The notes under the pieces were generated by a model. The model worked only from the letters and a program-made list of their open reading frames with translations, was not told the DNA's origin and ran no database searches. Shown piece after piece: positions 1 to 64,000 of a stretch of DNA of 64,000 bases. Position 1 is the first letter of the stretch. Each line of letters starts with the position of its first letter. A program made the position numbers and the translations under genes. The stretch comes from Salinivirgaceae bacterium (lineage in GTDB: Bacteria > Bacteroidota > Bacteroidia > Bacteroidales > SZUA-534). The stretch spans positions 52,406-116,405 of the forward strand of contig JAFYYA010000014.1 of NCBI GenBank assembly GCA_017557785.1, in the 5' to 3' direction.

Positions 1-1
1 G

Positions 2-919
2 ACGCTGGTTGAACTTGAGAAGGAAGGATTCAATGTGATTCCGACGGCGCGCGCCACATTCCTGACAATGAACCGCGAGGGAATCCGCCGTCTGGCAGCC
101 GAAGAACTGGGGCTGAAGACATCGCCCTATCGGTTTGCGGCAAACTACGACGAGTACCGCGCCGCCATCAAAGAGATTGGCATTCCGTGCGTGGTGAAGC
201 CGATTATGAGTTCGTCGGGCCACGGCCAAAGTATGGTTAAGTGCGAGGCCGACGTCGATCGCTCGTGGGAAATATCGCAGGCTGGCGGCCGCGCTGGTGC
301 TGGCAAGGTGATTGTCGAGGGCTTCATCGATTTTGATTATGAGATTACGCTTATGACCATCCGTCACAAGGACGGCACAAGTTTCCTGAAACCCATCGGC
401 CACTGGCAGAAGGACGGCGACTATCAGGAATCGTGGCAGCCGCAACCTATGACCGACGCCGCTCTGGCAAAGGCGCAGGACATTGCAAAGAAGATTACCG
501 ACGCGCTCGGCGGCCGCGGAATCTTTGGCGTGGAAATGTTTGTGAAGGGCGACGACGTGATTTTCAGCGAGGTTTCGCCGCGTCCGCACGACACGGGTAT
601 GGTGACAATGATTTCGCAGGATTTGTCGGAATTTGCGCTTCACGTGCGCGCCATTCTGGGCCTGCCCATCCCGAACATCGCCTTCCACGGACCATCGGCT
701 TCGAAAGCCGTTGTGGTCTTCGGCGACAGCCAAAACGTGACGTTTAGCAACCTTGAGGAAACACTTGCAATGCCCGACACGCAAATGCGTATCTTTGGCA
801 AGCCAGAAGTTCACGAACACCGCCGTATGGCCGTGCTGCTGGCTCGCGGCAACTCGATTGAAGAAGCCAAAGAGAAAGTTCGCAAAATGTATGACACGCT
901 GAAGGTGGAAAAGGCGTAA
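2..919 (+). CDS. purT: Formate-dependent phosphoribosylglycinamide formyltransferase PurT, 5' end outside the window
   Basis: PurT uses ATP and formate to formylate GAR to FGAR, the tetrahydrofolate-independent third step of purine synthesis, in the cytosol. The reading frame is open from base 2, so the GTG at 35 is not a real start. From memory of E. coli PurT (392 aa) about 90 N-terminal residues lie before the window. Family landmarks are visible: [16 protein letters not shown] near the start, the ATP-grasp segment [35 protein letters not shown], and the metal/ATP site [13 protein letters not shown]. The end is intact. A strong terminator follows at 972-1008, so it does not co-transcribe with what follows, which is convergent. 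Identification is by motif recall, not by a search. Confidence 0.95.
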
Positions 920-925
920 AGGATT

Positions 926-955
926 GAATTACGAATTTTGAATTACGAATTACGA
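926..955. repeat. Degenerate period-8 repeat (GAATTACG)
   Basis: GAATTACG-AATTTT-GAATTACG-AATTACGA directly follows purT. The same word recurs at 11390-11410 and inverted at 61497-61530. Confidence 0.6.
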
Positions 956-971
956 TAAGTGATTCTGCACA

Positions 972-1008
972 AAAAGTCTCGTTCGGAAATGGACGGGGCT
1001 TTTTTGTT
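972..1008 (+). terminator. Rho-independent terminator of purT
   Basis: A 13-bp stem (972-984 with 991-1003) closes a 6-nt loop and runs into a T-rich tract. Several stem pairs are G-U when read as plus-strand RNA, so the hairpin is stable only in that direction. This assigns it to purT and not to the convergent lipoprotein gene that ends at 1012. Confidence 0.8.
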
Positions 1009-1011
1009 TTA

Positions 1012-2292
1012 TTAATATGGCTCGTTTTTATCGGAATAACCGACAATCTGTTCACAGATCCAAGGTTGGTTCTTATATGCAATTATATTGATTGTATAAA
1101 CGCTGTCGTTTGCAGCTCTCAGAGTGAGAATACCATCTTCGTAAACGCCCTTCACGTCGATTCCAACCTTGTCTTTGCCGTACAGATAGCCCCAAACGTT
1201 TTTTCGGTCTTGGTAGTTTATGGCAATGCAAGAATTATCGGCATCGTTCAATTCAAAAAACATATAATCTTCTATTTGGTTCCAAAGTTTGATTTTAAAC
1301 AAAATTTGGTCGATAGTATTGAGAGTAAAATAGTTCTCGTTGAGCAGTTGCTTGCCGACATCGCTTAAATATGGCTCCAAATCTTTTATAGGCAGGTTGT
1401 CGCTGTAAAATGGCTCATAACACCGTGCAACCGTAGGCATTACTGCATAATAATTATACTCTCGTTCGAATCCGAATTCGTTTTTATCGTAGGAATAGTC
1501 GATATGAAACTTTGCATATTTGTATTTTTTCCCGATTTCTTTTTGCAAACTTTTCTCATCCATAGGGTCTTCTTCATTTTCGTTCATATCATTATATGCT
1601 TCTTCGAAAGCTTTTTGTACACCTTCCGACCAATTTCTTGAATTAAGAAAATCGAAATACCCATTAATTGAGAAAAGCGCAGAGAAGGGAATGTTGTGCT
1701 GTTCAATACATTCGCCTGTTTCCAAGTTAAATAGCTGGCTATCACTATCTTCGTAACTGCCTTTAGCACTATGTCTGACTATTGTGTAGGACAAAAGCAG
1801 GTAGTGCGATTGGAATCCATATTCAAAATCGATACTTATATACCATAGAACTTCTATTGGGGTTGCAGAGTTTGGGTCGTATTCCAAACGTTTCATAATT
1901 TGCTTGTTTATGGAATCGGCAACGACATTGTATTCGGGTGCGGTTGCAACCACTTTGGGAATCAAGTAGTGAAGTGTATCAGTCCAATAATACTCATCGG
2001 AAACCATGTCTAATTTAATGGTATCCAATCGGATATACTTATTATTTTTCAACAACTCCCTATCGGAATTATTGCTGGGGGAATTATGCGATACAGTGTC
2101 GTCGGTATCTTCCGGCACTGCTTCTATTTTTGTTGCCACAATATCGCCAAGATTTTGGCTCTGATTGCTTTGCTCGGCAATGTTCTCTGTTGAAGAATTG
2201 ACGCGTTTTCCCCGATTCTGGCATCCGGTATTAAACAGTATTGCCACCAAAAGGCAAAGTGGCAGAGCAAAATGTGCAGTTCTAATAATCAT
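1012..2292 (-). CDS. Putative lipoprotein of unknown function (426 aa)
   Basis: I do not recognise a family. From the ATG at 2292 the protein has a basic start, a hydrophobic stretch and a Cys in LFNTGCQNRG, an acceptable if loose lipobox, so it is probably a lipoprotein exported across the inner membrane. A TTG five codons upstream also opens the frame, but the ATG gives the better signal peptide and has a GGAAGG sequence just before it. After the Cys comes a Ser/Asn/Glu-rich linker of about 50 residues and then a mixed alpha/beta body with many Tyr and Asp residues, including a passage resembling DUF3298/RsiV-like proteins in texture only. It is the last gene of the minus-strand run that starts with the kinase at 8313, 48 bp after xseA. 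Confidence 0.65.
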   Translation of the reverse strand: MIIRTAHFALPLCLLVAILFNTGCQNRGKRVNSSTENIAEQSNQSQNLGDIVATKIEAVPEDTDDTVSHNSPSNNSDRELLKNNKYIRLDTIKLDMVSDEYYWTDTLHYLIPKVVATAPEYNVVADSINKQIMKRLEYDPNSATPIEVLWYISIDFEYGFQSHYLLLSYTIVRHSAKGSYEDSDSQLFNLETGECIEQHNIPFSALFSINGYFDFLNSRNWSEGVQKAFEEAYNDMNENEEDPMDEKSLQKEIGKKYKYAKFHIDYSYDKNEFGFEREYNYYAVMPTVARCYEPFYSDNLPIKDLEPYLSDVGKQLLNENYFTLNTIDQILFKIKLWNQIEDYMFFELNDADNSCIAINYQDRKNVWGYLYGKDKVGIDVKGVYEDGILTLRAANDSVYTINIIAYKNQPWICEQIVGYSDKNEPY

Positions 2293-2324
2293 TGTTTTTC
2301 CTTCCAATCTTGTATTTTACAATA

Positions 2325-2332
2325 CAAACATA
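2325..2332 (-). promoter_or_regulatory. Possible -7 promoter element (TATGTTTG) for the lipoprotein gene
   Basis: The minus strand reads TATGTTTG, matching the Bacteroidota -7 consensus TAnnTTTG, about 33 bp before the ATG. No TTG sits at the usual 19-21 bp upstream distance, so the -33 element is not supported. The site could give the lipoprotein its own transcript in addition to read-through from xseA. Confidence 0.3.
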
Positions 2333-2340
2333 GTCATTGT

Positions 2341-3711
2341 TTATTTCACAACACTTTCAATCACACCATCAGCCATTTGGATAGCCAATTCATCACCTGC
2401 GTGAACTTGCTTGGGTGAAGTGACGGCCCTGCCTTTCGAGCGGACGATTGAGTAGCCGCGTTTGAGCACGTTCTGCGGGTCGGCTTGGCGGCAGACGAGT
2501 TCAAGGCGGTCGAGTTGGTGCTGGCGGGCTTCAAAGAATGTGGCGAGCGCTGTCTGCAGGCGCTGCTCAAGAGTGGCTAGACGGGTGGTGCCGGCGGCGA
2601 TTCCGATTTGCGGCAAAAGACGGATTTTCTGCTCGAAGGTCGAGAGTTGGGCCGTCCGCAGGTCGAAATAGCGGCGTACGGCGCTGTTGGCGAGCAAGTT
2701 AAGCCCCGACAGTTGTTCCCGCGAGTGACCGACAACGGCTCTGACACCCAAAACAAAACGGTGATAATCATCGTCAACACGTTTGATATTCTGCTCGATA
2801 CGCTGGCGGGCAACGTCAATCACATAGTCGCATTTCTGGGTGAGTTCCTGCTCAAAGGCTGCCGCGCGGTCGATTATGAAAGCCGCCAAAGCGGTTGGCG
2901 TTTTGAGCCTGGTGTTGGCCACAAGGTCGAGCACCGAGTCGTCGCGCTCGTGGCCGATTCCCGTGAGAATGGGCAGCGGAAATTGTGCGGCGTAGTAGGC
3001 CAACTCATAGTTGTCGAAGCAACTCAAATCGGATTTTGAGCCGCCGCCGCGCATAATAGCCACCGCGTCGAACTCATCCATCTGACTGAAAATCTTGTCC
3101 ATAGCAGCGATAATTGATTCTGCCGCACCATCGCCCTGCATCAGTGCAGGAAACAACTCGACGTGAAATTTGTAGCCGAAATCGTTGTTTTCCAATTGAT
3201 TGACAAAATCGCCCCACCCCGCTGCCGTGTCCGACGAAACCACCGCAATGCGCTGAATGACAGGCGGCAACGGAATCTGCTTGTTCATATCAATCACACC
3301 GTCGGCGGTGAGTTGGGCAATCACTTTTGCGCGCTGCTGGGCAATGTCGCCCAAAGTGTATTGCGCGTCAATGTCCAACACATTGAGACTCAATCCGTAA
3401 AGTTCGTGCATCTCGACCGTGACGCGCAGCATCACCTTCAGCCCCGCGTGCAGCGACTCGCCCGTAACCGACTCAAAATAAGGTGCCAAACGCGCATAAA
3501 CGTTCGCCCAAATTGTGGCTTTCACTTTGGCCGTCATTCGCTCGGTATCCTGGTCTTTCTCAACAAGTTCCAAATAGCAATGGCCGTTGCCGCGCTGACC
3601 AAACTCAATGATTTCGGCCACCACCCACACAGGCATCGGGAACGAATTTTTCAGTTCCGCACGGACGTTGTGCAAAAGTTCGAAAAGCGATATTGCCTGA
3701 TTGTCTGTCAT
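2341..3711 (-). CDS. xseA: Exodeoxyribonuclease VII large subunit XseA
   Basis: XseA is the catalytic subunit of exonuclease VII, which degrades single-stranded DNA from either end in repair. The 456 residues show an N-terminal OB-fold (roughly 1-105, with PVWVVAEI and GHCYLELVEKD), a central catalytic domain with IAVVSSDTAAGWGDF, IMRGGGSKSDLSCFDN and GIGHERDDSVLD, and a long helical, coiled-coil-like C-terminal third that normally binds XseB. The ending LKRGYSIVRSKGRAVTS is typical. The start ATG overlaps the stop of the upstream lipoprotein gene by 4 bp (ATGA), implying translational coupling. The small subunit gene xseB, often adjacent, is not found next to it or elsewhere in the window. 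Confidence 0.93.
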   Translation of the reverse strand: MTDNQAISLFELLHNVRAELKNSFPMPVWVVAEIIEFGQRGNGHCYLELVEKDQDTERMTAKVKATIWANVYARLAPYFESVTGESLHAGLKVMLRVTVEMHELYGLSLNVLDIDAQYTLGDIAQQRAKVIAQLTADGVIDMNKQIPLPPVIQRIAVVSSDTAAGWGDFVNQLENNDFGYKFHVELFPALMQGDGAAESIIAAMDKIFSQMDEFDAVAIMRGGGSKSDLSCFDNYELAYYAAQFPLPILTGIGHERDDSVLDLVANTRLKTPTALAAFIIDRAAAFEQELTQKCDYVIDVARQRIEQNIKRVDDDYHRFVLGVRAVVGHSREQLSGLNLLANSAVRRYFDLRTAQLSTFEQKIRLLPQIGIAAGTTRLATLEQRLQTALATFFEARQHQLDRLELVCRQADPQNVLKRGYSIVRSKGRAVTSPKQVHAGDELAIQMADGVIESVVK

Positions 3712-4415
3712 TTACCAAAGCCGATAAGTGTGTGGTAAATCATTGTGCCCTGCGTCACGCGGTTCTCAATGTCGATTTCGGGTGCGTAAGTGTCTGAATA
3801 TATGTCGATTTGAATCTTCTCAACCATCCCGATTCCGGCGGCATAACGCTCTGCGACAAGCACTTTGCTGATAGCCGTCAACTCGTTTTTCTGCGAGATT
3901 GTGAGCACCGAATCGAACCGGAAATAGCCCACGGCGGCGGGACAATCAAGGCTGTCGACGCGGAACTGATACTTCTGCAGAGTGTCGGTGCGGTTGTAGG
4001 CGTTGCCGTTCCACGTTTTGCCAACAGCGAGCGGCAGTTGCATTTTTACGATTCGCGTATTTTCTTCAATCTGAATCACTTCCGTGCCATTGACGTATGC
4101 CAACCACGTGTTCATCCGCTGCCAATTTTCGCTTTCGCTCGTCCGGCGGAAACGCTCAATCTGCCGCAGTGTGTCGCCGACGTTGTCGATAAAAATTCCG
4201 CCAAAGCGCTCACGCACAATGTATTGCAGAGTATCGAAGAGCGCAATCGGCTCATCGATTTTAATTTCGACCACCGAAAAATCGCGCCAAGCGCCCGAAT
4301 CGAGCGGAAAATATTGGCACTCAATCTTTTCCACTAGCGGCAACTGATACGAGTCGGACTTGTCGCAGGCGGCGAGAAGCGTTGCAAGAATCGATATGTA
4401 AAGAAAACGTCTCAT
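3708..4415 (-). CDS. Putative lipoprotein of unknown function (235 aa)
   Basis: The ATG at 4415 gives a textbook lipoprotein signal: MRRF, a hydrophobic core and the lipobox LLAAC with Cys at residue 17. The ATG at 4436 would add seven polar residues before the signal and overlap the helicase stop, so 4415 is preferred. The mature part is rich in beta-strand-like segments with Trp and Tyr (for example NGNAYNRTDT, TYAPEIDIENR) and ends in a pattern, GMVEKIQIDIYSDTYAPEI, common in small Bacteroidota lipoproteins annotated only as hypothetical. No catalytic motif is visible. It lies between the helicase and xseA genes and is coupled to xseA by an ATGA overlap. Confidence 0.65.
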   Translation of the reverse strand: MRRFLYISILATLLAACDKSDSYQLPLVEKIECQYFPLDSGAWRDFSVVEIKIDEPIALFDTLQYIVRERFGGIFIDNVGDTLRQIERFRRTSESENWQRMNTWLAYVNGTEVIQIEENTRIVKMQLPLAVGKTWNGNAYNRTDTLQKYQFRVDSLDCPAAVGYFRFDSVLTISQKNELTAISKVLVAERYAAGIGMVEKIQIDIYSDTYAPEIDIENRVTQGTMIYHTLIGFGK

Positions 4416-4428
4416 TTTCGTCCCAAAT

Positions 4429-6891
4429 TTAACCATTTGATTTTACCCACGCCATAACAAGCCGAATCTCATCGTAGGAAAATTCATTTTTCAGTGCTTC
4501 GCGGACTGTCGTCAGGCTGTGCTGTGGGTTGTTTTTCAGATAGTTGGCAATGGTTTCGGCACGCTCGGGGGCGATAATGTCGGACGGTTCCAACTGGCCC
4601 TGAGCAACATAATGGCTCAAATGATTCACAATGGTTGAGATTACCAATCCGCGCGTTTTGGCAATTTCGTCAACCGACATTCCTTCGGCGAACATCTGCC
4701 ACGTAACTTCCTTTGTATCAATCTTCGGCGCCTTGGTGGGTTTCTTTTCCAAGTCATCAATGCCATCGAAAATATCACCATCCACGGTCATCCCGTTTTC
4801 CTTCTTGTACTGACGCACAATCTCAACAATATCAGCACCATAGCGGCGTGCAATGGTCTTGCCAACCCCTTTCACTTTAGTCAGGGCGACAAGGGTTTCG
4901 GGCATCGTTTCCGATATGCCCACAAGCGCCTTCTGCTGCAGAATCACGTAGGCGGGCACGTTCATCTCTTCGGCCTTGCAGTTGCGCCACTGCCGCAGAG
5001 CCATAAACAATTTGGCGTTCGCAATGTTTTCCGCACCGCTTTCGGCTTTGCTTTTCTCTTTCTTCGGCTTAAGGTCGGTCAGTACTGACAACGCTCTTGT
5101 TTTCAGATATTTCTGCACTTCAAAACCGTCTTTCATCGTGTTCAGGCAGTGCTTTTTGCGCAGCGTCAGGTCGCGAAGTTTTTTCAACGAATCGTTGGCT
5201 TCGTCGGCAACTTCAGAGTTGTCGGTGGTAATGGTTATGGCATCGACGGCGGTCTCAACAAGTTCGCCGATTTTCGGAACAAAATAGTCGCAGCCCTTGC
5301 CAATGCGCTCTTGCAGGTGGCTGTTCCCTTCAACGCCATCGCCGATTATCTGCGCCACCTGACGGCCGAAACTGTCGGCAACGGTCAGTATCTCGGTGTT
5401 GACACGCGGCAGAACGGGCTCAAGTTTTTCAGCGGGATTGCCAATCAGCACACCGTTGTTTTTCAGCAAGATACGATTGAGCCGCTGCATCTCGTGATAG
5501 ATTTCGGTGCAGTCGAACAAATCGCCGATAAGGCTGGTCTCGTAGCGCACCTTCGATTGGTTGAGCACCGCCTCGTCGACCACCGACTGCTCGGCCTCGC
5601 GGTTGAAGCGCGTAACTTGCTCATCGCCAATCAGACAACTGCCTCCCAAACGCGACGAAAGCACAATGCCCTCGAGCGTGCGGCATCGGCTCAAAGCCAC
5701 ATAAACCTGGCCGTGCGAGAAGGCCTGCGCAGCATCGATAATCACGCGGTCGAACGTCAGGCCCTGACTCTTGTGAATGGTGATTGCCCACGCTAATTTG
5801 AGCGGGTACTGGCGGAACGTACCGTCCACAACTTCAGTGATTTCCTTCGTTTGCTCGTCGATTTTGTACGACGCGTTCGTCCACTCGGCGGGCACAACCT
5901 CAATGGTATCATCAGCGCCGCCGCAATCCACATACACCTTGCCGTCCTCAATGTTGACAATGCGGCCGATTTTGCCATTGTAGAACCGTTTTTCGGGCGA
6001 CGGGTCGTTCTTGACAAACATCACCTGCGCGCCTTCCTTCAGTTCCAACTGATATTCAGTGGGATACATCTGTTCGGGGAAGTTTCCGCTGATTTCGGCC
6101 TCGAACTTCACCAACTTGCTTTTCAACTTCTTGAGTTTGCTCTGGTTTATGTCGTTCGACTGGAAGTTGTGGGTTGTGAGCGTTATGTATCCGTCTTTGT
6201 CTTTTGGCTCAAAATCAGGCTGATAGCGTTTGTCGAGTTCGGCAAAGACAGCGGCATCGGCGGTGTTGTTGCGCACGCGGTTCAGAATGTCGATAAAGTG
6301 CTGGCTCGTCTGGCGGTAAATCTGCTTGAGTTCGATAACCACGTAATCGGTCTGGCGCAGGGCGTTGCTGCCGAAGAAGTACATCGTCGGGTAAGCGTCG
6401 CGCAGCAAATCCCACTCATCGTCTTTGACCACGGGCGCCAACTGGTGCAGGTCGCCAATCATCAGCAACTGCACACCGCCAAAAGGCTGCTGGTTGCCCC
6501 GATAGCGCCGCAGCACGTCGTCAATGGCATCGAGCAAATCGGCGCGGACCATCGAAATCTCGTCAATCACCAATAGGTCTAACGTTCTGATTATGTCGAT
6601 TTTGCGCTTGCTGAACTTGTATTTGTTCTTGCCGCCTTCGGCCTGCGCATAGCCTGGCAGAAACGGCCCGAACGGCAGTTGGAAGAACGAGTGAATGGTC
6701 ATTCCGCCCGCATTGATTGCCGCCACACCCGTAGGCGCGAGCACCACCATCCGCTTGGGTGTCAACTGTTTAATGCGTTTCAGGAAGGTGGTTTTGCCCG
6801 TTCCTGCCCGCCCCGTCAGAAACACGTTGCGGTTGGTGTACTGGACAAAATCGTATGCTAACTGCAGTTGCGGGTTGTCGGCGTAGGGCAT
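4429..6891 (-). CDS. PIF1-like superfamily 1 helicase with C-terminal HRDC and helix-turn-helix domains
   Basis: An 820-aa helicase. Residues 27-34 are the Walker A motif GRAGTGKT, 52-69 the PIF1-type motif APTGVAAINAGG followed by TIHSFF, and 107-111 the Walker B VIDE. A RecD/UvrD-like C-terminal motif (WAITIHKSQGLTFD, then YVALSRC) lies at about 370-410. After the motor come an acidic linker, an HRDC-like helical domain at about 640-705 with helix-hairpin-helix texture (KVKGVGKTIARRYG), and a final domain at about 735-815 (MSVDEIAKTRGLVISTI) resembling the C-terminal HTH found in RecQ-related helicases. PIF1 enzymes unwind G4 DNA and R-loops 5'>3'; that activity is inferred here. It is upstream of the lipoprotein-xseA pair, with the stop overlapping the region of the next start. 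Confidence 0.87.
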   Translation of the reverse strand: MPYADNPQLQLAYDFVQYTNRNVFLTGRAGTGKTTFLKRIKQLTPKRMVVLAPTGVAAINAGGMTIHSFFQLPFGPFLPGYAQAEGGKNKYKFSKRKIDIIRTLDLLVIDEISMVRADLLDAIDDVLRRYRGNQQPFGGVQLLMIGDLHQLAPVVKDDEWDLLRDAYPTMYFFGSNALRQTDYVVIELKQIYRQTSQHFIDILNRVRNNTADAAVFAELDKRYQPDFEPKDKDGYITLTTHNFQSNDINQSKLKKLKSKLVKFEAEISGNFPEQMYPTEYQLELKEGAQVMFVKNDPSPEKRFYNGKIGRIVNIEDGKVYVDCGGADDTIEVVPAEWTNASYKIDEQTKEITEVVDGTFRQYPLKLAWAITIHKSQGLTFDRVIIDAAQAFSHGQVYVALSRCRTLEGIVLSSRLGGSCLIGDEQVTRFNREAEQSVVDEAVLNQSKVRYETSLIGDLFDCTEIYHEMQRLNRILLKNNGVLIGNPAEKLEPVLPRVNTEILTVADSFGRQVAQIIGDGVEGNSHLQERIGKGCDYFVPKIGELVETAVDAITITTDNSEVADEANDSLKKLRDLTLRKKHCLNTMKDGFEVQKYLKTRALSVLTDLKPKKEKSKAESGAENIANAKLFMALRQWRNCKAEEMNVPAYVILQQKALVGISETMPETLVALTKVKGVGKTIARRYGADIVEIVRQYKKENGMTVDGDIFDGIDDLEKKPTKAPKIDTKEVTWQMFAEGMSVDEIAKTRGLVISTIVNHLSHYVAQGQLEPSDIIAPERAETIANYLKNNPQHSLTTVREALKNEFSYDEIRLVMAWVKSNG

Positions 6892-6901
6892 AGATAATTT
6901 T

Positions 6902-6929
6902 GAATTTAGAATTCAGAATGTAGAATAGT
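6902..6929. repeat. Degenerate period-7 intergenic repeat
   Basis: Four imperfect copies of a GAATTTA-like heptamer (GAATTTA, GAATTCA, GAATGTA, GAATAGT) occupy most of the 44-bp gap between the DUF4268 gene and the helicase start. The patch belongs to the family of short-period repeats seen in several intergenic gaps of this window. Confidence 0.6.
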
Positions 6930-6935
6930 TAGCGT

Positions 6936-7406
6936 CTAAAAATACTTAAACTTCTCTTCCAAAACTGGCAGGATATCGCTGAAATTGTCTTGCAGGGGCA
7001 GCATTGTGCTGAACATAAACTCATACATTTCGGGCCAGGTGGCGCGGTTGTGGAAGTTCAGGTCGGTGCGCTCGCAGTAGGCGCGCATTACGGGTTTGCC
7101 AACATCAAGTTTATGATTGTCAGTCCAATGCAGCGGTGCGGGAAGGTCGGTTTCGAGTATGGGCGCATACTTCAGCAACTCGCTGTAGATTTCGGTGCGG
7201 CGGCTCTCGTTGCGGGCGTTCACCTCAACCACCGTGCGAATCCACTTGCAGTCAAGGTCGAACTTGAGTTCGAGCCCTTTGATACCTGTTTTGTACAGCA
7301 TCCATTCGACTGGCCGCCCCAACCTGACCGACTGGCAGCGGCTGTAGTTCGCAAAGCCGTTCCAGAAGTCGGTCATCAGTTGACGGGCCTCGTCCTTACT
7401 GTACAT
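6936..7406 (-). CDS. DUF4268 family protein (156 aa)
   Basis: The sequence matches my recollection of DUF4268 proteins: an N-terminal DEARQLMTDFWNGFANY helix, a beta core with LELKFDLDCKWIRTVVEVN, and a C-terminal WPEMYEFMFSTMLPLQ segment. In other bacteria this domain is often fused to or found beside restriction-like nuclease domains and is thought to be part of the PD-(D/E)XK superfamily world; here it stands alone and no catalytic residues can be assigned. No signal peptide or membrane segment is present, so it is cytosolic. The first 11 bp overlap the 3' end of the kinase gene, so the two are probably translated from one mRNA. The molecular role is unknown. Confidence 0.7.
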   Translation of the reverse strand: MYSKDEARQLMTDFWNGFANYSRCQSVRLGRPVEWMLYKTGIKGLELKFDLDCKWIRTVVEVNARNESRRTEIYSELLKYAPILETDLPAPLHWTDNHKLDVGKPVMRAYCERTDLNFHNRATWPEMYEFMFSTMLPLQDNFSDILPVLEEKFKYF

Positions 7407-8313
7407 TCAGGTTCTTTATGAAATCCCACGACAGGTAATTCTCGTAACTCATACAAACCTGCGCGGCAAACTCATTGGCTGTTTTCAGAACTGGCAGCCA
7501 TTCAACCTGCGTGCCGTCGATAACATTCTTAATCTGTGACAGTTGCGACAGTTGGTAAACCAGTCCAGCGGTGAATGTGTCGCCAGCGCCAATGGTGCTC
7601 ACGGGCTCAATGTCGCAGCCGTTAATATGGGTGTTACCCTGCATCGAGAACTCTTCGGCGCCGTTCTTTCCGCGGGTCACAATCAGCGATTTAGCACCCA
7701 ACTCGCTCACTTTGTTCCAGACTTCGCTGCTGTCGGTGGTCTTGAAAATCACCTCGAAATCCTCGTCAGAGCCCTTCACCAAATGAGCCAGACGCACGCA
7801 ACTCTCAATGTACGGCATCAACTCGTTGAGACGCGGCTTGTCCGACGCGCGGAAATTCGGGTCGTAAACCAGGAAGGCGCCGTTCTCTTTGGCCTTTTGC
7901 AGGAACGATTTGAGCACATCGTGGGCGCGGCTGTTCAGAATGAAGAACGAGCCGAAGATTATCACGTCGCCACGGTGAATGTTCGGGAACTTCATCAGCG
8001 CGTAGTCATCCAAATCGTCCTTGTAGAAGGTGTAGTGGGCCTTGTTCTGCTTGTCAAGGTGCGCAAACGCAAGGTTGGTGCGGATTGCGTCCGACATATA
8101 GATATAGTTGGCGCCCACCTTGTTCTTGGCCAGAAAATCGAGAATCAGCCGGCCGTTCTGGTCGAACGAAAGGTACGATATGTGGTTCACCGGCATTCCC
8201 AACCGCCCCAAAGTAATAGCGGTGTTCAGCATCGAACCGCCCGGTTTCGCCCTCATATTGTCGAAATCGCGGGTGATAATGTCCAGTACAATTTCGCCTA
8301 ATGTGTAAATCAT
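7396..8313 (-). CDS. PfkB-family carbohydrate kinase (ribokinase/fructokinase-like)
   Basis: A cytosolic ATP-dependent sugar kinase of 305 residues, normal length for the family. The N-terminal signature is PGGSMLNTAITLGRLG (about residues 24-39) and the C-terminal PfkB signature with the anion hole and catalytic Asp is STIGAGDTFTAGLVYQL (about 238-254). The family phosphorylates fructose, ribose, nucleosides or related substrates; the exact sugar cannot be read from sequence, though fructose is common in Bacteroidota. It is the first gene of the minus-strand run reaching to 1012, with an 11-bp overlap into the DUF4268 gene. The 134-bp gap before it holds low-complexity repeats and no clear promoter. 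Confidence 0.88.
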   Translation of the reverse strand: MIYTLGEIVLDIITRDFDNMRAKPGGSMLNTAITLGRLGMPVNHISYLSFDQNGRLILDFLAKNKVGANYIYMSDAIRTNLAFAHLDKQNKAHYTFYKDDLDDYALMKFPNIHRGDVIIFGSFFILNSRAHDVLKSFLQKAKENGAFLVYDPNFRASDKPRLNELMPYIESCVRLAHLVKGSDEDFEVIFKTTDSSEVWNKVSELGAKSLIVTRGKNGAEEFSMQGNTHINGCDIEPVSTIGAGDTFTAGLVYQLSQLSQIKNVIDGTQVEWLPVLKTANEFAAQVCMSYENYLSWDFIKNLNVQ

Positions 8314-8359
8314 AACACCAAATTTTATTTAAAACGATTCGCTTTACGTATCACTCAAA

Positions 8360-8425
8360 AAAAGGTTTAGACGGTTTAGAAGTTAAGATGTTTAGGGGTT
8401 GATTATCAATCGCTAAACTTCTCTA
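8360..8425. repeat. Dispersed intergenic repeat of the GTTTAGAAGTTAAGATGTTTAG family
   Basis: The gap between the mutase and the kinase carries a tract built from TTTAGA/AAGTTAAGA/TGTTTAG words followed by CTAAACTTCTCTACTTC, which is partly its own inverse complement. The 20-mer core reappears inverted at about 48131-48155, in front of the glycan genes, and related words occur at 10249-10355 and 12265-12290. No coding potential. Confidence 0.55.
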
Positions 8426-8447
8426 CTTCTTACCTTTACCTTTCGCT

Positions 8448-10190
8448 TTACGCGATTTTCAAATCAGCGCAAATGTTAGCAATCTTGTCGTTCAGTTTGC
8501 CGAAAACTGTCTGATAGTCAGCCGCTTTTTCCAAAGGCATTTTTGTGCCAATGTAGAACTTGATTTTCGGCTCGGTTCCCGACGGACGAACCGAAATAAT
8601 GGTGCCGTCGGCAGTAATGAACTGCAGGACATTCGACTTCGGCAGAGTTATCTCGGTCTCTTTATTTGTCTTTAAATCAACCGATTTGCCCAACTTGTAA
8701 TCTTTTATGCAGACAACTTCAGAGCCAGCCACCTTTTTGGGCGGATTGCTGCGGAAGTCGGTCATCATTTGCTGAATCTCTTCGGCACCCGATTTGCCCT
8801 TCTTCACAATGTTCACGAGTTTCTCGCGGTAGAATCCGTAGCGCATATAGATTTCGGCCAGAAGGTCGAACAGCGACTTGCCCTGGCTGAACGCCCACGC
8901 GGCGGCCTCGGCAATCAATGAAGAAGACATCACAGCGTCTTTGTCGCGCACAAAATCGCCGCAAAGGTAGCCGTACGACTCCTCGCCACCGCCAATGAAC
9001 TGCTTCTTGCCCTCGTTGCGTTTAATGGCGTCGGCAATGAACTTGAAGCCTGTGAGCACATCGTAGTACTCAACGCCGAAATCCTTGGCCATCGCGGCAA
9101 GCAGTTCGGTGGTCACTATCGTCTTGACAATAAATTCCTTACCTTTCAGTTTGCCGTTCTCTTTCCACTTGTTGAGCAGGTAGTAGATAAGGATTGAGCC
9201 CGTTTGGTTGCCGTTGAGCAACTCGAACTCGCCCTTGTTGTTCTTGGCTGCAATGCCCACGCGGTCGGCGTCGGGGTCGGTGGCGATAACCAATTCAGCA
9301 CCAGTCTCTTTCGCCTTCTCAATAGCCATTGCCATTGCGGCCGGCTCCTCGGGGTTCGGCGATTTCACTGTCGGAAAGTTGCCGTCGCTAACATCTTGTG
9401 CGTCAACGTGGATGATATTCTCGAAGCCATAGTTTTTCAAACTTGCCGGCACAAGGCGCACGCCCGTTCCGTGAATCGGGGTGTAGACAATCTTCATATC
9501 CTTGTGTTTGGCAATAATCTCGGGCGACAGCGTAAGTGCCTTAATGCGCTCAAGATACGGTTTGTCAACATCGTCGCCGATGATGGTTATGCCGTCGTTG
9601 CCCTTGCCCCATTTAACCTCGTCAACCGAAGTAATTTTCTGCACCTCGTTAATAATATTGGTATCGTGCGGCGCGATGATTTGCGCTCCATCGTCCCAAT
9701 AAACCTTGTAGCCGTTGTACTCCTTCGGGTTGTGAGATGCTGTTACAACCACGCCGCTTTGGCAGCCCAGATAACGGATTGCGAACGAAAGTTCAGGTGT
9801 TGGGCGCAGAGAATCAAAAAGATAAACCTTGATGCCGTTGGCCACGAAGATGCGGGCAGCAGCCTCGCAGAAGGTGCGGCCGTTGTTGCGGCTGTCGTGA
9901 GCCAGAGCAACCTTAATCTCCTTGCCGGCGAATTGTTTCAGCAAGTAGTTGCACAAGCCTTGTGTGGCCATTCCCACGGTGTAGATGTTCATTCGGTTGG
10001 TGCCGGCGCCCATAATTCCGCGCAAGCCGCCTGTGCCGAATTCCAAATCGCGGTAGAACGACTCAACGAGTTCATTCTCATCGTTTTCCATCATATTTTT
10101 CACCTGCTTCTTTGTCTCTTCGTCGATTGAAGCGGTGTTGAGCCACGCCTGAGCGCGCTGCTTAACGGTTTGTAATAAATCTGATTGCAT
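8448..10190 (-). CDS. Phospho-sugar mutase (alpha-D-phosphohexomutase family, phosphoglucomutase/phosphomannomutase type)
   Basis: This 580-aa enzyme interconverts hexose 6- and 1-phosphates through a phosphoserine and so feeds nucleotide-sugar synthesis in the cytosol. All four active-site loops are present: the catalytic serine in TASHNPKEYNGY (Ser152), the metal loop DPDADR (305-310), the sugar loop GGEESYGY (about 397-404) and the phosphate loop RPSGTEPK (about 547-554). FGTGGLRGIMG near residue 51 marks the long PGM2/phosphopentomutase-like subfamily common in Bacteroidota. The exact substrate (glucose, mannose or pentose phosphate) is not decided by these motifs. It is a plausible supplier of glucose 1-phosphate for dTDP-sugars, together with rfbD upstream and the glycan locus. 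Confidence 0.92.
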   Translation of the reverse strand: MQSDLLQTVKQRAQAWLNTASIDEETKKQVKNMMENDENELVESFYRDLEFGTGGLRGIMGAGTNRMNIYTVGMATQGLCNYLLKQFAGKEIKVALAHDSRNNGRTFCEAAARIFVANGIKVYLFDSLRPTPELSFAIRYLGCQSGVVVTASHNPKEYNGYKVYWDDGAQIIAPHDTNIINEVQKITSVDEVKWGKGNDGITIIGDDVDKPYLERIKALTLSPEIIAKHKDMKIVYTPIHGTGVRLVPASLKNYGFENIIHVDAQDVSDGNFPTVKSPNPEEPAAMAMAIEKAKETGAELVIATDPDADRVGIAAKNNKGEFELLNGNQTGSILIYYLLNKWKENGKLKGKEFIVKTIVTTELLAAMAKDFGVEYYDVLTGFKFIADAIKRNEGKKQFIGGGEESYGYLCGDFVRDKDAVMSSSLIAEAAAWAFSQGKSLFDLLAEIYMRYGFYREKLVNIVKKGKSGAEEIQQMMTDFRSNPPKKVAGSEVVCIKDYKLGKSVDLKTNKETEITLPKSNVLQFITADGTIISVRPSGTEPKIKFYIGTKMPLEKAADYQTVFGKLNDKIANICADLKIA

Positions 10191-10195
10191 ATTTT

Positions 10196-10239
10196 AAAGT
10201 TTTAAGTTTCAAGTTATTAGTTATAAGTTTGAAGTTGAG
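10196..10239. repeat. Degenerate period-7 repeat (AAGTTTT-like)
   Basis: Six imperfect heptamers (AAGTTTT, AAGTTTC, AAGTTAT, TAGTTAT, AAGTTTG, AAGTTGA) directly precede the mutase gene in the 191-bp gap to rfbD. The same words recur at 48075-48120. Confidence 0.6.
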
Positions 10240-10248
10240 TGCTTTGGT

Positions 10249-10355
10249 GTTGAGAAGTTTTAGCGCTTCGCTATTGAGAAGGTTTAGTGCTTTGCTGTTG
10301 AGAAGATTGAATCACTTAATTCTCAACTTTCTCAACCTTCTAAACTTTTCTCAAC
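10249..10355. repeat. Tandem 24-mer with an inverted arm
   Basis: A 24-bp unit starting TTGAGAAG and containing TTTAG.GCTT.GCT is repeated about two and a half times from 10250 to about 10305. It is followed at 10321-10355 by CTCAACTTTCTCAACCTTC and CTAAACTTTTCTCAAC, which are inverted versions of the same words. RNA from either strand could fold into a long imperfect hairpin between rfbD and the mutase gene, possibly acting as a terminator or attenuator; that function is inference. Confidence 0.5.
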
Positions 10356-10381
10356 ATTCATTACACATTACTCTTTATTCT

Positions 10382-11266
10382 TTACTCTCCTTTTTCTTTC
10401 AATTTCTTCAACATAACATCAAGACTGTCAGTCCAATACGGAATGGTAATGCCGAATTTCGCTTTTATTTTCGATTTGTCGAGCACCGAGAAGGCTGGCC
10501 TTTTGGCTGGTGTGGGGTACTGCTCGCTGCGGATTGGGTTCACACGGCAGTTGATATTCTCGTGGCGCAGAATGTGCTGCGTGAAATCGTACCAACTGCA
10601 CACGCCTTCGTTGGTGTAGTGGAACAAATCGGTGTAGGGTTTCGGCATTGCCTGTAACTGCGGCAGAATCTGCAGAATGGCGTCGGCAAGGTCGCGGGCG
10701 TAGGTTGGTGTGCCCACCTGGTCGAAAACCACGTTCAGTTCGTCGCGCTCGGTGCCGTATTTTATCATCGACTTAACGAAATTCTTTCCGTAAGTTGAAT
10801 AAAGCCAGGCAGTTCTGATTACAATGGCGCGAATGTCGGAATAGAGAATCAGACGCTCGGCATCGTTTTTGGTCTTGCCGTAAATAGAACTCGGAATCGG
10901 CACGTCTTCTTCGTCATAGGGGCGGTTCTTCTCGCCATCGAACACGTAGTCGGTGGAAATTTGAATCAGGAAGAAACCGTATTTGCCAGCCATCTCAACC
11001 AGCATATCCACAGCCGTGGTGTTGAGTTTGAAAGCCAGTTCCTGGTTGCTTTCGGCGGCATCGACAGCGGTGTAGGCCGCACAGTTTATCAGGAAATCGA
11101 ATTTGGGCTGGCTTTGAAAATAGGCGTTTAGCGAATCGATGTTGGTGATGTCGAGTTCGGCCACATCGGTAAACGTGAACTCATAATCGGTGTATTTGGC
11201 CGACAACTCACGTAACTCGCTTCCCAACTGACCATTAGCGCCTGTAACTAATATTCTGTACTTCAT
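10382..11266 (-). CDS. rfbD: dTDP-4-dehydrorhamnose reductase RfbD
   Basis: RfbD (RmlD) reduces dTDP-4-dehydro-L-rhamnose to dTDP-L-rhamnose with NAD(P)H, the last step of the dTDP-rhamnose pathway. It is a cytosolic short-chain dehydrogenase of 294 residues. The Rossmann motif ILVTGANGQLGSEL is at residues 4-17, the family motif INCAAYTAVDAAE at about 85-97, ISTDYVFDGEK further on, and the catalytic Tyr/Lys in YGKTKNDAE. I chose the ATG at 11266; the TTG at 11278 also opens the frame but adds only MTCE. The other dTDP-rhamnose genes (rfbA, rfbB, rfbC) are not in the window. The product could serve the glycan locus, or the core lipopolysaccharide. Confidence 0.93.
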   Translation of the reverse strand: MKYRILVTGANGQLGSELRELSAKYTDYEFTFTDVAELDITNIDSLNAYFQSQPKFDFLINCAAYTAVDAAESNQELAFKLNTTAVDMLVEMAGKYGFFLIQISTDYVFDGEKNRPYDEEDVPIPSSIYGKTKNDAERLILYSDIRAIVIRTAWLYSTYGKNFVKSMIKYGTERDELNVVFDQVGTPTYARDLADAILQILPQLQAMPKPYTDLFHYTNEGVCSWYDFTQHILRHENINCRVNPIRSEQYPTPAKRPAFSVLDKSKIKAKFGITIPYWTDSLDVMLKKLKEKGE

Positions 11267-11319
11267 TTCACACGTCAAATTTTTAACAAGTGGCTAAAAT
11301 AGCAATTTGAGTAAAATGT

Positions 11320-11341
11320 TTTTCCGGCTGACGGCGGAAAA
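11320..11341. other. Short perfect inverted repeat upstream of rfbD
   Basis: TTTTCCG (11320-11326) and CGGAAAA (11335-11341) form a 7-bp stem with an 8-nt loop about 55 bp before the rfbD start and in the divergent gap to proC. It may be an operator or a leader hairpin; nothing in the sequence decides. Confidence 0.3.
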
Positions 11342-11389
11342 TCGCACTATTTATAAACAAGTTTTTATGGGGGCGGGCGTATGATTACG

Positions 11390-11433
11390 ATTTTTGAATT
11401 ACGAATTACGATTCATCGATTATCCGATTATCC
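11390..11433. repeat. Degenerate period-8 repeats (GAATTACG and GATTATCC)
   Basis: Two short-period tracts lie back to back: GAATTAC-GAATTACG-ATTC, then GATTATCC-GATTATCC-G. The first is shared with 926-955 and, inverted, with 61497-61530; the second is shared with 61470-61500. They lie in the rfbD-proC divergent gap. Confidence 0.6.
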
Positions 11434-11454
11434 GTTCACCAATCCAAAAATTCT

Positions 11455-11462
11455 TACATTTG
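11455..11462 (+). promoter_or_regulatory. Candidate -7 promoter element (TACATTTG) for proC
   Basis: TACATTTG matches the Bacteroidota -7 consensus TAnnTTTG, 22 bp before the proC ATG. A clear TTG -33 box is missing at the expected spacing, so this is a moderate candidate. Confidence 0.4.
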
Positions 11463-11484
11463 CGCATCTGAAAAACAAAAAACT

Positions 11485-12264
11485 ATGAAACTTACGGTGA
11501 TTGGTGCCGGCAATATGGGCGGGGCGCTCATACACGGCTGGGCAAAGAGTGGCAAGGTTGAGAGCATTACCATTGCCGACAAAAACGAGCAACTGCTTGC
11601 GAATTTCAAGGCAAAATATCCACAGATAAAAACAACTACCGACAATGTGGAAGCCGCAAAGGGCGCCGATGTTGTTGTGCTGGTTGTCAAGCCATGGCTT
11701 ATGCCGACGGTTGTTGGCGAGATTAAGCCCGTTTTGGACCTGAAGAAGCAAATTGTGGTTTCGGATGCCGCCAACTTCACCACCGACAAACTTGCCGAAG
11801 CGCTTGGCGCCGATGGCGATTTACTATATGTAATACCAAACATTGCCGCCGAATTTGGCGCAAGCATGAGTTTCATTGCCAAAGGCAAATCGACAACTGA
11901 TGCGGCTCTTGCCAAAGTGAAAGGCCTGTACGACCTTGTGGGCGATACGCTTGTTGTGTCCGAGAACCTTGTTGGTCCGGGTATGATGATGGCAAGTTGC
12001 GGCATTGCCTACGTGATGCGCTACATCCGCGCGCAGATGGAAGGCGGCTGCGAGATGGGCTTCTACCCAGCCCAAGCCAAGCAGATTGCGCTACAGACAA
12101 TGCAGGGCGCAGTGTCGCTGCTGAAAGAGACAGGCTGGCATCCCGAAGAAGCCATCGACAAGGTTACAACCCCTGGCGGCGTAACCATCAAAGGCCTGAA
12201 CGAACTGGACCACGCCGGATTCAACAGTGCCGTTATCCGCTCGCTGAAAGCAGGACTGAAGTAA
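11485..12264 (+). CDS. proC: Pyrroline-5-carboxylate reductase ProC
   Basis: ProC reduces 1-pyrroline-5-carboxylate to L-proline with NAD(P)H, the last step of proline synthesis, in the cytosol. The protein of 259 residues is of normal length and complete. The N-terminal Rossmann motif is VIGAGNMGGALIHGW; the middle holds VVLVVKPW and the C-terminal helical domain carries the family signature near VTTPGGVTIKGLNELD, with the usual GPGMMMASCGIAYV helix before it. It is a single-gene unit: a promoter candidate lies just upstream and a perfect 12-bp stem terminator follows. Confidence 0.95.
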   Translation: MKLTVIGAGNMGGALIHGWAKSGKVESITIADKNEQLLANFKAKYPQIKTTTDNVEAAKGADVVVLVVKPWLMPTVVGEIKPVLDLKKQIVVSDAANFTTDKLAEALGADGDLLYVIPNIAAEFGASMSFIAKGKSTTDAALAKVKGLYDLVGDTLVVSENLVGPGMMMASCGIAYVMRYIRAQMEGGCEMGFYPAQAKQIALQTMQGAVSLLKETGWHPEEAIDKVTTPGGVTIKGLNELDHAGFNSAVIRSLKAGLK

Positions 12265-12306
12265 GTTTTAGAAGTTTCGGGTCTGAGAAGATCGCATTAA
12301 ATAAAT

Positions 12307-12356
12307 AGTCTGAAAGAGAGAATATTACATCAATTCACTCTTTCAGACTTTTTTTG
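12307..12356 (+). terminator. Rho-independent terminator after proC
   Basis: AGTCTGAAAGAG (12307-12318) pairs perfectly with CTCTTTCAGACT (12338-12349) and is followed by a run of T. The 12-bp stem has a 19-nt loop. It ends the proC transcript. Confidence 0.85.
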
Positions 12357-12402
12357 TTGTGCTTAATTTTATAAGGTGTCAACAGCTTTTGTGTTTTATT
12401 GC

Positions 12403-12432
12403 TTGACTATTTAACCTAAAAGGCTACATTTG
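12403..12432 (+). promoter_or_regulatory. Bacteroidota-type promoter for the T9SS protein gene
   Basis: A TTG at 12403-12405 (-33) and TACATTTG at 12425-12432 (-7, consensus TAnnTTTG) are separated by 19 bp, the expected spacing. A second -7 match, TATGTTTG, lies at 12434-12441. The gap from 12265 to 12584 (320 bp) otherwise holds the proC terminator and a leader of about 140 bp containing a weak hairpin around AGCATATGCT (about 12529-12538). No gene is visible in it. Confidence 0.5.
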
Positions 12433-12584
12433 CTATGTTTGTTACAACAAAGAACAACCAAAATTGAGAACTAAGAGAAAAATATGTTTTACTCTGGTAA
12501 TTTATTGGAAACCAATCATGTGAGCACAGCATATGCTACGGGCTTACATCCACATTATTTATACTCAAATAAATTGTTTTGCTT

Positions 12585-13055
12585 ATGATTAAAGAAGTAC
12601 GAAAACTTATTCCGGCAATGGCGCTACTCTTGAGCGCAGCTGCAGCCAACGCCCAAACGGCAGTAACCACAGCAGGCGGCGAAGCCGGTACTCTGAGTTA
12701 CACTGTTGGCCAGCCGTTTTATGAAACGGCCGCAACCGACGCTGGTAGTTTGACGCCAGGCGTTCAGCAGGCTTATGTTATCACCACTGTTGAAGTTGGC
12801 ATCCCCGAGACGGCCGCAAGCCTGACCCTTGAAGCCTACCCTAACCCAACACCCGACAATCTGACGCTTCGCTGCGAAGCCAACGCGGCATTGCGCTACA
12901 CCCTGACTGATGCCAACGGCCGCACACTACTTGCCGGCGACACCGACAGCGACCAGACAACCATCGGCATGAGTAAGTTCACACCCGGCATTTATCTGCT
13001 GCGCGTTGACAACGGAAATGTTATGGTTAAAACATTCAGAATTGTGAAGAATTAA
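12585..13055 (+). CDS. Small secreted protein with a T9SS type A C-terminal sorting domain
   Basis: A 156-residue protein with an N-terminal signal peptide (hydrophobic LIPAMALLLSAAAANAQ, predicted cleavage after NAQ). Residues after the signal form a short module with GEAGTLSYTVGQPFYE and LTPGVQQAYVI, frequent in Bacteroidota surface proteins. The C-terminal 80 residues are a type A sorting domain: EAYPNPTPDNLTL, YTLTDANGRTLLAG, FTPGIYLLRVDNG and KTFRIVKN. Such domains direct export through the type IX secretion system and anchoring at the cell surface. No catalytic domain is present, so it is probably a structural or adhesive surface protein. The ATG at 12585 is preferred to a TTG two codons earlier. 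The gene is followed by short-period repeats and then a second surface protein. Confidence 0.82.
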   Translation: MIKEVRKLIPAMALLLSAAAANAQTAVTTAGGEAGTLSYTVGQPFYETAATDAGSLTPGVQQAYVITTVEVGIPETAASLTLEAYPNPTPDNLTLRCEANAALRYTLTDANGRTLLAGDTDSDQTTIGMSKFTPGIYLLRVDNGNVMVKTFRIVKN

Positions 13056-13058
13056 TAT

Positions 13059-13120
13059 TTAGGCATTAGGCACTAGGCATAAGTTAAGAGTCTGTAGTCC
13101 GTCGTCTGTAGTCTGAAGTC
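13059..13120. repeat. Two degenerate short-period repeat tracts
   Basis: 13059-13083 is a period-8 tract (TTAGGCAT, TAGGCACT, AGGCATAA). 13090-13120 is a period-7 tract (GTCTGTA, GTCCGTC, GTCTGTA, GTCTGAA, GTC). They fill the gap between the two surface-protein genes. Words of the second tract also appear at about 61436-61465. Confidence 0.6.
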
Positions 13121-13164
13121 ATAAAAATCAAGAATCATAAATAAAAACTCAAAAATTCAAAAAC

Positions 13165-14601
13165 ATGAAAAAGTTAAAAACCATTCTTGCGGCCTTGCTC
13201 ATTTCTGCAACCGCGACTTTTGCACAAGCCCCACAGGGCTTTAGTTATCAGGCTGTTGTGCGCGATGCACAGAACGCCGTAGTAGCCAACCAAGACGTTG
13301 AAGTGACGCTCACCATTCTGCAGGGTGCCACAGCCGACGCCGCCAAAGCCATCTTCAGCGAGAAGCACACCGCTAAAACAAACGCCAACGGCCTTTTCAG
13401 CGTTACCGTGGGCAGTGTTGACGCCACAGCCTTCAGTAAAATCAATTGGGCAGCCGGCAACGTATTTTTGAAGACCGAGACTGCCTATGGCACCGCCACC
13501 ACACAACTATTGAGCGTGCCATTCGCCATGTATGCCGAAAAGGCAGGCAGCCTTGACCCAACACAGCTGGCACAGATACTCAGCAGCGTCGATATGCAGG
13601 CAGTACTCAACTTTGTGAACAAAACCGAAATCAATAACACGCTCAACAACTATGTGCAGACTTCAGCTTTGGCTAACTATACCACAGCAGCACACCTTAA
13701 TGATACACTGGCCGTTTACGCTAAAACTGCCGACCTTCCGGAAGGCGTGAATCTTACAGGCTATGCCAAAACCGCTGACCTTGCCGATGTTGCCACAAGT
13801 GGTAGCTATAGTGATTTGACCGGAACACCTAATCTTAAAACCGTTGCCACTACAGGCTCATACAACGACCTGACCGACAAACCCACAATACCTGCCGCAC
13901 CCGATTTGAGCGCATACGCAAAAACTGAAGATGTTCCCGCAAAATTGAGCGACCTGAATGCAGACTACATCGGTGATATGCCTATGGCAACCGTGAATGT
14001 GACAGTTACAAATGTTGACAATGTTGCAACCGTCTCATTCTTGGGCAGAGAACTGAAATCTGGCACTAATTCCTTCAAAGTACCAGCGTACAGCCCTGTA
14101 TTCCTGTCGGTTGTACTTTCAACATATAGTCAGTCTCTTGATAATGGTGAAACCCGTGGTTATAGGTATTCAGTAAAAATTAACGGTAACGACTTTGACC
14201 CTGCCGTGGGTGAGATTTATTATCCAAAACCAACTGTAACGGCTGATCATGTGGATACAGAAAGTTCTAAATCAATGAGTTGGGGTGGAAGTATAATTGA
14301 TAACAATCTCGTTCCGAATCCTGATTTAACCACTAGAGCAGGCATGTCAGAGTTATTGACAAGGGGGTTTAGGATTAAAACAGGAGTGAAATATAAGAAA
14401 GTGAAGATTTATAAATCTGGGTATATGATTTATAACCCGACGGGTAATAGTGATGATTCTTATGAAGGCCAAAATTTTGATTCACAACATAATATGGTAA
14501 ATTATAGAAATATGGAGAATCAGGTTGTCGGTCCGTTCCCGTCAGAAATCAATACAATCGAGATAACAGTAGAATCTTCAGATTCTGAAGGATGGAATTA
14601 A
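13165..14601 (+). CDS. Secreted mosaic surface protein with tail-fibre-like repeats
   Basis: A 478-residue protein with a signal peptide ending ATATFAQ. Residues about 21-115 form a beta-rich domain (GFSYQAVVRDAQNAVV, TNANGLFSVTVG, TTQLLSVPFAMYAEKAG) common at the start of Bacteroidota surface proteins. Residues about 190-265 repeat the tail-fibre-like motif GSYxDLTxxP twice (SGSYSDLTGTP, TGSYNDLTDKP) between copies of YAKTADL/YAKTEDV. The last 210 residues are different: no recognisable domain, and the DNA turns AT-rich (15 G+C of 60 at 14461-14520 against 36 of 60 at 13321-13380). No T9SS tail is seen. This looks like an N-terminal carrier joined to an exchanged or variable C-terminal domain. 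A strong terminator follows. Confidence 0.72.
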   Translation: MKKLKTILAALLISATATFAQAPQGFSYQAVVRDAQNAVVANQDVEVTLTILQGATADAAKAIFSEKHTAKTNANGLFSVTVGSVDATAFSKINWAAGNVFLKTETAYGTATTQLLSVPFAMYAEKAGSLDPTQLAQILSSVDMQAVLNFVNKTEINNTLNNYVQTSALANYTTAAHLNDTLAVYAKTADLPEGVNLTGYAKTADLADVATSGSYSDLTGTPNLKTVATTGSYNDLTDKPTIPAAPDLSAYAKTEDVPAKLSDLNADYIGDMPMATVNVTVTNVDNVATVSFLGRELKSGTNSFKVPAYSPVFLSVVLSTYSQSLDNGETRGYRYSVKINGNDFDPAVGEIYYPKPTVTADHVDTESSKSMSWGGSIIDNNLVPNPDLTTRAGMSELLTRGFRIKTGVKYKKVKIYKSGYMIYNPTGNSDDSYEGQNFDSQHNMVNYRNMENQVVGPFPSEINTIEITVESSDSEGWN

Positions 14602-14626
14602 AGCGCATAGAGTGCAAATAACAGAG

Positions 14627-14664
14627 CCCCTTCCTTGGCCTTGCGGCTTGGGAAGGGGTTTTAT
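14627..14664 (+). terminator. Rho-independent terminator after the mosaic surface protein
   Basis: CCCCTTCC (14627-14634) pairs with GGAAGGGG (14651-14658) across a loop that can itself pair further, and is followed by a T-rich tract. Confidence 0.85.
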
Positions 14665-14712
14665 TTTTGATGGACACAGAAAGCGTAGCCAAGAAAAGTT
14701 GTCTGTTATCCC

Positions 14713-15312
14713 CTATTTTGAACGCTCGTTATCCCGCCGAATATCATCAATCCACTTCCCTACTATGGGTGCGGAATAGTTGAATAATTGGTCGATTGCT
14801 TCGGCTGGCGTGTCGGCAAACTGAACCATTGCGGCGTGCTGCGGCAAAAGCATCTTCTCACTGACCATAAACTCGAGTTGGGCCTTCAGGTGATTGTAGA
14901 AACCATTGATATTCAGCACTACAAGCGGCTTTTTGTGGAAGCCTAACTGTCCGCCCGAAAGGATTTCGAACATCTCGTCCAAAGTGCCAAAGCCGCCAGG
15001 CAGAACCACAAATCCGTCCGAAAGGCGTTCCATTGTGGCCTTACGTTCCTGCATTGTGCCCACGGTGAGCATCTCTGCCAAACCAGTCTGCGCCAGTTGG
15101 CGACCAGCCAGAAATTCTGTGATGATGCCCGTAACCTTGCTTCCGCCAGCCATTGCGGCTTCCGCCACACAACGCATAAGCCCAACGTTGGCACCACCAT
15201 AAACCATATTCAGGCCACGGGCGGCAAGCAAAGAGCCAAATTCTGCGGCAACACGCTCATATTCAGCGTTTGAACCGCGATTCGACGCACAAAAAACGCA
15301 GACGGTTTTCAT
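14713..15312 (-). CDS. LOG-family (TIGR00730) Rossmann-fold protein
   Basis: The 199-residue protein has the two LOG-family hallmarks: an N-terminal VCVFCASNRGSN and the central motif PGGFGTLDEMFE, where the acidic residues act in catalysis. Characterised members hydrolyse nucleoside 5'-monophosphates to base and ribose 5-phosphate (cytokinin-activating phosphoribohydrolases or AMP/pyrimidine nucleosidases). The paired YGGANVGLM is also present. Length is typical and there is no signal peptide. It starts 9 bp after the ribBA stop, so it probably lies in an operon with riboflavin synthesis genes. Substrate is not decided by sequence. The C-terminal tail after residue 185 is polar and variable. 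Confidence 0.85.
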   Translation of the reverse strand: MKTVCVFCASNRGSNAEYERVAAEFGSLLAARGLNMVYGGANVGLMRCVAEAAMAGGSKVTGIITEFLAGRQLAQTGLAEMLTVGTMQERKATMERLSDGFVVLPGGFGTLDEMFEILSGGQLGFHKKPLVVLNINGFYNHLKAQLEFMVSEKMLLPQHAAMVQFADTPAEAIDQLFNYSAPIVGKWIDDIRRDNERSK

Positions 15313-15321
15313 TGCGTCAAA

Positions 15322-16548
15322 TTATTTGTTGTTGCAGTGAATCAGTCGAAGTGTGTGCCCCATACGCTCTTTTTTGGTGCGCATATAGAACTCGTTGTAT
15401 TTGTTCGGCTCAATCTCAATTGGCACATTCTCAACCACTTCGAGCCCATAGGCTTCAAGTCCGATGCGCTTCACGGGATTGTTGGTCATCAGGCGCATCT
15501 TGCTCACGCCCAACTCGCGCAGAATGCTCGCCCCCACCCCATAGTCACGCTCATCAGCGTCGAAACCTAGGTGGATATTGGCATCAACGGTGTCGTAGCC
15601 GTGTTCCTGCAACTCGTAGGCCTTGATTTTGGCCATCAGCCCAATGCCGCGACCTTCCTGATTCATATAGATGATCACGCCTTTGCCTTCTTTATCAATG
15701 GTTTGCATTGCCTTGTGCAGTTGTTCGCCGCACTCGCAGCGCATCGAACCGAAAATGTCGCCAGTCATACACGACGAGTGAACGCGCACCAGAATCGGCT
15801 CATCCTTGCCCCACGAGCCCTTAATCAAGGCGATGTGTTCCTTATTGTTCGACTTCTGAAGGAACGGAATCAAGCGGAAATCGCCGTAGGCCGTTGGCAG
15901 ATGAACTTCGGGCCCGCGCTCGATAAGCGTGTCCTGCTTCAAACGGTAGGCAATCAGGTCTTTGATGGTTATTATATTGAGATTAAACTCTTTAGCAATT
16001 TTTTGCAATTGTTCCATCCGCGCCATTGTGCCGTCTTCGTTCATAATCTCGATGAGCGCGGCAGCAGGATGAAGCCCTGCAAGGCGGGCCAAATCAACTG
16101 CGGCTTCGGTGTGTCCCGCGCGACGAATAACTCCCTTGTTTTGAGCGTAAAGTGGATTGATGTGACCTGGTCGTGCAAAAGTCGATGGTTTTGATTCGGG
16201 ATCGGCCAAAGCACGGATGGTTGCGGCACGGTCGGCAGCCGAAACGCCTGTGGTACAGCCTTCTATCTTGTCAACCGACACAGTGAACGGTGTGCCCAAA
16301 ATCGAAGTGTTATTGTCGACCATGTGATTGAGTTCCAACTCTGCGCAACGGTCGATGGTGATGGGCGCGCAGAGCAGTCCGCGGCCGTTTTTCAGCATAA
16401 AGTTGACTTTCTCAGGCGTGATTTTTTCGGCGGCAATCACAAAATCACCTTCGTTCTCGCGGTCTTCATCGTCCACAACTATCACAAAATCACCACGTTT
16501 AATGGCTTCAACGGCTTCCGGAATAGTATTAAGTTTTATTTCGCTCAT
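15322..16548 (-). CDS. ribBA: Bifunctional 3,4-dihydroxy-2-butanone-4-phosphate synthase / GTP cyclohydrolase II (RibBA)
   Basis: The enzyme makes both starting materials of riboflavin. The N-terminal RibB domain (about 1-205) has [30 protein letters not shown] and [16 protein letters not shown]. The C-terminal RibA domain (about 206-408) has the zinc-binding [17 protein letters not shown] with three Cys, and NQEGRGIGL. All key residues appear intact, so both activities are expected. Total 408 residues, normal for the fusion. The gene is the first of a two-gene unit with the LOG-family gene, and a TACTTTTG promoter element sits just upstream. The short 5' leader leaves no room for an FMN riboswitch. 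Confidence 0.96.
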
Positions 16549-16565
16549 CGCTCAATGTTTTTGCG

Positions 16566-16573
16566 CAAAAGTA
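16566..16573 (-). promoter_or_regulatory. Candidate -7 promoter element (TACTTTTG) for ribBA
   Basis: The minus strand reads TACTTTTG, matching TAnnTTTG, 17 bp before the ribBA start. A TTTG lies about 15 bp upstream, closer than the normal 19-21 bp. It overlaps a 12-bp palindrome TTTTGCGCAAAA. Confidence 0.4.
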
Positions 16574-16602
16574 GGCAGAATTGTCTGGCAAACTAAAAAA
16601 AA

Positions 16603-19272
16603 TTACTTCTTGCCTTTTGTATTGCCATCTTTCAGATTTTCAATTGAATTGTCGATCCACTCTTGCTGATATGCTTTGCGCAGGCCGTTGTACCACTTGT
16701 CGCCGTGGGTGTAGTCGAGCACCTTCACCTTCGGGTCGGCCGACGGATGCTCGCGGAAATCGCGGCGGGCCAGTTCAATACCCAGTTTTTCCTGACTCTC
16801 GCGGGTCCACATCGACTCATAATAGCGACGGTTCAACTCGTTGAGCAGGTTGAGTGATTTCTTCAGTTCGTTGATTTCGGCATAGTAGACAACTGCCGCA
16901 TCGACAAGTCCACCATATTGATTTTCAAAAACATAATCGTAAACCGCCTTGTGACGGATTCCGAACTTGTTGTTGCAACTATCGGTAAAGAACTCTGTTG
17001 CAGCCACATAGGTCTCGAGAGCCTTTGTAAACTCTTTCTGCTCAAGCATCGGCTGCACCGAGTTGACCATCTTTTCGTACTCGCAGATGGTTTCAATGTC
17101 CTTCGAGCGTTCCTGCACAACCGAATCGGTCAGGTTGCACTTGTAGTTGGCACGCGCAATGCCCGCCGCCTTCGACAGCGACAGTCGCGCCTTGATGAAT
17201 TCTTTCTGCTTGATAAGTCGCTCTGCAGCACCAACTTGCACATTGTAATCGAACCATGCCTGACTGCACTCGCCGTCGCTCAACGCAGCCGAAAGGTCAG
17301 CCAAAGCAGTCTGCACTTCCGATATTTTGGTGATTTTGGCGTCTTCGGCCACTGCCAGCGCCTTCTGATACTGCTGACCAGCCTTGCCCATCTGGAACAT
17401 CTCAACATACGAAATTCCTAAACTGCAAAGATTTACAACATACATTATTGATGCGTTACGATTTTTAGTTGTCCAGGCGGTATCGGCCACAATGGGCTGT
17501 TCCTTATTGATTGCCAGCGCCGCAGCATAGAATGCCAGAGCCTCGCGCGGCTGCTTTCGGGCCAAAGCATTGTCGCCCTCACCCATCAGGCCGTCGTATT
17601 TCTGCTGATAGGCTTCGGTACGCAACTCATCTGCCAGCGCAATTTTCTTCAATTCCCAAGTCTGACGGTATTTTTCGGCTTCGTCAAGTTGCTCAAGAGC
17701 AGAGTCGGGATAACCATCGTCGAGCGACGATTTTGCTTCTTCCAACATCCGCATGTACTTGTGCGTACGGCTGTCGAACGCCAGTTTCTCAAGTTCGCTC
17801 GTACACTGCACGGCGGTGTGGGTTCGGCAGATGTGGGTTGCCTGGTCAAAGGCGAAAAGCGCTTCGTCGGGCTTGTCCATCGACACCGATTTTCCGTATG
17901 CGATCCATGCCAAATACAAGTCGTTCAGCAATTTACCTTCTGCTTTGGCATCGATGTCGAAATTCGGATACTCTGCACGCAAATTGGCGGCCGAGTCAGC
18001 AAGCAATGTGCTCTGTTTCAAGTCTTTGGCATCATAATAAGTCTGCGCTTCCGCGATGAGTTTTGCGTGAATGGTGCCATAGAGTTGTGCCGACAGTTTG
18101 TCAAACTCTTCGAACCGACGGATTCCCTTGATGCGCTTGCAATAGTCTTTGCAAACTGAGAGCATGCGGAAGCCGTTATCAACATCCTTGTTATCAATAA
18201 ATTGACTCACCGAATCTATAAAAATATAGATGACGCGCTCTGCCAGTTTGATGGTGTTGTAGCGTGTGTCGGAATCGGGATTCATATCGGTAACAATGCG
18301 GGCACAAGTGTCCAACACCTTATAGTAAAGTCCTGACTCATAATCCATTGAAGCCAACTGATAATGCGGTGGCGCATAGTTGGTTTTTGCCTTGATGGAA
18401 TTGATAAACATCTCTTCAGCGCGGTCGCCCTTGCCCCATCCAAGCAATTCCATACCCTTGTTGTGGTAGGTTTCCCACATGTGCGACAGCGCATATTCCA
18501 CCTGTTTCTTCACGTCGCGGTTGGTCTGTTCCGCTTGACGCAGATGTTCCATCAAATCGATTGGATTATAGGCTGATAGATCGAGTTTCGTATCAAAATG
18601 CCGCGATTTGATTTCGTTGATGACGGCCGTGTTGTTGATGGTGAACTGCCGAGCCTGCTCAAGCGTTTCGATGGAATCGGGACGAATGGCAGCCAACTCT
18701 TGTTCCATCATTTTCAGGCGGGCGTCGGTGTTGTAATAGTCGTCGATAAGGCTGATGAACTCATCGGCCTCACGCACACCCGACTTGTTGAAATGCAGTT
18801 CGACCGACACAATGCGCAGTTTGCAGCCTGTGAGCGGCTCTTCCTCAACGTAATAGTGGCGAACCATGTTCTTTTCAGGCTCAAACGTTTCATTATCAAC
18901 CGTCCAGCGTTTCACTTCGCTACCCGCGCCCGAAAGAAGCACAAATTCGGCACTGAATACTTGCGGCAATAATACACTATTGATACTGAAGCCTTTATAC
19001 TTGCAATCGTTGTTCGATTTAAAGCCGCGGTTGTCGATGGTTATAAGCAACTGTCCGCCGATTCGTGTTATACGGCTTTCCAAATCGAGTTTGTAGGTGA
19101 GCAAACGGTCGCCACCATCGGCAAAAACAATGTCGAGCAGGCCGTCATCGCTGCGGTTGTCACCATTAATCTCGACCGAAACAGTCTGCGACTCGTTGAA
19201 TAAAGTGGCTTGCGCCGATGCTTGCCAACATACGGCCGCAGCGAAAATGAATGTGCTGATTAAACGTTTCAT
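16603..19272 (-). CDS. Large secreted protein of unknown function with TPR-like helices (889 aa)
   Basis: I do not recognise the family. The N-terminus is a clear signal peptide (MKRLISTFIFAAAVCWQASA). Residues about 20-175 look beta-rich and include paired Gly-Asp patterns (VSVEINGDNRSDDGLLDIVF). The remaining 700 residues are almost wholly helical with repeating Ala/Leu/Tyr spacing; stretches such as NKGMELLGWGKGDRAEEMF with APPHYQLASMDYESGLYYK resemble tetratricopeptide repeats. No lipobox, T9SS tail or catalytic motif is visible, so it is probably periplasmic or surface-associated and acts as a scaffold. It stands alone between ribBA and the decayed end of the glycan locus, transcribed on the same strand. 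Confidence 0.7.
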   Translation of the reverse strand: MKRLISTFIFAAAVCWQASAQATLFNESQTVSVEINGDNRSDDGLLDIVFADGGDRLLTYKLDLESRITRIGGQLLITIDNRGFKSNNDCKYKGFSINSVLLPQVFSAEFVLLSGAGSEVKRWTVDNETFEPEKNMVRHYYVEEEPLTGCKLRIVSVELHFNKSGVREADEFISLIDDYYNTDARLKMMEQELAAIRPDSIETLEQARQFTINNTAVINEIKSRHFDTKLDLSAYNPIDLMEHLRQAEQTNRDVKKQVEYALSHMWETYHNKGMELLGWGKGDRAEEMFINSIKAKTNYAPPHYQLASMDYESGLYYKVLDTCARIVTDMNPDSDTRYNTIKLAERVIYIFIDSVSQFIDNKDVDNGFRMLSVCKDYCKRIKGIRRFEEFDKLSAQLYGTIHAKLIAEAQTYYDAKDLKQSTLLADSAANLRAEYPNFDIDAKAEGKLLNDLYLAWIAYGKSVSMDKPDEALFAFDQATHICRTHTAVQCTSELEKLAFDSRTHKYMRMLEEAKSSLDDGYPDSALEQLDEAEKYRQTWELKKIALADELRTEAYQQKYDGLMGEGDNALARKQPREALAFYAAALAINKEQPIVADTAWTTKNRNASIMYVVNLCSLGISYVEMFQMGKAGQQYQKALAVAEDAKITKISEVQTALADLSAALSDGECSQAWFDYNVQVGAAERLIKQKEFIKARLSLSKAAGIARANYKCNLTDSVVQERSKDIETICEYEKMVNSVQPMLEQKEFTKALETYVAATEFFTDSCNNKFGIRHKAVYDYVFENQYGGLVDAAVVYYAEINELKKSLNLLNELNRRYYESMWTRESQEKLGIELARRDFREHPSADPKVKVLDYTHGDKWYNGLRKAYQQEWIDNSIENLKDGNTKGKK

Positions 19273-19482
19273 CTGTCGTTTGAATTATTATCCGAAACCA
19301 TGCCGTTTCCCCCTTTGCCATAGTGTGCAAACCGCAAGGCTTCGCCATTTTTAACAACCTGACTGCCAACAACTTTCATCATTAGCAAGCCGCTAAAAAG
19401 CAAGCACAATGTACGGATTTTATCAATCGATTTCGGGTAATCAGCCTTTTGTATTCAACGGGGGGGTGTTAATAGCGTAAGG

Positions 19483-19662
19483 CTATTTTTCGGCGGCTGG
19501 AACCGTTTTTCGGCCAGCCTCAACAAAAGGCAAAAAGGAAAGGAATGCAAACAGCGGAAAACTGAAATGGCTGCTACCGCTGAACATACAGAAGAACATG
19601 CAGCAAAGGTACATTATGAAGAATATGCCCAACTGCAGACGTCGCTTCCAATAGAGCACTAA
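19483..19662 (-). pseudogene. Decayed 3' fragment of an O-antigen-ligase-like gene
   Basis: Translating the minus strand from 19662 to the TAG at 19483-19485 gives 59 codons. Forty-four of the first 48 residues match the C-terminal end (residues 563-610) of the ligase-like protein encoded at 24095-25978, including YWKRR, LGIFFIMYLCCMFF and SGSSHFSFPLFAFLSF. A TAA stop lies immediately upstream in the same frame, and no start or rest of the gene is present, so this is a relic. Its last 11 residues (AGRKTVPAAEK) differ from the intact gene. It lies in the 452-bp gap between the 889-aa protein and yraN copy 1; the rest of that gap holds a weak hairpin at 19471-19487 and nothing else recognisable. 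Confidence 0.88.
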
Positions 19663-19724
19663 TTAATATTTAAACTATTCCAGAGAATAATACTCTAGTT
19701 TTGTTTAATGAGTTCTATTATTTA

Positions 19725-20096
19725 TTAATACGTTCTTACTTTCGGATAGTATGCATTCTCAATATGTTCCACTTCCACAACAGCCCCATTTTTGTGAAGC
19801 ACGGTTATCACATCAAGTCGGGCTTCCTCAGAACGGTTGAAGCGGCGCATATAACCATTGGCAGCATTAGCAATGAATTTCTGTTTTTGGTAGTTGACCG
19901 CTTCATGTGGCGACACAAGATAGTTGACTGCTCTTGTTTTTACTTCAACAAACGCAACAACGTCATCTTTAAGCGCAATAATATCCACTTCGAGATGGCC
20001 AGAACGATAGTTACGCTCTAATATTTTGTAACCCTTCCCGATTAAAAGATTTGCAGCAGCATCTTCTCCGAGTTTGCCGATTTCTTGGTTGGTCAT
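19725..20096 (-). CDS. yraN: YraN family protein (UPF0102), copy 1
   Basis: A 123-residue protein of the UPF0102/YraN family, which has a PD-(D/E)XK nuclease-like fold. The hallmark GHLEVDIIALKDD followed by FVEVKTR gives the Asp, Glu and Lys of that active-site pattern, and the N-terminus NQEIGKLGEDAAANLL is typical. Cellular function is not established; roles in DNA processing have been suggested. About 80% of residues match a second copy at 23688-24065 (hand count 97 of 122). The start overlaps the stop of the phosphonopyruvate decarboxylase by 4 bp, so it is coupled to the phosphonate genes although it has no known role in them. Downstream lies the ligase relic. Confidence 0.87.
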   Translation of the reverse strand: MTNQEIGKLGEDAAANLLIGKGYKILERNYRSGHLEVDIIALKDDVVAFVEVKTRAVNYLVSPHEAVNYQKQKFIANAANGYMRRFNRSEEARLDVITVLHKNGAVVEVEHIENAYYPKVRTY

Positions 20097-21214
20097 AATT
20101 CTGCAATATAATCCATAAACCCTCGCTTATTCTCCAACGCTGTCGTTGTCGGTCTGCCTAAATCCTCGCGGGCGCCAATTGAGCATTTCACTTCAATAAG
20201 AGTTAGTTCTTCGGCTTTTTTAGCGGATTGCAGTGCGTTGTCTAATGCTTCAAACGAAACAACCGAAGCAACATTCTTATAGCCACAAGCCTTTGCAATG
20301 GCAACCAAATCTATTTTGCCTGCTACCGTCGGTTGGCCACCGACAGTCTCGTGCGCCGAATTGTTGATGACTACATGAACAAGATTTTTAGGCGCATTGG
20401 CGCCAATTACAGCCATTGCCCCCATATGCATCAGAACGGCGCCATCGCCATCAATGCACCATATTTTTCTGTCGGGTTTATTGATTGCGACACCCAATGC
20501 AATAGACGAACTGTGCCCCATCGAGCCAACAGTCAGAAAGTCATATTTGTGACTTTGATGGTTGGCTTCACGGATTTCGAAAAGTTCTCGGCTTGCCTTA
20601 CCCGTTGTTGAGACTATCGGGTCTTCGCCAGATACACTCACAATATGGCGAATGATTTCCTCACGCAACATTGTGTTGTCGTTTTTATACTCGACCTTGC
20701 CGTCATAAGAAAGTCCGCCCTTGCGTACCACAAACGCAACATCCTTGCCTTGTGAGAGCAACGATTTGAAATCTACCATCGCTTTCTCGACTTCTTCATC
20801 CGTCGTCTCTTTACCAATAATGAACGACGATATTCCCATATCGTCAAGAAGTTTCACCGTGACTTCGCCTTGATAAATGTGTTGCGGCTCATCGTGAACA
20901 CCAGGCTCGCCACGCCACCCGATTACAAAAACCACAGGAATAGCATAAACCTTGTCGTTCAACAGCGAAGCGACGGGGTTAATGATATTTCCCTCGCCCG
21001 AATTTTGCATATATACAACGGGAACTTTGCCTGTTGCCAAATGATAACCCGCTGCCATAGCCGTACAGTTACCCTCGTTTGCCGCAATGATATGATGTTT
21101 AGGATCAATACCATACTTGTTCATCAAACAGTTGCACAATGCCTTCAACTGGCTGTCTGGCACACCCGTATAAAAATCGGCATCTATTATATTTAAAAGG
21201 CTCTCTACTTTCAT
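20093..21214 (-). CDS. aepY: Phosphonopyruvate decarboxylase
   Basis: A thiamine-diphosphate enzyme that decarboxylates phosphonopyruvate to phosphonoacetaldehyde, pulling the unfavourable PEP mutase equilibrium towards C-P bond formation. The 373 residues are normal for the family. The N-terminal cofactor glutamate is in AANEGNCTAMAAGY (Glu47), the family-typical GEGNIINP follows, and the Mg-TPP motif is IDGDGAVLMHMG (GDG at 256-258) through NN at 284-285 in VVINNSAHETVGG. The enzyme is well characterised in Bacteroides fragilis, where the gene is called aepY and serves capsule synthesis. Here it is third in the order mutase, reductase, decarboxylase, 11 bp after the reductase. Confidence 0.93.
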   Translation of the reverse strand: MKVESLLNIIDADFYTGVPDSQLKALCNCLMNKYGIDPKHHIIAANEGNCTAMAAGYHLATGKVPVVYMQNSGEGNIINPVASLLNDKVYAIPVVFVIGWRGEPGVHDEPQHIYQGEVTVKLLDDMGISSFIIGKETTDEEVEKAMVDFKSLLSQGKDVAFVVRKGGLSYDGKVEYKNDNTMLREEIIRHIVSVSGEDPIVSTTGKASRELFEIREANHQSHKYDFLTVGSMGHSSSIALGVAINKPDRKIWCIDGDGAVLMHMGAMAVIGANAPKNLVHVVINNSAHETVGGQPTVAGKIDLVAIAKACGYKNVASVVSFEALDNALQSAKKAEELTLIEVKCSIGAREDLGRPTTTALENKRGFMDYIAEL

Positions 21215-21225
21215 TTTAATTTTCT

Positions 21226-22341
21226 TTATCTCAATATTTTATGATATAACATATCAATAGTGTCCTCATCGAGCAATACTGGATTATTTTTCAATCTAGT
21301 CGGATTAACTGATTTTTTCAGCACATCAAAATCGCTTTCTGATTTGATTTCTGGCGCCTTCAACTCTAACAATTCAACTATATTCTTAAATTTAACAGCA
21401 GCATCTAATGGCGACTTCTCTCCCATTGCATCTGCAATTTCATCAAAAACAGTATCAAGATATTCCTTTCCCCGACTATCGATACATTTTTCGGTATTTT
21501 CAATCATATACGGCCATAACTCGCTGACACACATGGCTGCCGCGTGTCCGTGTGCGATTCCGTATAGCGATGTCAGTTTATAGCACATTGCGTGGCCTGC
21601 CGTTGTTTGCGTTATGTTTATGGCCTTTCCTGCAATGTTAGCAGCCATCAGCATATTCTTGTTGCCATCGTATTCGTTTTTCAAATACGAATCCATATTG
21701 CTGAGAATCTGCCTTATCGCATCTTTAGAATAAGTCTTGCTCTCATCAGTCGAATTGACCGACCAGAAGGACTCAACCGCATGACAAAAAGCATCAAGCA
21801 TCGTAACCTTACGCTGATAATCGGGCAACGTTTCGAGTACCGAAGGGTCGAACAAAACAGCCTGCGGAATGCAACTGTAATCCGCAATAGACTGCTTTGC
21901 GCCATTATAATAAATAACCGCAAAACGAGTTGCTTCACTGCCTGTCCCTGCAGTTGTTGGGATTGAAAAAAACGGGATATTGTTCGGCTCGATTTTCTGA
22001 TTGATGTAATCGCTACCCAATGGCATTGTCGCATATAGTTTTATGCACTTTGCCACATCCATTGCGCTTCCGCCGCCAACAGCAAGAATCGAATCGCATT
22101 CATTTTTCTTGAAAACCTCAACGCCTTTCACCACCGATTCATAATCGGGATTTGGCTGGTAATCAGAAAAGAATACGATTTCAATATTGTTCGCAGCAAA
22201 AAAATCTGTTATGTACTTTCCGACAGAGAGTTTCTTGAAAGACGAACCGCAGACAACAATGATTCGTTTTATGCCTCGGTCAATAATTTGTCTACCAAAT
22301 TCATCGTAACCCTTATCGGTAAAAATCGCTGTCTGTTTCAC
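21226..22341 (-). CDS. Iron-containing alcohol dehydrogenase, probable phosphonoacetaldehyde reductase
   Basis: A group III (Fe-type) dehydrogenase of 371 residues. The nucleotide motif GGGSAMDVAK is at 89-98 and the metal ligands are Asp183 and His187 (TMLDAFCHAVESF), His250 and His264 (TTAGHAMCYKL, YGIAHGHA). Placed between PEP mutase and phosphonopyruvate decarboxylase it most probably reduces phosphonoacetaldehyde to 2-hydroxyethylphosphonate, the role of PhpC-type enzymes in phosphinothricin and fosfomycin-type pathways. No aminoethylphosphonate transaminase is adjacent, so this branch replaces the aminoethylphosphonate branch. It starts with GTG, overlapping the mutase stop by one base (TAGTG). 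The substrate is inferred from context; the family alone would allow other alcohols. Confidence 0.85.
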   Translation of the reverse strand: MKQTAIFTDKGYDEFGRQIIDRGIKRIIVVCGSSFKKLSVGKYITDFFAANNIEIVFFSDYQPNPDYESVVKGVEVFKKNECDSILAVGGGSAMDVAKCIKLYATMPLGSDYINQKIEPNNIPFFSIPTTAGTGSEATRFAVIYYNGAKQSIADYSCIPQAVLFDPSVLETLPDYQRKVTMLDAFCHAVESFWSVNSTDESKTYSKDAIRQILSNMDSYLKNEYDGNKNMLMAANIAGKAINITQTTAGHAMCYKLTSLYGIAHGHAAAMCVSELWPYMIENTEKCIDSRGKEYLDTVFDEIADAMGEKSPLDAAVKFKNIVELLELKAPEIKSESDFDVLKKSVNPTRLKNNPVLLDEDTIDMLYHKILR

Positions 22342-23639
22342 TATTTTGTACCAGGAATAAGTTCAAGTATTTCTTTGACGCTCATACACATATCGTTTGC
22401 CTCAAGCGAACGGTGGTGAGTAAGAATTGATTTGGCCGTGTTCACCATTGCGGGATATGCAGAACGCAACATATGGTTTGCATAGATGACAACATTCACA
22501 CCCCAACTTGCAAGTTCCTCTTCGGTTACCTGATTGTAGGTTGTCGGCACCACTACAATCGGCACTGACGTGTGTTTTTGGCGGAACTTCTGGCAGAACT
22601 CTTTAATATCCTCACCAGATTTATTCTTGCTATGAATCATAATACCATCGGCACCAGCCTCAACATATGCAAAGCAACGTTCAAGAGCATCTTCAATCGA
22701 TTTACCAGCGATAAGGCTCTCGCATCGAGCGATAATCATAAAATCCTGCGCTATTTGCGCTCTTTTCCCTGCTCTGATTTTCTCCGAAAATCCTTCGATT
22801 GAATCTTGTGTTTGGATTGCATCGGTCCCGAACAGTGAGTTTTTCTTCAATCCAACCTTATCCTCAATAATAATGGCCGAAACACCCAGACGCTCCAACG
22901 TGCGAACTGTAAATACAAAATGCTCAATCTTACCACCTGTATCGCCATCAAAAATCACAGGTTTAGTTGTGCATTCAAGCGCATCGTTCAAACCGTGAAG
23001 TCTTGTTGTCAAATCGACGGCTTCAATGTCAGGCTTACCCTTGCTAGTAGAATCTGTCAACGAACTTGCCCACATTCCGTCAAACTCTTCGGTCTTGTTG
23101 TTGACCTTGACTTTAGTCTTCTCGATGATAAGTCCTGTCAATCCTGAATGACTTTCCATTATGCGTACAATCGGTTTTGCCGCAATTAGCCGTCTTAACA
23201 TTCTCTGACGGATTTCGGGCGTAGTGCCAATTTCACGGACTTCGGCATTTAGTGCTGTAGAAGAAATTCCTGGTGTATAAGGAATATCTACCACTTTACC
23301 GCCCCATTTGGCTATGCAGTCTATCACTCTTTGCCGTGTTTCCTGCTGAACACCAGTAAGCCAATCATCACCATGGACGACATAGTCAGGTTTAAGTTTT
23401 TCAAGATTAGGAACATAGTCCAATGTCGTCTGCGGAACAACTTGTGCAACACCTTTTATGTTTGCAACAATCTCCGCACGCTGTTCGTACGTTAAGTACG
23501 GAAGTCTTTTATAACTAGCGATGGCCTCATCTGTAAGCACACCAACGGTAACTTCTCCAAGTTTCATGGCCTCGTGAATGATATTCAAATGACCATGATG
23601 AATTAAATCGGCACTCATGCCGCAATAGACTGTTTTCAT
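22341..23639 (-). CDS. aepX: Bifunctional cytidylyltransferase-like / phosphoenolpyruvate phosphomutase fusion
   Basis: A two-domain protein of 432 residues. Residues 1-135 are a nucleotidyltransferase of the cytidylyltransferase superfamily: HHGH at 14-17 (HxGH motif) after [20 protein letters not shown] and the C-terminal ISST at 125-128. Residues about 155-432 are PEP mutase: [22 protein letters not shown] (230-236), and the diagnostic [10 protein letters not shown] (259-268), which separates PEP mutase from lyases of the same fold. The mutase makes phosphonopyruvate from PEP, the entry to almost all phosphonates. The transferase domain probably activates the final phosphonate as a CMP ester for transfer to glycan. 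Fusions of this kind are known in other bacteria; this substrate is inferred. Confidence 0.93.
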
Positions 23640-23687
23640 ATCTGTTAATATTTCAATTAATTCTTTATCAATTTGAACATATTGCCA

Positions 23688-24065
23688 TCAATGGTACGTT
23701 CTAACACTCGGATAGTAGGCATTCTCAATATGCTCAACCTCTACAACAGCACCATTTTTGTGCAAAACGGTTATCACATCGAGACGTGCATTCTCATTAC
23801 GTCGGAAATTACGGATATATCCATTGGCTGCGCTGATAATAAGATTCCGCTTGCGATAGTTGACCGCCTCTTGTGGCGATACCAAATAGTTGACAGAACG
23901 TGTTTTCACCTCAACAAATGCTATAGTATCACCTTTTAGTGCAACAATATCCAATTCAAGATGACCAATACGATAGTTCCGCGCCAAAATTGCATACCCT
24001 TTCTCAATCAAAAGATTGGCGGCTGCCTCCTCTCCGATTTTCCCTATTTCTTGATTGGTCGCCAT
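23688..24065 (-). CDS. yraN: YraN family protein (UPF0102), copy 2
   Basis: A 125-residue UPF0102 protein with the PD-(D/E)XK-like pattern GHLELDIVALKGD ... FVEVKTR and the conserved N-terminus NQEIGKIGEEAAANLL. It shares about 80% of residues with copy 1 at 19725-20096, and the ending VLHKNGAVVEVEHIENAYYP is identical in both. It lies 29 bp after the ligase-like gene and 48 bp before the mutase fusion. Most bacteria carry one yraN gene, in a housekeeping context; two copies bracketing the phosphonate genes suggest hitchhiking or duplication during exchange of the locus. Function in glycan synthesis is unlikely. Confidence 0.87.
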   Translation of the reverse strand: MATNQEIGKIGEEAAANLLIEKGYAILARNYRIGHLELDIVALKGDTIAFVEVKTRSVNYLVSPQEAVNYRKRNLIISAANGYIRNFRRNENARLDVITVLHKNGAVVEVEHIENAYYPSVRTYH

Positions 24066-24094
24066 TACTATGGTGTTTTTGTTTTATCAAATCG

Positions 24095-25978
24095 TCACAC
24101 ACTAACATTATTATTTCCAACGCTTTTGTTTTCATTATCATTCTTATACTCAACGAACGGCAAAAACGACAAAAATGCAAACAATGGGAAACTAAAATGG
24201 CTGCTACCACTGAACATACTGAAGAACATACAGCATAAATACATAATAAAGAAGATACCCAACTCCTTGCGCCGTTTCCAATATAGCCATAAACTCATTA
24301 TCAAAAATGCAATATAAACTACGCCACCTATAATTCCCGAATAAAGAAATGACGAGATAATTGGATTATGCGGGAAATCGTATCTTTTAGGATTGTTATA
24401 GAACTTTTCTCCATACCATTCCAAATACTTAAAGCCCTGACCGAAAATCTTTTGCTTTGTGTCGTAACGTGTTAGCCAAAGTTCTAAGGCGTAGCGCCAA
24501 CGAGCGATACGCGAGGATGTGAAATAGTTTATCGTGTCTCCACTAATATATGTAAAGAAACTATGAATAACACTATCAGACATTTGATCAGCATACATGG
24601 GAAGCCCTGTTGTATCATCACAAGTCAAACTAATATCCTTAACTTCAATTGTAGATCCAGCCTTGAGAGAACGGAGAAAGCAACGAGGGTTTAAATAGTC
24701 TCTTTTAAATTTATACGAAACATCACACCGTGTCCATACACTATCTAGCTCTGTTGTTTTCTGCGGAAGATGAAACATATAATCATTTTGACCTTCATAT
24801 ATCCCCCATCCCACATCAAATCGTTGTCCAACACCCTCCAATACCCTATATACAAATGACAAATCATAAGTAACGTCTTTGTGATAGAAGATAGGTCGAC
24901 CTGTATAAAGAATCTGCCATTCCCCATCAGAACACCATCTATTCACTCTTATAACATTTGAACCGTCGACATCTTTAACAAGATTAATGTTCAAGCAATC
25001 ATGCCAATCTGCAGTATACCCCCACCCTTCAAGACCATTCTGCAAATCACCGTTAGAAAACAAATTGTCTCCAATCTGAATTTGGTCATTGGGCTGGCAT
25101 TTCATATGTTGTCTAAAATCAAATTCTTGAAATGTAATTCCGCTATTACATATAGTATACAGCTTATAGTATTTATCTTTTGCCACCAGAGACAATCTGT
25201 CATAGTTCTTCCCGTAATACAACACCGCCACCACACAACCAATAGACATGAATAATAATGGTAATGTACTGCATAATAATAATTTTATTTCACTCCGGTG
25301 CTTTACTACAGCAACAATGCTTATCAATAAAAGAAGTAAAAAAAACAAGACGTACCCTCTCCTAGACATTGAAAGAGCAATATTTATCCCTGATATTAAA
25401 TCAACAATTAGAAAAAGAGCTACGCTTATGCGTTTATTCCCAACCAACCAAAATGATATCAAAGTTGCAAGAATAAAAAACATTGAATAGAAATTATTGT
25501 CATTAACCAAGGGGAAACGTCCCCCTTCAAAAACAAATCCTTCCATTGGAATGCGTATTCCTTTTTGAACCAATATTAACCTAACAATAGCTATAATACC
25601 CGCAAACAATGTCAGCCGTACAATCCATTTCAAGAAAACACCTAGTTTATCATCGCCATAATACAATTTCGAAAAAACAATAAAATACACTATCAAAGCA
25701 ATGTTTGCACTTTCTTTCACCACATTACTGAATGGTAAGAAATGAACGAAGAATAGCGCTATCACCAATATTGGCAGTAATAAAGTTTTGAATTTCGGTC
25801 TTGCAACACCTTGTTTGAATAACACATACACCGAATACAGAAAGCACGGAACAAATGTTGCAAAAAACAAATATTTGTATCCGATGAACACAGTACGGAC
25901 AAAAAATAATGCCAAACACAATGGCATTATTTTTTCGAATATACGCCGACTTTTTATATTATTCATTATTTGCATCAT
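24095..25978 (-). CDS. O-antigen ligase/polymerase-like membrane protein with an inserted carbohydrate-binding-like domain
   Basis: A 627-residue inner-membrane protein. About ten hydrophobic segments lie at 20-255, and two or three more at about 545-610. The Wzy_C/WaaL-type region is present: ARWRYALELW, KIFGQGFKYLEWYG and PHNPIISSFLYSGIIG with its conserved His. Such proteins transfer or polymerise lipid-linked glycans in the periplasm. Unusually, the large periplasmic loop contains an extra beta-rich domain at about 304-455 that opens NLFSNGDLQNGLEGW, the signature start of CBM4/9/22-type jelly-roll modules, and closes IEVKDISLTC in the same style. It probably holds the glycan substrate. 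The start could be any of three ATGs at 25978, 25975 or 25966. Its 3' end is duplicated as a relic at 19483-19662. Confidence 0.85.
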   Translation of the reverse strand: MMQIMNNIKSRRIFEKIMPLCLALFFVRTVFIGYKYLFFATFVPCFLYSVYVLFKQGVARPKFKTLLLPILVIALFFVHFLPFSNVVKESANIALIVYFIVFSKLYYGDDKLGVFLKWIVRLTLFAGIIAIVRLILVQKGIRIPMEGFVFEGGRFPLVNDNNFYSMFFILATLISFWLVGNKRISVALFLIVDLISGINIALSMSRRGYVLFFLLLLLISIVAVVKHRSEIKLLLCSTLPLLFMSIGCVVAVLYYGKNYDRLSLVAKDKYYKLYTICNSGITFQEFDFRQHMKCQPNDQIQIGDNLFSNGDLQNGLEGWGYTADWHDCLNINLVKDVDGSNVIRVNRWCSDGEWQILYTGRPIFYHKDVTYDLSFVYRVLEGVGQRFDVGWGIYEGQNDYMFHLPQKTTELDSVWTRCDVSYKFKRDYLNPRCFLRSLKAGSTIEVKDISLTCDDTTGLPMYADQMSDSVIHSFFTYISGDTINYFTSSRIARWRYALELWLTRYDTKQKIFGQGFKYLEWYGEKFYNNPKRYDFPHNPIISSFLYSGIIGGVVYIAFLIMSLWLYWKRRKELGIFFIMYLCCMFFSMFSGSSHFSFPLFAFLSFLPFVEYKNDNENKSVGNNNVSV

Positions 25979-26013
25979 ACCTTTATTTGCTCATTCACAA
26001 TTTTTGCAAATCG

Positions 26014-26601
26014 TTATCGGAAGATTTTTTCTATTGTCAAAAATATAATCTTGAAATATTCTTTAACAGATTTATTTTCAATATACTTCATATTGAGTTT
26101 AATCTTATCGGGCATAATCTGATTAATGTAAACATCATCAGGATTTTCCGCATTGCCGAGCAACTCGTTTTCATCAACATATTCTATCGATGCATAATCG
26201 GTTATGCCTGGCCGCACAGATAAAACCGCCTTCTGCTCATCAGTATATAAATCAACGTATTTTCGGACTTCCGGACGTGGCCCGACAAGGCTCATATCGC
26301 CTTTCATAACATTGAACAGTTGCGGCAATTCGTCGATTTTAAATTTTCTTATAAAATACCCGATTTTTGTAATTCGTGAGTCTCTACCGCCGACCGTTAT
26401 AAGACTTCCTTTATCCGCCCCAACACGCATTGACCGGAATTTGATGAGTTTAAAATCTATATTATTCAACCCAACACGCTGTTGACAATAAAAGCCACCA
26501 CCTCTACTTGTCAACACAATGATTGTCCAAACAATGATAAATAAAGGAGCCAGTAGCAAAAGACCGAAAAAAGAAAATACAATATCCAGAATTCGAATCA
26601 T
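26014..26601 (-). CDS. Initiating undecaprenyl-phosphate sugar-1-phosphate transferase (monotopic type)
   Basis: A 195-residue bacterial sugar transferase (PF02397 type). One N-terminal hydrophobic reentrant helix (SFFGLLLLAPLFIIVWTII) anchors the catalytic domain to the inner membrane. The catalytic motifs are QQRVG, KFRSM, the DE pair in KIDELPQLFNV and the signature MKGDMSLVGPRPE. It moves a sugar 1-phosphate from a nucleotide sugar to undecaprenyl phosphate and starts repeat-unit assembly. The short PglC-like form is typical of enzymes using N-acetylated diamino or amino sugars, consistent with the aminotransferase gene that ends where it starts (1-bp overlap). Confidence 0.93.
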   Translation of the reverse strand: MIRILDIVFSFFGLLLLAPLFIIVWTIIVLTSRGGGFYCQQRVGLNNIDFKLIKFRSMRVGADKGSLITVGGRDSRITKIGYFIRKFKIDELPQLFNVMKGDMSLVGPRPEVRKYVDLYTDEQKAVLSVRPGITDYASIEYVDENELLGNAENPDDVYINQIMPDKIKLNMKYIENKSVKEYFKIIFLTIEKIFR

Positions 26602-27794
26602 TACTCCAACAAATTGACAAATGAATCTATCACATAATCAACCATTTCATCCGTCAAGCACGTATGAAGCGGCAAGGTGATTTCATTTCTATATTGATTG
26701 AATGCATTAGGAAATTCTGCAATGTCATACCCTATTTGTTTATATGCGGTCATCATTGGCAAGGGTTTGTAATGAACATTGCAAGCGATATCCTTTTCGG
26801 CCATCTTCACAATAATATTGTTTCTGTAGTTTTCATCCCTGCCATTTAACCTTACCAAATACAGATGTCCACTTGACGAGTGCTTATCGGAATAGTGGTT
26901 TAGAACAGTAACATCCAAGCTGTTAAATGCTTTATTGTATTTCTCAATAATAGCCTTACGACGAGACAATATCTGCGGATATCTTTCCAATTGAACCAAG
27001 CCAACAGATGCCATAATATCAGTCATGTTACATTTATATGCAGGATATACTATATCGTATTCCCAAGCTCCAAGCTGGTTCTTCGCCAAAGCATCTTTGT
27101 TTTGCCCATGTAGAGAATAAAGCATGAATTCTTTGTACAACGCTTCATTGTCAATGCCATCAAAAGAACGCCATGTTAACGCTCCTCCCTCCGCTGTTGT
27201 TAGATTCTTAACTGCATGGAACGAGAACGATGTGAAATCTGCAATTTCGCCACACTTTTTGCCATTTCTCATCGCGCCAAAAGCATGGGCTGCATCAGCC
27301 AACACAATAACTCTTCCGAATGTTTCTTGGATTTTGTTTTTGGGGCGGAAAAATGTTGAGTTATTATTGACAATATCAAAAATTCTATCATAATCACAAA
27401 TAATACCTGCCAAATCAACAGGAATTATAACTTTTGTTTTTTCCGTAATGGCATCAGCCATTTTATCATAATCCATTTCAAAACCATCTTTAATGGTATC
27501 GACCATAACAGGCTTTGCCCCTACATGACACACCACACTTGCCGTTGCCGTATAGGTATATGCCGGAACTATGACTTCGTCTCCTTCTCCAACACCAAGT
27601 ATTCGCAACACACCTTCCAAACATGCAGTAGCGGAATTAAGGCAAACGGCTTTGGACGTGTGGCAATATGCCGCAATCTGTTTCTCAAACTCTTTGGTTT
27701 TAGGTCCCGTTGTAATCCAACCCGAACGCAAGGTTTCTGCAACTGCATTTATTTCCTGTTCGGTTATGTCAGGGGGTGAAAATGGAATTTTCAT
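26601..27794 (-). CDS. DegT/DnrJ/EryC1/StrS-family sugar aminotransferase
   Basis: A PLP-dependent enzyme of 397 residues that converts a keto-sugar nucleotide to an amino sugar. PFSPPDITEQEINAV opens the family fold, VLADAAHAFGAMRNG contains the Asp that binds the PLP nitrogen, and the Schiff-base lysine is in SFSFHAVKNLTTAEGG. The end (VNLLE) is normal. The gene shares one base with the initiating transferase, so its product is probably the sugar that enters first, for example an UDP-4-amino-sugar. No matching 4,6-dehydratase is in the window, so its keto-sugar must come from elsewhere. It is one of three DegT paralogues here. Confidence 0.9.
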   Translation of the reverse strand: MKIPFSPPDITEQEINAVAETLRSGWITTGPKTKEFEKQIAAYCHTSKAVCLNSATACLEGVLRILGVGEGDEVIVPAYTYTATASVVCHVGAKPVMVDTIKDGFEMDYDKMADAITEKTKVIIPVDLAGIICDYDRIFDIVNNNSTFFRPKNKIQETFGRVIVLADAAHAFGAMRNGKKCGEIADFTSFSFHAVKNLTTAEGGALTWRSFDGIDNEALYKEFMLYSLHGQNKDALAKNQLGAWEYDIVYPAYKCNMTDIMASVGLVQLERYPQILSRRKAIIEKYNKAFNSLDVTVLNHYSDKHSSSGHLYLVRLNGRDENYRNNIIVKMAEKDIACNVHYKPLPMMTAYKQIGYDIAEFPNAFNQYRNEITLPLHTCLTDEMVDYVIDSFVNLLE

Positions 27795-27818
27795 AGATAT
27801 ATCAAGTTTATTTAATCT

Positions 27819-28808
27819 TTATTTTCTTTTGTTTGAAAATGCAAAAAGGCCGAATAGCGTTCCCAAACCATAAGTAATATGTAACATGGGGAAAATGCCC
27901 AAAAGAATTATCATTCCCAAATTCTTATTTTTCGCAATTGATATCGCAGTGTTGAATAAATCAAATATTCCATATAAACAAACTAAAACAAACAATGGAA
28001 TATATGATATCCTTGATAAAGCAGAAAAAAGAATCAGTGATAATACAAAACACAATGGTGCAAAATGATATAAAGAAAAACACTTAGGACAAATCCACAT
28101 TGTTTTGCCAATCCAATAACCATTCAAATACTTTTGTTTCAACATTTTTAATAATGTGGGCCGCGCATACTGATATGAAACTATTGTAGGGTCATACCAT
28201 ATCTTAAAACCATTATGTCTAATACGCCAATGAATCTCGTTATCTTCTGTGCGACGAAGTTTTTCGTTAAACAATCCCACCTTTTCGAAAACTTCTTTTT
28301 TATAGGCTCCATGAAAAACCGATTTTACATAACGAGCCTTATCCGATGTGCGAAAAACAGCCAAACCACTACCAAACAAAGCGTTTTCTGCTTCCAAAAG
28401 AGTTTTAGCCCATGCTGTATTATCTTTCAATATTGTTGGGCGCTTCCCGCCTACAACATCAAAATAGCCTGTTTCTATAGTAGAAACTATTTTTCGCACA
28501 AAATCATTGGGGATTTGCGTATGAGCATCCAATCTTATAAGAGTATCACCTTCGGCATTATCTATAAAAACATTCCAACCATTAGCCTGCCATTGACCTG
28601 GATTTTCAAAAACACGAATATTATAAAACTGATTTAAATACTCATCTCTAAATGATTCCATAATTGATTTTGTTGAATCATCGGACATACTATCTATAAG
28701 AATTAAATCAATTTGTGATATTGGATATAATTGTTTCAATATATCATTCAATATTGCAGAAAGATATTTTTCTTCGTTAAGGGCTATTATGCCTAGAGAT
28801 ACTATCAT
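27819..28808 (-). CDS. Glycosyltransferase family 2 protein with C-terminal membrane segments
   Basis: The 329-residue protein has a GT-A fold: the N-terminal IIALNEEKYLSAILND, the acceptor segment LILIDSMSDDSTKSIM, and the metal-binding LIRLDAHTQIP (a DxH variant of the DxD motif). KLRRTEDNEIHWRIRHNGF matches the later ED motif. Two or three hydrophobic helices at about 250-320 hold it at the inner membrane. It closely resembles the group of succinoglycan ExoA-type transferases, which add single sugars to lipid carriers. It adds one sugar of the repeat unit; donor and linkage are unknown. It sits between the LicD and aminotransferase genes. Confidence 0.88.
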   Translation of the reverse strand: MIVSLGIIALNEEKYLSAILNDILKQLYPISQIDLILIDSMSDDSTKSIMESFRDEYLNQFYNIRVFENPGQWQANGWNVFIDNAEGDTLIRLDAHTQIPNDFVRKIVSTIETGYFDVVGGKRPTILKDNTAWAKTLLEAENALFGSGLAVFRTSDKARYVKSVFHGAYKKEVFEKVGLFNEKLRRTEDNEIHWRIRHNGFKIWYDPTIVSYQYARPTLLKMLKQKYLNGYWIGKTMWICPKCFSLYHFAPLCFVLSLILFSALSRISYIPLFVLVCLYGIFDLFNTAISIAKNKNLGMIILLGIFPMLHITYGLGTLFGLFAFSNKRK

Positions 28809-28843
28809 AGATAGTTTGTATAATAAGAACCAACTTGAAAAAA

Positions 28844-29704
28844 CTATACTAAATACGTCTCTCCTTTTTTTATCCGGTCTTTTACCTGTTCAATATTAAG
28901 GCGTTCCCTAAAATTAAGATAGTAACGGACGTCTGAATGGGCAGATTCTGTTATTTTTGGAGGAACCCGCCAATTTCCATATAACAATGATAAATATGCT
29001 TCATAATCTTTAGGAATCACAATTGTAGTGTCCTCAAAAGGCACTTCAATTGTTTCTTCAAACCATGAAGAATAAAAAACGCGACCTAAATACTCATATA
29101 AAGATACACATTTGCTACCTGAAGTAAAAATGTGTTGATTTTCGTACTGAATATACCTTTGCAATGTCTTTTCTGAATTCAAAGGCAAACAACCCAATAA
29201 GGTTCTAACGACTTGCCCCCTATGACCTTTTAAAATGTGTTTAAAGATATTAAATACACAATCTTTTGTAATGGTACTCTGATAAATTGAAAAAAGGAAT
29301 CTCCTTCTTTTTTGAATCGAAATTATTTTCTCATCACTACATTCAAATTTATCAAGAGGGAAAATATCAATATAATTTCCAATAATGAAAGGGATTTCTT
29401 TCCATTCCCAAATCGTTGTTTTCATATCGACAATTTTGGCAAACGGGAGATAATAATACTTATCTGTATATATTGAAAAGACATCTTTCCCGTCAGTCTG
29501 AACGGCTGATTTTAAACTAATAAGTTTGTTATAATCATCTCTAGGCATATAAATATCAATATCATCATCCCAAGGAATAAACCCCTTATGCCTAACAGCT
29601 CCCAATACCGTGCCACAACAAGCAACATACTTTAAATTATGCTCTTTCAAAAAAGAAACTGTATATTTAAATAAAGATAATAATTGAGATTGGATTTCTG
29701 TCAT
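28844..29704 (-). CDS. LicD-family phosphotransferase, candidate phosphonate transferase
   Basis: The 286-residue protein shows the LicD/FKTN nucleotidyltransferase-fold signature: CCGTVLGAVRHKGFIPWDDD at 29-48 with the DDDID metal residues at 46-50, and IDIYMPRDDY after it. LicD enzymes move phosphocholine from CDP-choline to teichoic acid or lipopolysaccharide. In this operon the available activated head group is probably a CMP-phosphonate made by the mutase fusion, so I infer transfer of hydroxyethylphosphonate to the glycan. No choline uptake, kinase or stand-alone licC gene is present. It lies between two glycosyltransferase genes (11 and 35 bp gaps). Substrate is inference only. Confidence 0.87.
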   Translation of the reverse strand: MTEIQSQLLSLFKYTVSFLKEHNLKYVACCGTVLGAVRHKGFIPWDDDIDIYMPRDDYNKLISLKSAVQTDGKDVFSIYTDKYYYLPFAKIVDMKTTIWEWKEIPFIIGNYIDIFPLDKFECSDEKIISIQKRRRFLFSIYQSTITKDCVFNIFKHILKGHRGQVVRTLLGCLPLNSEKTLQRYIQYENQHIFTSGSKCVSLYEYLGRVFYSSWFEETIEVPFEDTTIVIPKDYEAYLSLLYGNWRVPPKITESAHSDVRYYLNFRERLNIEQVKDRIKKGETYLV

Positions 29705-29715
29705 ATTCCCATCTT

Positions 29716-30720
29716 TTAATTAATCTCATTAAAATAACTATAATAAGTATTTTTGTATACATTTGAATACATAGAGAACGCTTTATCAACAGAAAAAACA
29801 TCCTTTATTCTGTTGATATCAACACTACTATTATTATTAATGGCTTCTTCTATTTTATTTACAAAATCATCTGGTCTTGCATAATCATATATAGTTACAC
29901 CAGATATGTTTTCTAAAAAATCTGCTATTCTTACCCGATTAGACATGAGCACTGGGGTTCCTCTCAAAAGACTTTCCAACGCCACATAAGAAAAACCTTC
30001 ATATCGAGATGGAATAACTGTCAATGACGCCTTTAAATAAAGTTCAGACAATTCATCTTCCGAAATTTGTGTTTTAAAAATAAAGTCTTCGCGTTCGGGT
30101 TTAATATTTGTTACGCACACAATCTCGAACTTGTCTTTTGGCAAAGAATACAGAACTTTAAGATTTTTATTGTCGTCATTCCTCCCCACAAACAAAATCA
30201 CAGATTTTTTACTCTTATCCTTCTCTGCAACAGCTTCATACTTTTTATCGAACCAATGTTGAATGGTGTAAACATTCTTGTTGTACTTGGTAAAAAAAAC
30301 ATAATCCTCCTTGTTTATTGATATAACCGCATTAGCTTTTTTCAGTATCGGCTTTACAAATATATGAAAAAAAGCACGAGCTAAAAGAGGACGGTTTACT
30401 GTATAAAACGGGTGTGCATGAGGTGTATAAACAATTGGCTTATTTATACCTAAAGACTTTAGCCCCCGACAAACGTAAAACGGAATCGTAGAGATAAATC
30501 CATTTATGTGGATAATATCAAAGTCAGCTGACAACAAAGATTTTTTTATTGCCTTCTCATCATAAATATGAAAGAATCGGCATCTTTTATGCGGCAAATC
30601 GGCAAACACAGACACTACGAAATCGCCTCTCGATTCCAACATATTCTTTAATGAATAACAATATCCTGTGATTCCACTTCGTGTTAATGTGGTATCTGCA
30701 AACAAGGCTATCTTTATCAT
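29716..30720 (-). CDS. Glycosyltransferase family 4 protein
   Basis: A GT-B glycosyltransferase of 334 residues. The N-terminal domain opens KIALFADTTLTRSGITGYCY and holds FDIIHINGF and YTPHAHPFY, patterns of family 4 acceptor domains. The C-terminal donor domain has ILFVGRNDDNKNL and the retaining-type EX7E region IPSRYEGFSYVALESLLRGTPVL. It is soluble, peripheral to the inner membrane, and adds one sugar of the repeat unit. Donor and acceptor cannot be told from the sequence. It follows the polymerase gene by 10 bp and precedes LicD by 11 bp. Confidence 0.88.
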   Translation of the reverse strand: MIKIALFADTTLTRSGITGYCYSLKNMLESRGDFVVSVFADLPHKRCRFFHIYDEKAIKKSLLSADFDIIHINGFISTIPFYVCRGLKSLGINKPIVYTPHAHPFYTVNRPLLARAFFHIFVKPILKKANAVISINKEDYVFFTKYNKNVYTIQHWFDKKYEAVAEKDKSKKSVILFVGRNDDNKNLKVLYSLPKDKFEIVCVTNIKPEREDFIFKTQISEDELSELYLKASLTVIPSRYEGFSYVALESLLRGTPVLMSNRVRIADFLENISGVTIYDYARPDDFVNKIEEAINNNSSVDINRIKDVFSVDKAFSMYSNVYKNTYYSYFNEIN

Positions 30721-30729
30721 ATTTATTTT

Positions 30730-31842
30730 TTACATGAAATGATACGGGAAAAACATTGTCCAATCTTGTCGAAATGTGTTTACTATTAGACAAAAAAGCA
30801 TTTGAACAAAAAAGCACACGTAGAATAGTATCTTTTTGGGTATATTTGCAAAAAGAGGAAACATAAATGGAACAAAATATCCACTCATTCTATCTGTTAA
30901 AGAAAAATGAATTGAACTTGCCATAAATACCAATCCACAACAATATACTTTAAACAAAAACGCTTGGTATCTATCATTTAAATTGATGCCATTATAAAGA
31001 GTAACTATAAACAATATATATATAAGGAATAAACATAAAGGTCCAATTTTTACACTATTAGCGCTAACATACATGCTATCTTTTTGTACCCAACCTGAAT
31101 ATTCATTGAAATAAGAAATATTATCAATTATCCATATAACGATTGTTGTACTAAACAACAATATGGTTACCACTATAGAAGCAAATATGATTATACTTTT
31201 CTTACTTATTTTAACATAATTCAGCAATGGCAAAACACAACATATCAAACTTGAATGATGGAATTGTGCGGCCAATAAAACCAACAAATAATACTCCAGG
31301 TATTTCTTTTTAAACAAATATTCATGTGAAAACAATATGATTGATATTGCAATATACTGTCTTTGCAAGTTTGTACTGCTAAAAAATGTGCCATATATCA
31401 CGAACAATATAATAGCTATAATAATATTTTTAGAAGATAATTGGGGGTATGATAGTTTTTGAGAAGTTCTAATGATGAAATACAATATTGACATATAAAT
31501 GAATATTCCTACCAAAAGCATAAACACTCTCGGATTCATTGTTAGCCGACTTACCACATAAATCAATAACAAATACCCATTTTCAAAATTAGGATGACTT
31601 GTCAATAAATAGTTTAATTTCCCAATTTGTAAAAAAGAACTAACATAAACCCGAGTATCATTTGAACAATATTGAAAATCCCGGAAAGTATAAAATACCA
31701 CAAAAAACACAAAGAACAACAAGAATATGTTATTTATGCGTCGTTTGTTATGTTTTACTGAATATTTCGCTTTAACAGAAAAGTATTTTTCTGCAAAAAG
31801 GCATAACGCAAAGAACAATATTAAAAATACAAATACATTCAT
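30730..31842 (-). CDS. EpsG-family membrane protein, probable repeat-unit polymerase (Wzy)
   Basis: A 370-residue inner-membrane protein with about ten hydrophobic helices. The arrangement of motifs resembles EpsG/Wzy proteins: FYTFRDFQYCSNDTRVYVS in the first periplasmic loop, ENGYLLLIYVVSRL, and the later YIAISIILFSHEYLFKKKY with FHHSSLICCVLPLL, where the His and Ser are family-typical. Such proteins polymerise lipid-linked repeat units. Together with the flippase and initiating transferase it makes this a Wzx/Wzy-dependent pathway. The DNA is among the most AT-rich of the window. A 145-bp gap without recognisable signal precedes it. Confidence 0.82.
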   Translation of the reverse strand: MNVFVFLILFFALCLFAEKYFSVKAKYSVKHNKRRINNIFLLFFVFFVVFYTFRDFQYCSNDTRVYVSSFLQIGKLNYLLTSHPNFENGYLLLIYVVSRLTMNPRVFMLLVGIFIYMSILYFIIRTSQKLSYPQLSSKNIIIAIILFVIYGTFFSSTNLQRQYIAISIILFSHEYLFKKKYLEYYLLVLLAAQFHHSSLICCVLPLLNYVKISKKSIIIFASIVVTILLFSTTIVIWIIDNISYFNEYSGWVQKDSMYVSANSVKIGPLCLFLIYILFIVTLYNGINLNDRYQAFLFKVYCCGLVFMASSIHFSLTDRMSGYFVPFMFPLFANIPKKILFYVCFFVQMLFCLIVNTFRQDWTMFFPYHFM

Positions 31843-31987
31843 TTTCAGTTATATTGTATTTATATTTGACTTCAATTCCTTCTATTCCTACGAAATTGAT
31901 CTAAATACATATATTCAGCAATATTCCAATTAGTCTCTCAAGATTAACTTTATTTGTTACCATTGTACACCAATAGGATACTCATAA

Positions 31988-33064
31988 TTAATTATTTGCA
32001 CATATCGTTTCATAAATCAATTGACATCTTTTTTCCCAAGTATTATCGCTCAAAAAACGCGTCCTTTTCGTTTCATCGTAACGCAACTTGTTATCTTGCA
32101 TCAATAATCGTATTTGTTGCACTAATTGTTGTCCTGATTTATAAAACAAACAAAAATCTTTATATCTATCCATTTCTGGATAATATGAAGAAATTATATT
32201 CTTATTAAAATTAATGTATTCGTATATTTTTATAGGATCCACAGATTCTATCAATCTGCTGATTTTAAACGGCATAATGAAACAATCAGAGTCCTCTACG
32301 ACTTCATAAAGTTTTGCGTGCGGAACAAAACCGACGACTTTGATTCTGTCGCATTCTGGTATTTTTATGCTCGCCTCAACGGAACCTACAAGTAAATATT
32401 CCAATTGTGGTATCTGTTCTAAACTTTCCAATATAGAATCAAAATCAAACCAACTGCCGATATGTCCAAAATATGATATTGTGAACGTTTTTTTGTTTTG
32501 TACGTTTTTATCCGTAAGGGTTAAAAGTTTGCCATTATATGCATTTCTATTCAAAACCAATTTTTGAGCATCGCATTTATACCGTTTTAATAATTCTTCT
32601 TGCAACTTAGCACTAGTAACAAATACAATATCCGATTTCGTTATTAATAGCTTTTCCGCTTCTAAAACTTCATTTCTCTCTTTATTATTCTGTCTAAATT
32701 CAATATGATTATCCATGCAATCATATATTATTTTCCCTTTATAATCTTCTGGGATAAATTTAATAGAAATCGGATGTGTAATCCATATATATTGTGGTTT
32801 TATTCGTTTTACTGCTGCCGATAATTTTATCTTTTTTATTGTTCTGTCAATCCACTTTATAATACGGAATTTATTTCGCTTTGGAATATCGTAAATTGCG
32901 ACAAGCTTATCAGTATTTGGAACTCTATTTTTCAAATATTGCATTGAACAAAAATGATAAACATAAACATCGAAATACTTTTCCAATCCTTCCGCTATAA
33001 ATTGGGGGCGTTGTTTCAAAAAATTCCAACCGACCTGGGATATGTATAGCATTTTATCTTTCAT
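31988..33064 (-). CDS. TuaH-like glycosyltransferase
   Basis: A 358-residue GT-B protein. It opens LYISQVGWNFLKQRPQFIAE and has the passage IIYDCMDNHIEFR found in teichuronic-acid TuaH-type transferases, then SDIVFVTSAKLQEELLKRY, a donor-domain SYFGHIGSWFDFDSI and the C-terminal IMPFKISRLIESVDPIKIYEY. No membrane segments. It should add one residue of the repeat unit. The start could also be the ATG four codons on. It follows wecB by 4 bp, so the two are probably translated together; that hints at use of UDP-ManNAc or a derivative as donor, without proof. Confidence 0.8.
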   Translation of the reverse strand: MKDKMLYISQVGWNFLKQRPQFIAEGLEKYFDVYVYHFCSMQYLKNRVPNTDKLVAIYDIPKRNKFRIIKWIDRTIKKIKLSAAVKRIKPQYIWITHPISIKFIPEDYKGKIIYDCMDNHIEFRQNNKERNEVLEAEKLLITKSDIVFVTSAKLQEELLKRYKCDAQKLVLNRNAYNGKLLTLTDKNVQNKKTFTISYFGHIGSWFDFDSILESLEQIPQLEYLLVGSVEASIKIPECDRIKVVGFVPHAKLYEVVEDSDCFIMPFKISRLIESVDPIKIYEYINFNKNIISSYYPEMDRYKDFCLFYKSGQQLVQQIRLLMQDNKLRYDETKRTRFLSDNTWEKRCQLIYETICANN

Positions 33065-33068
33065 CCAA

Positions 33069-34223
33069 CTACCTTTTTAACCATTCAACAATTCTTTGAC
33101 ACGCTTTTCCGTCACCGTATGGATTTACGGATTTGCTCATTTTTTCGTAGGCAGAAGAATTTTCCAACAATTCCGAAACGTTTTCAACAATAGCGTTATA
33201 ATTAGTTCCAACAATTTTTACCGTTCCTGAGGATACCGCTTCGGGTCTTTCTGTAGTATCTCGCATAACCAAAACCGGCTTGCCCAAGCCCGGTGCTTCT
33301 TCCTGAATGCCTCCGCTGTCCGTTAAAACAATATTTGATTTTTCCATCAAATACACAAAAGACAAATATTCCAATGGTTCAATGAAAAACATATTTTTAA
33401 GTCCACTCAAATCCTCACCGAAAACTTCATGGATAGGCTTTCTGACATTTGGGTTTAAATGCATCGGATACACAAAATCCACATCAGGGTATTTCTGAGT
33501 CAAATCTTTGATTGCTGTACACATATTTATAAAGCCGTCGCCAAAGTTTTCTCTGCGGTGTCCCGTTATGAGGACCAACTTTTTACCTCCTTTTAATCTG
33601 TCACAATCATAACCCGATTTTAGAAGTATATTTTCGAGTTCCGAAGAAACTTCTGCACTTTCTTTTATTTTGTTGACAACCAAATGTAAAGCATCAATAA
33701 CGGTGTTTCCCGTAACAAAAATGCTATTTTCATTGACGTTTTCTTTCAACAAGTTTTCTCTTGAAAGCAGTGTCGGGGCAAAATTGTATGTTGCAATTCT
33801 GCCAGTTATTTGACGGTTCAATTCTTCTGGCCAAGGCGAATAAATATTATGAGTTCTAAGACCGGCTTCAACGTGTCCGACAGGAATTTGCTGATAAAAA
33901 GCGGCAAGTGCGGCAGCTGTCGAAGTTGTCGTATCGCCGTGAACCAAAACAACATCGGGCTGAACTCGTTTCAAAACATCCCTCATACCGAGAAGCACTC
34001 TTGAAGTAACATCATACAAATCCTGACCTTGTTTCATAATGTTTAGGTCGTAATCAGGTTTAACTTCAAAAATGTTCAGTACTTGGTCAAGCATTTCGCG
34101 GTGTTGTCCCGTAACGCATACCATGGTTTCAAAATCTTTGGGAAATTTCATAAATTCCTTAACCAAAGGACACATTTTTATCGCTTCTGGGCGCGTGCCG
34201 AAGACAAGAAGAATTTTTTTCAT
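33069..34223 (-). CDS. wecB: UDP-N-acetylglucosamine 2-epimerase (non-hydrolysing)
   Basis: The enzyme interconverts UDP-GlcNAc and UDP-ManNAc in the cytosol. The 384 residues are normal for WecB/MnaA. Motifs in order are GTRPEAIKMCPLVKE, VHGDTTTSTAAALAAF, GHVEAGLRTHNIYSPWPEE with NR after it, TGHRRENFG and DSGGIQEEAPGLGKPVLVMR. Those cover the catalytic Asp/Glu/His set. No wecC-type dehydrogenase is in the window, so the glycan probably contains ManNAc itself or a sugar made from it. It overlaps the upstream WbsX gene by 4 bp (ATGA). Confidence 0.95.
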   Translation of the reverse strand: MKKILLVFGTRPEAIKMCPLVKEFMKFPKDFETMVCVTGQHREMLDQVLNIFEVKPDYDLNIMKQGQDLYDVTSRVLLGMRDVLKRVQPDVVLVHGDTTTSTAAALAAFYQQIPVGHVEAGLRTHNIYSPWPEELNRQITGRIATYNFAPTLLSRENLLKENVNENSIFVTGNTVIDALHLVVNKIKESAEVSSELENILLKSGYDCDRLKGGKKLVLITGHRRENFGDGFINMCTAIKDLTQKYPDVDFVYPMHLNPNVRKPIHEVFGEDLSGLKNMFFIEPLEYLSFVYLMEKSNIVLTDSGGIQEEAPGLGKPVLVMRDTTERPEAVSSGTVKIVGTNYNAIVENVSELLENSSAYEKMSKSVNPYGDGKACQRIVEWLKR

Positions 34224-35311
34224 TTATATTTTTGTATTTCTGCTTTTAACGTATCCAAATACTGTGTTCCATATTTTAAATCGGGCTCCATGTAATTCCC
34301 TTCGCCCCATTCATTCCAAGATTTCAAGAATGCCACATGTCTATTTTCTGACTTTTGCTGAATAACACTAAAAACATGTTGTAAATGTTGTCCAAACAAT
34401 TCAGGAGTTGAATTAGTTATTACATACCCACCCAGACCACTTCTTGGAGTATGATCCCAATTGGGTATTATTGTTGGGAAAATATTATCTAAATAATCAT
34501 CCGCAGAAATAAACGAAGGGAATATTTTATCATATTTCTTTATTATTGGCAATCTAAAAACTCGTCTATATAGTCCATACAGTTTCCTGCGCACATAACT
34601 TTTTTCCAAATAATTGTCATAATGTCTTACACTATTTATTGCATCAATTCCCGAATTTAAAATTTGTTCTTTTTCTTCTCTTGTTTTTATCGATTGAGCA
34701 ATAAAAAATATACCTGGCAAACCATTTTCAAGTGCCAACTTCTGCCACAAATCAATAAATCTATTCAAATCTGGTATTTGCAATGCTTTATAAATCATAA
34801 ATGCAGGCTTGCCATCGATTTTTATATACCTTTTGTCTTTTAATGCGGGCAAAATATCATAGAAATGAATTGTATAATCTTTTTCCCCTCCGTATGTCTG
34901 CACGGCCAAATCTTCTTTACTATATGTGCCATCCAAATTCCAGAATTTTTTTTGCCAAGTCTCATTTGCCCAACATAACATAAACGGGAAATCCGGATTG
35001 CCTGATTCCAAAACTTTTTGAAATGGCATTTCCAATTCCCTTTTGTTTGGTGCGAACCAATAATGATAATAACAAAAACCTTCTATTCCTGCATCCTTTG
35101 CTATTTCCGCTTGTTTAATTCGTATCTCTTCCAATCGCAAATCATAAAAACCTAATGTACTAGGAATATGGGGCTGCTCATGTCCTCGGAATAATTTCTT
35201 AGCCTTAGCCACATTTGTCCATTCTGTAAAACCTTCTCCATACCACTTATTGTTATCCTCTGTAGGATGAAACTGTGGCAAATAAAATGCTATTACTCTA
35301 GGTTTACTCAT
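34220..35311 (-). CDS. WbsX-family protein (GH99-like), copy A
   Basis: A 363-residue protein of the WbsX family, related to glycoside hydrolase family 99 and often found in O-antigen and capsule loci. The pattern is clear: AFYLPQFHPTEDNNKWYG, FTEWTNVAKA, GIEGFCYYHYWF, FPFMLCWANETW, and near the end SWNEWGEGNYMEPD. It has no signal peptide, so it acts in the cytosol where glycosyl transfer takes place. Members are annotated as glycosyltransferases or as hydrolases; the function is unsettled. A second WbsX gene lies directly upstream (88 bp), so the two probably act on related linkages. Confidence 0.87.
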   Translation of the reverse strand: MSKPRVIAFYLPQFHPTEDNNKWYGEGFTEWTNVAKAKKLFRGHEQPHIPSTLGFYDLRLEEIRIKQAEIAKDAGIEGFCYYHYWFAPNKRELEMPFQKVLESGNPDFPFMLCWANETWQKKFWNLDGTYSKEDLAVQTYGGEKDYTIHFYDILPALKDKRYIKIDGKPAFMIYKALQIPDLNRFIDLWQKLALENGLPGIFFIAQSIKTREEKEQILNSGIDAINSVRHYDNYLEKSYVRRKLYGLYRRVFRLPIIKKYDKIFPSFISADDYLDNIFPTIIPNWDHTPRSGLGGYVITNSTPELFGQHLQHVFSVIQQKSENRHVAFLKSWNEWGEGNYMEPDLKYGTQYLDTLKAEIQKYK

Positions 35312-35399
35312 ATTTAGCTTATTATCCTTACACGTTTTATATTATGGATCATTATTTGACCCAATACTTTCTTGGCTAAGTGTTAATTATATCTTATAA

Positions 35400-36482
35400 T
35401 CACACATAATTATCCGATACTCGTTTGGTAGCTTCCAAATAAGCCCGTCCCCACTTCAAATCCGGCTCAAGATGATTACCCTCAGCCCATTCATTCCATG
35501 CATTAATAAATACGAGATTCTCTTCTGAAGAGAATGGCTTAAATCTTTTCATTGTCTCTGAAAGCCAATATTCGTATTTTTGAGGTGTGGCATTATTTAA
35601 AGCATAAAAAGGCATGCCAATGCGTCTTGATGAATTATCCCACATAGGACACACACAAGGATATCGCTTATAATCAACCTGATCTTTTAAAGTATTTCGT
35701 ACATATTTTTCATAATCATCCACTATTGTAAAAAACAATTTATGAAATACTTTATTATACAGAATATTAAACTTTTTTTTAAAGTAATCAAACCAAGTAA
35801 GGCAATCTCCCATGTGAGGTTGAAAATCAATAGCTGCATCAAAACCTGAGTTAAGATACTCTTCTCCTCTAATACCATGACTTTCAAACCTGCATATATA
35901 TAACTCTTCTCCAAACTTTCTTGCTTCATCTCTCATTATGGCTATTGACTCTTCAATATTTGGGAATAATGTTGAACGATATATACAAAAAACAGGTTTG
36001 TTCTCAATACGAATATATCTTTTATCCTTAAAATACTTTTTACATAGAAACCGTATATGTTCTCGATCGTCTTCTTCTGAATATGTTTGTTCTATCAATG
36101 TATTACGTACTCCTCCATCCCAAGCTCTTGTCCAATTTTCATTCGCCCAACAAAGCATAAAAGGGAAATCTGGTTTACCCGAAGAAAGTATTTCTTCAAG
36201 AGGTCGTTCCATTAATTGATGACCATTAAACCAATAATGGTAATAACAAAATCCATATATACCATATTCTTTTGCCAATTCTGCTTGAGCGATCCTTGTT
36301 TCTTCTAACCGTAAATCATAGAATCCCAAATCTGCAGGAATGTGAGGTTGATAATGACCTCTAAAACGGGGACGAGCTTTTGCAACATTTGTCCATTCTG
36401 TGAACCCTTTGCCCCACCATTCATCATTTTCACGAAATGGATGATATTGAGGTAAATGAATTGCTATAATTCTTTTATTCAT
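35400..36482 (-). CDS. WbsX-family protein (GH99-like), copy B
   Basis: The 360-residue protein repeats the WbsX pattern of its neighbour: AIHLPQYHPFRENDEWWG, FTEWTNVAKARPRFRGHY, YGFCYYHYWFNGH, FMLCWANENWTRAWDGG and INAWNEWAEGNHLEPD. I start it at the ATG at 36482; the frame stays open for 18 codons upstream but that part overlaps the acyltransferase gene and has no family match. The two copies are clearly divergent, so this is an old paralogue pair rather than a recent duplication. Cytosolic, no signal peptide. Function as for copy A: glycan assembly or trimming, unresolved. Confidence 0.87.
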   Translation of the reverse strand: MNKRIIAIHLPQYHPFRENDEWWGKGFTEWTNVAKARPRFRGHYQPHIPADLGFYDLRLEETRIAQAELAKEYGIYGFCYYHYWFNGHQLMERPLEEILSSGKPDFPFMLCWANENWTRAWDGGVRNTLIEQTYSEEDDREHIRFLCKKYFKDKRYIRIENKPVFCIYRSTLFPNIEESIAIMRDEARKFGEELYICRFESHGIRGEEYLNSGFDAAIDFQPHMGDCLTWFDYFKKKFNILYNKVFHKLFFTIVDDYEKYVRNTLKDQVDYKRYPCVCPMWDNSSRRIGMPFYALNNATPQKYEYWLSETMKRFKPFSSEENLVFINAWNEWAEGNHLEPDLKWGRAYLEATKRVSDNYV

Positions 36483-36487
36483 TTCTA

Positions 36488-37129
36488 TTAATTCATTTGT
36501 TTCACTACCCTTGCTGGCACACCCGCCACAACACAATTATCTGGCACATCTTTAGTTACTACGGCATTTGCTGCAACAATAACATTGTTTCCTATATGAA
36601 CACCAGCCAAAACAGACACTTTATCTCCAATCCAAACGTTATTGCCAATAACAACTTCACCTTTCGATTTCAATTCTCGGTAATGCGGTACAATTATTGA
36701 TTCTTCTTCACTCAATCCTCCGTGACTATTATCACTTATTAAAACATAATGTCCCGTCAACAATCCATCACCAATAGTGATTTTATTGCAAGCTGTTATT
36801 TGATTGTATTCTCCTATATAGCAATTATTCCCAATTTTGATAGAAGCGTTTGGAAATTCCTGATTACCATATTTTGTCCAGCAACCTAGAACTGTATTTT
36901 TGTTTATGGTTGTGTAATCTCCTATCGAAATATTCTTTTGCCCCCCACCTTGCAAACTGCATGATTTACATATTATTGAATATTCACCGACACTTCCCAA
37001 ATAGTTCTTTATCCATAGGGTATATAAAAAATCACGACATGCCTTTATTCGCAAACTTAACGAATATGAATACAATTTACTCACAATCCATATAATAACC
37101 GACACACATAATCTTAAAACTTTTTTCAT
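36488..37129 (-). CDS. Hexapeptide-repeat acyltransferase (WbbJ/LbetaH type)
   Basis: A 213-residue protein with the left-handed beta-helix pattern of isoleucine-patch transferases in its C-terminal 140 residues: [49 protein letters not shown] and the standard end [16 protein letters not shown] then [20 protein letters not shown]. His in SDNSHGG fits the catalytic base. The N-terminal 45 residues are hydrophobic and may attach it to the membrane. It probably O-acetylates a sugar of the repeat unit with acetyl-CoA. It lies between a glycosyltransferase gene and the WbsX pair. Confidence 0.87.
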
Positions 37130-37150
37130 AAGTAAACGATTGCCACTTTT

Positions 37151-38470
37151 CTAATTATTATACTTGTTATATATCCGGAAGAAATTACGAACAAAACTAT
37201 CGGTTGACGTTAGATTTAGTGAGACATCTCTACAACGTGATTTAAGCGCTTCAAATTGAATGGGTGATAATTGATAAATACTTTTTATACCATTAGCGAA
37301 ATCTTTAGCATCACGCAACTTTGCGCAGTAACCAGTCCCTTGTTCTTTTACTACATCCAAAGCAGTTCCCATCTCAAATGCCACAATTGGTGTTCCACAT
37401 GACATTGCCTGATTAACCATTGTCGGACCTGCATCATTTACCGATGGGCTTAAAAAAACGTTTGCCATCGAATAAATCCCTGGAAGTTCTTCTGATTTTA
37501 CATATCCTAAATACAAATAATCAAAACATAGATACGTTTTTATTGGTTCTATATCTCTACCAGCCAAAACCAACAGTATTTTCGCCCTATCTTCAATGGT
37601 TAAATCTTCATACAGGTATTTTAACGCTTGTAACAAATACGATATTCCCTTTCGTTCATCAGAAAGGCTCTGACTACCCATGAACATTATAAACTCTTTT
37701 TCTGAAGGAATTGAATATTTTTCTCTTACAGAGATTATATTTTGAGGACTATATTTATCAGCATTAACCAAAGGTAACACGGTTTCTAATCTATCATATT
37801 CTCCTAACAAATAAGATTTTTTGAAAAAAAAATTCATATATGTATTCCCATAAACGATAGGGTGAACTTTCTTATATACTTGTTTGCGGTATTCAACATT
37901 CCATTTTGTAAAATCATTCTCATCATTAGAGCAAATTGCAGGACAGCGCCCACAACCTGTCTGATAGCGCAAACAATTACCCGTGAAATGACACCCTCCT
38001 GACATCGGCGAGTAGTCTGCACTTTGAAATTGAAACTGGCAATGCAACTTATCAAACAAAGCATCTATCGTGGCAAATGATAACAATTCCTGCCAAAAAA
38101 CAATATACACAACATCATAAGGTTTTTGAACTTTTTCCAATACCAAATCAACAGATACTGGTGGTTCAGTTTCTTTCTCATAAAAGAAATAATAACCAGG
38201 AAGTTGTTTTGGACATTTTGGAACATGTAGTATGTGTTTTACCTTTTCTTTTATTCTTATCCACAAACGTGGCGTTTGTATTTTTTTGTTTAATACACTT
38301 ATGAACTCAGGATGACCTTCAACTGGATATTTTGTTAAGAAATCGACTTCCAATCCAGCTTTCTTTAAAGCATTATAATGTTCCAATGCAACAATCGCAG
38401 GACCTATTGATGGATCGACCGACGAAATGACAAGTACTTTTGGTTGTTTATTTTCCACAATAGAAACCAT
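37151..38470 (-). CDS. Glycosyltransferase family 4 protein with a cysteine-rich insertion
   Basis: A 439-residue GT-B transferase. The N-terminal domain begins KVLVISSVDPSIGPAIVALE. At about residues 150-180 it has a cluster of Cys (SGGCHFTGNC, YQTGCGRCPAIC) that resembles the conserved cysteine loop of WcaC/WcaL-type colanic-acid transferases and could bind a metal. The donor domain shows MFMGSQSLSDERKGISYL and SPSVNDAGPTMVNQAMSCG with the Glu/Gln region and PIVAFEMGTALDVV. The first 23 bp overlap the WecE-like gene upstream. It adds one sugar, possibly the 4-amino-deoxyhexose made by the neighbouring genes; that link is inference. Confidence 0.86.
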   Translation of the reverse strand: MVSIVENKQPKVLVISSVDPSIGPAIVALEHYNALKKAGLEVDFLTKYPVEGHPEFISVLNKKIQTPRLWIRIKEKVKHILHVPKCPKQLPGYYFFYEKETEPPVSVDLVLEKVQKPYDVVYIVFWQELLSFATIDALFDKLHCQFQFQSADYSPMSGGCHFTGNCLRYQTGCGRCPAICSNDENDFTKWNVEYRKQVYKKVHPIVYGNTYMNFFFKKSYLLGEYDRLETVLPLVNADKYSPQNIISVREKYSIPSEKEFIMFMGSQSLSDERKGISYLLQALKYLYEDLTIEDRAKILLVLAGRDIEPIKTYLCFDYLYLGYVKSEELPGIYSMANVFLSPSVNDAGPTMVNQAMSCGTPIVAFEMGTALDVVKEQGTGYCAKLRDAKDFANGIKSIYQLSPIQFEALKSRCRDVSLNLTSTDSFVRNFFRIYNKYNN

Positions 38471-39584
38471 TAATCAAAGAAATAACCCGCATTACATCAT
38501 CATCAGACAGATCAAAATACATTGGCAACCGAACAAGCCGATCTGCAAACTTATCACAATTAGGCAAATCAACTATCATTCCGCCATTATTTAAATAGTA
38601 TTCACTCTTGTGAAGACTCAAATAGTGGAACACAGCCAAAACATCATTCTGCTTAAGACAATTAATCAAATCCGTACGTTCTTCTAATGAACGGCATACC
38701 AAATAAAACATATGTCCATTATTTGTAGCATAATTTGGTACATCAGGAATTGTAACCGATTTTTTTTCAGCCAACTCTTTCAGCCCATCATGGTACATAT
38801 TCCAAATATGCTTGCGACGATTTTGTATCATTTCCAAGTTTTCAAGTTGTGCCCACAAAAACGCAGCGTTTATCTCTGCCGGTAAAAACGAAGAGCCTGT
38901 ATCTACCCAGCCATACTTATTTACCATCCCTCGGAAAAATTCCGCACGATTTGTTCCCTTTTCCCATATAATTTCTGCTCGACGAATAAAACGCTCATCA
39001 TTTACACAGAGCAAACCTCCTTCACCGCCTGCAGTAACATTTTTAGTCTCATGGAAAGAGAAACAACCAAAATTGCCAATACCACCTAAAGCTTTTCCTT
39101 TATAATACGAATCTATAGCCTGCGCAGCATCCTCAACTACAAAAAGATTGTGTCGATTAGCAATATCCATAATCTTGTCCATATCGCAAGCCACACCTGC
39201 ATAATGAACAGGCACAATCACTTTGGTCTTAGGAGTTATCAATGCTTCAATCTTGTCTGCATCGATATTGGGATTATACTTGCAACTGTCAGCAAAGATA
39301 ATTCTTGCACCTTGACGCACAAATGCAAGTGCAGAAGAGACGAAAGTATAAGATGGCACGATGACATCATCGCCAGGTTGCACATCACAAAGAATAGCAG
39401 CCATTTCCAATGCATCGGTTCCAGAAGTGGTTAAAATACACTTTTTGAAACCATATTTTTCTTCAAAAAAGTTCTGACACTTTTTTGTAAACTCTCCGTT
39501 ACCAGACAGTTTGCCAGTATATACTGCCTGATACATGTAATGAACTTCTTTGCCCGTTAAAAAGGGCTTATTAAACGGAATCAT
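38448..39584 (-). CDS. WecE-like dTDP-4-amino-4,6-dideoxyhexose transaminase
   Basis: A 378-residue DegT-family PLP enzyme that matches my recollection of E. coli WecE (RffA) along its length: IPFNKPFLTGKEVHYM, YTGKLSGNGEFTKKCQ, PGDDVIVPSYTFVSSA, VPVHYAGVACDMDKIM, VVEDAAQAIDS, and the lysine motif FSFHETKNVTAGGEGG. WecE makes dTDP-4-amino-4,6-dideoxy-D-galactose from dTDP-4-keto-6-deoxyglucose; the keto sugar is also the precursor used by the rhamnose pathway of rfbD. The ATG at 39584 gives the WecE-like N-terminus; an earlier start adds MILI. Downstream transferase and upstream acyltransferase and ATP-grasp genes suggest the amino group is further modified. Confidence 0.88.
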   Translation of the reverse strand: MIPFNKPFLTGKEVHYMYQAVYTGKLSGNGEFTKKCQNFFEEKYGFKKCILTTSGTDALEMAAILCDVQPGDDVIVPSYTFVSSALAFVRQGARIIFADSCKYNPNIDADKIEALITPKTKVIVPVHYAGVACDMDKIMDIANRHNLFVVEDAAQAIDSYYKGKALGGIGNFGCFSFHETKNVTAGGEGGLLCVNDERFIRRAEIIWEKGTNRAEFFRGMVNKYGWVDTGSSFLPAEINAAFLWAQLENLEMIQNRRKHIWNMYHDGLKELAEKKSVTIPDVPNYATNNGHMFYLVCRSLEERTDLINCLKQNDVLAVFHYLSLHKSEYYLNNGGMIVDLPNCDKFADRLVRLPMYFDLSDDDVMRVISLINGFYCGK

Positions 39585-39616
39585 TATTAAAATCAATAAA
39601 CTACTTACTATTCACT

Positions 39617-40279
39617 TTATACCTTGCAGACCATCTTATAAGCATCTTTTTCACATACTTTTTTGGCAGGGATCCCAATATAAGCTTTCGACAATTCTGT
39701 ATCTTTTGCAACATATGAATGTGCCCCAATAAAAGTATAGTCTGCTATTGATACTTCATTTCTTATTGTTGTGCCAAGACCCAAAAAACAATGACTGCCC
39801 ATTATAACGCCACCTCCCAACGTACACCCATCAGCAATCCAATTATAGTTTCCTATTTTATCATGATGAGCCAACACCGTACCAGGTCTTATTATAGTGC
39901 CCAAGCCTATTTCCGAATAAGGCCCTACATATGTACCGGGTAATATCAAGCTACCTTCACCTATCTTTTCTGTATAGACTTGCGATTGCTTTGACACATA
40001 TGTTAACAATTTAACTCCTTTTTCCTTGCACTGCCGATATTTCAATTCTCTATTATCATTCATCTGGGAATATCCTAATGTTAAGGCAACCTCCACAGAT
40101 GTCATATCCAAATCTTTCTCTATCTCTTCAAATGAGAATATTGGAAGACCATAAAAGCTATCAGATGATCTATATGCATTATCAACAGAATAGCCTATAA
40201 CTTTTACCCCTTCTCGACGAAGAATCTCACACAATTCTGCAGAAAACATTGTCATCCCTACAATCAAGACTTTCCTCAT
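39617..40279 (-). CDS. NeuD/PglD-like sugar N- or O-acyltransferase
   Basis: A 220-residue protein with an N-terminal Rossmann-like domain (KVLIVGMTMFSAELCEILRR, then GYSVDN and LGYSQMNDNRELKY) and a C-terminal left-handed beta-helix (IGEGSLILPGTYVGPYSEIG, LGTIIRPGTVLAHHDKIG, IADYTFIGAHSYVAKD). The order is that of PglD, NeuD and related acyl-CoA transferases that acylate the 4-amino group of nucleotide-activated amino sugars. The His pair in LAHHDKIGN suits the catalytic base. The ATG at 40279 is chosen because the extension to 40324 has no family match. Acting on the WecE-like product would give dTDP-4-acylamino-4,6-dideoxyhexose. Confidence 0.82.
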   Translation of the reverse strand: MRKVLIVGMTMFSAELCEILRREGVKVIGYSVDNAYRSSDSFYGLPIFSFEEIEKDLDMTSVEVALTLGYSQMNDNRELKYRQCKEKGVKLLTYVSKQSQVYTEKIGEGSLILPGTYVGPYSEIGLGTIIRPGTVLAHHDKIGNYNWIADGCTLGGGVIMGSHCFLGLGTTIRNEVSIADYTFIGAHSYVAKDTELSKAYIGIPAKKVCEKDAYKMVCKV

Positions 40280-40331
40280 AACATATCTAATTTTATACCA
40301 TTTATAAACTTTCCGTTGATTCATCCAGAAA

Positions 40332-41453
40332 CTAAAAAATCACCTTTGAATCTTTTGACTGATAAATTAAATACCCACTACGGTCTCCGCTACATTCAAT
40401 ATGGCGCAACTCGCCATCAGTGACTTCTGCCTCCACTATCTCCGAATAGCTTTGCCAATTTTCAATTATAGGTTTAATTCTTTCTGTTTCCTTGCAAAGG
40501 AAATAAACACCAGAATACTGATGCTGAGTTATAACTGGTTCATGGAATTCACCCAAAGCAACATCTATAACACCTTTCAAGAAATCATAGCCTGTGGATA
40601 GTTGTACTAAATTAGAGCCTATGAAGTCGCCCCCCATCCGAGCTCCTATTTCAATAACTTTTATATCACCATCATCTGTTATTTTTAATTCAGAATGGCT
40701 CGCACCAAACTTAATATGAAGAGCATTCAAAGCATTCAAGACAATTTCTCTAACTCGTTCTTTTATGTCATTCGGAAGAGATGATGGCTGATGATGCTCC
40801 AACTCAACAAAGAATGGCGCACCTGTAGTTACTTTATCTGTGATTTGAAGTATATAATGTTCCCCGTTGTAAGAAATTGACTCTACGCTTATCTCTCGTC
40901 CAGTCACAAACTCTTCTATTATGGCTTTATGTTCAAAAGATTCATTTCTGGCACGGCTTATAGCCTTGTCTAACTGAGCATTGTCTTGCACTTTCTCAAC
41001 TCCACGACTACCCGATCGGTCAGTTGGTTTAACTATCAATGGAAACTTCAAATTGATTGTTTGACAATTAAATTCATTGTTAGCCAAAACGAACTTTGGT
41101 GAAGGCACCCCATTGTCTATGAAACATTGCCTCATCTTATATTTATTGGTAGTCACTTCGGTATAATCATCGGGATTTGAGCGTAAACCCATTCGCGATG
41201 CAACATAATTAACAGTAACAACAGCAGTATCTGAAGCAATTGTCGTGATACCATCTATATTTAATTCCTGGCATACATTCAAAATAGCTTCCTTGTCAAT
41301 GATTGATATTGGATAGAAATGGTCGGCAATATCTTTGCATACTGCTCCATCCTCCCACGCAAAACAGATACTCTCCACCCCCATCTCTTTGGCTTTCTTT
41401 ACCAAGGGCAACTGGAGGTAGCTGGCACCTATAATCGCAAGTCTTTTTGTCAT
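40332..41453 (-). CDS. ATP-grasp ligase
   Basis: A 373-residue ATP-grasp protein. The preATP domain begins RLAIIGASYLQLPLVKKAKE. The ATP-grasp core has KFPLIVKPTDRSGSRGV (phosphate-binding loop), IIEEFVTGREISVES, and the metal-binding IKVIEIGARMGGDFIG. Family members join a carboxylate to an amine or thiol with ATP. In this position, beside an amino-sugar transaminase and acyltransferase, it could attach an amino acid or hydroxy acid to the sugar amine, or make a small acid component. No carbamoyl-phosphate or purine pathway neighbour supports another role. It overlaps the membrane acyltransferase gene by 4 bp. Confidence 0.85.
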   Translation of the reverse strand: MTKRLAIIGASYLQLPLVKKAKEMGVESICFAWEDGAVCKDIADHFYPISIIDKEAILNVCQELNIDGITTIASDTAVVTVNYVASRMGLRSNPDDYTEVTTNKYKMRQCFIDNGVPSPKFVLANNEFNCQTINLKFPLIVKPTDRSGSRGVEKVQDNAQLDKAISRARNESFEHKAIIEEFVTGREISVESISYNGEHYILQITDKVTTGAPFFVELEHHQPSSLPNDIKERVREIVLNALNALHIKFGASHSELKITDDGDIKVIEIGARMGGDFIGSNLVQLSTGYDFLKGVIDVALGEFHEPVITQHQYSGVYFLCKETERIKPIIENWQSYSEIVEAEVTDGELRHIECSGDRSGYLIYQSKDSKVIF

Positions 41454-42445
41454 ATTCTATATATCGTGTATTTCTTTAGCCACTCTAGCAATATTGATAT
41501 TATCAGGCATATTGACAGAAGTGTAAAAAGAATAATTATCGGAATACGAGAAATGTAAATAAAATCCTTATACCAAAAATGGAAAATAAAAGTATGAAAC
41601 AAGAATATATTCATACTATGCCGACCTATAAATGCCATTACCCTAATTAGCAAGTCAGGCCACTTAATTGAACGATACAACTGCACAACAATCAATGTCA
41701 GCAAGCAATCTATCATTATCGGATAACTATTTGTGTTCCTGCCGACAGCATACAATAGTGCGAGTATTAGAAATATCCATTTGCTCTTCATTTGGAGCGA
41801 TTTTTGGGTCGCCAACCACATTCCAAGAGCAAAAGCAACTATATAGAACCTTATTACATCAATGAACGGTATAGGCAAGAATGATACGATAAGTGTTAGC
41901 AGAATAATGGGAAGCGGGTCATTTTTAATTGATTTGTACATAATCGGAAAAAGTAAATATAGCACGATTATACAAGAATAGAACCACCAAGTAGGATTGT
42001 AACAATAAACATCGTTGAAAATCAAACTATGCACCCCCAATACATCCGTTATTAAATGCCAACAAACATCTGATTGATAGGCATTCTGGAATGTCAATCC
42101 AAAACATAAATAAGAAATCGGCACGAATATAATCCATATAAACCAGTAGTTCATAAATAATTTTTTGAACCTATGAAAATAAAACACAGTTAGGCTACCA
42201 ATACTATCTTTTTGGTCGGTCTGAACCATCAATCCATAACCCGAAAGAAACACAAATATTGATACACAAATCTTTGCGAAAATCCCGAATTCATTGAATA
42301 AATAATGATCGCCCCAAATATGAATGTCATCAAACAATCCGTTTTGCTTATAGAAAAGATGATGTATGAGCATTAGTATCAATGCCAAACCTTTCAACGC
42401 ATTAGTATCTTGTACTGACATTGTATTTGTATTAACCAAATTCAT
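41450..42445 (-). CDS. Membrane acyltransferase (acyltransferase 3 family, OafA-like)
   Basis: A 331-residue integral membrane protein with about ten hydrophobic helices. The N-terminus ALKGLALILMLIHHLFY contains the catalytic His pair region of acyltransferase family 3, followed by ICVSIFVFLSGYGLMV. The family moves acetyl or other short acyl groups from cytosolic CoA donors to extracytoplasmic glycans. It probably O-acetylates the polysaccharide in or after export. The gene overlaps its neighbours by 4 bp at both ends (flippase and ATP-grasp), so all three are translationally coupled. Confidence 0.87.
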   Translation of the reverse strand: MNLVNTNTMSVQDTNALKGLALILMLIHHLFYKQNGLFDDIHIWGDHYLFNEFGIFAKICVSIFVFLSGYGLMVQTDQKDSIGSLTVFYFHRFKKLFMNYWFIWIIFVPISYLCFGLTFQNAYQSDVCWHLITDVLGVHSLIFNDVYCYNPTWWFYSCIIVLYLLFPIMYKSIKNDPLPIILLTLIVSFLPIPFIDVIRFYIVAFALGMWLATQKSLQMKSKWIFLILALLYAVGRNTNSYPIMIDCLLTLIVVQLYRSIKWPDLLIRVMAFIGRHSMNIFLFHTFIFHFWYKDFIYISRIPIIILFTLLSICLIISILLEWLKKYTIYRI

Positions 42446-43884
42446 TTCCTTTTGATTCTTTTTACTGCATTAATATATAATTGCTGTATCATCTCTTTTT
42501 CTTTCATATTAAATAAATAAGTTGTCGCCCAATAAACAACCCCACCCAAGATACACCCTACAAACAATTGAAGATAAACATTGGTCACCAAAAGAGTCCA
42601 TATATACACACATACACCTAAAATACAAACAGAAGAAATGACATCAATTTGAGGAATAATCTGTTTTCGGTAACTAACATCCACATCCTTTTTCAACACA
42701 TACATATTGATAACCACCTCAAATACTGAACTTGCAAAAACTCCCCAGCAAACGGCTGTAACACTTATGCCTACCGTAAATATCAACAAGACAAAGGAAA
42801 CCGCCCGTTTAACAAACTGATACTTCAAAAGAATTCCCGAATGCCCTATTGCAGCAACAGGATTACCTGATTGTTGTGCTGTAGCATAAAGCATAAAATT
42901 CAAAGAAAACATTTGAATATAAGGGACCGCTGGCAACCATTTTTCTGTTAACAAAACTTCTATTAGTGGGTGAGCCAATACTATGAGCAGCATCATTAAA
43001 GGAAGAATTATATAGTTAGAAAGGTGCAAATATTTAGTATAAGCAGCGACAAGTTCTTGTCTATCATCTTGTAATCGAGCCAAAACCGGAAATATAATAC
43101 GATTCATTACTTCAGCGATATTCGTAGATGGGAATTGCGAAAGTGTAAAACCTCTATTATAATAAGCCAAATCTGCAGAAGAATACCGTTTACCTATTAT
43201 TAGATTAGCCAAATTGATATATAGACTTGTTATAAGATTATTTGCCATAAGTTTAGAACCATAACTAAACATATTCTTAAATGAATCTATAGAGAACTGT
43301 AATCTGGGCGTCCATTTAGAAAACAACATCAATGATATTGAAATAATAATCTGACTGACTATTCCTTGCACTACCAATGCCCAAACTTCCATCCCCGAAT
43401 AGGCACATATTATACCACATGTTCCACTGATAATAACAGCAAGCAATCCTGCTTTCGTTTGAGTTTTGAAATCTAATGCAATTGTAAGACGAGCTCTTTG
43501 GACTATTGAAAGACTAGAAATAATAAGATTCAATGAGACAACACGCGTCAAGCTCACTAGCTGGGGCTCATTATAAAATTTTGCAATAAATGGTGCAGTA
43601 AAAAACAAAACTCCATATAAAACTATGGCAACTAGTAAATTAAACAGGAAAACCGTACAATAATCCGTTTCTGTTCTTTCTTTCTTTTGAATTAAAGCGT
43701 TTGCAAAACCTCCATCGATAAAAATTTGAGAGAAAGAGAGAAATACTTGTATCATTACTATCAGCCCATACGAACTTGGCGACACTATACGGGCTATGAT
43801 AATACTCAATATAAAACTAATTCCCTGAACAGAGAACCTTTCTATTCCACTCCATACAAAACCTCTAGAAATTTGGGACATCAA
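42442..43884 (-). CDS. Wzx-type polysaccharide flippase
   Basis: A 480-residue integral membrane protein with about 12-14 helices of the MOP exporter superfamily, closest in pattern to WzxC and related repeat-unit flippases. It opens GFVWSGIERFSVQGISFILS, then ARIVSPSSYGLIVMIQVF and IDGGFANALIQKKER, all typical. It moves undecaprenyl-linked repeat units to the periplasm. With the initiating transferase and the EpsG-like polymerase it defines a Wzx/Wzy pathway. It overlaps the flavoprotein gene upstream by 4 bp and the acyltransferase gene downstream by 4 bp. Confidence 0.92.
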   Translation of the reverse strand: MMSQISRGFVWSGIERFSVQGISFILSIIIARIVSPSSYGLIVMIQVFLSFSQIFIDGGFANALIQKKERTETDYCTVFLFNLLVAIVLYGVLFFTAPFIAKFYNEPQLVSLTRVVSLNLIISSLSIVQRARLTIALDFKTQTKAGLLAVIISGTCGIICAYSGMEVWALVVQGIVSQIIISISLMLFSKWTPRLQFSIDSFKNMFSYGSKLMANNLITSLYINLANLIIGKRYSSADLAYYNRGFTLSQFPSTNIAEVMNRIIFPVLARLQDDRQELVAAYTKYLHLSNYIILPLMMLLIVLAHPLIEVLLTEKWLPAVPYIQMFSLNFMLYATAQQSGNPVAAIGHSGILLKYQFVKRAVSFVLLIFTVGISVTAVCWGVFASSVFEVVINMYVLKKDVDVSYRKQIIPQIDVISSVCILGVCVYIWTLLVTNVYLQLFVGCILGGVVYWATTYLFNMKEKEMIQQLYINAVKRIKRK

Positions 43885-45167
43885 ACATCCATTCTATTTA
43901 CCAAATCCATTGCTGAACCAATGGCAACATCCATATTATAATACTCCCAATCAGCAAATCTACCAGTAAAAAAGAATCCGTAGGACTCAAGTAACGTTTT
44001 CAGCGTTTTAATCATTCTTCGCGTATTTGTATCTTGAATTGGATACGTATATTTATTATATACATGATCGATATATGTAGGATTGAGCGGTATGCGCTTC
44101 AAGTTATCAAGAATATCTGTTTTACATATTTCGTCCGTAAATTCAATCGTGGCTGTAATACGACCTTCTGGCACAGAATCATCATTATTAGTTTGTGAAA
44201 AATTGCCAGTACAGATAATACGGTGGCTTTCATGCCTCCGTGAAGGTTGGTAAATCCATGAATAAGGATTCTTGTCTATCTCACAGAACACGGCAGTTGT
44301 CCCATGATACGCCAAAGCTTCTACCGATGCTTTATAAGGATCGACATCTACTCCATCTATCATCTTTATCATTTCCTTAATATTTCCACAAAAGACCACT
44401 CTGTCATATTTCTCGCCACAGACTATCCACATTCCTTTTTCATACACAATCCTGTCTATAATCACATTATATTTTATATTCAATTCTTCAGCAAGTTTGT
44501 CTGCAATATATTGAGAACCATCCTTTTTTTCATACCAAAAAGATGAATGAACAAAGGATTTTTCTTCCACCTTATTCTCATTATTCTCTCGCATCTCTTG
44601 CGTTGTTGGCATCGGAAGTTTCCCATCCATCCACGACATGGGAACCGTTGTCAAATCTCTCCGCCACACTTTTTCATTATATGGTTGGAAATAAAGATCA
44701 TAAAGAGTCTTACCAAAACGCCAACGCAAGAAATTGCCAAAACTATCATAATCCGCAATTTTAGCATTAATCCCTTTAACCCTATCTATTTCTTTCAAGT
44801 CATCATAAAACGACTTCTGAATATCCTTATCAAAAAAATAAACATGATTCTCTATTGGATAAGGAATGCTATCATATTCAAGAGACGTATAATGCTTATC
44901 CATAAAGACACAGGAATTACGATCAGTTTTTGTAAACTCAACTTCTTTCATAAACTTCGACCAGAACCAATCAAGGACATCCTGACGTTTGGAATTAAAT
45001 ACATGCCCTCCACAAGTATGGAAAAGATTACCGTTTACTCTACGACACCTTATAAGACCTCCTGGAGTATTCTCCTTCTCAAAAACGGTTACATCACATT
45101 TTTCTTTTAGGAAATGAGCCATACTCAATCCTGAAATACCTGCGCCAATAATCGCTATTTTCTTCAT
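43881..45167 (-). CDS. UDP-galactopyranose-mutase-like FAD/NAD(P)-binding protein
   Basis: A 428-residue flavoprotein. The N-terminal dinucleotide motif is AIIGAGISGLSMAHFL (about 4-19), then FEKENTPGGLI and FHTCGGHVFNSKRQDVLDWF, a passage that parallels the Gly-His-Phe region of UDP-galactopyranose mutase; YFQPYNEKVWRRDLTTVP also has a mutase-like tone (YNxKxW). Members of this broad protoporphyrinogen-oxidase/mutase group occur in many O-antigen loci. It may make a furanose sugar or an oxidised sugar nucleotide; I cannot say which. No Glf-type ending was recognised. It overlaps the flippase gene by 4 bp. Confidence 0.78.
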   Translation of the reverse strand: MKKIAIIGAGISGLSMAHFLKEKCDVTVFEKENTPGGLIRCRRVNGNLFHTCGGHVFNSKRQDVLDWFWSKFMKEVEFTKTDRNSCVFMDKHYTSLEYDSIPYPIENHVYFFDKDIQKSFYDDLKEIDRVKGINAKIADYDSFGNFLRWRFGKTLYDLYFQPYNEKVWRRDLTTVPMSWMDGKLPMPTTQEMRENNENKVEEKSFVHSSFWYEKKDGSQYIADKLAEELNIKYNVIIDRIVYEKGMWIVCGEKYDRVVFCGNIKEMIKMIDGVDVDPYKASVEALAYHGTTAVFCEIDKNPYSWIYQPSRRHESHRIICTGNFSQTNNDDSVPEGRITATIEFTDEICKTDILDNLKRIPLNPTYIDHVYNKYTYPIQDTNTRRMIKTLKTLLESYGFFFTGRFADWEYYNMDVAIGSAMDLVNRMDV

Positions 45168-45184
45168 TTAAAAAAACTAAAAAA

Positions 45185-46165
45185 TTATAAACCAGATAGT
45201 AGCATCTGAAGATCCTTAACTCTTGTTGATGTATAATGCTTTTTTAAATATGAAGAATACTTTTTTAAATCAACTTCAGTGTTCAATGCATTATCCAACG
45301 CAGATTCAAACTCTTCATAAGATTCAATTGATGGAGAGAAACTCCCAAATTCATAATATTGAGCATCAACACCTTCTGCACCCGCTGGATAATGAGCAAT
45401 AATATGACAACCGCAAGCAATAAGCTCTAAAAAATGTGGAGTCATATGATAAAAACCTTTTGTAAATCCATCCAAATACCCCTGAACACCATATAGAGAG
45501 ACCCTTCCTTGAGCCTGTATCTTCATAAAATCTTCTCTTGACTCTACCGTTCCTAAATAATCCTTACCATTCAAAAAATAACCCTTTGTCTTACTTGTAT
45601 CATTTTCTAATTCTTGCCCGCGTTTCACATAAGTAACATCTGGATGCTTTTTTACATATTCTTTAAAAAAAGAATACAAAAGTGGATCTTGTCTTCCTGT
45701 TAACACTAAATCATATTTTTTCTCAAAATCACTATGTGTTATAGCATATCTATCGGACAAAGAATAAGCAAAAAGGCCTATTTCTATGGGACATTTTTTC
45801 TCTTTCAAATATTGATAATCAAAAGGACTTGAAACCAAAACAATTTTATTCCTTGAATGTTTTCTATAAAAATCATTAAGTTGATTGTCTCTTTCGAAAA
45901 AATCTATAACACAAGGAATTACGTGTTTATTATTCATCGGTTCATCATAGTCTTTCCCATTAATGACAAACCTAAATGTATTATTAGATGGACCGATCAA
46001 TGAAGAATGTATTTTAAATCGATTAACAGCTTTATAGAAAGACGGATACGATAATAATGGTATCATCATTTCCTTTGATATCTCATCTTCCCACTCATAT
46101 ATTATAGGTTGTGCATAATTTTGACCTATACTATTCCTTCTTGTAAATACCTGCTCTATTTCCAT
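45185..46165 (-). CDS. Putative glycosyltransferase (CgeB-like donor domain)
   Basis: A 326-residue protein with no membrane segments. The N-terminal half is not recognised. The C-terminal half looks like a GT-B donor domain: YDLVLTGRQDPLLYSFF, then VSLYGVQGYLDGF, and HFLELIACGCHIIAHYPAG, resembling CgeB and other family 1-type transferases where an acidic residue contacts the nucleotide. Context, between sugar-modifying genes in a glycan operon, supports a role in adding a sugar. The ATG at 46165 is used; a TTG two codons earlier is unlikely. Its assignment is weaker than that of the other transferases here. Confidence 0.65.
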   Translation of the reverse strand: MEIEQVFTRRNSIGQNYAQPIIYEWEDEISKEMMIPLLSYPSFYKAVNRFKIHSSLIGPSNNTFRFVINGKDYDEPMNNKHVIPCVIDFFERDNQLNDFYRKHSRNKIVLVSSPFDYQYLKEKKCPIEIGLFAYSLSDRYAITHSDFEKKYDLVLTGRQDPLLYSFFKEYVKKHPDVTYVKRGQELENDTSKTKGYFLNGKDYLGTVESREDFMKIQAQGRVSLYGVQGYLDGFTKGFYHMTPHFLELIACGCHIIAHYPAGAEGVDAQYYEFGSFSPSIESYEEFESALDNALNTEVDLKKYSSYLKKHYTSTRVKDLQMLLSGL

Positions 46166-46196
46166 AAACAATTAATTGATATATCCATTGTGATTC

Positions 46197-46778
46197 TCAT
46201 ATCAACCTCACATACCCCGACACTTCCTTCAAGCTCCCCGACAAACAATATCCCGCATCAGTTTTGATTAAAACTCCCGATTTCTCAAGATTTATAACCG
46301 ATGCTAAAATGCTTTTGCGGTTTAGTTGTTCTGGTGAAAAACCTTTATTGGCAAGAGATGCTTCTATATTATTGATATTAGCGTTTTTACTCCTATGGAT
46401 ATAACCAATTATCGCTGATGCAAAAGCAAGTACATCGCGGTCGGATATTGAATTGACGAAACCTGCGCTCTGAATAACGTATGGTATACTGCGCTTATAT
46501 GCTTCGATTATGCGCGAATCCTGACAGCTTAGCAGCGATTGCATTGTTGTAGCCGTGTCTGCATCGTTTTTTGTTTGAATATTTTTAATCTCTGCGGCAA
46601 GGCTATCAACTGTTGGATAATACTCTTGTGTCTCATCTTCAATAAAGAAACAATCTCGGCCGCTGAAAACGTTTAGCATCAAGGCTGATTTATGAAGCCG
46701 TAATCTGTCGAAAGGCGAGAGCTCGGTCTTCAACATCATCAGAATCAGCATACATAATATCGCTCGTGAATCGCTCAT
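46197..46778 (-). CDS. Unknown 193-aa protein near the head of the glycan operon
   Basis: No family recognised. The protein is mostly helical, opens with a hydrophobic helix (AILCMLILMMLKTELSPF) and ends in a segment like a winged helix (KSILASVINLEKSGVLIKTD, then GYCLSGSLKEVSGYV). Cys, Arg and Asp are spread without a catalytic pattern. It lies third in the operon, after the UpxY-like gene and an aminotransferase. In Bacteroides capsule loci the UpxY gene is followed by upxZ, encoding a similar-sized inhibitor of UpxY proteins; the size and place make that a possibility here, but I cannot see a sequence match. It could equally be a local regulator or an orphan. Confidence 0.6.
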   Translation of the reverse strand: MSDSRAILCMLILMMLKTELSPFDRLRLHKSALMLNVFSGRDCFFIEDETQEYYPTVDSLAAEIKNIQTKNDADTATTMQSLLSCQDSRIIEAYKRSIPYVIQSAGFVNSISDRDVLAFASAIIGYIHRSKNANINNIEASLANKGFSPEQLNRKSILASVINLEKSGVLIKTDAGYCLSGSLKEVSGYVRLI

Positions 46779-46805
46779 TTCGCAAAAACTGCTGCATCTC
46801 CAATT

Positions 46806-48071
46806 CTACTCGAAACAACTTCTAATAATCTCTATAATAATATCTTGTTGCTCTGGCGTCACCTTGTTGTCGCTTGGCAGACACAGGCCTCGTGCGAAAA
46901 TATCGGCACCGACATCTGTTTTGCTGCCCTTTGATTTCAATAACCCATCTGCCGTCACATAATCAAATCCGCTGTACACAGGTTGCATGTGCATCGGCTT
47001 CCAGATTGGACGGCCTTCGGCATTGAATTTCGCTAATGTCTCTAGTATTTCCGTCGGGCAGGTTTTGCCTTTTTCGGGTGCAAATGTTGCTTCAGTGTCG
47101 GTGCGTTTCTGCAAGCACATTGCATCTGCATTGATAAGCAGGCACGATAGCCAATAGTTTGGCTGACTGTTTTGGGCATCAAACGGATTCATCGAAACGG
47201 GCAGCCCTTCAAAGCCTTTTTTATAACGCTCGTATATGGCTCGCTTCTGCGCAATATGCTCGTCGAGATAGTTCATCTGACCGCGAATCACTCCAGCAAT
47301 TATATTCGACATCCGGTAGTTGTACCCCATCTCCACATGCTGGTACCATGGTGCTGCTTCTCGCGACTGAGTTGACCATTTGCGCACCTTGTCGGCATCT
47401 TCTTTGCTGTTTGTCAAGAACATACCACCTGACGAACCTGTTATTATCTTGTTGCCGTTGAAACTAATAGCGTTATAATCACCAAAACAGCCGGTCTCCT
47501 TGCCTTTGTATGTGGCACCTAACGATTCGGCGGCATCTTCAACTATAAGTGCGCCATGGCGGGTGCATACGGCACGAATTTCATCAATTTTGGCCGGAAC
47601 GCCATAAAGATGTGCAAACATCACCAATTTGACATCGGGATAAAGTCCAAAAGCCCGTTCAAGTGCAGCAGGGCTTATATTCCACGTATCGCGTTCTGTA
47701 TCAATAAATACAGGCTCGCCACCTTCGTATGTCACAGAATTCACCGTTGCATTGAACGTCATATCTGAGCAAAAGACTTTATGTCCCTGAAGTGTTCCGC
47801 AGTTGGGTTTAGCCTGGCCATAAAGCCTTTCACCTGCAAGTTTTGTTGCCAGATGAAGCGCTGCGGTTCCGCATGAGAGAGCAACTGCATATTTAACGCC
47901 AATGCGCTCTGCGACAATACGTTCCACTTCATTGATGTTCTCGCCGGCTGTGGTTATCCAGTTTTTTACAAAAGCATCGTTTACCCACTTTTGCTCATCG
48001 CCGTGCATTGTGGGCGATGACAGCCAAACCTTCTTTTCGAAAGGTTTTATGTTTTTGGAATTCTGAAACAT
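46806..48071 (-). CDS. DegT/DnrJ/EryC1/StrS aminotransferase, PglE-like
   Basis: A 421-residue PLP enzyme. The family pattern is intact: VWLSSPTMHGDEQKWV, ITTAGENINEVER, SCGTAALHLATKLAG, CSDMTFNATVNSV, VEDAAESLGATYKG and the lysine motif SFNGNKIITGSSGGM. The opening and the GNKIITxSxGG pattern are those of UDP-4-keto-6-deoxy-GlcNAc 4-aminotransferases such as PglE of the bacillosamine pathway. It is longer than usual by about 30 residues because of inserts near LAGERLYGQAKPNCG and before PTEILETLAKFN. It follows the UpxY-like gene by 92 bp of repeat-rich DNA. Confidence 0.88.
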   Translation of the reverse strand: MFQNSKNIKPFEKKVWLSSPTMHGDEQKWVNDAFVKNWITTAGENINEVERIVAERIGVKYAVALSCGTAALHLATKLAGERLYGQAKPNCGTLQGHKVFCSDMTFNATVNSVTYEGGEPVFIDTERDTWNISPAALERAFGLYPDVKLVMFAHLYGVPAKIDEIRAVCTRHGALIVEDAAESLGATYKGKETGCFGDYNAISFNGNKIITGSSGGMFLTNSKEDADKVRKWSTQSREAAPWYQHVEMGYNYRMSNIIAGVIRGQMNYLDEHIAQKRAIYERYKKGFEGLPVSMNPFDAQNSQPNYWLSCLLINADAMCLQKRTDTEATFAPEKGKTCPTEILETLAKFNAEGRPIWKPMHMQPVYSGFDYVTADGLLKSKGSKTDVGADIFARGLCLPSDNKVTPEQQDIIIEIIRSCFE

Positions 48072-48074
48072 CTT

Positions 48075-48160
48075 GTTGGGTTGTAAGTTATTAGTTTTAA
48101 GCTGTAAGTTATTTAGTTATAAGTTTTTCAACTTCTAAACATCTTAACTTCTCAACTTCT
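48075..48160. repeat. Degenerate period-7 repeats and a dispersed repeat before the aminotransferase
   Basis: The gap between the UpxY-like gene and the aminotransferase is filled by AAGTTAT/TAGTTTT/AAGTTAT heptamers (48075-48125) and then CTTCTAAACATCTTAACTTC, an inverted copy of the 8360-8425 core. It lies within the transcribed part of the operon. Confidence 0.6.
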
Positions 48161-48163
48161 TCG

Positions 48164-48661
48164 TTATTCAATTTCAAGTTGGTCGACAGGCAAGTCAACT
48201 GCAATGCTGGCCAGTCCGTCGAGTACAATATAAAAGCGTTTTTTGCCATTGGCACGGTCTACAACTCCTTGCAAGCCATCGAATTGCCCGCCATGAATTG
48301 TCACTCTGTCACCCACTGCCAAGTCAACGCACTCAAGTTTGACATCAGGCGCATTGCAAACCCGCATAAAATCTTGCATCTGTCTATCGCTCACTATCAT
48401 ACTTGAATTGGTGTTTCGGTCGACAAGGTAGTGCACATCGTATTTCATATTGTTCGACACTGCAAATCGGTCGTCAGCCTCAACACGCACAAAAATCAAC
48501 GATGGCAGAACCGGTGTCTCAATCTTCTTCTTGCGTCCGTGGCCGTAGTAATGAAAATCGGTTGTGGTTGGCAGAAAGTGCTCAATACTCATTGCCTGAA
48601 GCACCGTACGGACAGCTTTTTCCTGCCGCGGTTTTGTTTTGAGCACATACCAATTTGCCAT
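48164..48661 (-). CDS. UpxY-like NusG-family transcription antiterminator
   Basis: A 165-residue NusG paralogue. Residues 1-100 are an NGN domain (ANWYVLKTKPRQEKAV, then IEHFLPTTT, PVLPSLIFVRVEADD) that binds RNA polymerase; the C-terminal 55 residues are a KOW domain (LAVGDRVTIHGGQFDGLQGV). The ATG at 48661 gives the normal NusG start MANWYV; the frame extends 26 codons upstream but without match. Proteins of this type (UpxY of B. fragilis, RfaH-like) prevent early termination within the capsule operon they head. Its place as the first gene of the 29-kb run fits. The 177-bp leader to the M16 terminator holds no clear promoter or invertible repeat. Confidence 0.9.
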   Translation of the reverse strand: MANWYVLKTKPRQEKAVRTVLQAMSIEHFLPTTTDFHYYGHGRKKKIETPVLPSLIFVRVEADDRFAVSNNMKYDVHYLVDRNTNSSMIVSDRQMQDFMRVCNAPDVKLECVDLAVGDRVTIHGGQFDGLQGVVDRANGKKRFYIVLDGLASIAVDLPVDQLEIE

Positions 48662-48841
48662 ATCTACACAGCTTCGCCACTGTCGGGTGTGGCACAACTT
48701 CACGACCATACTAGCATATACTTGATGAAACCTTTGCAAATCAACAAAATAGATTCAACAAGCCGCCAATATGCCATTTTAAATTTATACAACGCAATAA
48801 TAGCACTAAATCGTGTTTTATGGAATTAATACTGGCACAAA

Positions 48842-48866
48842 AAAAGCGGCCTTTAGAGCCGCTTTT
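48842..48866 (-). terminator. Rho-independent terminator after the M16 protease gene
   Basis: AAAAGCGGC (48842-48850) and GCCGCTTTT (48858-48866) form a perfect 9-bp stem with a 7-nt loop. On the minus strand it is followed by a T-rich tract, 23 bp after the protease stop. It also insulates the UpxY leader from upstream transcription. Confidence 0.85.
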
Positions 48867-48888
48867 CTAATATGGACTGGCATTTCAA

Positions 48889-51792
48889 TCAATAGAAATA
48901 TGAATCGGTTGTATTGTAAACCTGTTTTGGGCCAATACGGTTAACCTTGCCGAATTTCGACAAATCGTTGACATTAAAGTCTTTCGGATTACCCATGATG
49001 CCAATTACAACAGGTTTTCCCTTTATGTTTTCATCATAAAACTTCATGATGTCGTCCATTGTCAGCGACTCAATCTGCTTAATCATCTCGTCCATTGGCT
49101 CTCCTTCAAAACCAAGCAATTTGTAATAGTCTTTAGAAAACGGAAGATTTCTGGCATTCGGCGCCGAAGTCTGACATTGTTGCAACAAATAAGATTTTAT
49201 GTTGTCGATTCGCCAGTCGTGGCGCGGCATATTGTTAAGCAGATCCATAAAAACGGTGACTGCGTCTATGGTCTTATCGTTCTGCGTACCGATTGTGCCA
49301 TAGAAGAACATCGGATTCCCTGCCAGAGTTGGAGTTATAGGTCTCGCTCCTGCAGTATAAGCCATTGAACGTTTTTCACGAATCTCAGTCAGCACCAAAC
49401 CGTTGAAGTCGCCAGAGAAATACTGGTAAAAAGCGTATGCAAGCACTTCCTGCTCCTTCGAATACTTTTGCATAGGGAAGTAGAAATAGATTTGCGCCTG
49501 CTTGGCATCGTTGTTGGCATAGAAATAGATGGTATTCTCAGGTGCATCGGCAATCGGACGGTCTTGCGGTGAATCTGACGGTTTCTCGTGAGCCACCAAT
49601 GGCAGATGTTCGCTCAGAATCTTATGAACATCGTCGAATGGCATTGAGCCGGTATAATAAATTTTGGCGGCATAGTTCGCTGCACGAGTAATGTCACCGG
49701 TTAGGTCAGCAATGTTCATGTCGTTGACAACATAATCTGTCGGTTCTTTGATATATGGCGAATTCTCGCGATAAATCACATAATTAAGCAAAGGGCTATT
49801 GCCCGATGACGGATCCCAACGACGTACATATCTCGTGCCCAAAATATTGTTCTTTAATCTGTTCAACTGTTTTTCGTCCAACTCGGGCATCAGAATCAGT
49901 TTCGAGAGCAGATCGCACGATGCAGTCAGTGAACTCTCCTCGCCCTGAACCACAATTGTCAGATAATCCTCATCGGCGACAACACCATAATCAACGTTCA
50001 ACTTTGCGAACTGCTTTTTCAGTTCCTGCGATTTGTAGTTGCCCATTATGCCAGCATCATTCATCAGCGTTGCCGCATAGGCCAACTTCGGATAGACATT
50101 GGTTCCTGCCCCATAACGGATTGTAAGGTTGAAAATGTTGCTATTGGGATTGTTGGTGTAATTAAGCTCTGACAACTCGTTAATCTTCTTCGACTGTATT
50201 TTTCCAAGGCTCAGTTTGGTATCAGTAACGGCGCCGGCTCTTACATACTTGAACTGTTGAGCGAACGCTGACTGCTGTCCTTCAGCCTGAATCAAAGGCT
50301 TATACATAGGCTTGCTGATTTTATCCTTCGGCTGATTGGGCTTTTCTTTTTCGAAATTCAGCACTAAATAATTGTCATCGAGATATTTTTTCGCTATTTC
50401 CTTGATTTGTTCGGCTGTTACAGCTTTGATTTTCTCAACTCTGTCCACTAAATCGGTAGGGTCTTGCCCATAAATAAACGATTGAGCCAATAAACTGGCC
50501 ACCGTCATATTGTCTTCCATTGCGAGTTCAGTTTGCATGCAAAGATTGGATTTTGCAAGCTCCACATCTTCTTCTGAGAACTCTCCATTGCGCACTTTCT
50601 CAATTACCGCTAAAAGTTTCTTCTCGGTCGATTTGTTGGTGGCATAACGACGCTGGCTGTTATCATACAATGGCACGCCTTCAATGATAAGTCGTCCCTG
50701 TTCTTTAAAAGAGAACAAATCGGCACCAACTGCTGATATTTCACCATCAAGCACCAATTTGTCAGCGACACCAGTCTCGTTGCTATTCGATATAAGCGAC
50801 ATTACCACTTCCAATGGAATTTCATCTGCACTGCCGGCCTTGATGCCGTTGAATACAAGATAAACAACAGGTGAATAACCCGCATATATGGTTTTCTGCA
50901 CACGACCTTGTATCTTCTCATCCGGAACAACCTGGCGTTCAGCAACTTCACCTGCGGGCAATTTGCCGAATGTAGTACCTATCTTGCCGATAATATCATT
51001 TGCTTTGACATTGCCCGATATGACAAGTACCATGTTTCCTGGCACATACCATTTATGGTAGAATTCAATAAGCCTGCTCAATTGCGGATTCTTCAGATGT
51101 TCGCCCAAACCAATTACAGAACGAGCATATGGGGTTTTGCCGAAAATCGACTCAAACATTTTTTCCTGAACTGTAAGGCTGGCATTATCTTTTCCACGAT
51201 TATACTCTTCATAAACAGTCTCCAATTCGGTCTGGAACTCACGGAACACTGGGTTTACAAACCGTTCTGAAGCCAAAGTTAGCCATTGGTTCATTCTATA
51301 TGCCGGAATCTGATTGACGTAGCATGTGTAATCGTATGATGTCCAGGCGTTTGTCATCTTATCGCCAATCAATTCGCACAAATTGCAATACTCAACCGAA
51401 GAACTGATTTTTGCGGCTTCAATCGTCAACTCATTGATTTGCATTCCTATCTCGTTCTTTTTCTGGGGATCCTGCTCTGCAGCCATCTCATCGTATTTGG
51501 CGATTATCTGATTGTAGATAGGCTCTTCTTTTGCCCAGTCAAGTGCGCCAATCTTCTGCGTGCCCTTGAAAAGCATGTGTTCCAGATAGTGTGCGAGACC
51601 AGTGTACTGTTCCGGATCGTCGTAAGAACCTGCCCGGACACCAACCATACCAAAAACATCGGATTGAGTCTCGTCTTCCCAAACATAAACCGATAAGCCG
51701 TTGGCCAGCTTGAAAGTTTTTAGTTCCTGTGCATCAGTCATTTGTCCGAAAGCCAGAAACGCTGCCAAGAACAATAATTTCGTCTTTTTCAT
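48889..51792 (-). CDS. Secreted M16 family zinc metalloprotease (insulinase-like)
   Basis: A 967-residue protease with a signal peptide (MKKTKLLFLAAFLAFGQMTDA). The inverted zinc motif HxxEH is at 68-72 in LAHYLEHMLFKGT and the distant Glu is in the TVYEEYNRGKDNA region. Four M16 half-domains are expected in this length: active first, inactive last, with the usual YTGSMPFDDV and GVADKL-type segments between. It is periplasmic or outer-membrane-associated and cuts peptides of limited size in a closed chamber. It is a separate unit: terminators flank it and a TATTTTTG promoter element lies at 51820-51827. The SusCD operon lies directly upstream. Confidence 0.9.
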   Translation of the reverse strand: MKKTKLLFLAAFLAFGQMTDAQELKTFKLANGLSVYVWEDETQSDVFGMVGVRAGSYDDPEQYTGLAHYLEHMLFKGTQKIGALDWAKEEPIYNQIIAKYDEMAAEQDPQKKNEIGMQINELTIEAAKISSSVEYCNLCELIGDKMTNAWTSYDYTCYVNQIPAYRMNQWLTLASERFVNPVFREFQTELETVYEEYNRGKDNASLTVQEKMFESIFGKTPYARSVIGLGEHLKNPQLSRLIEFYHKWYVPGNMVLVISGNVKANDIIGKIGTTFGKLPAGEVAERQVVPDEKIQGRVQKTIYAGYSPVVYLVFNGIKAGSADEIPLEVVMSLISNSNETGVADKLVLDGEISAVGADLFSFKEQGRLIIEGVPLYDNSQRRYATNKSTEKKLLAVIEKVRNGEFSEEDVELAKSNLCMQTELAMEDNMTVASLLAQSFIYGQDPTDLVDRVEKIKAVTAEQIKEIAKKYLDDNYLVLNFEKEKPNQPKDKISKPMYKPLIQAEGQQSAFAQQFKYVRAGAVTDTKLSLGKIQSKKINELSELNYTNNPNSNIFNLTIRYGAGTNVYPKLAYAATLMNDAGIMGNYKSQELKKQFAKLNVDYGVVADEDYLTIVVQGEESSLTASCDLLSKLILMPELDEKQLNRLKNNILGTRYVRRWDPSSGNSPLLNYVIYRENSPYIKEPTDYVVNDMNIADLTGDITRAANYAAKIYYTGSMPFDDVHKILSEHLPLVAHEKPSDSPQDRPIADAPENTIYFYANNDAKQAQIYFYFPMQKYSKEQEVLAYAFYQYFSGDFNGLVLTEIREKRSMAYTAGARPITPTLAGNPMFFYGTIGTQNDKTIDAVTVFMDLLNNMPRHDWRIDNIKSYLLQQCQTSAPNARNLPFSKDYYKLLGFEGEPMDEMIKQIESLTMDDIMKFYDENIKGKPVVIGIMGNPKDFNVNDLSKFGKVNRIGPKQVYNTTDSYFY

Positions 51793-51819
51793 AAGAAAGT
51801 ATTATTAAAGATTCTATCG

Positions 51820-51827
51820 CAAAAATA
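51820..51827 (-). promoter_or_regulatory. Candidate -7 promoter element (TATTTTTG) for the M16 protease gene
   Basis: The minus strand reads TATTTTTG, matching TAnnTTTG, 27 bp before the protease ATG. The -33 TTG is not clear at the normal spacing. Confidence 0.4.
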
Positions 51828-51861
51828 TCAAACAAAACATTGCTTTGCTGCCATTCTAACA

Positions 51862-51892
51862 AAAAAAGCAACCTCAAAAGGTTGCTTTTTTA
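51862..51892 (-). terminator. Rho-independent terminator after the SusCD-lipoprotein operon
   Basis: AAAAAGCAACC and GGTTGCTTTTT form an 11-bp stem around a 6-nt loop, symmetrical enough to act in both directions. It follows the last gene of the SusC-SusD-lipoprotein operon by 18 bp. Confidence 0.85.
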
Positions 51893-51909
51893 TAGATATC
51901 AATAAAGAA

Positions 51910-52707
51910 TTAGTCTTTAATCATATCAGTACAGCCTTCACCATAATCGCCATAACCATCAAGATAGATGAAATAGTATGGGAACGAGATATTGCCTTCA
52001 TCGTCATACTCGCCAATCACATTCGTGAAATTGTCGTCTTCATCAAAATCATAGAAATAAATAAAACCAAGCGATGGGTCGCCTAAATATTCTCCATAAT
52101 TGAAAATTGCAGGATCATCATCAACAATTATCAATTTGTTTTCAAAATCGACACGGGCAGTAACGGTTTCGCCGCCATCCCACCAGTTAGTGATTTCTAT
52201 TCTGTTGTTAGAGCCTTCAATCTGAGTAATTTCCATTCCATAAGCAGAATTTGGATCACCAACATTTCCATCGTCATAAGCGGTATATGTGCCTAACAAG
52301 AATTTGTCTTTGAACTCTGATGCTTGGGTGGTTTTAAATTGGGTTACACCACCGTAGCGGATTTCAGTGCCTACAACAAAATAGGATTTAGCGAAATAAT
52401 TGGTGTTCTCAAAAAGCCAAATGTTCTTTTCTTCACCTGGCTTGATATTGCATTCAACAATATCAGAGAAATCTTCAGTTTCCGAGACCAAAACGCCACA
52501 ATATTTGGCAGCCAGTCCAGCAGTATCTCCATCGATTGTATAAGATATTGTCGCAGATACATAATTAACATCCGCGCACTCGGGTGCCGACACTGTCACA
52601 TCACGATTATATTTTGCGTCAATGTCGTCTTTAACCAAGTCTTCGCACCCTATAAAGGCAAGTACAACTACTGATGCCATTGCCATAGAAAAAATATGCT
52701 TTTTCAT
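51910..52707 (-). CDS. Lipoprotein of a SusCD operon (265 aa)
   Basis: A lipoprotein with signal and lipobox LAFIGCEDL (Cys at about residue 21). Two parts follow: about 35-130 looks like an Ig or fibronectin III-type domain (VTVSAPECADVNYVSATISY, then KSYFVVGTEIRYGG), and about 135-265 is a beta-barrel-like region rich in Asp, Tyr and Gly (GTYTAYDDGNVGDPNS, FIYFYDFDEDD). It is the third gene of the operon, after SusD with a 21-bp gap, the place of SusE/SusF-type surface glycan-binding lipoproteins. It may help capture the substrate of the SusCD pair. The family is not recognised. Confidence 0.68.
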   Translation of the reverse strand: MKKHIFSMAMASVVVLAFIGCEDLVKDDIDAKYNRDVTVSAPECADVNYVSATISYTIDGDTAGLAAKYCGVLVSETEDFSDIVECNIKPGEEKNIWLFENTNYFAKSYFVVGTEIRYGGVTQFKTTQASEFKDKFLLGTYTAYDDGNVGDPNSAYGMEITQIEGSNNRIEITNWWDGGETVTARVDFENKLIIVDDDPAIFNYGEYLGDPSLGFIYFYDFDEDDNFTNVIGEYDDEGNISFPYYFIYLDGYGDYGEGCTDMIKD

Positions 52708-52728
52708 CAGATACGTGTTTTTAAGTTA

Positions 52729-54255
52729 TTATTTATTTTGGTCCTTCTCTGAGATTTCATCATTCTCTTGAATCTCACGGTACGGAATCTGGTATGTCCA
52801 CAATGGATCACCAGCTGCCACGTCAAGTACGCAACCTTCCAAATGGTTTCCGCAATTCGAACGTTGAATTCCTTCATACAGACGCTTCAGGTCGAAATAA
52901 GCAAAACCTTCGCCGATAAGTTCGATACGGCGCTGAATCCACACGTCTCTTACTGTCACTGATGATTTGTTCCATGCTGGATCGCGTTTTGCCATCAACT
53001 CTTTCAGAACTGTGGCAGCTTTGGCGCCATCGCCAAGATGAGCGTATGCTTCAGCTTCAATCAGGACCATTTCCGATGCTCTCATGTAGAGATAATCCAT
53101 TTCCCAGTTGCCGTCACCACCGAATTTCAAAATTGAATATGGCATTGACGCACCAGGAAGGCTCTTATTCTGATACAATGACCCAGTAGCGTCATTGAAC
53201 CAGTTTTTCTTACGCAAGTCAGTATCACTCATCTGATTATATAACCAGTCAGAAATGCTATGTCCTGAATAGTCAAGACCTGCATATCCTGGAGCCAGGT
53301 TGCTCATATGAGAGAAAAATGATGCAAAACTTGTCGAAGTTTCTGAACTCTGGTCAAATCCCCACATCCACTCTACGTTGTTGATGTCGATGAAACCGTC
53401 TTTCAGACCTTTCTCGTCCATGATTTCATATCCGTCGCGCGCTGCGGCTGCTGCGTCAGCGGCTTTCTGCCACTGCTGAGACATCAGATAGTAACGTGCC
53501 AAAAGACCATTAGCCACATTCACATCAATGAAGTCTTTGCAACTTGCATTATCTGGACGCTCATAACCTGCGCCCAACAAATCAACCGCTTTTGTCAGAT
53601 CGCTTTCAATCTGATCGAACACCATTTTCACTGTGTTACGGCCAATTCGCTCGATTCTCTCTTCATCGCTCAAATTCTCCGATTTGCTGTAACGCAAAGG
53701 AACTCCTGGTGCATTGTAATCAAATTCGTCGGCACTTTTCAGATACTGCTGATAAAGCTGTATCAGATAATAATATGACATTCCACGAACGGCATAGGCT
53801 TGTCCCATAATACCTTTTGCATCTACTGTTGTAGGTTCCTCGGTGAAAAGATCGAGAATCTCGTTGGCTTTTTCTATCATGGTGTAGAATGTCAGCCAGT
53901 TAACGAATGTACGGCGATAACGTGCTAGGCGGTTATCTAGTTGATAATCATAACCGAAATAGTGGAAATTGTGAAAAGTTATGTCTTCACCCATCACATC
54001 GGTCGAATGCAGGACTGACATGTACGAAAAATCATCATGTGAATCGCTGCCCGTTACATTATACGACACCATAAATGCCCATATACCATTCAGGTATGAT
54101 GTCAAGGCATTTGGATCCGACTCCAATAATGACGCTGCCGTTCCGGCATCGAGTTGGGCTGTTATTTCTCCGTCAAGGAATTTCTCGCTGCATGAGTTCA
54201 TGGCGACAGCGGCGACAACCCCAAGTGCTATTGTTGATATTCTTTTAAGTTTCAT
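52729..54255 (-). CDS. SusD/RagB-family surface lipoprotein
   Basis: A 508-residue SusD homologue. The lipobox Cys is residue 22 (AVAMNSC). The fold is seen from SYLNGIWAFM, GQAYAVRGMSYYYLIQLYQQ (the conserved TPR-like helix of SusD), RYSKSENLSDEERI and the C-terminal ELIGEGFAYFDLKR followed by a final YQIPYREIQEND, all family markers. SusD proteins sit on the outer membrane as the lid of the SusC channel and bind the nutrient. The gene follows SusC by 24 bp. No glycoside hydrolase, lyase or regulator (ECF sigma, HTCS) is nearby, so the substrate is not predicted; the M16 protease downstream makes peptide a possibility. Confidence 0.93.
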   Translation of the reverse strand: MKLKRISTIALGVVAAVAMNSCSEKFLDGEITAQLDAGTAASLLESDPNALTSYLNGIWAFMVSYNVTGSDSHDDFSYMSVLHSTDVMGEDITFHNFHYFGYDYQLDNRLARYRRTFVNWLTFYTMIEKANEILDLFTEEPTTVDAKGIMGQAYAVRGMSYYYLIQLYQQYLKSADEFDYNAPGVPLRYSKSENLSDEERIERIGRNTVKMVFDQIESDLTKAVDLLGAGYERPDNASCKDFIDVNVANGLLARYYLMSQQWQKAADAAAAARDGYEIMDEKGLKDGFIDINNVEWMWGFDQSSETSTSFASFFSHMSNLAPGYAGLDYSGHSISDWLYNQMSDTDLRKKNWFNDATGSLYQNKSLPGASMPYSILKFGGDGNWEMDYLYMRASEMVLIEAEAYAHLGDGAKAATVLKELMAKRDPAWNKSSVTVRDVWIQRRIELIGEGFAYFDLKRLYEGIQRSNCGNHLEGCVLDVAAGDPLWTYQIPYREIQENDEISEKDQNK

Positions 54256-54279
54256 TTCTTTAAGTTTTAAATCTTCCTA

Positions 54280-57200
54280 TTAGAATGTTATTTTAACACC
54301 TGCAGAATATGTGCTCAAAGCAGAGTACACATAACCTGTCGCGCCAGAGAATGATTGACGCGGATCCAATCCTTTGCGTTTCGAGAACAGCCAGATGTTG
54401 TCACCTGTTATATAGAAACGGATCTTCTCAATCTTGTACTTCTCGAGCAAAGAACTTGGCAGAGAATAGCCCAAGGTAACATTCTTGATGCTGAAATACG
54501 AAGCCTTTGTCAGCCAACGGTCGCATGATGCGTTCGCATCACGGTCACCGAAACTCAAAGCAGGAACGTCTGTATCGGTGTGACCTGGTGTCCAACGGTT
54601 GAACATATCTTTATGGAAGTTCTCACCATTGTCGCCTGCATTCATAAGATTCTGATAGAATGAATCCCATACCCAGCCGCCAATCTGATAGGCAGTCGAG
54701 ATGCTTAAATCAAAACCGTAAGCTTCAACGCTCGTTGATATACCACCCGCCCAATCAGGAATTGCCGATTTACCGATTTCCTGATAAGTGGCATCTGAAT
54801 TAGTGTAGACTTTAGTCTGCTCACCAGTTTCCGGATCAACTTTCCAATATTGTGCTTTACCATTAGTTGGGTCAACACCGGCGTATTTAACCGCATACCA
54901 GTCGTAGAGCGAACCACCCTTCTTGCGCCAGTAACTGCCGGCCTGATATCCTGAATCAGGTTTACCATCGGCCAACTTGGTAAGTTTGTTCTTATAGGTC
55001 ATTCCGTTGATAGTAACATCCCACTTGATATCGTTTTTGTTGTAGATATCAACGATTGCTTCAATTTCAACACCAGTGTTCTTCATGTTCATCTCGTTCT
55101 TCCAAGTGTAACTTGGATTTCCTTCCGATGACGGCAGCGGGTGCTGATAGATCATATCTCTTGTTTCCTTAATGAAGAAATCGACATTCAAATCGAATCT
55201 GTCATAGAACCGTGATTCAAATCCGGCATTGAAATTGACTGATTTTTCCCAAGTCAAGTCAGGATTACCACGTAACACTTTGGTCAAAGCTGGTTCACCG
55301 TTGACACGTTCTATTTCATACAAATCTTCGTAAACCTTGGCAAGACCCAAGTTGTTGTTACCTTGTGTTCCGTAACTTGCCTTTAATTTCAAACTGTTGA
55401 TTTGTTCAATGTCACGCATGAAGTTTTCTTCCTTAATACGCCATGCACCACCGACGGCCCAGAACGTACCCCAACGCGAATCGGGATGGAATTGTGAACT
55501 TGCATCACGACGAATACTTGCGGTCAGATAATAACGGTCGTTGTAGTTATACTCGGCACGTGCCATATATCCTTCAAGTGTTGACACTGAAGAATGTGAA
55601 TCCAAATCCTGATATTTAGCCGCATTAGCGAATTCCGGATTGTTGGCGTTAACAAAGTTGGTCATGTGGCCATACAAGTAATTGACCACGTCCTTTTTAA
55701 TCTCATGACCAATAAGAAGTTTCACATTGTGCAAACCAAAATCGTGATTATAGTCAAGCAATTGGTTGGCGTTCAATGCACCATAACGTTGAGCCGTCTT
55801 TGTTCCACGTCCGCCAACTTCCATTGCATCACCACCAATAGGTGTCTGGAACACAGTGCTGTTCAGAACAAACAAGTCGTATGCCATATTGGCTGTGAAT
55901 TTGAAATCCTTAAGGAATTTCACTTCGAACAATCCTCTTGATGTCAGGTTGTCAATCAAAATTTTGTTGATACCAGCTTCCAATACAGCCATTGGGTTCT
56001 GATTGCCAGAATACGGGGTGTTAAACTCGTATGCTTTCTCACCAGTATTAGTATAAACATTGTTGCCATCAGCATCATATTTATATATAGGATAAATTGG
56101 GGCAATCATCTGCGAGAACATGAACAAGTTGCTATAGTTTGAACCAACTTCGTCACTGAAAAGACTCTGGTCGGTCTTTGCGTATGCAACGTTACCTTCA
56201 ACTCTGATGTTGCTGCTTATCTTGTGCTCAACTTTCAGACGAGCTGCCGCACGGTTAAAACCTGAATTTGTAACATATCCGTTATCATCAAGATATGAAA
56301 TTGAGAGATAGGCATTTGTAACTTCACCGCCACCGCTCACATTAGCATTATACTCTTGACGCAATCTTGGTTTGAATGGATCCTTAAGCCAATTGTCACT
56401 CCATTTTTTGCTTGCTGATTTGGCTTCCGAAGTAAGCTTTCCGGTTTCCGGGTCAATGATGTTGTTATTTTCGACACCACTAAAGATGTTGAAACCACCC
56501 ATTTGATTTTTAACCAGTTTGCTTGCAGCAATATCGCTTGCATCGATATATCCATAAGAGCCAACCAAACTGTTTCGGTAAGATTCATACATCATTTCGT
56601 AGTATTCACCAGCATCGGTAATAACATCGTAATTGCCGACACCACGTGTATTGAATCCTAAAGTGGCTTCCGCATTGATTTTCGGCTTACCGCTCTTTCC
56701 TTTTTTGGTTGTAATGATGATTACACCGTTTGAACCGCGGGCACCGTACATTGAGTTGGCAGCCGCATCTTTCAAAATAGTGTACGATTCAATATCCTGT
56801 TGCGAAATTGAGTTGAGTGAGCCTTCGTATGGCACACCATCAACAACAATCAACGGGTTCTGGCTTGCCGAGATTGAACCGATACCACGAATCAAAATCT
56901 TTGCAGACGAACCTGGGGTACCGCTACTGCTCGATGATTGAACGCCAGCGACTTTTCCTTCCAAGGCTTTCGACACGTCAGACACTTTCATCTTCTCAAG
57001 TTCGGCACCTTTGACTTGTGACGCAGAACCAGTAAACGATGATTTCTTTGAAGTACCATAGGCCACGACCACCACTTCGTCCATACCAATCGACTCTGGC
57101 TCGAGAGTGATATTAAACGTTGCCTGTGAACCGATAGGAATTTCCTGAGTTTCCATTCCCATGAACGAGAACACAAGTACTTCTGCTTCATTCGACACTT

Positions 57201-57390
57201 TCAAGGTGAAATTACCGTCGAAATCAGTGATTGTTCCCTGTGTTGTGCCTTTCACAACAACATTGACACCTGGCAGCGGTTGATTGTCTTCCGACGAAAT
57301 AACCTTACCGGTCAAGGTTTTGTCTTGAGCATTAACTAATTGTGCCCCAAGGAACAGCAGGCTTACAATCAGCATTGCAATTTTCTTCAT
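54280..57390 (-). CDS. SusC/RagA-family TonB-linked outer membrane protein
   Basis: A 1036-residue TonB-dependent transporter. After the signal peptide (ending AQLVNAQ) comes a carboxypeptidase-regulatory-like beta domain (TLTGKVISSEDNQPLPGVNV, then GTTQGTITDFDGNFTL), a TonB-box-like stretch at about 105-115 (DEVVVVAYG), the plug with NPLIVVDGVPYEG and YGARGSNGVIIITTKKG, and a 22-strand barrel ending in the aromatic GVKITF. It imports large nutrients with SusD and TonB energy. First gene of a three-gene operon. A 179-bp gap upstream has no TAnnTTTG match I can defend. Confidence 0.95.
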   Translation of the reverse strand: MKKIAMLIVSLLFLGAQLVNAQDKTLTGKVISSEDNQPLPGVNVVVKGTTQGTITDFDGNFTLKVSNEAEVLVFSFMGMETQEIPIGSQATFNITLEPESIGMDEVVVVAYGTSKKSSFTGSASQVKGAELEKMKVSDVSKALEGKVAGVQSSSSSGTPGSSAKILIRGIGSISASQNPLIVVDGVPYEGSLNSISQQDIESYTILKDAAANSMYGARGSNGVIIITTKKGKSGKPKINAEATLGFNTRGVGNYDVITDAGEYYEMMYESYRNSLVGSYGYIDASDIAASKLVKNQMGGFNIFSGVENNNIIDPETGKLTSEAKSASKKWSDNWLKDPFKPRLRQEYNANVSGGGEVTNAYLSISYLDDNGYVTNSGFNRAAARLKVEHKISSNIRVEGNVAYAKTDQSLFSDEVGSNYSNLFMFSQMIAPIYPIYKYDADGNNVYTNTGEKAYEFNTPYSGNQNPMAVLEAGINKILIDNLTSRGLFEVKFLKDFKFTANMAYDLFVLNSTVFQTPIGGDAMEVGGRGTKTAQRYGALNANQLLDYNHDFGLHNVKLLIGHEIKKDVVNYLYGHMTNFVNANNPEFANAAKYQDLDSHSSVSTLEGYMARAEYNYNDRYYLTASIRRDASSQFHPDSRWGTFWAVGGAWRIKEENFMRDIEQINSLKLKASYGTQGNNNLGLAKVYEDLYEIERVNGEPALTKVLRGNPDLTWEKSVNFNAGFESRFYDRFDLNVDFFIKETRDMIYQHPLPSSEGNPSYTWKNEMNMKNTGVEIEAIVDIYNKNDIKWDVTINGMTYKNKLTKLADGKPDSGYQAGSYWRKKGGSLYDWYAVKYAGVDPTNGKAQYWKVDPETGEQTKVYTNSDATYQEIGKSAIPDWAGGISTSVEAYGFDLSISTAYQIGGWVWDSFYQNLMNAGDNGENFHKDMFNRWTPGHTDTDVPALSFGDRDANASCDRWLTKASYFSIKNVTLGYSLPSSLLEKYKIEKIRFYITGDNIWLFSKRKGLDPRQSFSGATGYVYSALSTYSAGVKITF

Positions 57391-57569
57391 AAACCTATGA
57401 ATTTAATTAAACTAATAGTTGCTTTACGAACTACAAAGGAAACAAAAAATTATATACGTAACACTAAGTTTTTTAACGGATTTTAAACAACAGGTATTAT
57501 ACGTAGTTTTAGTGGGTACAATAAACATTAGATGGTGATTTACAGGATTATGGCATCACCACTAGGCAC

Positions 57570-59870
57570 CTACTCCACCACCTGTAATTTGGCAAACTTC
57601 AGCAGCAGTTTTTTCTCGCCTGCTTTCGGGAAGAAAATTATGGCCGCGCGGCTGTCGGCATTGCCATCCATACGAAGAACCTTGCCTTGCCCGAACTGCT
57701 GGTGCAGCACGGTGACTCCAGGCCGTATGCTGTCGATGGGCGAAGGCTGAATGCCTGACGGCTGGCTGGATTGTCCGCGCAACTGTTGCAAGCGGCGCTG
57801 TGCGGCGAATGATGCACCTGTCGGAATTTTTGTCTGCCCGAACGATGATGAACCAAACGATGATGAACCGAATGTTGCACGCTGCGCACCACCTACCGCA
57901 CCCGAGACCACAGTCATATATTGCGGGTCGATGTCTTTGATGAATCGGCTCGGTGTTACCTGCTCCCGAGCGCCGCCGTATTTGGCTCGGCTGCGGCAGT
58001 AGGAAACGGTAACCTGCTGCATGGCCCGCGTGAGCGCAACGTAAAACAAGCGCCGCTCCTCCTCCAACTCGTGCTGACTGTAAACCGACATTGACGACGG
58101 AAACAGACCTTCCTCCACACCTACTATATATACATACGGGAATTCCAAACCTTTGGCCGAATGAATGGTCATCAGTGTGATGCTGTCCATGCTTTCTGTC
58201 TTGCGGTTGTCCTGGTCGGTTATGAGCGCAACATTCTCAAGGAATCCAACCAGACGCGGACTCTCGCCTTCTTTATAATTGGCTGCCACATAGTCGCTTA
58301 TGCCGCGCAAGAGTTCTTCGATATTTTCAAGACGGCTGCGGTCATCGGGGTCGTCAGAATTTTGGTATTCGTTCTTAATACCCACGGTATCAATAATTTC
58401 ACGAGCCATATCGTAAGCGTCAACCTTGTCGAGCATCGGAACGAATTTACCAATCAGTTCGGTGAATCCTGCAACTTTGGCAACCGTTCCGCGATTGAGC
58501 CCTGCCACTGCCAACAACTCTGGATTGGTCACAACCGTCCACATGCTGCAATTGTTGGCATTGGCTGTCGCGCTGATTTTCTCAACAGTGGTCTCGCCAA
58601 TTCCGCGTGCGGGATAGTTGATGACACGGCGCAGTGCTTCATCATCGTTATTATTGACAATCAGACGCATATAAGCGATGGCGTCTTTCACTTCCTTGCG
58701 TTGGTAGAACGACTGTCCGCCGTAAATCTTATACGGGAAATTGCGTTTGCGCAAGGCTTCTTCAAAGGTTCGGCTCTGCGCGTTGGTGCGGTACAAGATG
58801 GCGAAATCGCTGTAGTGGCAATGTTTGTTGGCAATTTTGGCGAAAATGTCGCCCACAACGTTGTAACTCTCTTCAATATCAGTCATTGCGGCCATGACAC
58901 GCACAGGGTCGCCTTCGTCCTTTTCTGAAAAAACATCTTTCGGAATCTGATGTTCATTCTTCTTAATCAGGCTGTTAGCCGCCGAAACAATGTTCTGCGT
59001 CGAGCGATAGTTCTGCTCAAGTTTGAACAATCGGCACTGCGGATAGTCGTTTCGGAAATTCAGAATGTTCTCAATTTTCGCGCCACGGAACGAGTAGATG
59101 CTCTGCGCATCGTCGCCCACAACGCAGATGTTCTGATGCTGCTGCGCCAATTTCTTGATTATCAGATATTGTGCGTAATTGGTATCTTGATACTCATCGA
59201 CCAAAATATATTTGAACCGCTGCTGATACTTGTCGAGCACGGCAGGATTGTCGCGGAAAAGAATGTTTGTATTAAGCAGCAAATCGTCGAAATCCATTGC
59301 CGACGCTTGACGGCAGCGTGCCACGTAACGTTCATATATTGTGGCGATTAACGGCATACGGTTGGCATTGTCGGTAGCCATCAGTTCGGTGCTGGCCTTG
59401 TAGGTATCAGGCGTGACCAGATTGTTTTTGGCCATCGATATGCGGTTGGCGATGTGGTTGGGCTTGTAAACCTTGTCATCGAGACGCATCTCCTTGATAA
59501 TGGACTTGATAAGGCTTTTCGAATCGGTGGTGTCGTAGATGGTGTACGCCGAAGGGAAACCAAGACAGGCACTCTCCATGCGCAGAATATGGCTGAAGAT
59601 GGAATGGAACGTGCCCATGACAAGCGACTGCGCGTCAGAGCCCGCGACCAGCGACTCAATACGCGACTGCATCTCGCGCGCGGCCTTGTTGGTGAAGGTC
59701 AGAGCAAGAATGTTCCACGGTTTCACGCCGTTGGCAAGCAGGTGGGCAATGCGGTAGGTTAGCACGCGCGTCTTGCCCGAACCAGCACCTGCCACAATCA
59801 GGCACGGGCCTTGCGTGGCCTGCACTGCGGCTCGCTGCACATCGTTAAGTTGGTCGAGATAGTTCTGCAT
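57570..59870 (-). CDS. ATP-dependent DNA helicase UvrD/PcrA
   Basis: A superfamily 1A 3'>5' helicase of 766 residues, cytosolic, acting in nucleotide excision and mismatch repair and in clearing stalled polymerase. Motif I is VAGAGSGKTRV near residue 27, motif II VDEYQDTN, motif III GDDAQSIYSFRGA, motif IV region LEQNYRST, motif V TIHSAKGLEFPYV and VALTRA. The tail carries the PcrA-type VLHQQFGQGKVLRM segment. The ATG at 59870 gives MQNYLDQLND and the normal UvrD start; the extension to 59948 has no match. It is divergent from the T9SS type B gene, with an 8-bp inverted repeat between them. Confidence 0.95.
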   Translation of the reverse strand: MQNYLDQLNDVQRAAVQATQGPCLIVAGAGSGKTRVLTYRIAHLLANGVKPWNILALTFTNKAAREMQSRIESLVAGSDAQSLVMGTFHSIFSHILRMESACLGFPSAYTIYDTTDSKSLIKSIIKEMRLDDKVYKPNHIANRISMAKNNLVTPDTYKASTELMATDNANRMPLIATIYERYVARCRQASAMDFDDLLLNTNILFRDNPAVLDKYQQRFKYILVDEYQDTNYAQYLIIKKLAQQHQNICVVGDDAQSIYSFRGAKIENILNFRNDYPQCRLFKLEQNYRSTQNIVSAANSLIKKNEHQIPKDVFSEKDEGDPVRVMAAMTDIEESYNVVGDIFAKIANKHCHYSDFAILYRTNAQSRTFEEALRKRNFPYKIYGGQSFYQRKEVKDAIAYMRLIVNNNDDEALRRVINYPARGIGETTVEKISATANANNCSMWTVVTNPELLAVAGLNRGTVAKVAGFTELIGKFVPMLDKVDAYDMAREIIDTVGIKNEYQNSDDPDDRSRLENIEELLRGISDYVAANYKEGESPRLVGFLENVALITDQDNRKTESMDSITLMTIHSAKGLEFPYVYIVGVEEGLFPSSMSVYSQHELEEERRLFYVALTRAMQQVTVSYCRSRAKYGGAREQVTPSRFIKDIDPQYMTVVSGAVGGAQRATFGSSSFGSSSFGQTKIPTGASFAAQRRLQQLRGQSSQPSGIQPSPIDSIRPGVTVLHQQFGQGKVLRMDGNADSRAAIIFFPKAGEKKLLLKFAKLQVVE

Positions 59871-59951
59871 TTCTTCAGTTTCAATCGTCGGCAAATTACC
59901 GCAAAAAAGTTGAGAGAAACGGAATGTCGGCGACTTAGTTTTTAACAAAAC

Positions 59952-59971
59952 GGCAAATCACGCGATTTGCC
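59952..59971. other. Perfect inverted repeat between the divergent uvrD and T9SS protein genes
   Basis: GGCAAATC (59952-59959) and GATTTGCC (59964-59971) form an 8-bp stem with a 4-nt loop. It lies 80 bp before uvrD and 61 bp before the plus-strand ATG, in the shared 162-bp control region, so it could be an operator or a leader hairpin. Confidence 0.5.
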
Positions 59972-60032
59972 TAATTTTATATAATATTGCGCTCGATTTT
60001 TGAGTTATTGCTATCGACAGATTTTTATCAAG

Positions 60033-61424
60033 ATGACAAAACGCGGACCATCAATTTTGCTGCTCGCCGGCCTGATTCTTTGGGGCGGCAGTGCCTTTTC
60101 GCAAATAACGGCCAACGCCAGCAGGTCCGACACCACCACCTACAAAACCGACTCGATTGCCAACGACCCGATTTTCGTCTACTACTCCGACCCGCGCGGA
60201 TTCAACACCACAGGCACTCTTACAGCATCGGTGCCCGACAGCACAAACCTGACTTTCAGTTGGTTCAGTTACAACGAGCGGACTTCGAAATTCGACATCG
60301 CACTGAAAACCGAAAGCGGCGTGGCCGAATCGACCAAGGATAACTGCACGCAAGGCGGCTACATGGTGGCCATCAGCAACAGCCAAAATACATGGGACAC
60401 AGCATTTTACGCATGGGTTTTCCAGAATGAGTTCAATGTGAGCGCCATAAACGTCTACAACTCCACCTGCGAACTGATGGAACTGCACACATCGATGGCC
60501 TACGACGAAGAATTTGAATACTACGACCGTGTGAGCGGCAAGCCCCTAACCTATTTCAGTGACAACGTGAAGTTTATGAAATATCGATGGGAAGCCACAC
60601 CGCAAGGCGCAACAATTCCGTCGGTGAAAAATCCCGTTTTCGAAGCACCCACAAAACCAACGGTTTACAAACTGACAGTTGAAGACTCGCACGGCGAGAG
60701 CCGCACAAAGAAACTCGAGATTGAAGAAGGCGACGACAACGGCGACGGCAACGTCTATCTGAAAGCCGTGAAAGCCAAATTCGCGGCCAGCCGCAGTTTT
60801 GTACCGGCTGAAGAAACCGACAGCAGCGGCCAGGCTCCGCTGTTTGTGCAGTTTATCGACAGTTCGGAAAATGCCACCGAATGGTCGTGGTATTTCTATA
60901 AGCCTATCGACCAGCGTGTTTTGGAAGTCGACTCGCTGATGACAGACACCATCACAACGCAGTATCTGCCCGACTCGATTCTGTACAGAAGACCGAACGA
61001 AAAATACGGCTACGATGTGGCTTTGATGGTGAAAGGCCCTGTCTACATCGTCGACGGCGAGCAGCACCAATGCATCGACCGCCTGCTGAAAGAAGAATAC
61101 ATCAACGTCGATTCATCGTTCATCGCCAAGAATCCTGACATCCCGAATGCCTTCACACCAGGCGGCGCCAACCCTGTGTTCAAATTCACTGATGAGACAA
61201 TGCCGAAATCAATCCGCCACTTCGAAATCAAGATTTACGACCGTTGGGGCATGAGAATCTACAGTTACGAAGACAACGATGGCAGTTGGGAAGGTTGGGA
61301 CGGCAAGACATTCGGCTTTGGCGACGCGCCCGCAGGCGTCTACTTCTACACCATCTACGCCGAAGGTTGGAACGACGAAAAATTCCGCCGCAAAGGGTAC
61401 GTGCATTTGTTCAGGAAGAAGTAG
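60033..61424 (+). CDS. Secreted surface protein with a T9SS type B (gliding-motility-type) C-terminal domain
   Basis: A 463-residue protein. The signal peptide ends GGSAFSQ; the ATG at 60033 is chosen because the extension to 60000 would put polar residues before the signal. The body has PKD/Ig-like beta domains (YRWEATPQGATIPSV with TKPTVYKLTVED, and PLFVQFIDSSENATEWSW). The last 85 residues are a type B sorting domain (CHU_C): IPNAFTPGGANPVFKF, FEIKIYDRWGMRIYSYED, WEGWDGKTFGFGDAPAGVY and KGYVHLFRK. Such proteins leave through T9SS and often form surface adhesins. Single gene unit; short-period repeats follow. Confidence 0.9.
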   Translation: MTKRGPSILLLAGLILWGGSAFSQITANASRSDTTTYKTDSIANDPIFVYYSDPRGFNTTGTLTASVPDSTNLTFSWFSYNERTSKFDIALKTESGVAESTKDNCTQGGYMVAISNSQNTWDTAFYAWVFQNEFNVSAINVYNSTCELMELHTSMAYDEEFEYYDRVSGKPLTYFSDNVKFMKYRWEATPQGATIPSVKNPVFEAPTKPTVYKLTVEDSHGESRTKKLEIEEGDDNGDGNVYLKAVKAKFAASRSFVPAEETDSSGQAPLFVQFIDSSENATEWSWYFYKPIDQRVLEVDSLMTDTITTQYLPDSILYRRPNEKYGYDVALMVKGPVYIVDGEQHQCIDRLLKEEYINVDSSFIAKNPDIPNAFTPGGANPVFKFTDETMPKSIRHFEIKIYDRWGMRIYSYEDNDGSWEGWDGKTFGFGDAPAGVYFYTIYAEGWNDEKFRRKGYVHLFRKK

Positions 61425-61435
61425 ACTTCGGGACA

Positions 61436-61532
61436 AAAGACCACGGACAACAGACTTCGGACTATAAGATTGGTGAATCGGATAATCGGTGAACTGGTAA
61501 ATCGTAATTCGTAATTCAGAATTCGTAATTTA
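61436..61532. repeat. Degenerate short-period intergenic repeats
   Basis: The 112-bp convergent gap between the T9SS protein gene and murF-alr holds GACTTCGG/GACCACGG/GACAACAG words, then GAATCGGATAATCGGTGAAC, then CGTAATTCGTAATTCAGAATTCGTAATTT. The last is the inverse of the GAATTACG family at 926-955 and 11390-11410. Confidence 0.6.
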
Positions 61533-61536
61533 TCCC

Positions 61537-63999
61537 CTATTCATACTGATACGTCCGTTTCACGCGACGTGAGATGCCAGTCAGCACCTCGTATGGAATG
61601 GTGTTCATCCATTCGGCCACTTGCGTGATAGGCAGGTTCTTGCCGAAAATCTCAACCGGGTCGCCTTCGTGCGCATCAAGACCAGTAACATCAACCATAC
61701 AAATGTCCATACAGATGTTACCAACAATCGGCACCAGATGACCTTTGTACCAGAGTTTGCCGTTGCCGTTGCCCAGACAGCGGCGCAAACCGTCGGCGTA
61801 ACCAATTGGCACTGTAGCTATTTCCGAATCACGAGTCAACTTGCCGCGACGGCTGTAACCTACAGTGGTTCCTGCTTTCAAGTGCTTGATTTGTGCCAGC
61901 GAACTTGTCAGTGTTGCAATGGGCTGAAGCTGCGCACCAGCCACGCTCAAGCCGTATAGACCGATGCCCAAGCGCACCATATCGTACTGCCATTTGTCCG
62001 CAAAACGCTCAATGCCAGCCGAGTTAAGTATGTGACGCTTAATCGGATAGTCCATTTGTGCCATTATCGCACTGCTCATCGTCTCGAAAGTGTTCAACTG
62101 CGACAGCGTGTAATCATCTTGGTCGTACTCGTCGGCGGTGGCAAGGTGCGAGAATATTGTTTTGATTTTCAAGCCTTTCGAATTACGAATAGCTTCAATC
62201 ACATTGTCGGTATCGTCGGGCATAAAGCCGGAACGGTGCATTCCTGTGTCGAGTTTCAAGTGGATTGGATAATCGGTCTGTCCCGCGTCGAGCACTGCCT
62301 GATTGAAAGTACTGAGCGTCACATAGTTATAAATTTCAGGCTCGAGCCGATACTCAATCATTTGCGCAAAACTCTCACGTTCGGGGTTCAGTACCAAAAT
62401 TGGGATGTGGATACCGTCACGGCGCAGTTCGACGCCTTCGTCAGCAAAGGCCACGGCAATCATTGCAACTCGCTGATACTGACAGAGATTGGCAATTTCG
62501 TGCGTACCGCTTCCGTAGGCAAAAGCCTTCAGCATACAGCACATTTCAGTTGTTGGTTTCAGCAAACTCTTGAAATAGTTCAAGTTATGTTCCATTGCCG
62601 ACAGGTCGATGGACATCACCGTCTGGTGCGACTGCTTTTGCAAAACCGACGATATGCGCTCGAATCCGAACGAACGGGCGCCCTTCAGCAACACCGATGA
62701 GTTCTGTATCTTGCTGAAATCGAAGTGATCAAGGAAATCTTGAGTCGATGCAAAGAAATCTTTTCGAAGGTCGAAGAAGTTCGAGAACGACCTGATGTCG
62801 GAACCGATGCCAATCAGTCGGTCAACGTTCTTCTGCCTGATTAGCACTGCAATGTGATGGTACAAATCGCTTTTGGTGTAACCACTTTGCTCTATATCGC
62901 TCAAAATCAATATCTTTTGCGGATGCTGATTTTGCACGCTCAAGTAATCGAGCGCAATGCGCAGCGATTCCATATCGCAGTTGTAGCTGTCGTTGATTAT
63001 CGAGCAATTGTTGTTACCTTCCTTCAACTCAAGGCGCATCGCAATTGGCTCAATTGTCGCCAATCGTTGGATAATCAATTGGTTATCGTAGCCAAACACA
63101 AGCATCAGCGACCACACTTGCAAAGCATTCTCAACCGAAGCCTTGTCGGCAAACGGAATCTGCGCAGCAAAGCGCTCGTTGTTGTACATTGCGTGGATTG
63201 TAGCACTTGTAGGTTGATAATCAACCGATTCGACGTACAAATTGACATCGGGCATTGTTCCCCACGTAAAGAGTTTGGTTTCGGGGCTGACCGTCGCCTT
63301 GATTTTCTCACGAACAAGCTGATTGTCAGCGCCAAAAATCAGCACTTTCACATTCTTGAATAGTTTCAACTTCTCATTCAGTTTCTGCTCAATACTGGTG
63401 AAATTTTCCTGATGGGCGTCGCCGATGTTGGTGAAAATGCCAATGTCGGGCTTGATGATGTTTTCGAGCGCGTCCATCTCGCCTGGCTGCGATATTCCTG
63501 CTTCGAAAATGCCCAGATTGTTGTCGGGTTGAAGCAACCAAACCGAAAGTGGAACGCCAATCTGACTATTGTAACTTTTTGGATTACGGGCAATTAACTT
63601 TTCGGGCGCAAGACATTTGCAAGCCCACTCTTTGACAATTGTCTTACCATTGCTACCTGTGATTCCCACAACAGGCATAGTCATTTTACTGCGGTGCCAG
63701 CTAACCAACTGATGAAGAGCTTTCAGCGTGTCTTCAACCACAATAAAATTGGCATATTGGTAGTTTTCAGGCGATTGCGGCAGATTATCGACAACAAAAT
63801 TGCGCACCCCGGCCTTGTAGAGTTCGGGGATGAAGCGGTGACCGTCGTTGCGGGTACCTTTGAGCGCGAAAAACAGGCTCTCGCGGGCAAAAACAACCTT
63901 GCGGCTGTCAATCAAAATGTGCGATACGTTACCGCCCGAGCCGCGTGTTAGCTTGCCGCCAATCACTGCGGCGATGTCGCCGATAGAATAACTTGCCAT
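61537..63999 (-). CDS. Bifunctional UDP-N-acetylmuramoyl-tripeptide-D-alanyl-D-alanine ligase / alanine racemase (MurF-Alr fusion)
   Basis: An 820-residue fusion that makes D-alanine and also adds D-Ala-D-Ala to the muropeptide. Residues 1-455 are MurF, with the ATP motif GITGSNGKT (112-120), EAGISQPGEMD and INDSYNCDMESLRIAL. Residues about 460-820 are alanine racemase, with MSIDLSAMEHNLNYF, the PLP lysine Lys491 in CMLKAFAYGSG, LKLDTGMHRSGF, and TVGYSRRGKL carrying the Tyr base. In many MurF-Alr fusions the MurF part is thought to be intact; all motifs look complete here. The gene starts at the last ATG of the window, so it is complete. Such fusions are typical of Bacteroidota. Confidence 0.95.
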   Translation of the reverse strand: MASYSIGDIAAVIGGKLTRGSGGNVSHILIDSRKVVFARESLFFALKGTRNDGHRFIPELYKAGVRNFVVDNLPQSPENYQYANFIVVEDTLKALHQLVSWHRSKMTMPVVGITGSNGKTIVKEWACKCLAPEKLIARNPKSYNSQIGVPLSVWLLQPDNNLGIFEAGISQPGEMDALENIIKPDIGIFTNIGDAHQENFTSIEQKLNEKLKLFKNVKVLIFGADNQLVREKIKATVSPETKLFTWGTMPDVNLYVESVDYQPTSATIHAMYNNERFAAQIPFADKASVENALQVWSLMLVFGYDNQLIIQRLATIEPIAMRLELKEGNNNCSIINDSYNCDMESLRIALDYLSVQNQHPQKILILSDIEQSGYTKSDLYHHIAVLIRQKNVDRLIGIGSDIRSFSNFFDLRKDFFASTQDFLDHFDFSKIQNSSVLLKGARSFGFERISSVLQKQSHQTVMSIDLSAMEHNLNYFKSLLKPTTEMCCMLKAFAYGSGTHEIANLCQYQRVAMIAVAFADEGVELRRDGIHIPILVLNPERESFAQMIEYRLEPEIYNYVTLSTFNQAVLDAGQTDYPIHLKLDTGMHRSGFMPDDTDNVIEAIRNSKGLKIKTIFSHLATADEYDQDDYTLSQLNTFETMSSAIMAQMDYPIKRHILNSAGIERFADKWQYDMVRLGIGLYGLSVAGAQLQPIATLTSSLAQIKHLKAGTTVGYSRRGKLTRDSEIATVPIGYADGLRRCLGNGNGKLWYKGHLVPIVGNICMDICMVDVTGLDAHEGDPVEIFGKNLPITQVAEWMNTIPYEVLTGISRRVKRTYQYE

Positions 64000-64000
64000 A

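Follow-up and report, generated by a model that had tools for sequence, protein, structure and literature searches.

A Fom1-type phosphonate cassette in a bacterial glycan gene array, a probable source of hydroxyethylphosphonate for surface decoration

Surface phosphonates are thought to be common in bacteria, and few of them have been worked out. Phosphonoglycans with 2-hydroxyethylphosphonate (HEP) were reportedly described in Glycomyces and Stackebrandtia by Yu et al. in 2014, with HEP on a polysaccharide as we propose here and in another phylum, and Li and Horsman in 2022 are said to have already counted HEP as a common branch. Our literature searches, with the latter inventory outside their scope, found no worked-out route to an HEP glycan in Bacteroidota. 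The window analysed here, a stretch of 64,000 nucleotides from a Salinivirgaceae-type bacterium whose closest relatives come from ruminant stomachs, holds three phosphonate genes among genes for glycan synthesis, which raises the question of which phosphonate they make and where it goes. We consider it probable that this trio is a supply cassette of HEP for a capsule or exopolysaccharide, to which a CDP-dependent transferase attaches the HEP.

A phosphonate trio in a glycan gene array

A first-pass annotation had named a PEP mutase, a decarboxylase, an Fe-type reductase, a nucleotidyltransferase domain and a LicD protein, on one strand and in one glycan operon. Profile matches place all five where they had been described, with one refinement: the nucleotidyltransferase domain (PF01467, residues 9-129) is part of the mutase protein and has no gene of its own. 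The array comprises 28 genes running from 48739 to 19725, all on the minus strand and over about 29 kb, with no gap exceeding 145 bp, a spacing that suggests a single transcript; the trio (23639-20093, minus strand) sits at the 3' end of the array, and the LicD gene lies further upstream in it. In order of transcription, the features are:

48164-48739, minus strand: NusG-family protein, the first gene of the array (PF02357, 46 bits), which we take to be a candidate UpxY-like antiterminator
29716-48071, minus strand: remaining glycan array, with glycosyltransferases, EpsG, a UDP-GlcNAc 2-epimerase, two WbsX proteins, a flippase, hexapeptide and acyl transferases, ATP-grasp, two further DegT aminotransferases and two proteins without a Pfam match
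28844-29704, minus strand: LicD-family phosphotransferase (PF04991), candidate CMP-HEP:glycan transferase
27819-28808, minus strand: family 2 glycosyltransferase (PF00535)
26601-27794, minus strand: DegT-family sugar aminotransferase (PF01041; 301 bits against the PseC model, under its cut-off of 423.5)
26014-26601, minus strand: initiating sugar-phosphate transferase (Bac_transf, PF02397)
24095-25978, minus strand: polytopic protein of 627 aa without a Pfam or NCBIfam match, perhaps an O-antigen polymerase or ligase
23688-24065, minus strand: YraN/UPF0102 paralogue upstream of the trio (PF02021)
22341-23639, minus strand: fused cytidylyltransferase-PEP mutase (PF01467, PF13714, TIGR02320 and an alignment with PDB 5x3d)
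21226-22341, minus strand: Fe-type alcohol dehydrogenase, proposed phosphonoacetaldehyde reductase (PF00465/PF25137)
20093-21214, minus strand: phosphonopyruvate decarboxylase, a TPP enzyme (TIGR03297)
19725-20096, minus strand: YraN/UPF0102 paralogue downstream of the trio (PF02021), in a 4-base overlap with the decarboxylase stop

Within the trio the gaps are -1 and 11 bp, the GTG start of the Fe-type alcohol dehydrogenase (Fe-ADH) overlapping the mutase stop, and a gap of 452 bp follows the last gene. The two YraN/UPF0102 copies that flank the trio are 79% identical to each other, and five same-genus relatives carry a polytopic protein like that of the window at the same end of the capsule locus (54-63% identity). 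Scanning of the window gave no tRNA and no Rfam match above the gathering scores, and promoter and terminator scans returned about as many matches as in shuffled sequence.

From PEP to an activated phosphonate

We propose that the mutase domain would convert PEP to phosphonopyruvate, that the TPP enzyme would turn this into phosphonoacetaldehyde, that the Fe-ADH would reduce the latter to HEP and that the N-terminal Fom1-type domain of the mutase would convert HEP to CMP-HEP. These steps appear well supported because two curated models are passed, the N-terminal domain is 65% identical to PDB 5x3d and the reductase co-occurs with a Fom1-like pocket. The mutase scores 423 bits against TIGR02320 (curated cut-off 319.6) and has the EDKxxxxxNS motif, and the decarboxylase scores 466 bits against TIGR03297 (curated cut-off 312.5). 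The Fe-ADH matches PF00465 (E 2.6e-40) and also PF25137, as a reductase of the FomC/PhpC kind should; it reaches 135 bits against TIGR03405, the PsrA model of phosphonate Fe-ADHs, far under the cut-off of 424, and we take that model to describe a catabolic enzyme.

In the fusion, the cytidylyltransferase (CyTase) domain spans about residues 1-138 and the PEP mutase about residues 146-432. The CyTase domain has its HxGH motif as HHGH at residues 14-17, and 88 of 135 residues are identical in the alignment with 5x3d, which we take to be Fom1. Fom1, from the fosfomycin pathway of Streptomyces wedmorensis, has the same N-terminal CyTase and mutase fusion and the same S/H/Y residues, and the N-terminal domain of the window looks like its HEP cytidylyltransferase, a likeness absent from the first-pass annotation. 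The fosfomycin pathway presumably also has an Fe-ADH (FomC) and a decarboxylase (Fom2), like the trio; it differs in that no Fom3, Fom4 or FomD is found among the genes of the window's array and in that the trio sits among glycan genes. The CyTase of Fom1 makes CMP-HEP (PMC6697681).

The general logic of surface phosphonates has already been published for the Pnt (phosphonyl tailoring) pathway by Rice et al. 2019 (PMC6697681), in which, as proposed here, the nucleotidyltransferase that CMP-activates the phosphonate is either fused to the mutase or linked with it, LicD-like genes lie nearby and the target is the surface. The enzymes assayed in that pathway belong to PF12804 (LicC-like) and act on 2-aminoethylphosphonate (AEP) (PMC6697681), whereas the enzyme of the window belongs to PF01467; PF12804, which marks PntC in the Pnt pathway, is absent from the 28 array genes (E up to 0.001), and a reductase replaces the aminotransferase, with HEP proposed instead of AEP.

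A survey of mutase loci and their neighbours gave 117 mutase rows, 108 of them distinct by their last 250 residues and 107 of these with a CyTase domain; the row dropped in the last step is the second mutase of G005, whose full copy (L109, with the motif HPGIIN and a DUF6564 neighbour) had been removed as a duplicate of the truncated L021. An Fe-ADH lies near 86 of the 107 distinct fused mutases, all 86 with HxGH, in a survey whose 80 genome-contig loci are the best 80 of 569 by likeness to the window and therefore lean to the reductase type; evenly drawn genome samples were run separately. Aminotransferase, PF12804 or DUF6564 neighbours occur in 16 of the 107, 12 of which have lost the second His, and this "AEPT/PntC" group takes in any locus with such a gene, not proven AEP loci only. 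The combination S9-H17-Y43, as in 5x3d, is found in 84 of 85 reductase-linked rows, the 85th (L057) lying at a contig edge and beginning only after residue 9; none of the 16 rows of the other group has it. One row (L042) was put with the reductase-linked ones by hand, its Fe-ADH lying upstream and its contig ending early downstream. The pocket alignment omits a triple fusion (L179), whose motif was entered by hand, and the EDK motif is missing from one of the reductase-linked mutases (L061_a). HxGH alone was rejected as a marker of HEP, because four loci of one clade (L139-L142) carry it with an aminotransferase. The coupling of pocket and branch rests on two motif changes and four branch changes in the mutase-domain tree, and the motif-lost rows form one set in the CyTase tree, from which L061_a was left out and whose "viral" group includes one copy of the window; so few switches leave no formal test of the coupling possible. 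The CyTase tree did not settle the place of Fom1 within the family.

The transferase and the destination of the phosphonate

In the last steps, a CDP-dependent transferase, for which the LicD of the same array is the likeliest candidate, would put the HEP-phosphonyl group on a sugar of the repeat unit, and the decorated unit would then be flipped and polymerised. The sequences show which genes are present, their order and families, the pocket match to Fom1 and the recurrent transferase neighbours; every reaction of the route is inferred from these, as are the part played by this LicD and the sugar that accepts the HEP. CDP-dependent transferases appear strongly linked to HEP cassettes in general. 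Directly 3' of the trio in the 86 relatives, counted with separate decarboxylase and Fe-ADH labels, lies a LicD gene (33), a PF04464-like, that is CDP-glycerol-transferase-like, gene (21), another gene (22), a gene on the opposite strand (5) or the contig end (5). The first two kinds occupy this position in 54 of 86 relatives, a difference from the fosfomycin pathway, and account for 12 of 588 other same-strand genes, a background from an earlier labelling in which the decarboxylase model drifted onto Fe-ADHs via an ORF spanning both (L067). All 10 neighbour labels sampled agree with Pfam.

The LicD of the window scores 145 bits against PF04991 (cut-off 22.6) and carries GTVLGAVRHKGFIPWDDDID, with the DDDID stretch; among PDB sequences, Fukutin-related protein (E 3.7e-4) is its sole match with E no higher than 1. 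It had been proposed that HEP is made, CMP-activated and moved by this LicD, and while the first two parts are well supported by sequence, we call the third plausible and go no further because the gene is not adjacent to the trio (there are five intervening genes before the mutase), a LicD is missing from the contig of one among four same-genus loci, and this LicD has a mixed set of neighbours in the tree. The locus in question is that of the sister species G002, which has the same trio; the other three same-genus trios compared (G000, G009 and G005) share contig and strand with a LicD, which in G009 lies about 26 kb upstream, and G005 has three LicDs, beside a second mutase. A clade of HEP-locus LicDs only, seen around the window's LicD in a first tree, was broken in a tree enlarged by 28 rows that were added by similarity to this LicD and not by mutase proximity. 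The smallest well-supported set there (SH-aLRT 97) has seven members, namely the LicD of the window, three from HEP loci and three from genomes outside the mutase-bearing set found (G773, G762 and G433), and the tree position does not fix the donor.

It is conceivable, if in our view unlikely, that CMP-HEP from the trio does serve the surface, that the transferase is encoded elsewhere in the genome and that the LicD of the window moves another group from a CDP donor made at a locus such as C52. At C52 of G000, the genome of the window, two further LicDs lie beside an NTP-transferase/aminotransferase fusion, so other CDP donors may exist in that genome, which also has one PF04464 gene at C96; the trio of G002 and the mixed tree neighbours point the same way. 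This alternative is opposed by the shared contig and strand of trio and LicD in three of the four same-genus loci and by the frequent position of LicD or PF04464 genes next to HEP cassettes.

Improbable, in our judgement, is a phosphonate bound for a lipid or a fosfomycin-like diffusible small molecule, with the operon shared by chance. We counted for it that the trio enzymes are presumably of the kind that precede Fom3, FomD and Fom4, and that the aminotransferase clade L139-L142 lies near what reads as an apparent CDP-alcohol phosphatidyltransferase; against it, Pfam finds no methyltransferase- or epoxidase-like family across the array (28 genes, with three that match no Pfam family), and CDP-dependent transferases recur beside such cassettes. 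We give very little credence to AEP as the product, as in the capsular polysaccharide B of Bacteroides fragilis, with an array aminotransferase aminating phosphonoacetaldehyde and the Fe-ADH otherwise employed: the fused mutase of B. fragilis S82, 70% identical to that of the window, does sit with a class V aminotransferase instead of a reductase, and one of three DegT proteins in the array (38448-39596) weakly matches class V PF00266 (31.7 bits vs 292 for DegT), but class V is the best match of none of the 28 genes, DegT ranks first for all three candidates, and the CyTase residues of the window are of the reductase-linked kind, not those of S82, whose motif is HPGL with the second His lost.

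Distribution and significance

Of 393 genomes drawn evenly from the order, 16 have the Fom1-type HEP variant. Viral contigs hold 17 distinct fused mutases at 21 loci, all 17 with H17 and Y43, and an Fe-ADH lies near 15 of them (19 loci); residue 9 is S in 5, C in 10 and A in 2, and S9 as part of a universal HEP marker is weakened by the 12 with C or A, most of which have the reductase. At two viral loci (L233 and L234), a stand-alone CyTase is paired with a LicD-like gene, as detected with a custom model. Mutases of two Treponema and one Fibrobacter-labelled MAG are 94-95% identical in protein to that of the window; a very recent transfer of the trio across phyla was rejected, since third codon positions are just 41-51% identical.

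The chemistry of the HEP cassette is of a known kind; as far as we have seen, three things are new, namely the presence of a Fom1-type HEP variant in the order, the pattern of pocket residues and the occurrence of the cassette on viral contigs. Only tentatively, and as one joint reading, we suggest that a Fom1-type fusion, a decarboxylase, a reductase and a LicD or CDP-glycerol-type transferase may form a portable HEP surface module in Bacteroidota, Spirochaetota, Fibrobacterota, Pseudomonadota and viruses, that a pocket with H17 and Y43, plus S9 in the bacterial ones, may predict HEP, that lineages without this pocket may have switched to other phosphonates, handled by separate enzymes, and that the odd, transient HEP cytidylylation in the fosfomycin pathway may be a relic of a surface module of this sort.

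For gut Bacteroidota, the probable HEP supply cassette described here provides a named candidate gene for each step by which PEP would become an activated HEP donor. The residue pattern of the pocket may separate HEP loci from other phosphonate loci, and the cassette suggests a reason for HEP cytidylylation in fosfomycin producers. Related cassettes in Treponema berlinense ATCC BAA-909, Arenibacter hampyeongensis JCM 17788 and Alteromonas lipotrueae MD_652 make these strains testable carriers.

The trio within its glycan array

The source assembly of the window comprises 3.0 Mb in 153 contigs. On the minus strand of the window, 28 genes run from 48739 to 19725 with no gap larger than 145 bp, the next gap downstream being 452 bp; the first is a NusG-family gene. 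Near the end of this glycan array, flanked by two YraN paralogues, lie a fusion of a cytidylyltransferase (CyTase) domain with PEP mutase, an iron-type alcohol dehydrogenase (Fe-ADH) as the reductase and a phosphonopyruvate decarboxylase, which bears out the first-pass annotation in its observation of these genes on one strand of a glycan operon.

Features of the window
48739-19725, minus strand: glycan array, with a flippase, an EpsG protein, several glycosyltransferases, an initiating sugar transferase, three DegT aminotransferases and a UDP-GlcNAc 2-epimerase
28844-29704, minus strand: LicD, candidate transferase
22341-23639, minus strand: CyTase-PEP mutase fusion
21226-22341, minus strand: Fe-ADH
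20093-21214, minus strand: phosphonopyruvate decarboxylase

The GC content of the trio genes (0.41-0.46) exceeds that of most upstream glycan genes (0.28-0.41). The YraN/UPF0102 paralogues on either side of the trio (23688-24065 and 19725-20096) are 79% identical to each other; the upstream copy shares 97% DNA identity with that of the same-genus genome G009, and the trio genes share 82-86% with those of G009. Beside the trios of two further relatives, G005 has no YraN gene and G002 has the downstream copy only. A polytopic protein of 627 aa (24095-25978), lacking a Pfam match and in our reading probably carrying a large soluble insert, recurs in five relatives of the same genus, each time at this end of the capsule locus. 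In two such relatives, a 104-aa protein is encoded between mutase and reductase (L104:13124-13438 and L027:11566-11880), and the L104 copy has no Pfam match.

Branch enzyme and CyTase pocket

The N-terminal domain of the fusion has 5x3d as its top PDB match (E 9.7e-59; 88 of 135 residues identical), which we take to be the Fom1 CyTase domain; the PDB description names only phosphoenolpyruvate phosphomutase. Rice et al. (2019; PMC6697681) give CMP-2-hydroxyethylphosphonate (CMP-HEP) as the product of the Fom1 CyTase, PF01467 as fused to 23.6% of 1485 PEP mutases, and LicD-like or glycosyltransferase genes in the gene neighbourhoods of three oral anaerobes. Thus, the fusion, the activation and the company of LicD already belong to published logic. 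A literature search covering few subscription papers found no worked-out HEP glycan route in Bacteroidota.

We compared 117 mutase rows, made up of the 80 named-genome loci most like the window, relatives, and genomes drawn evenly from the phylum and from the order; removal of duplicates left 107 distinct fused mutases. An Fe-ADH gene was found nearby in 86 (L042 being entered by hand), an aminotransferase, PF12804 or DUF6564 gene in 16, and one (L112) fits neither group; the four unassigned mutases (L039, the second of L061, L077 and L174) have contig ends within about 1.5 kb.

The CyTase motif HxGH is kept in 86/86 reductase loci, whereas its second histidine is gone in 12/16 loci of the other type, the four that keep it forming one clade (L139-L142). 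In the domain alignment, the pocket residues S-H-Y at positions 9, 17 and 43, matching 5x3d, were read in 84/85 reductase rows versus 0/16 others, the exception (L057) beginning past residue 9; without residue 9, H17 and Y43 occur in 85/85 and 1/16, respectively. All 17 distinct viral mutases have H17 and Y43, but only five have S at position 9, which counts against a strict code. The mutase-domain tree implies two switches of motif and four of branch enzyme, and on the CyTase tree the motif-lost rows form one set. Few evolutionary switches lie behind the coupling of pocket and branch enzyme, which is a consistent pattern and not a tested law.

Reductase-type and degenerate-type fused mutases stand together in one locus at L061 and at L109/L021, which suggests that a single array supplies two phosphonates. 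At L179:9876-11885, three domains (NTP-transferase-like, CyTase and mutase) are fused, and decarboxylase, reductase and LicD follow.

Spread among bacteria and viruses

Of 393 genomes drawn evenly from the order, 18 encode a fused mutase (E 1e-60 or below), counting the window's own: 16 with the reductase, one with an aminotransferase (G007) and one with an incomplete locus (G569). The phylum draw of 395 genomes gave seven matches, again counting the window's own, three with the reductase and four with an aminotransferase. The window's mutase falls in a subclade of 11 rows (support 99) whose hosts are Salinivirgaceae, Paludibacteraceae, spirochaetes (Treponema among them) and a MAG that bears the label Fibrobacter succinogenes. 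Mutase identity to that of the window is 94-95% for two Treponema and the Fibrobacter-labelled MAG and 92% for a Paludibacteraceae MAG; the reductases of the same relatives are 56-63% identical, and third codon positions of the mutase genes 41-51%. Together these values favour strong constraint and a transfer that was old, or happened more than once, over a recent one.

Viral contigs from IMG/VR, for which no sample source is given, yielded 26 loci; 21 have a fused mutase (17 distinct) and 19 of these an Fe-ADH nearby (15 distinct), mostly preceded by a decarboxylase split into two ORFs. Viral contigs with the trio (among L211-L231) reach 189 kb. Our own models assign L233 a LicD directly after a stand-alone CyTase, and L234 a CyTase, a reductase and a LicD-like gene in a stretch without mutase. 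The dUTPase and Holliday junction resolvase of L214 both have PHROG matches; most other scanned neighbours at viral loci gave none. Phage and plasmid searches returned two and 102 records, respectively, one of the latter with at least 80% query coverage. Li and Horsman reportedly noted virus-encoded phosphonate in 2022.

Candidate transferases and the probable glycan target

A gene of a CDP-dependent transferase family frequently follows the trio. Directly 3' of the trio, the 86 reductase loci have LicD in 33, a PF04464-like gene in 21, another gene in 22, an opposite-strand gene in five and a contig end in five, counts that are not independent, given the relatedness of the loci; among the other same-strand genes, LicD or PF04464-like genes make up 12/588. 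Pfam agreed with all ten labels sampled; in three of five sampled LicDs the match covered a short N-terminal stretch only (31-32 bits), and at least one PF04464 gene (next to the L059 trio) was missed by our own model.

A large protein fusing YidC/60KD_IMP and Sulfatase domains (L113:15071-18472, L061:4502-7333, L176:13697-16735 and others) occurs in 16/86 loci of the reductase type, of which 15 also have a PF04464-like gene, versus 0/16 of the aminotransferase/PF12804 type; domains were scanned in L113 and L061, and the remaining copies were assigned by similarity. It is perhaps a membrane phosphonotransferase, and was not seen in the window.

Five genes separate the window's LicD from the mutase. 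Four same-genus trios were compared, the window's own (G000) among them: in G009 a LicD lies about 26 kb upstream on the same contig and strand, the G005 contig carries three LicDs next to a second mutase, and the trio contig of G002 has no LicD. In a tree that includes 28 LicDs collected regardless of mutases, the smallest well-supported set with the window's LicD (SH-aLRT 97) comprises seven rows; besides this LicD, three belong to HEP loci and three to the genomes G773, G762 and G433, which lie outside the 18 mutase-bearing genomes of the order draw. Because LicDs adjoin a PF12804/aminotransferase fusion at C52 of the window's genome, this genome may have other CDP donors.

G000:C52:60000-64500 (L132): two LicDs flanking a PF12804/class I-II aminotransferase fusion and an octopine-dehydrogenase-like gene

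This is perhaps a further CDP-type decoration locus. We consider the case evenly balanced as to whether the window's LicD is the transferase. A surface glycan is the probable target of HEP, and we are confident, short of certainty, that the trio makes HEP and CMP-HEP. The trio of this Salinivirgaceae bacterium is a HEP-type cassette whose chemistry is of a known kind and whose setting is new.
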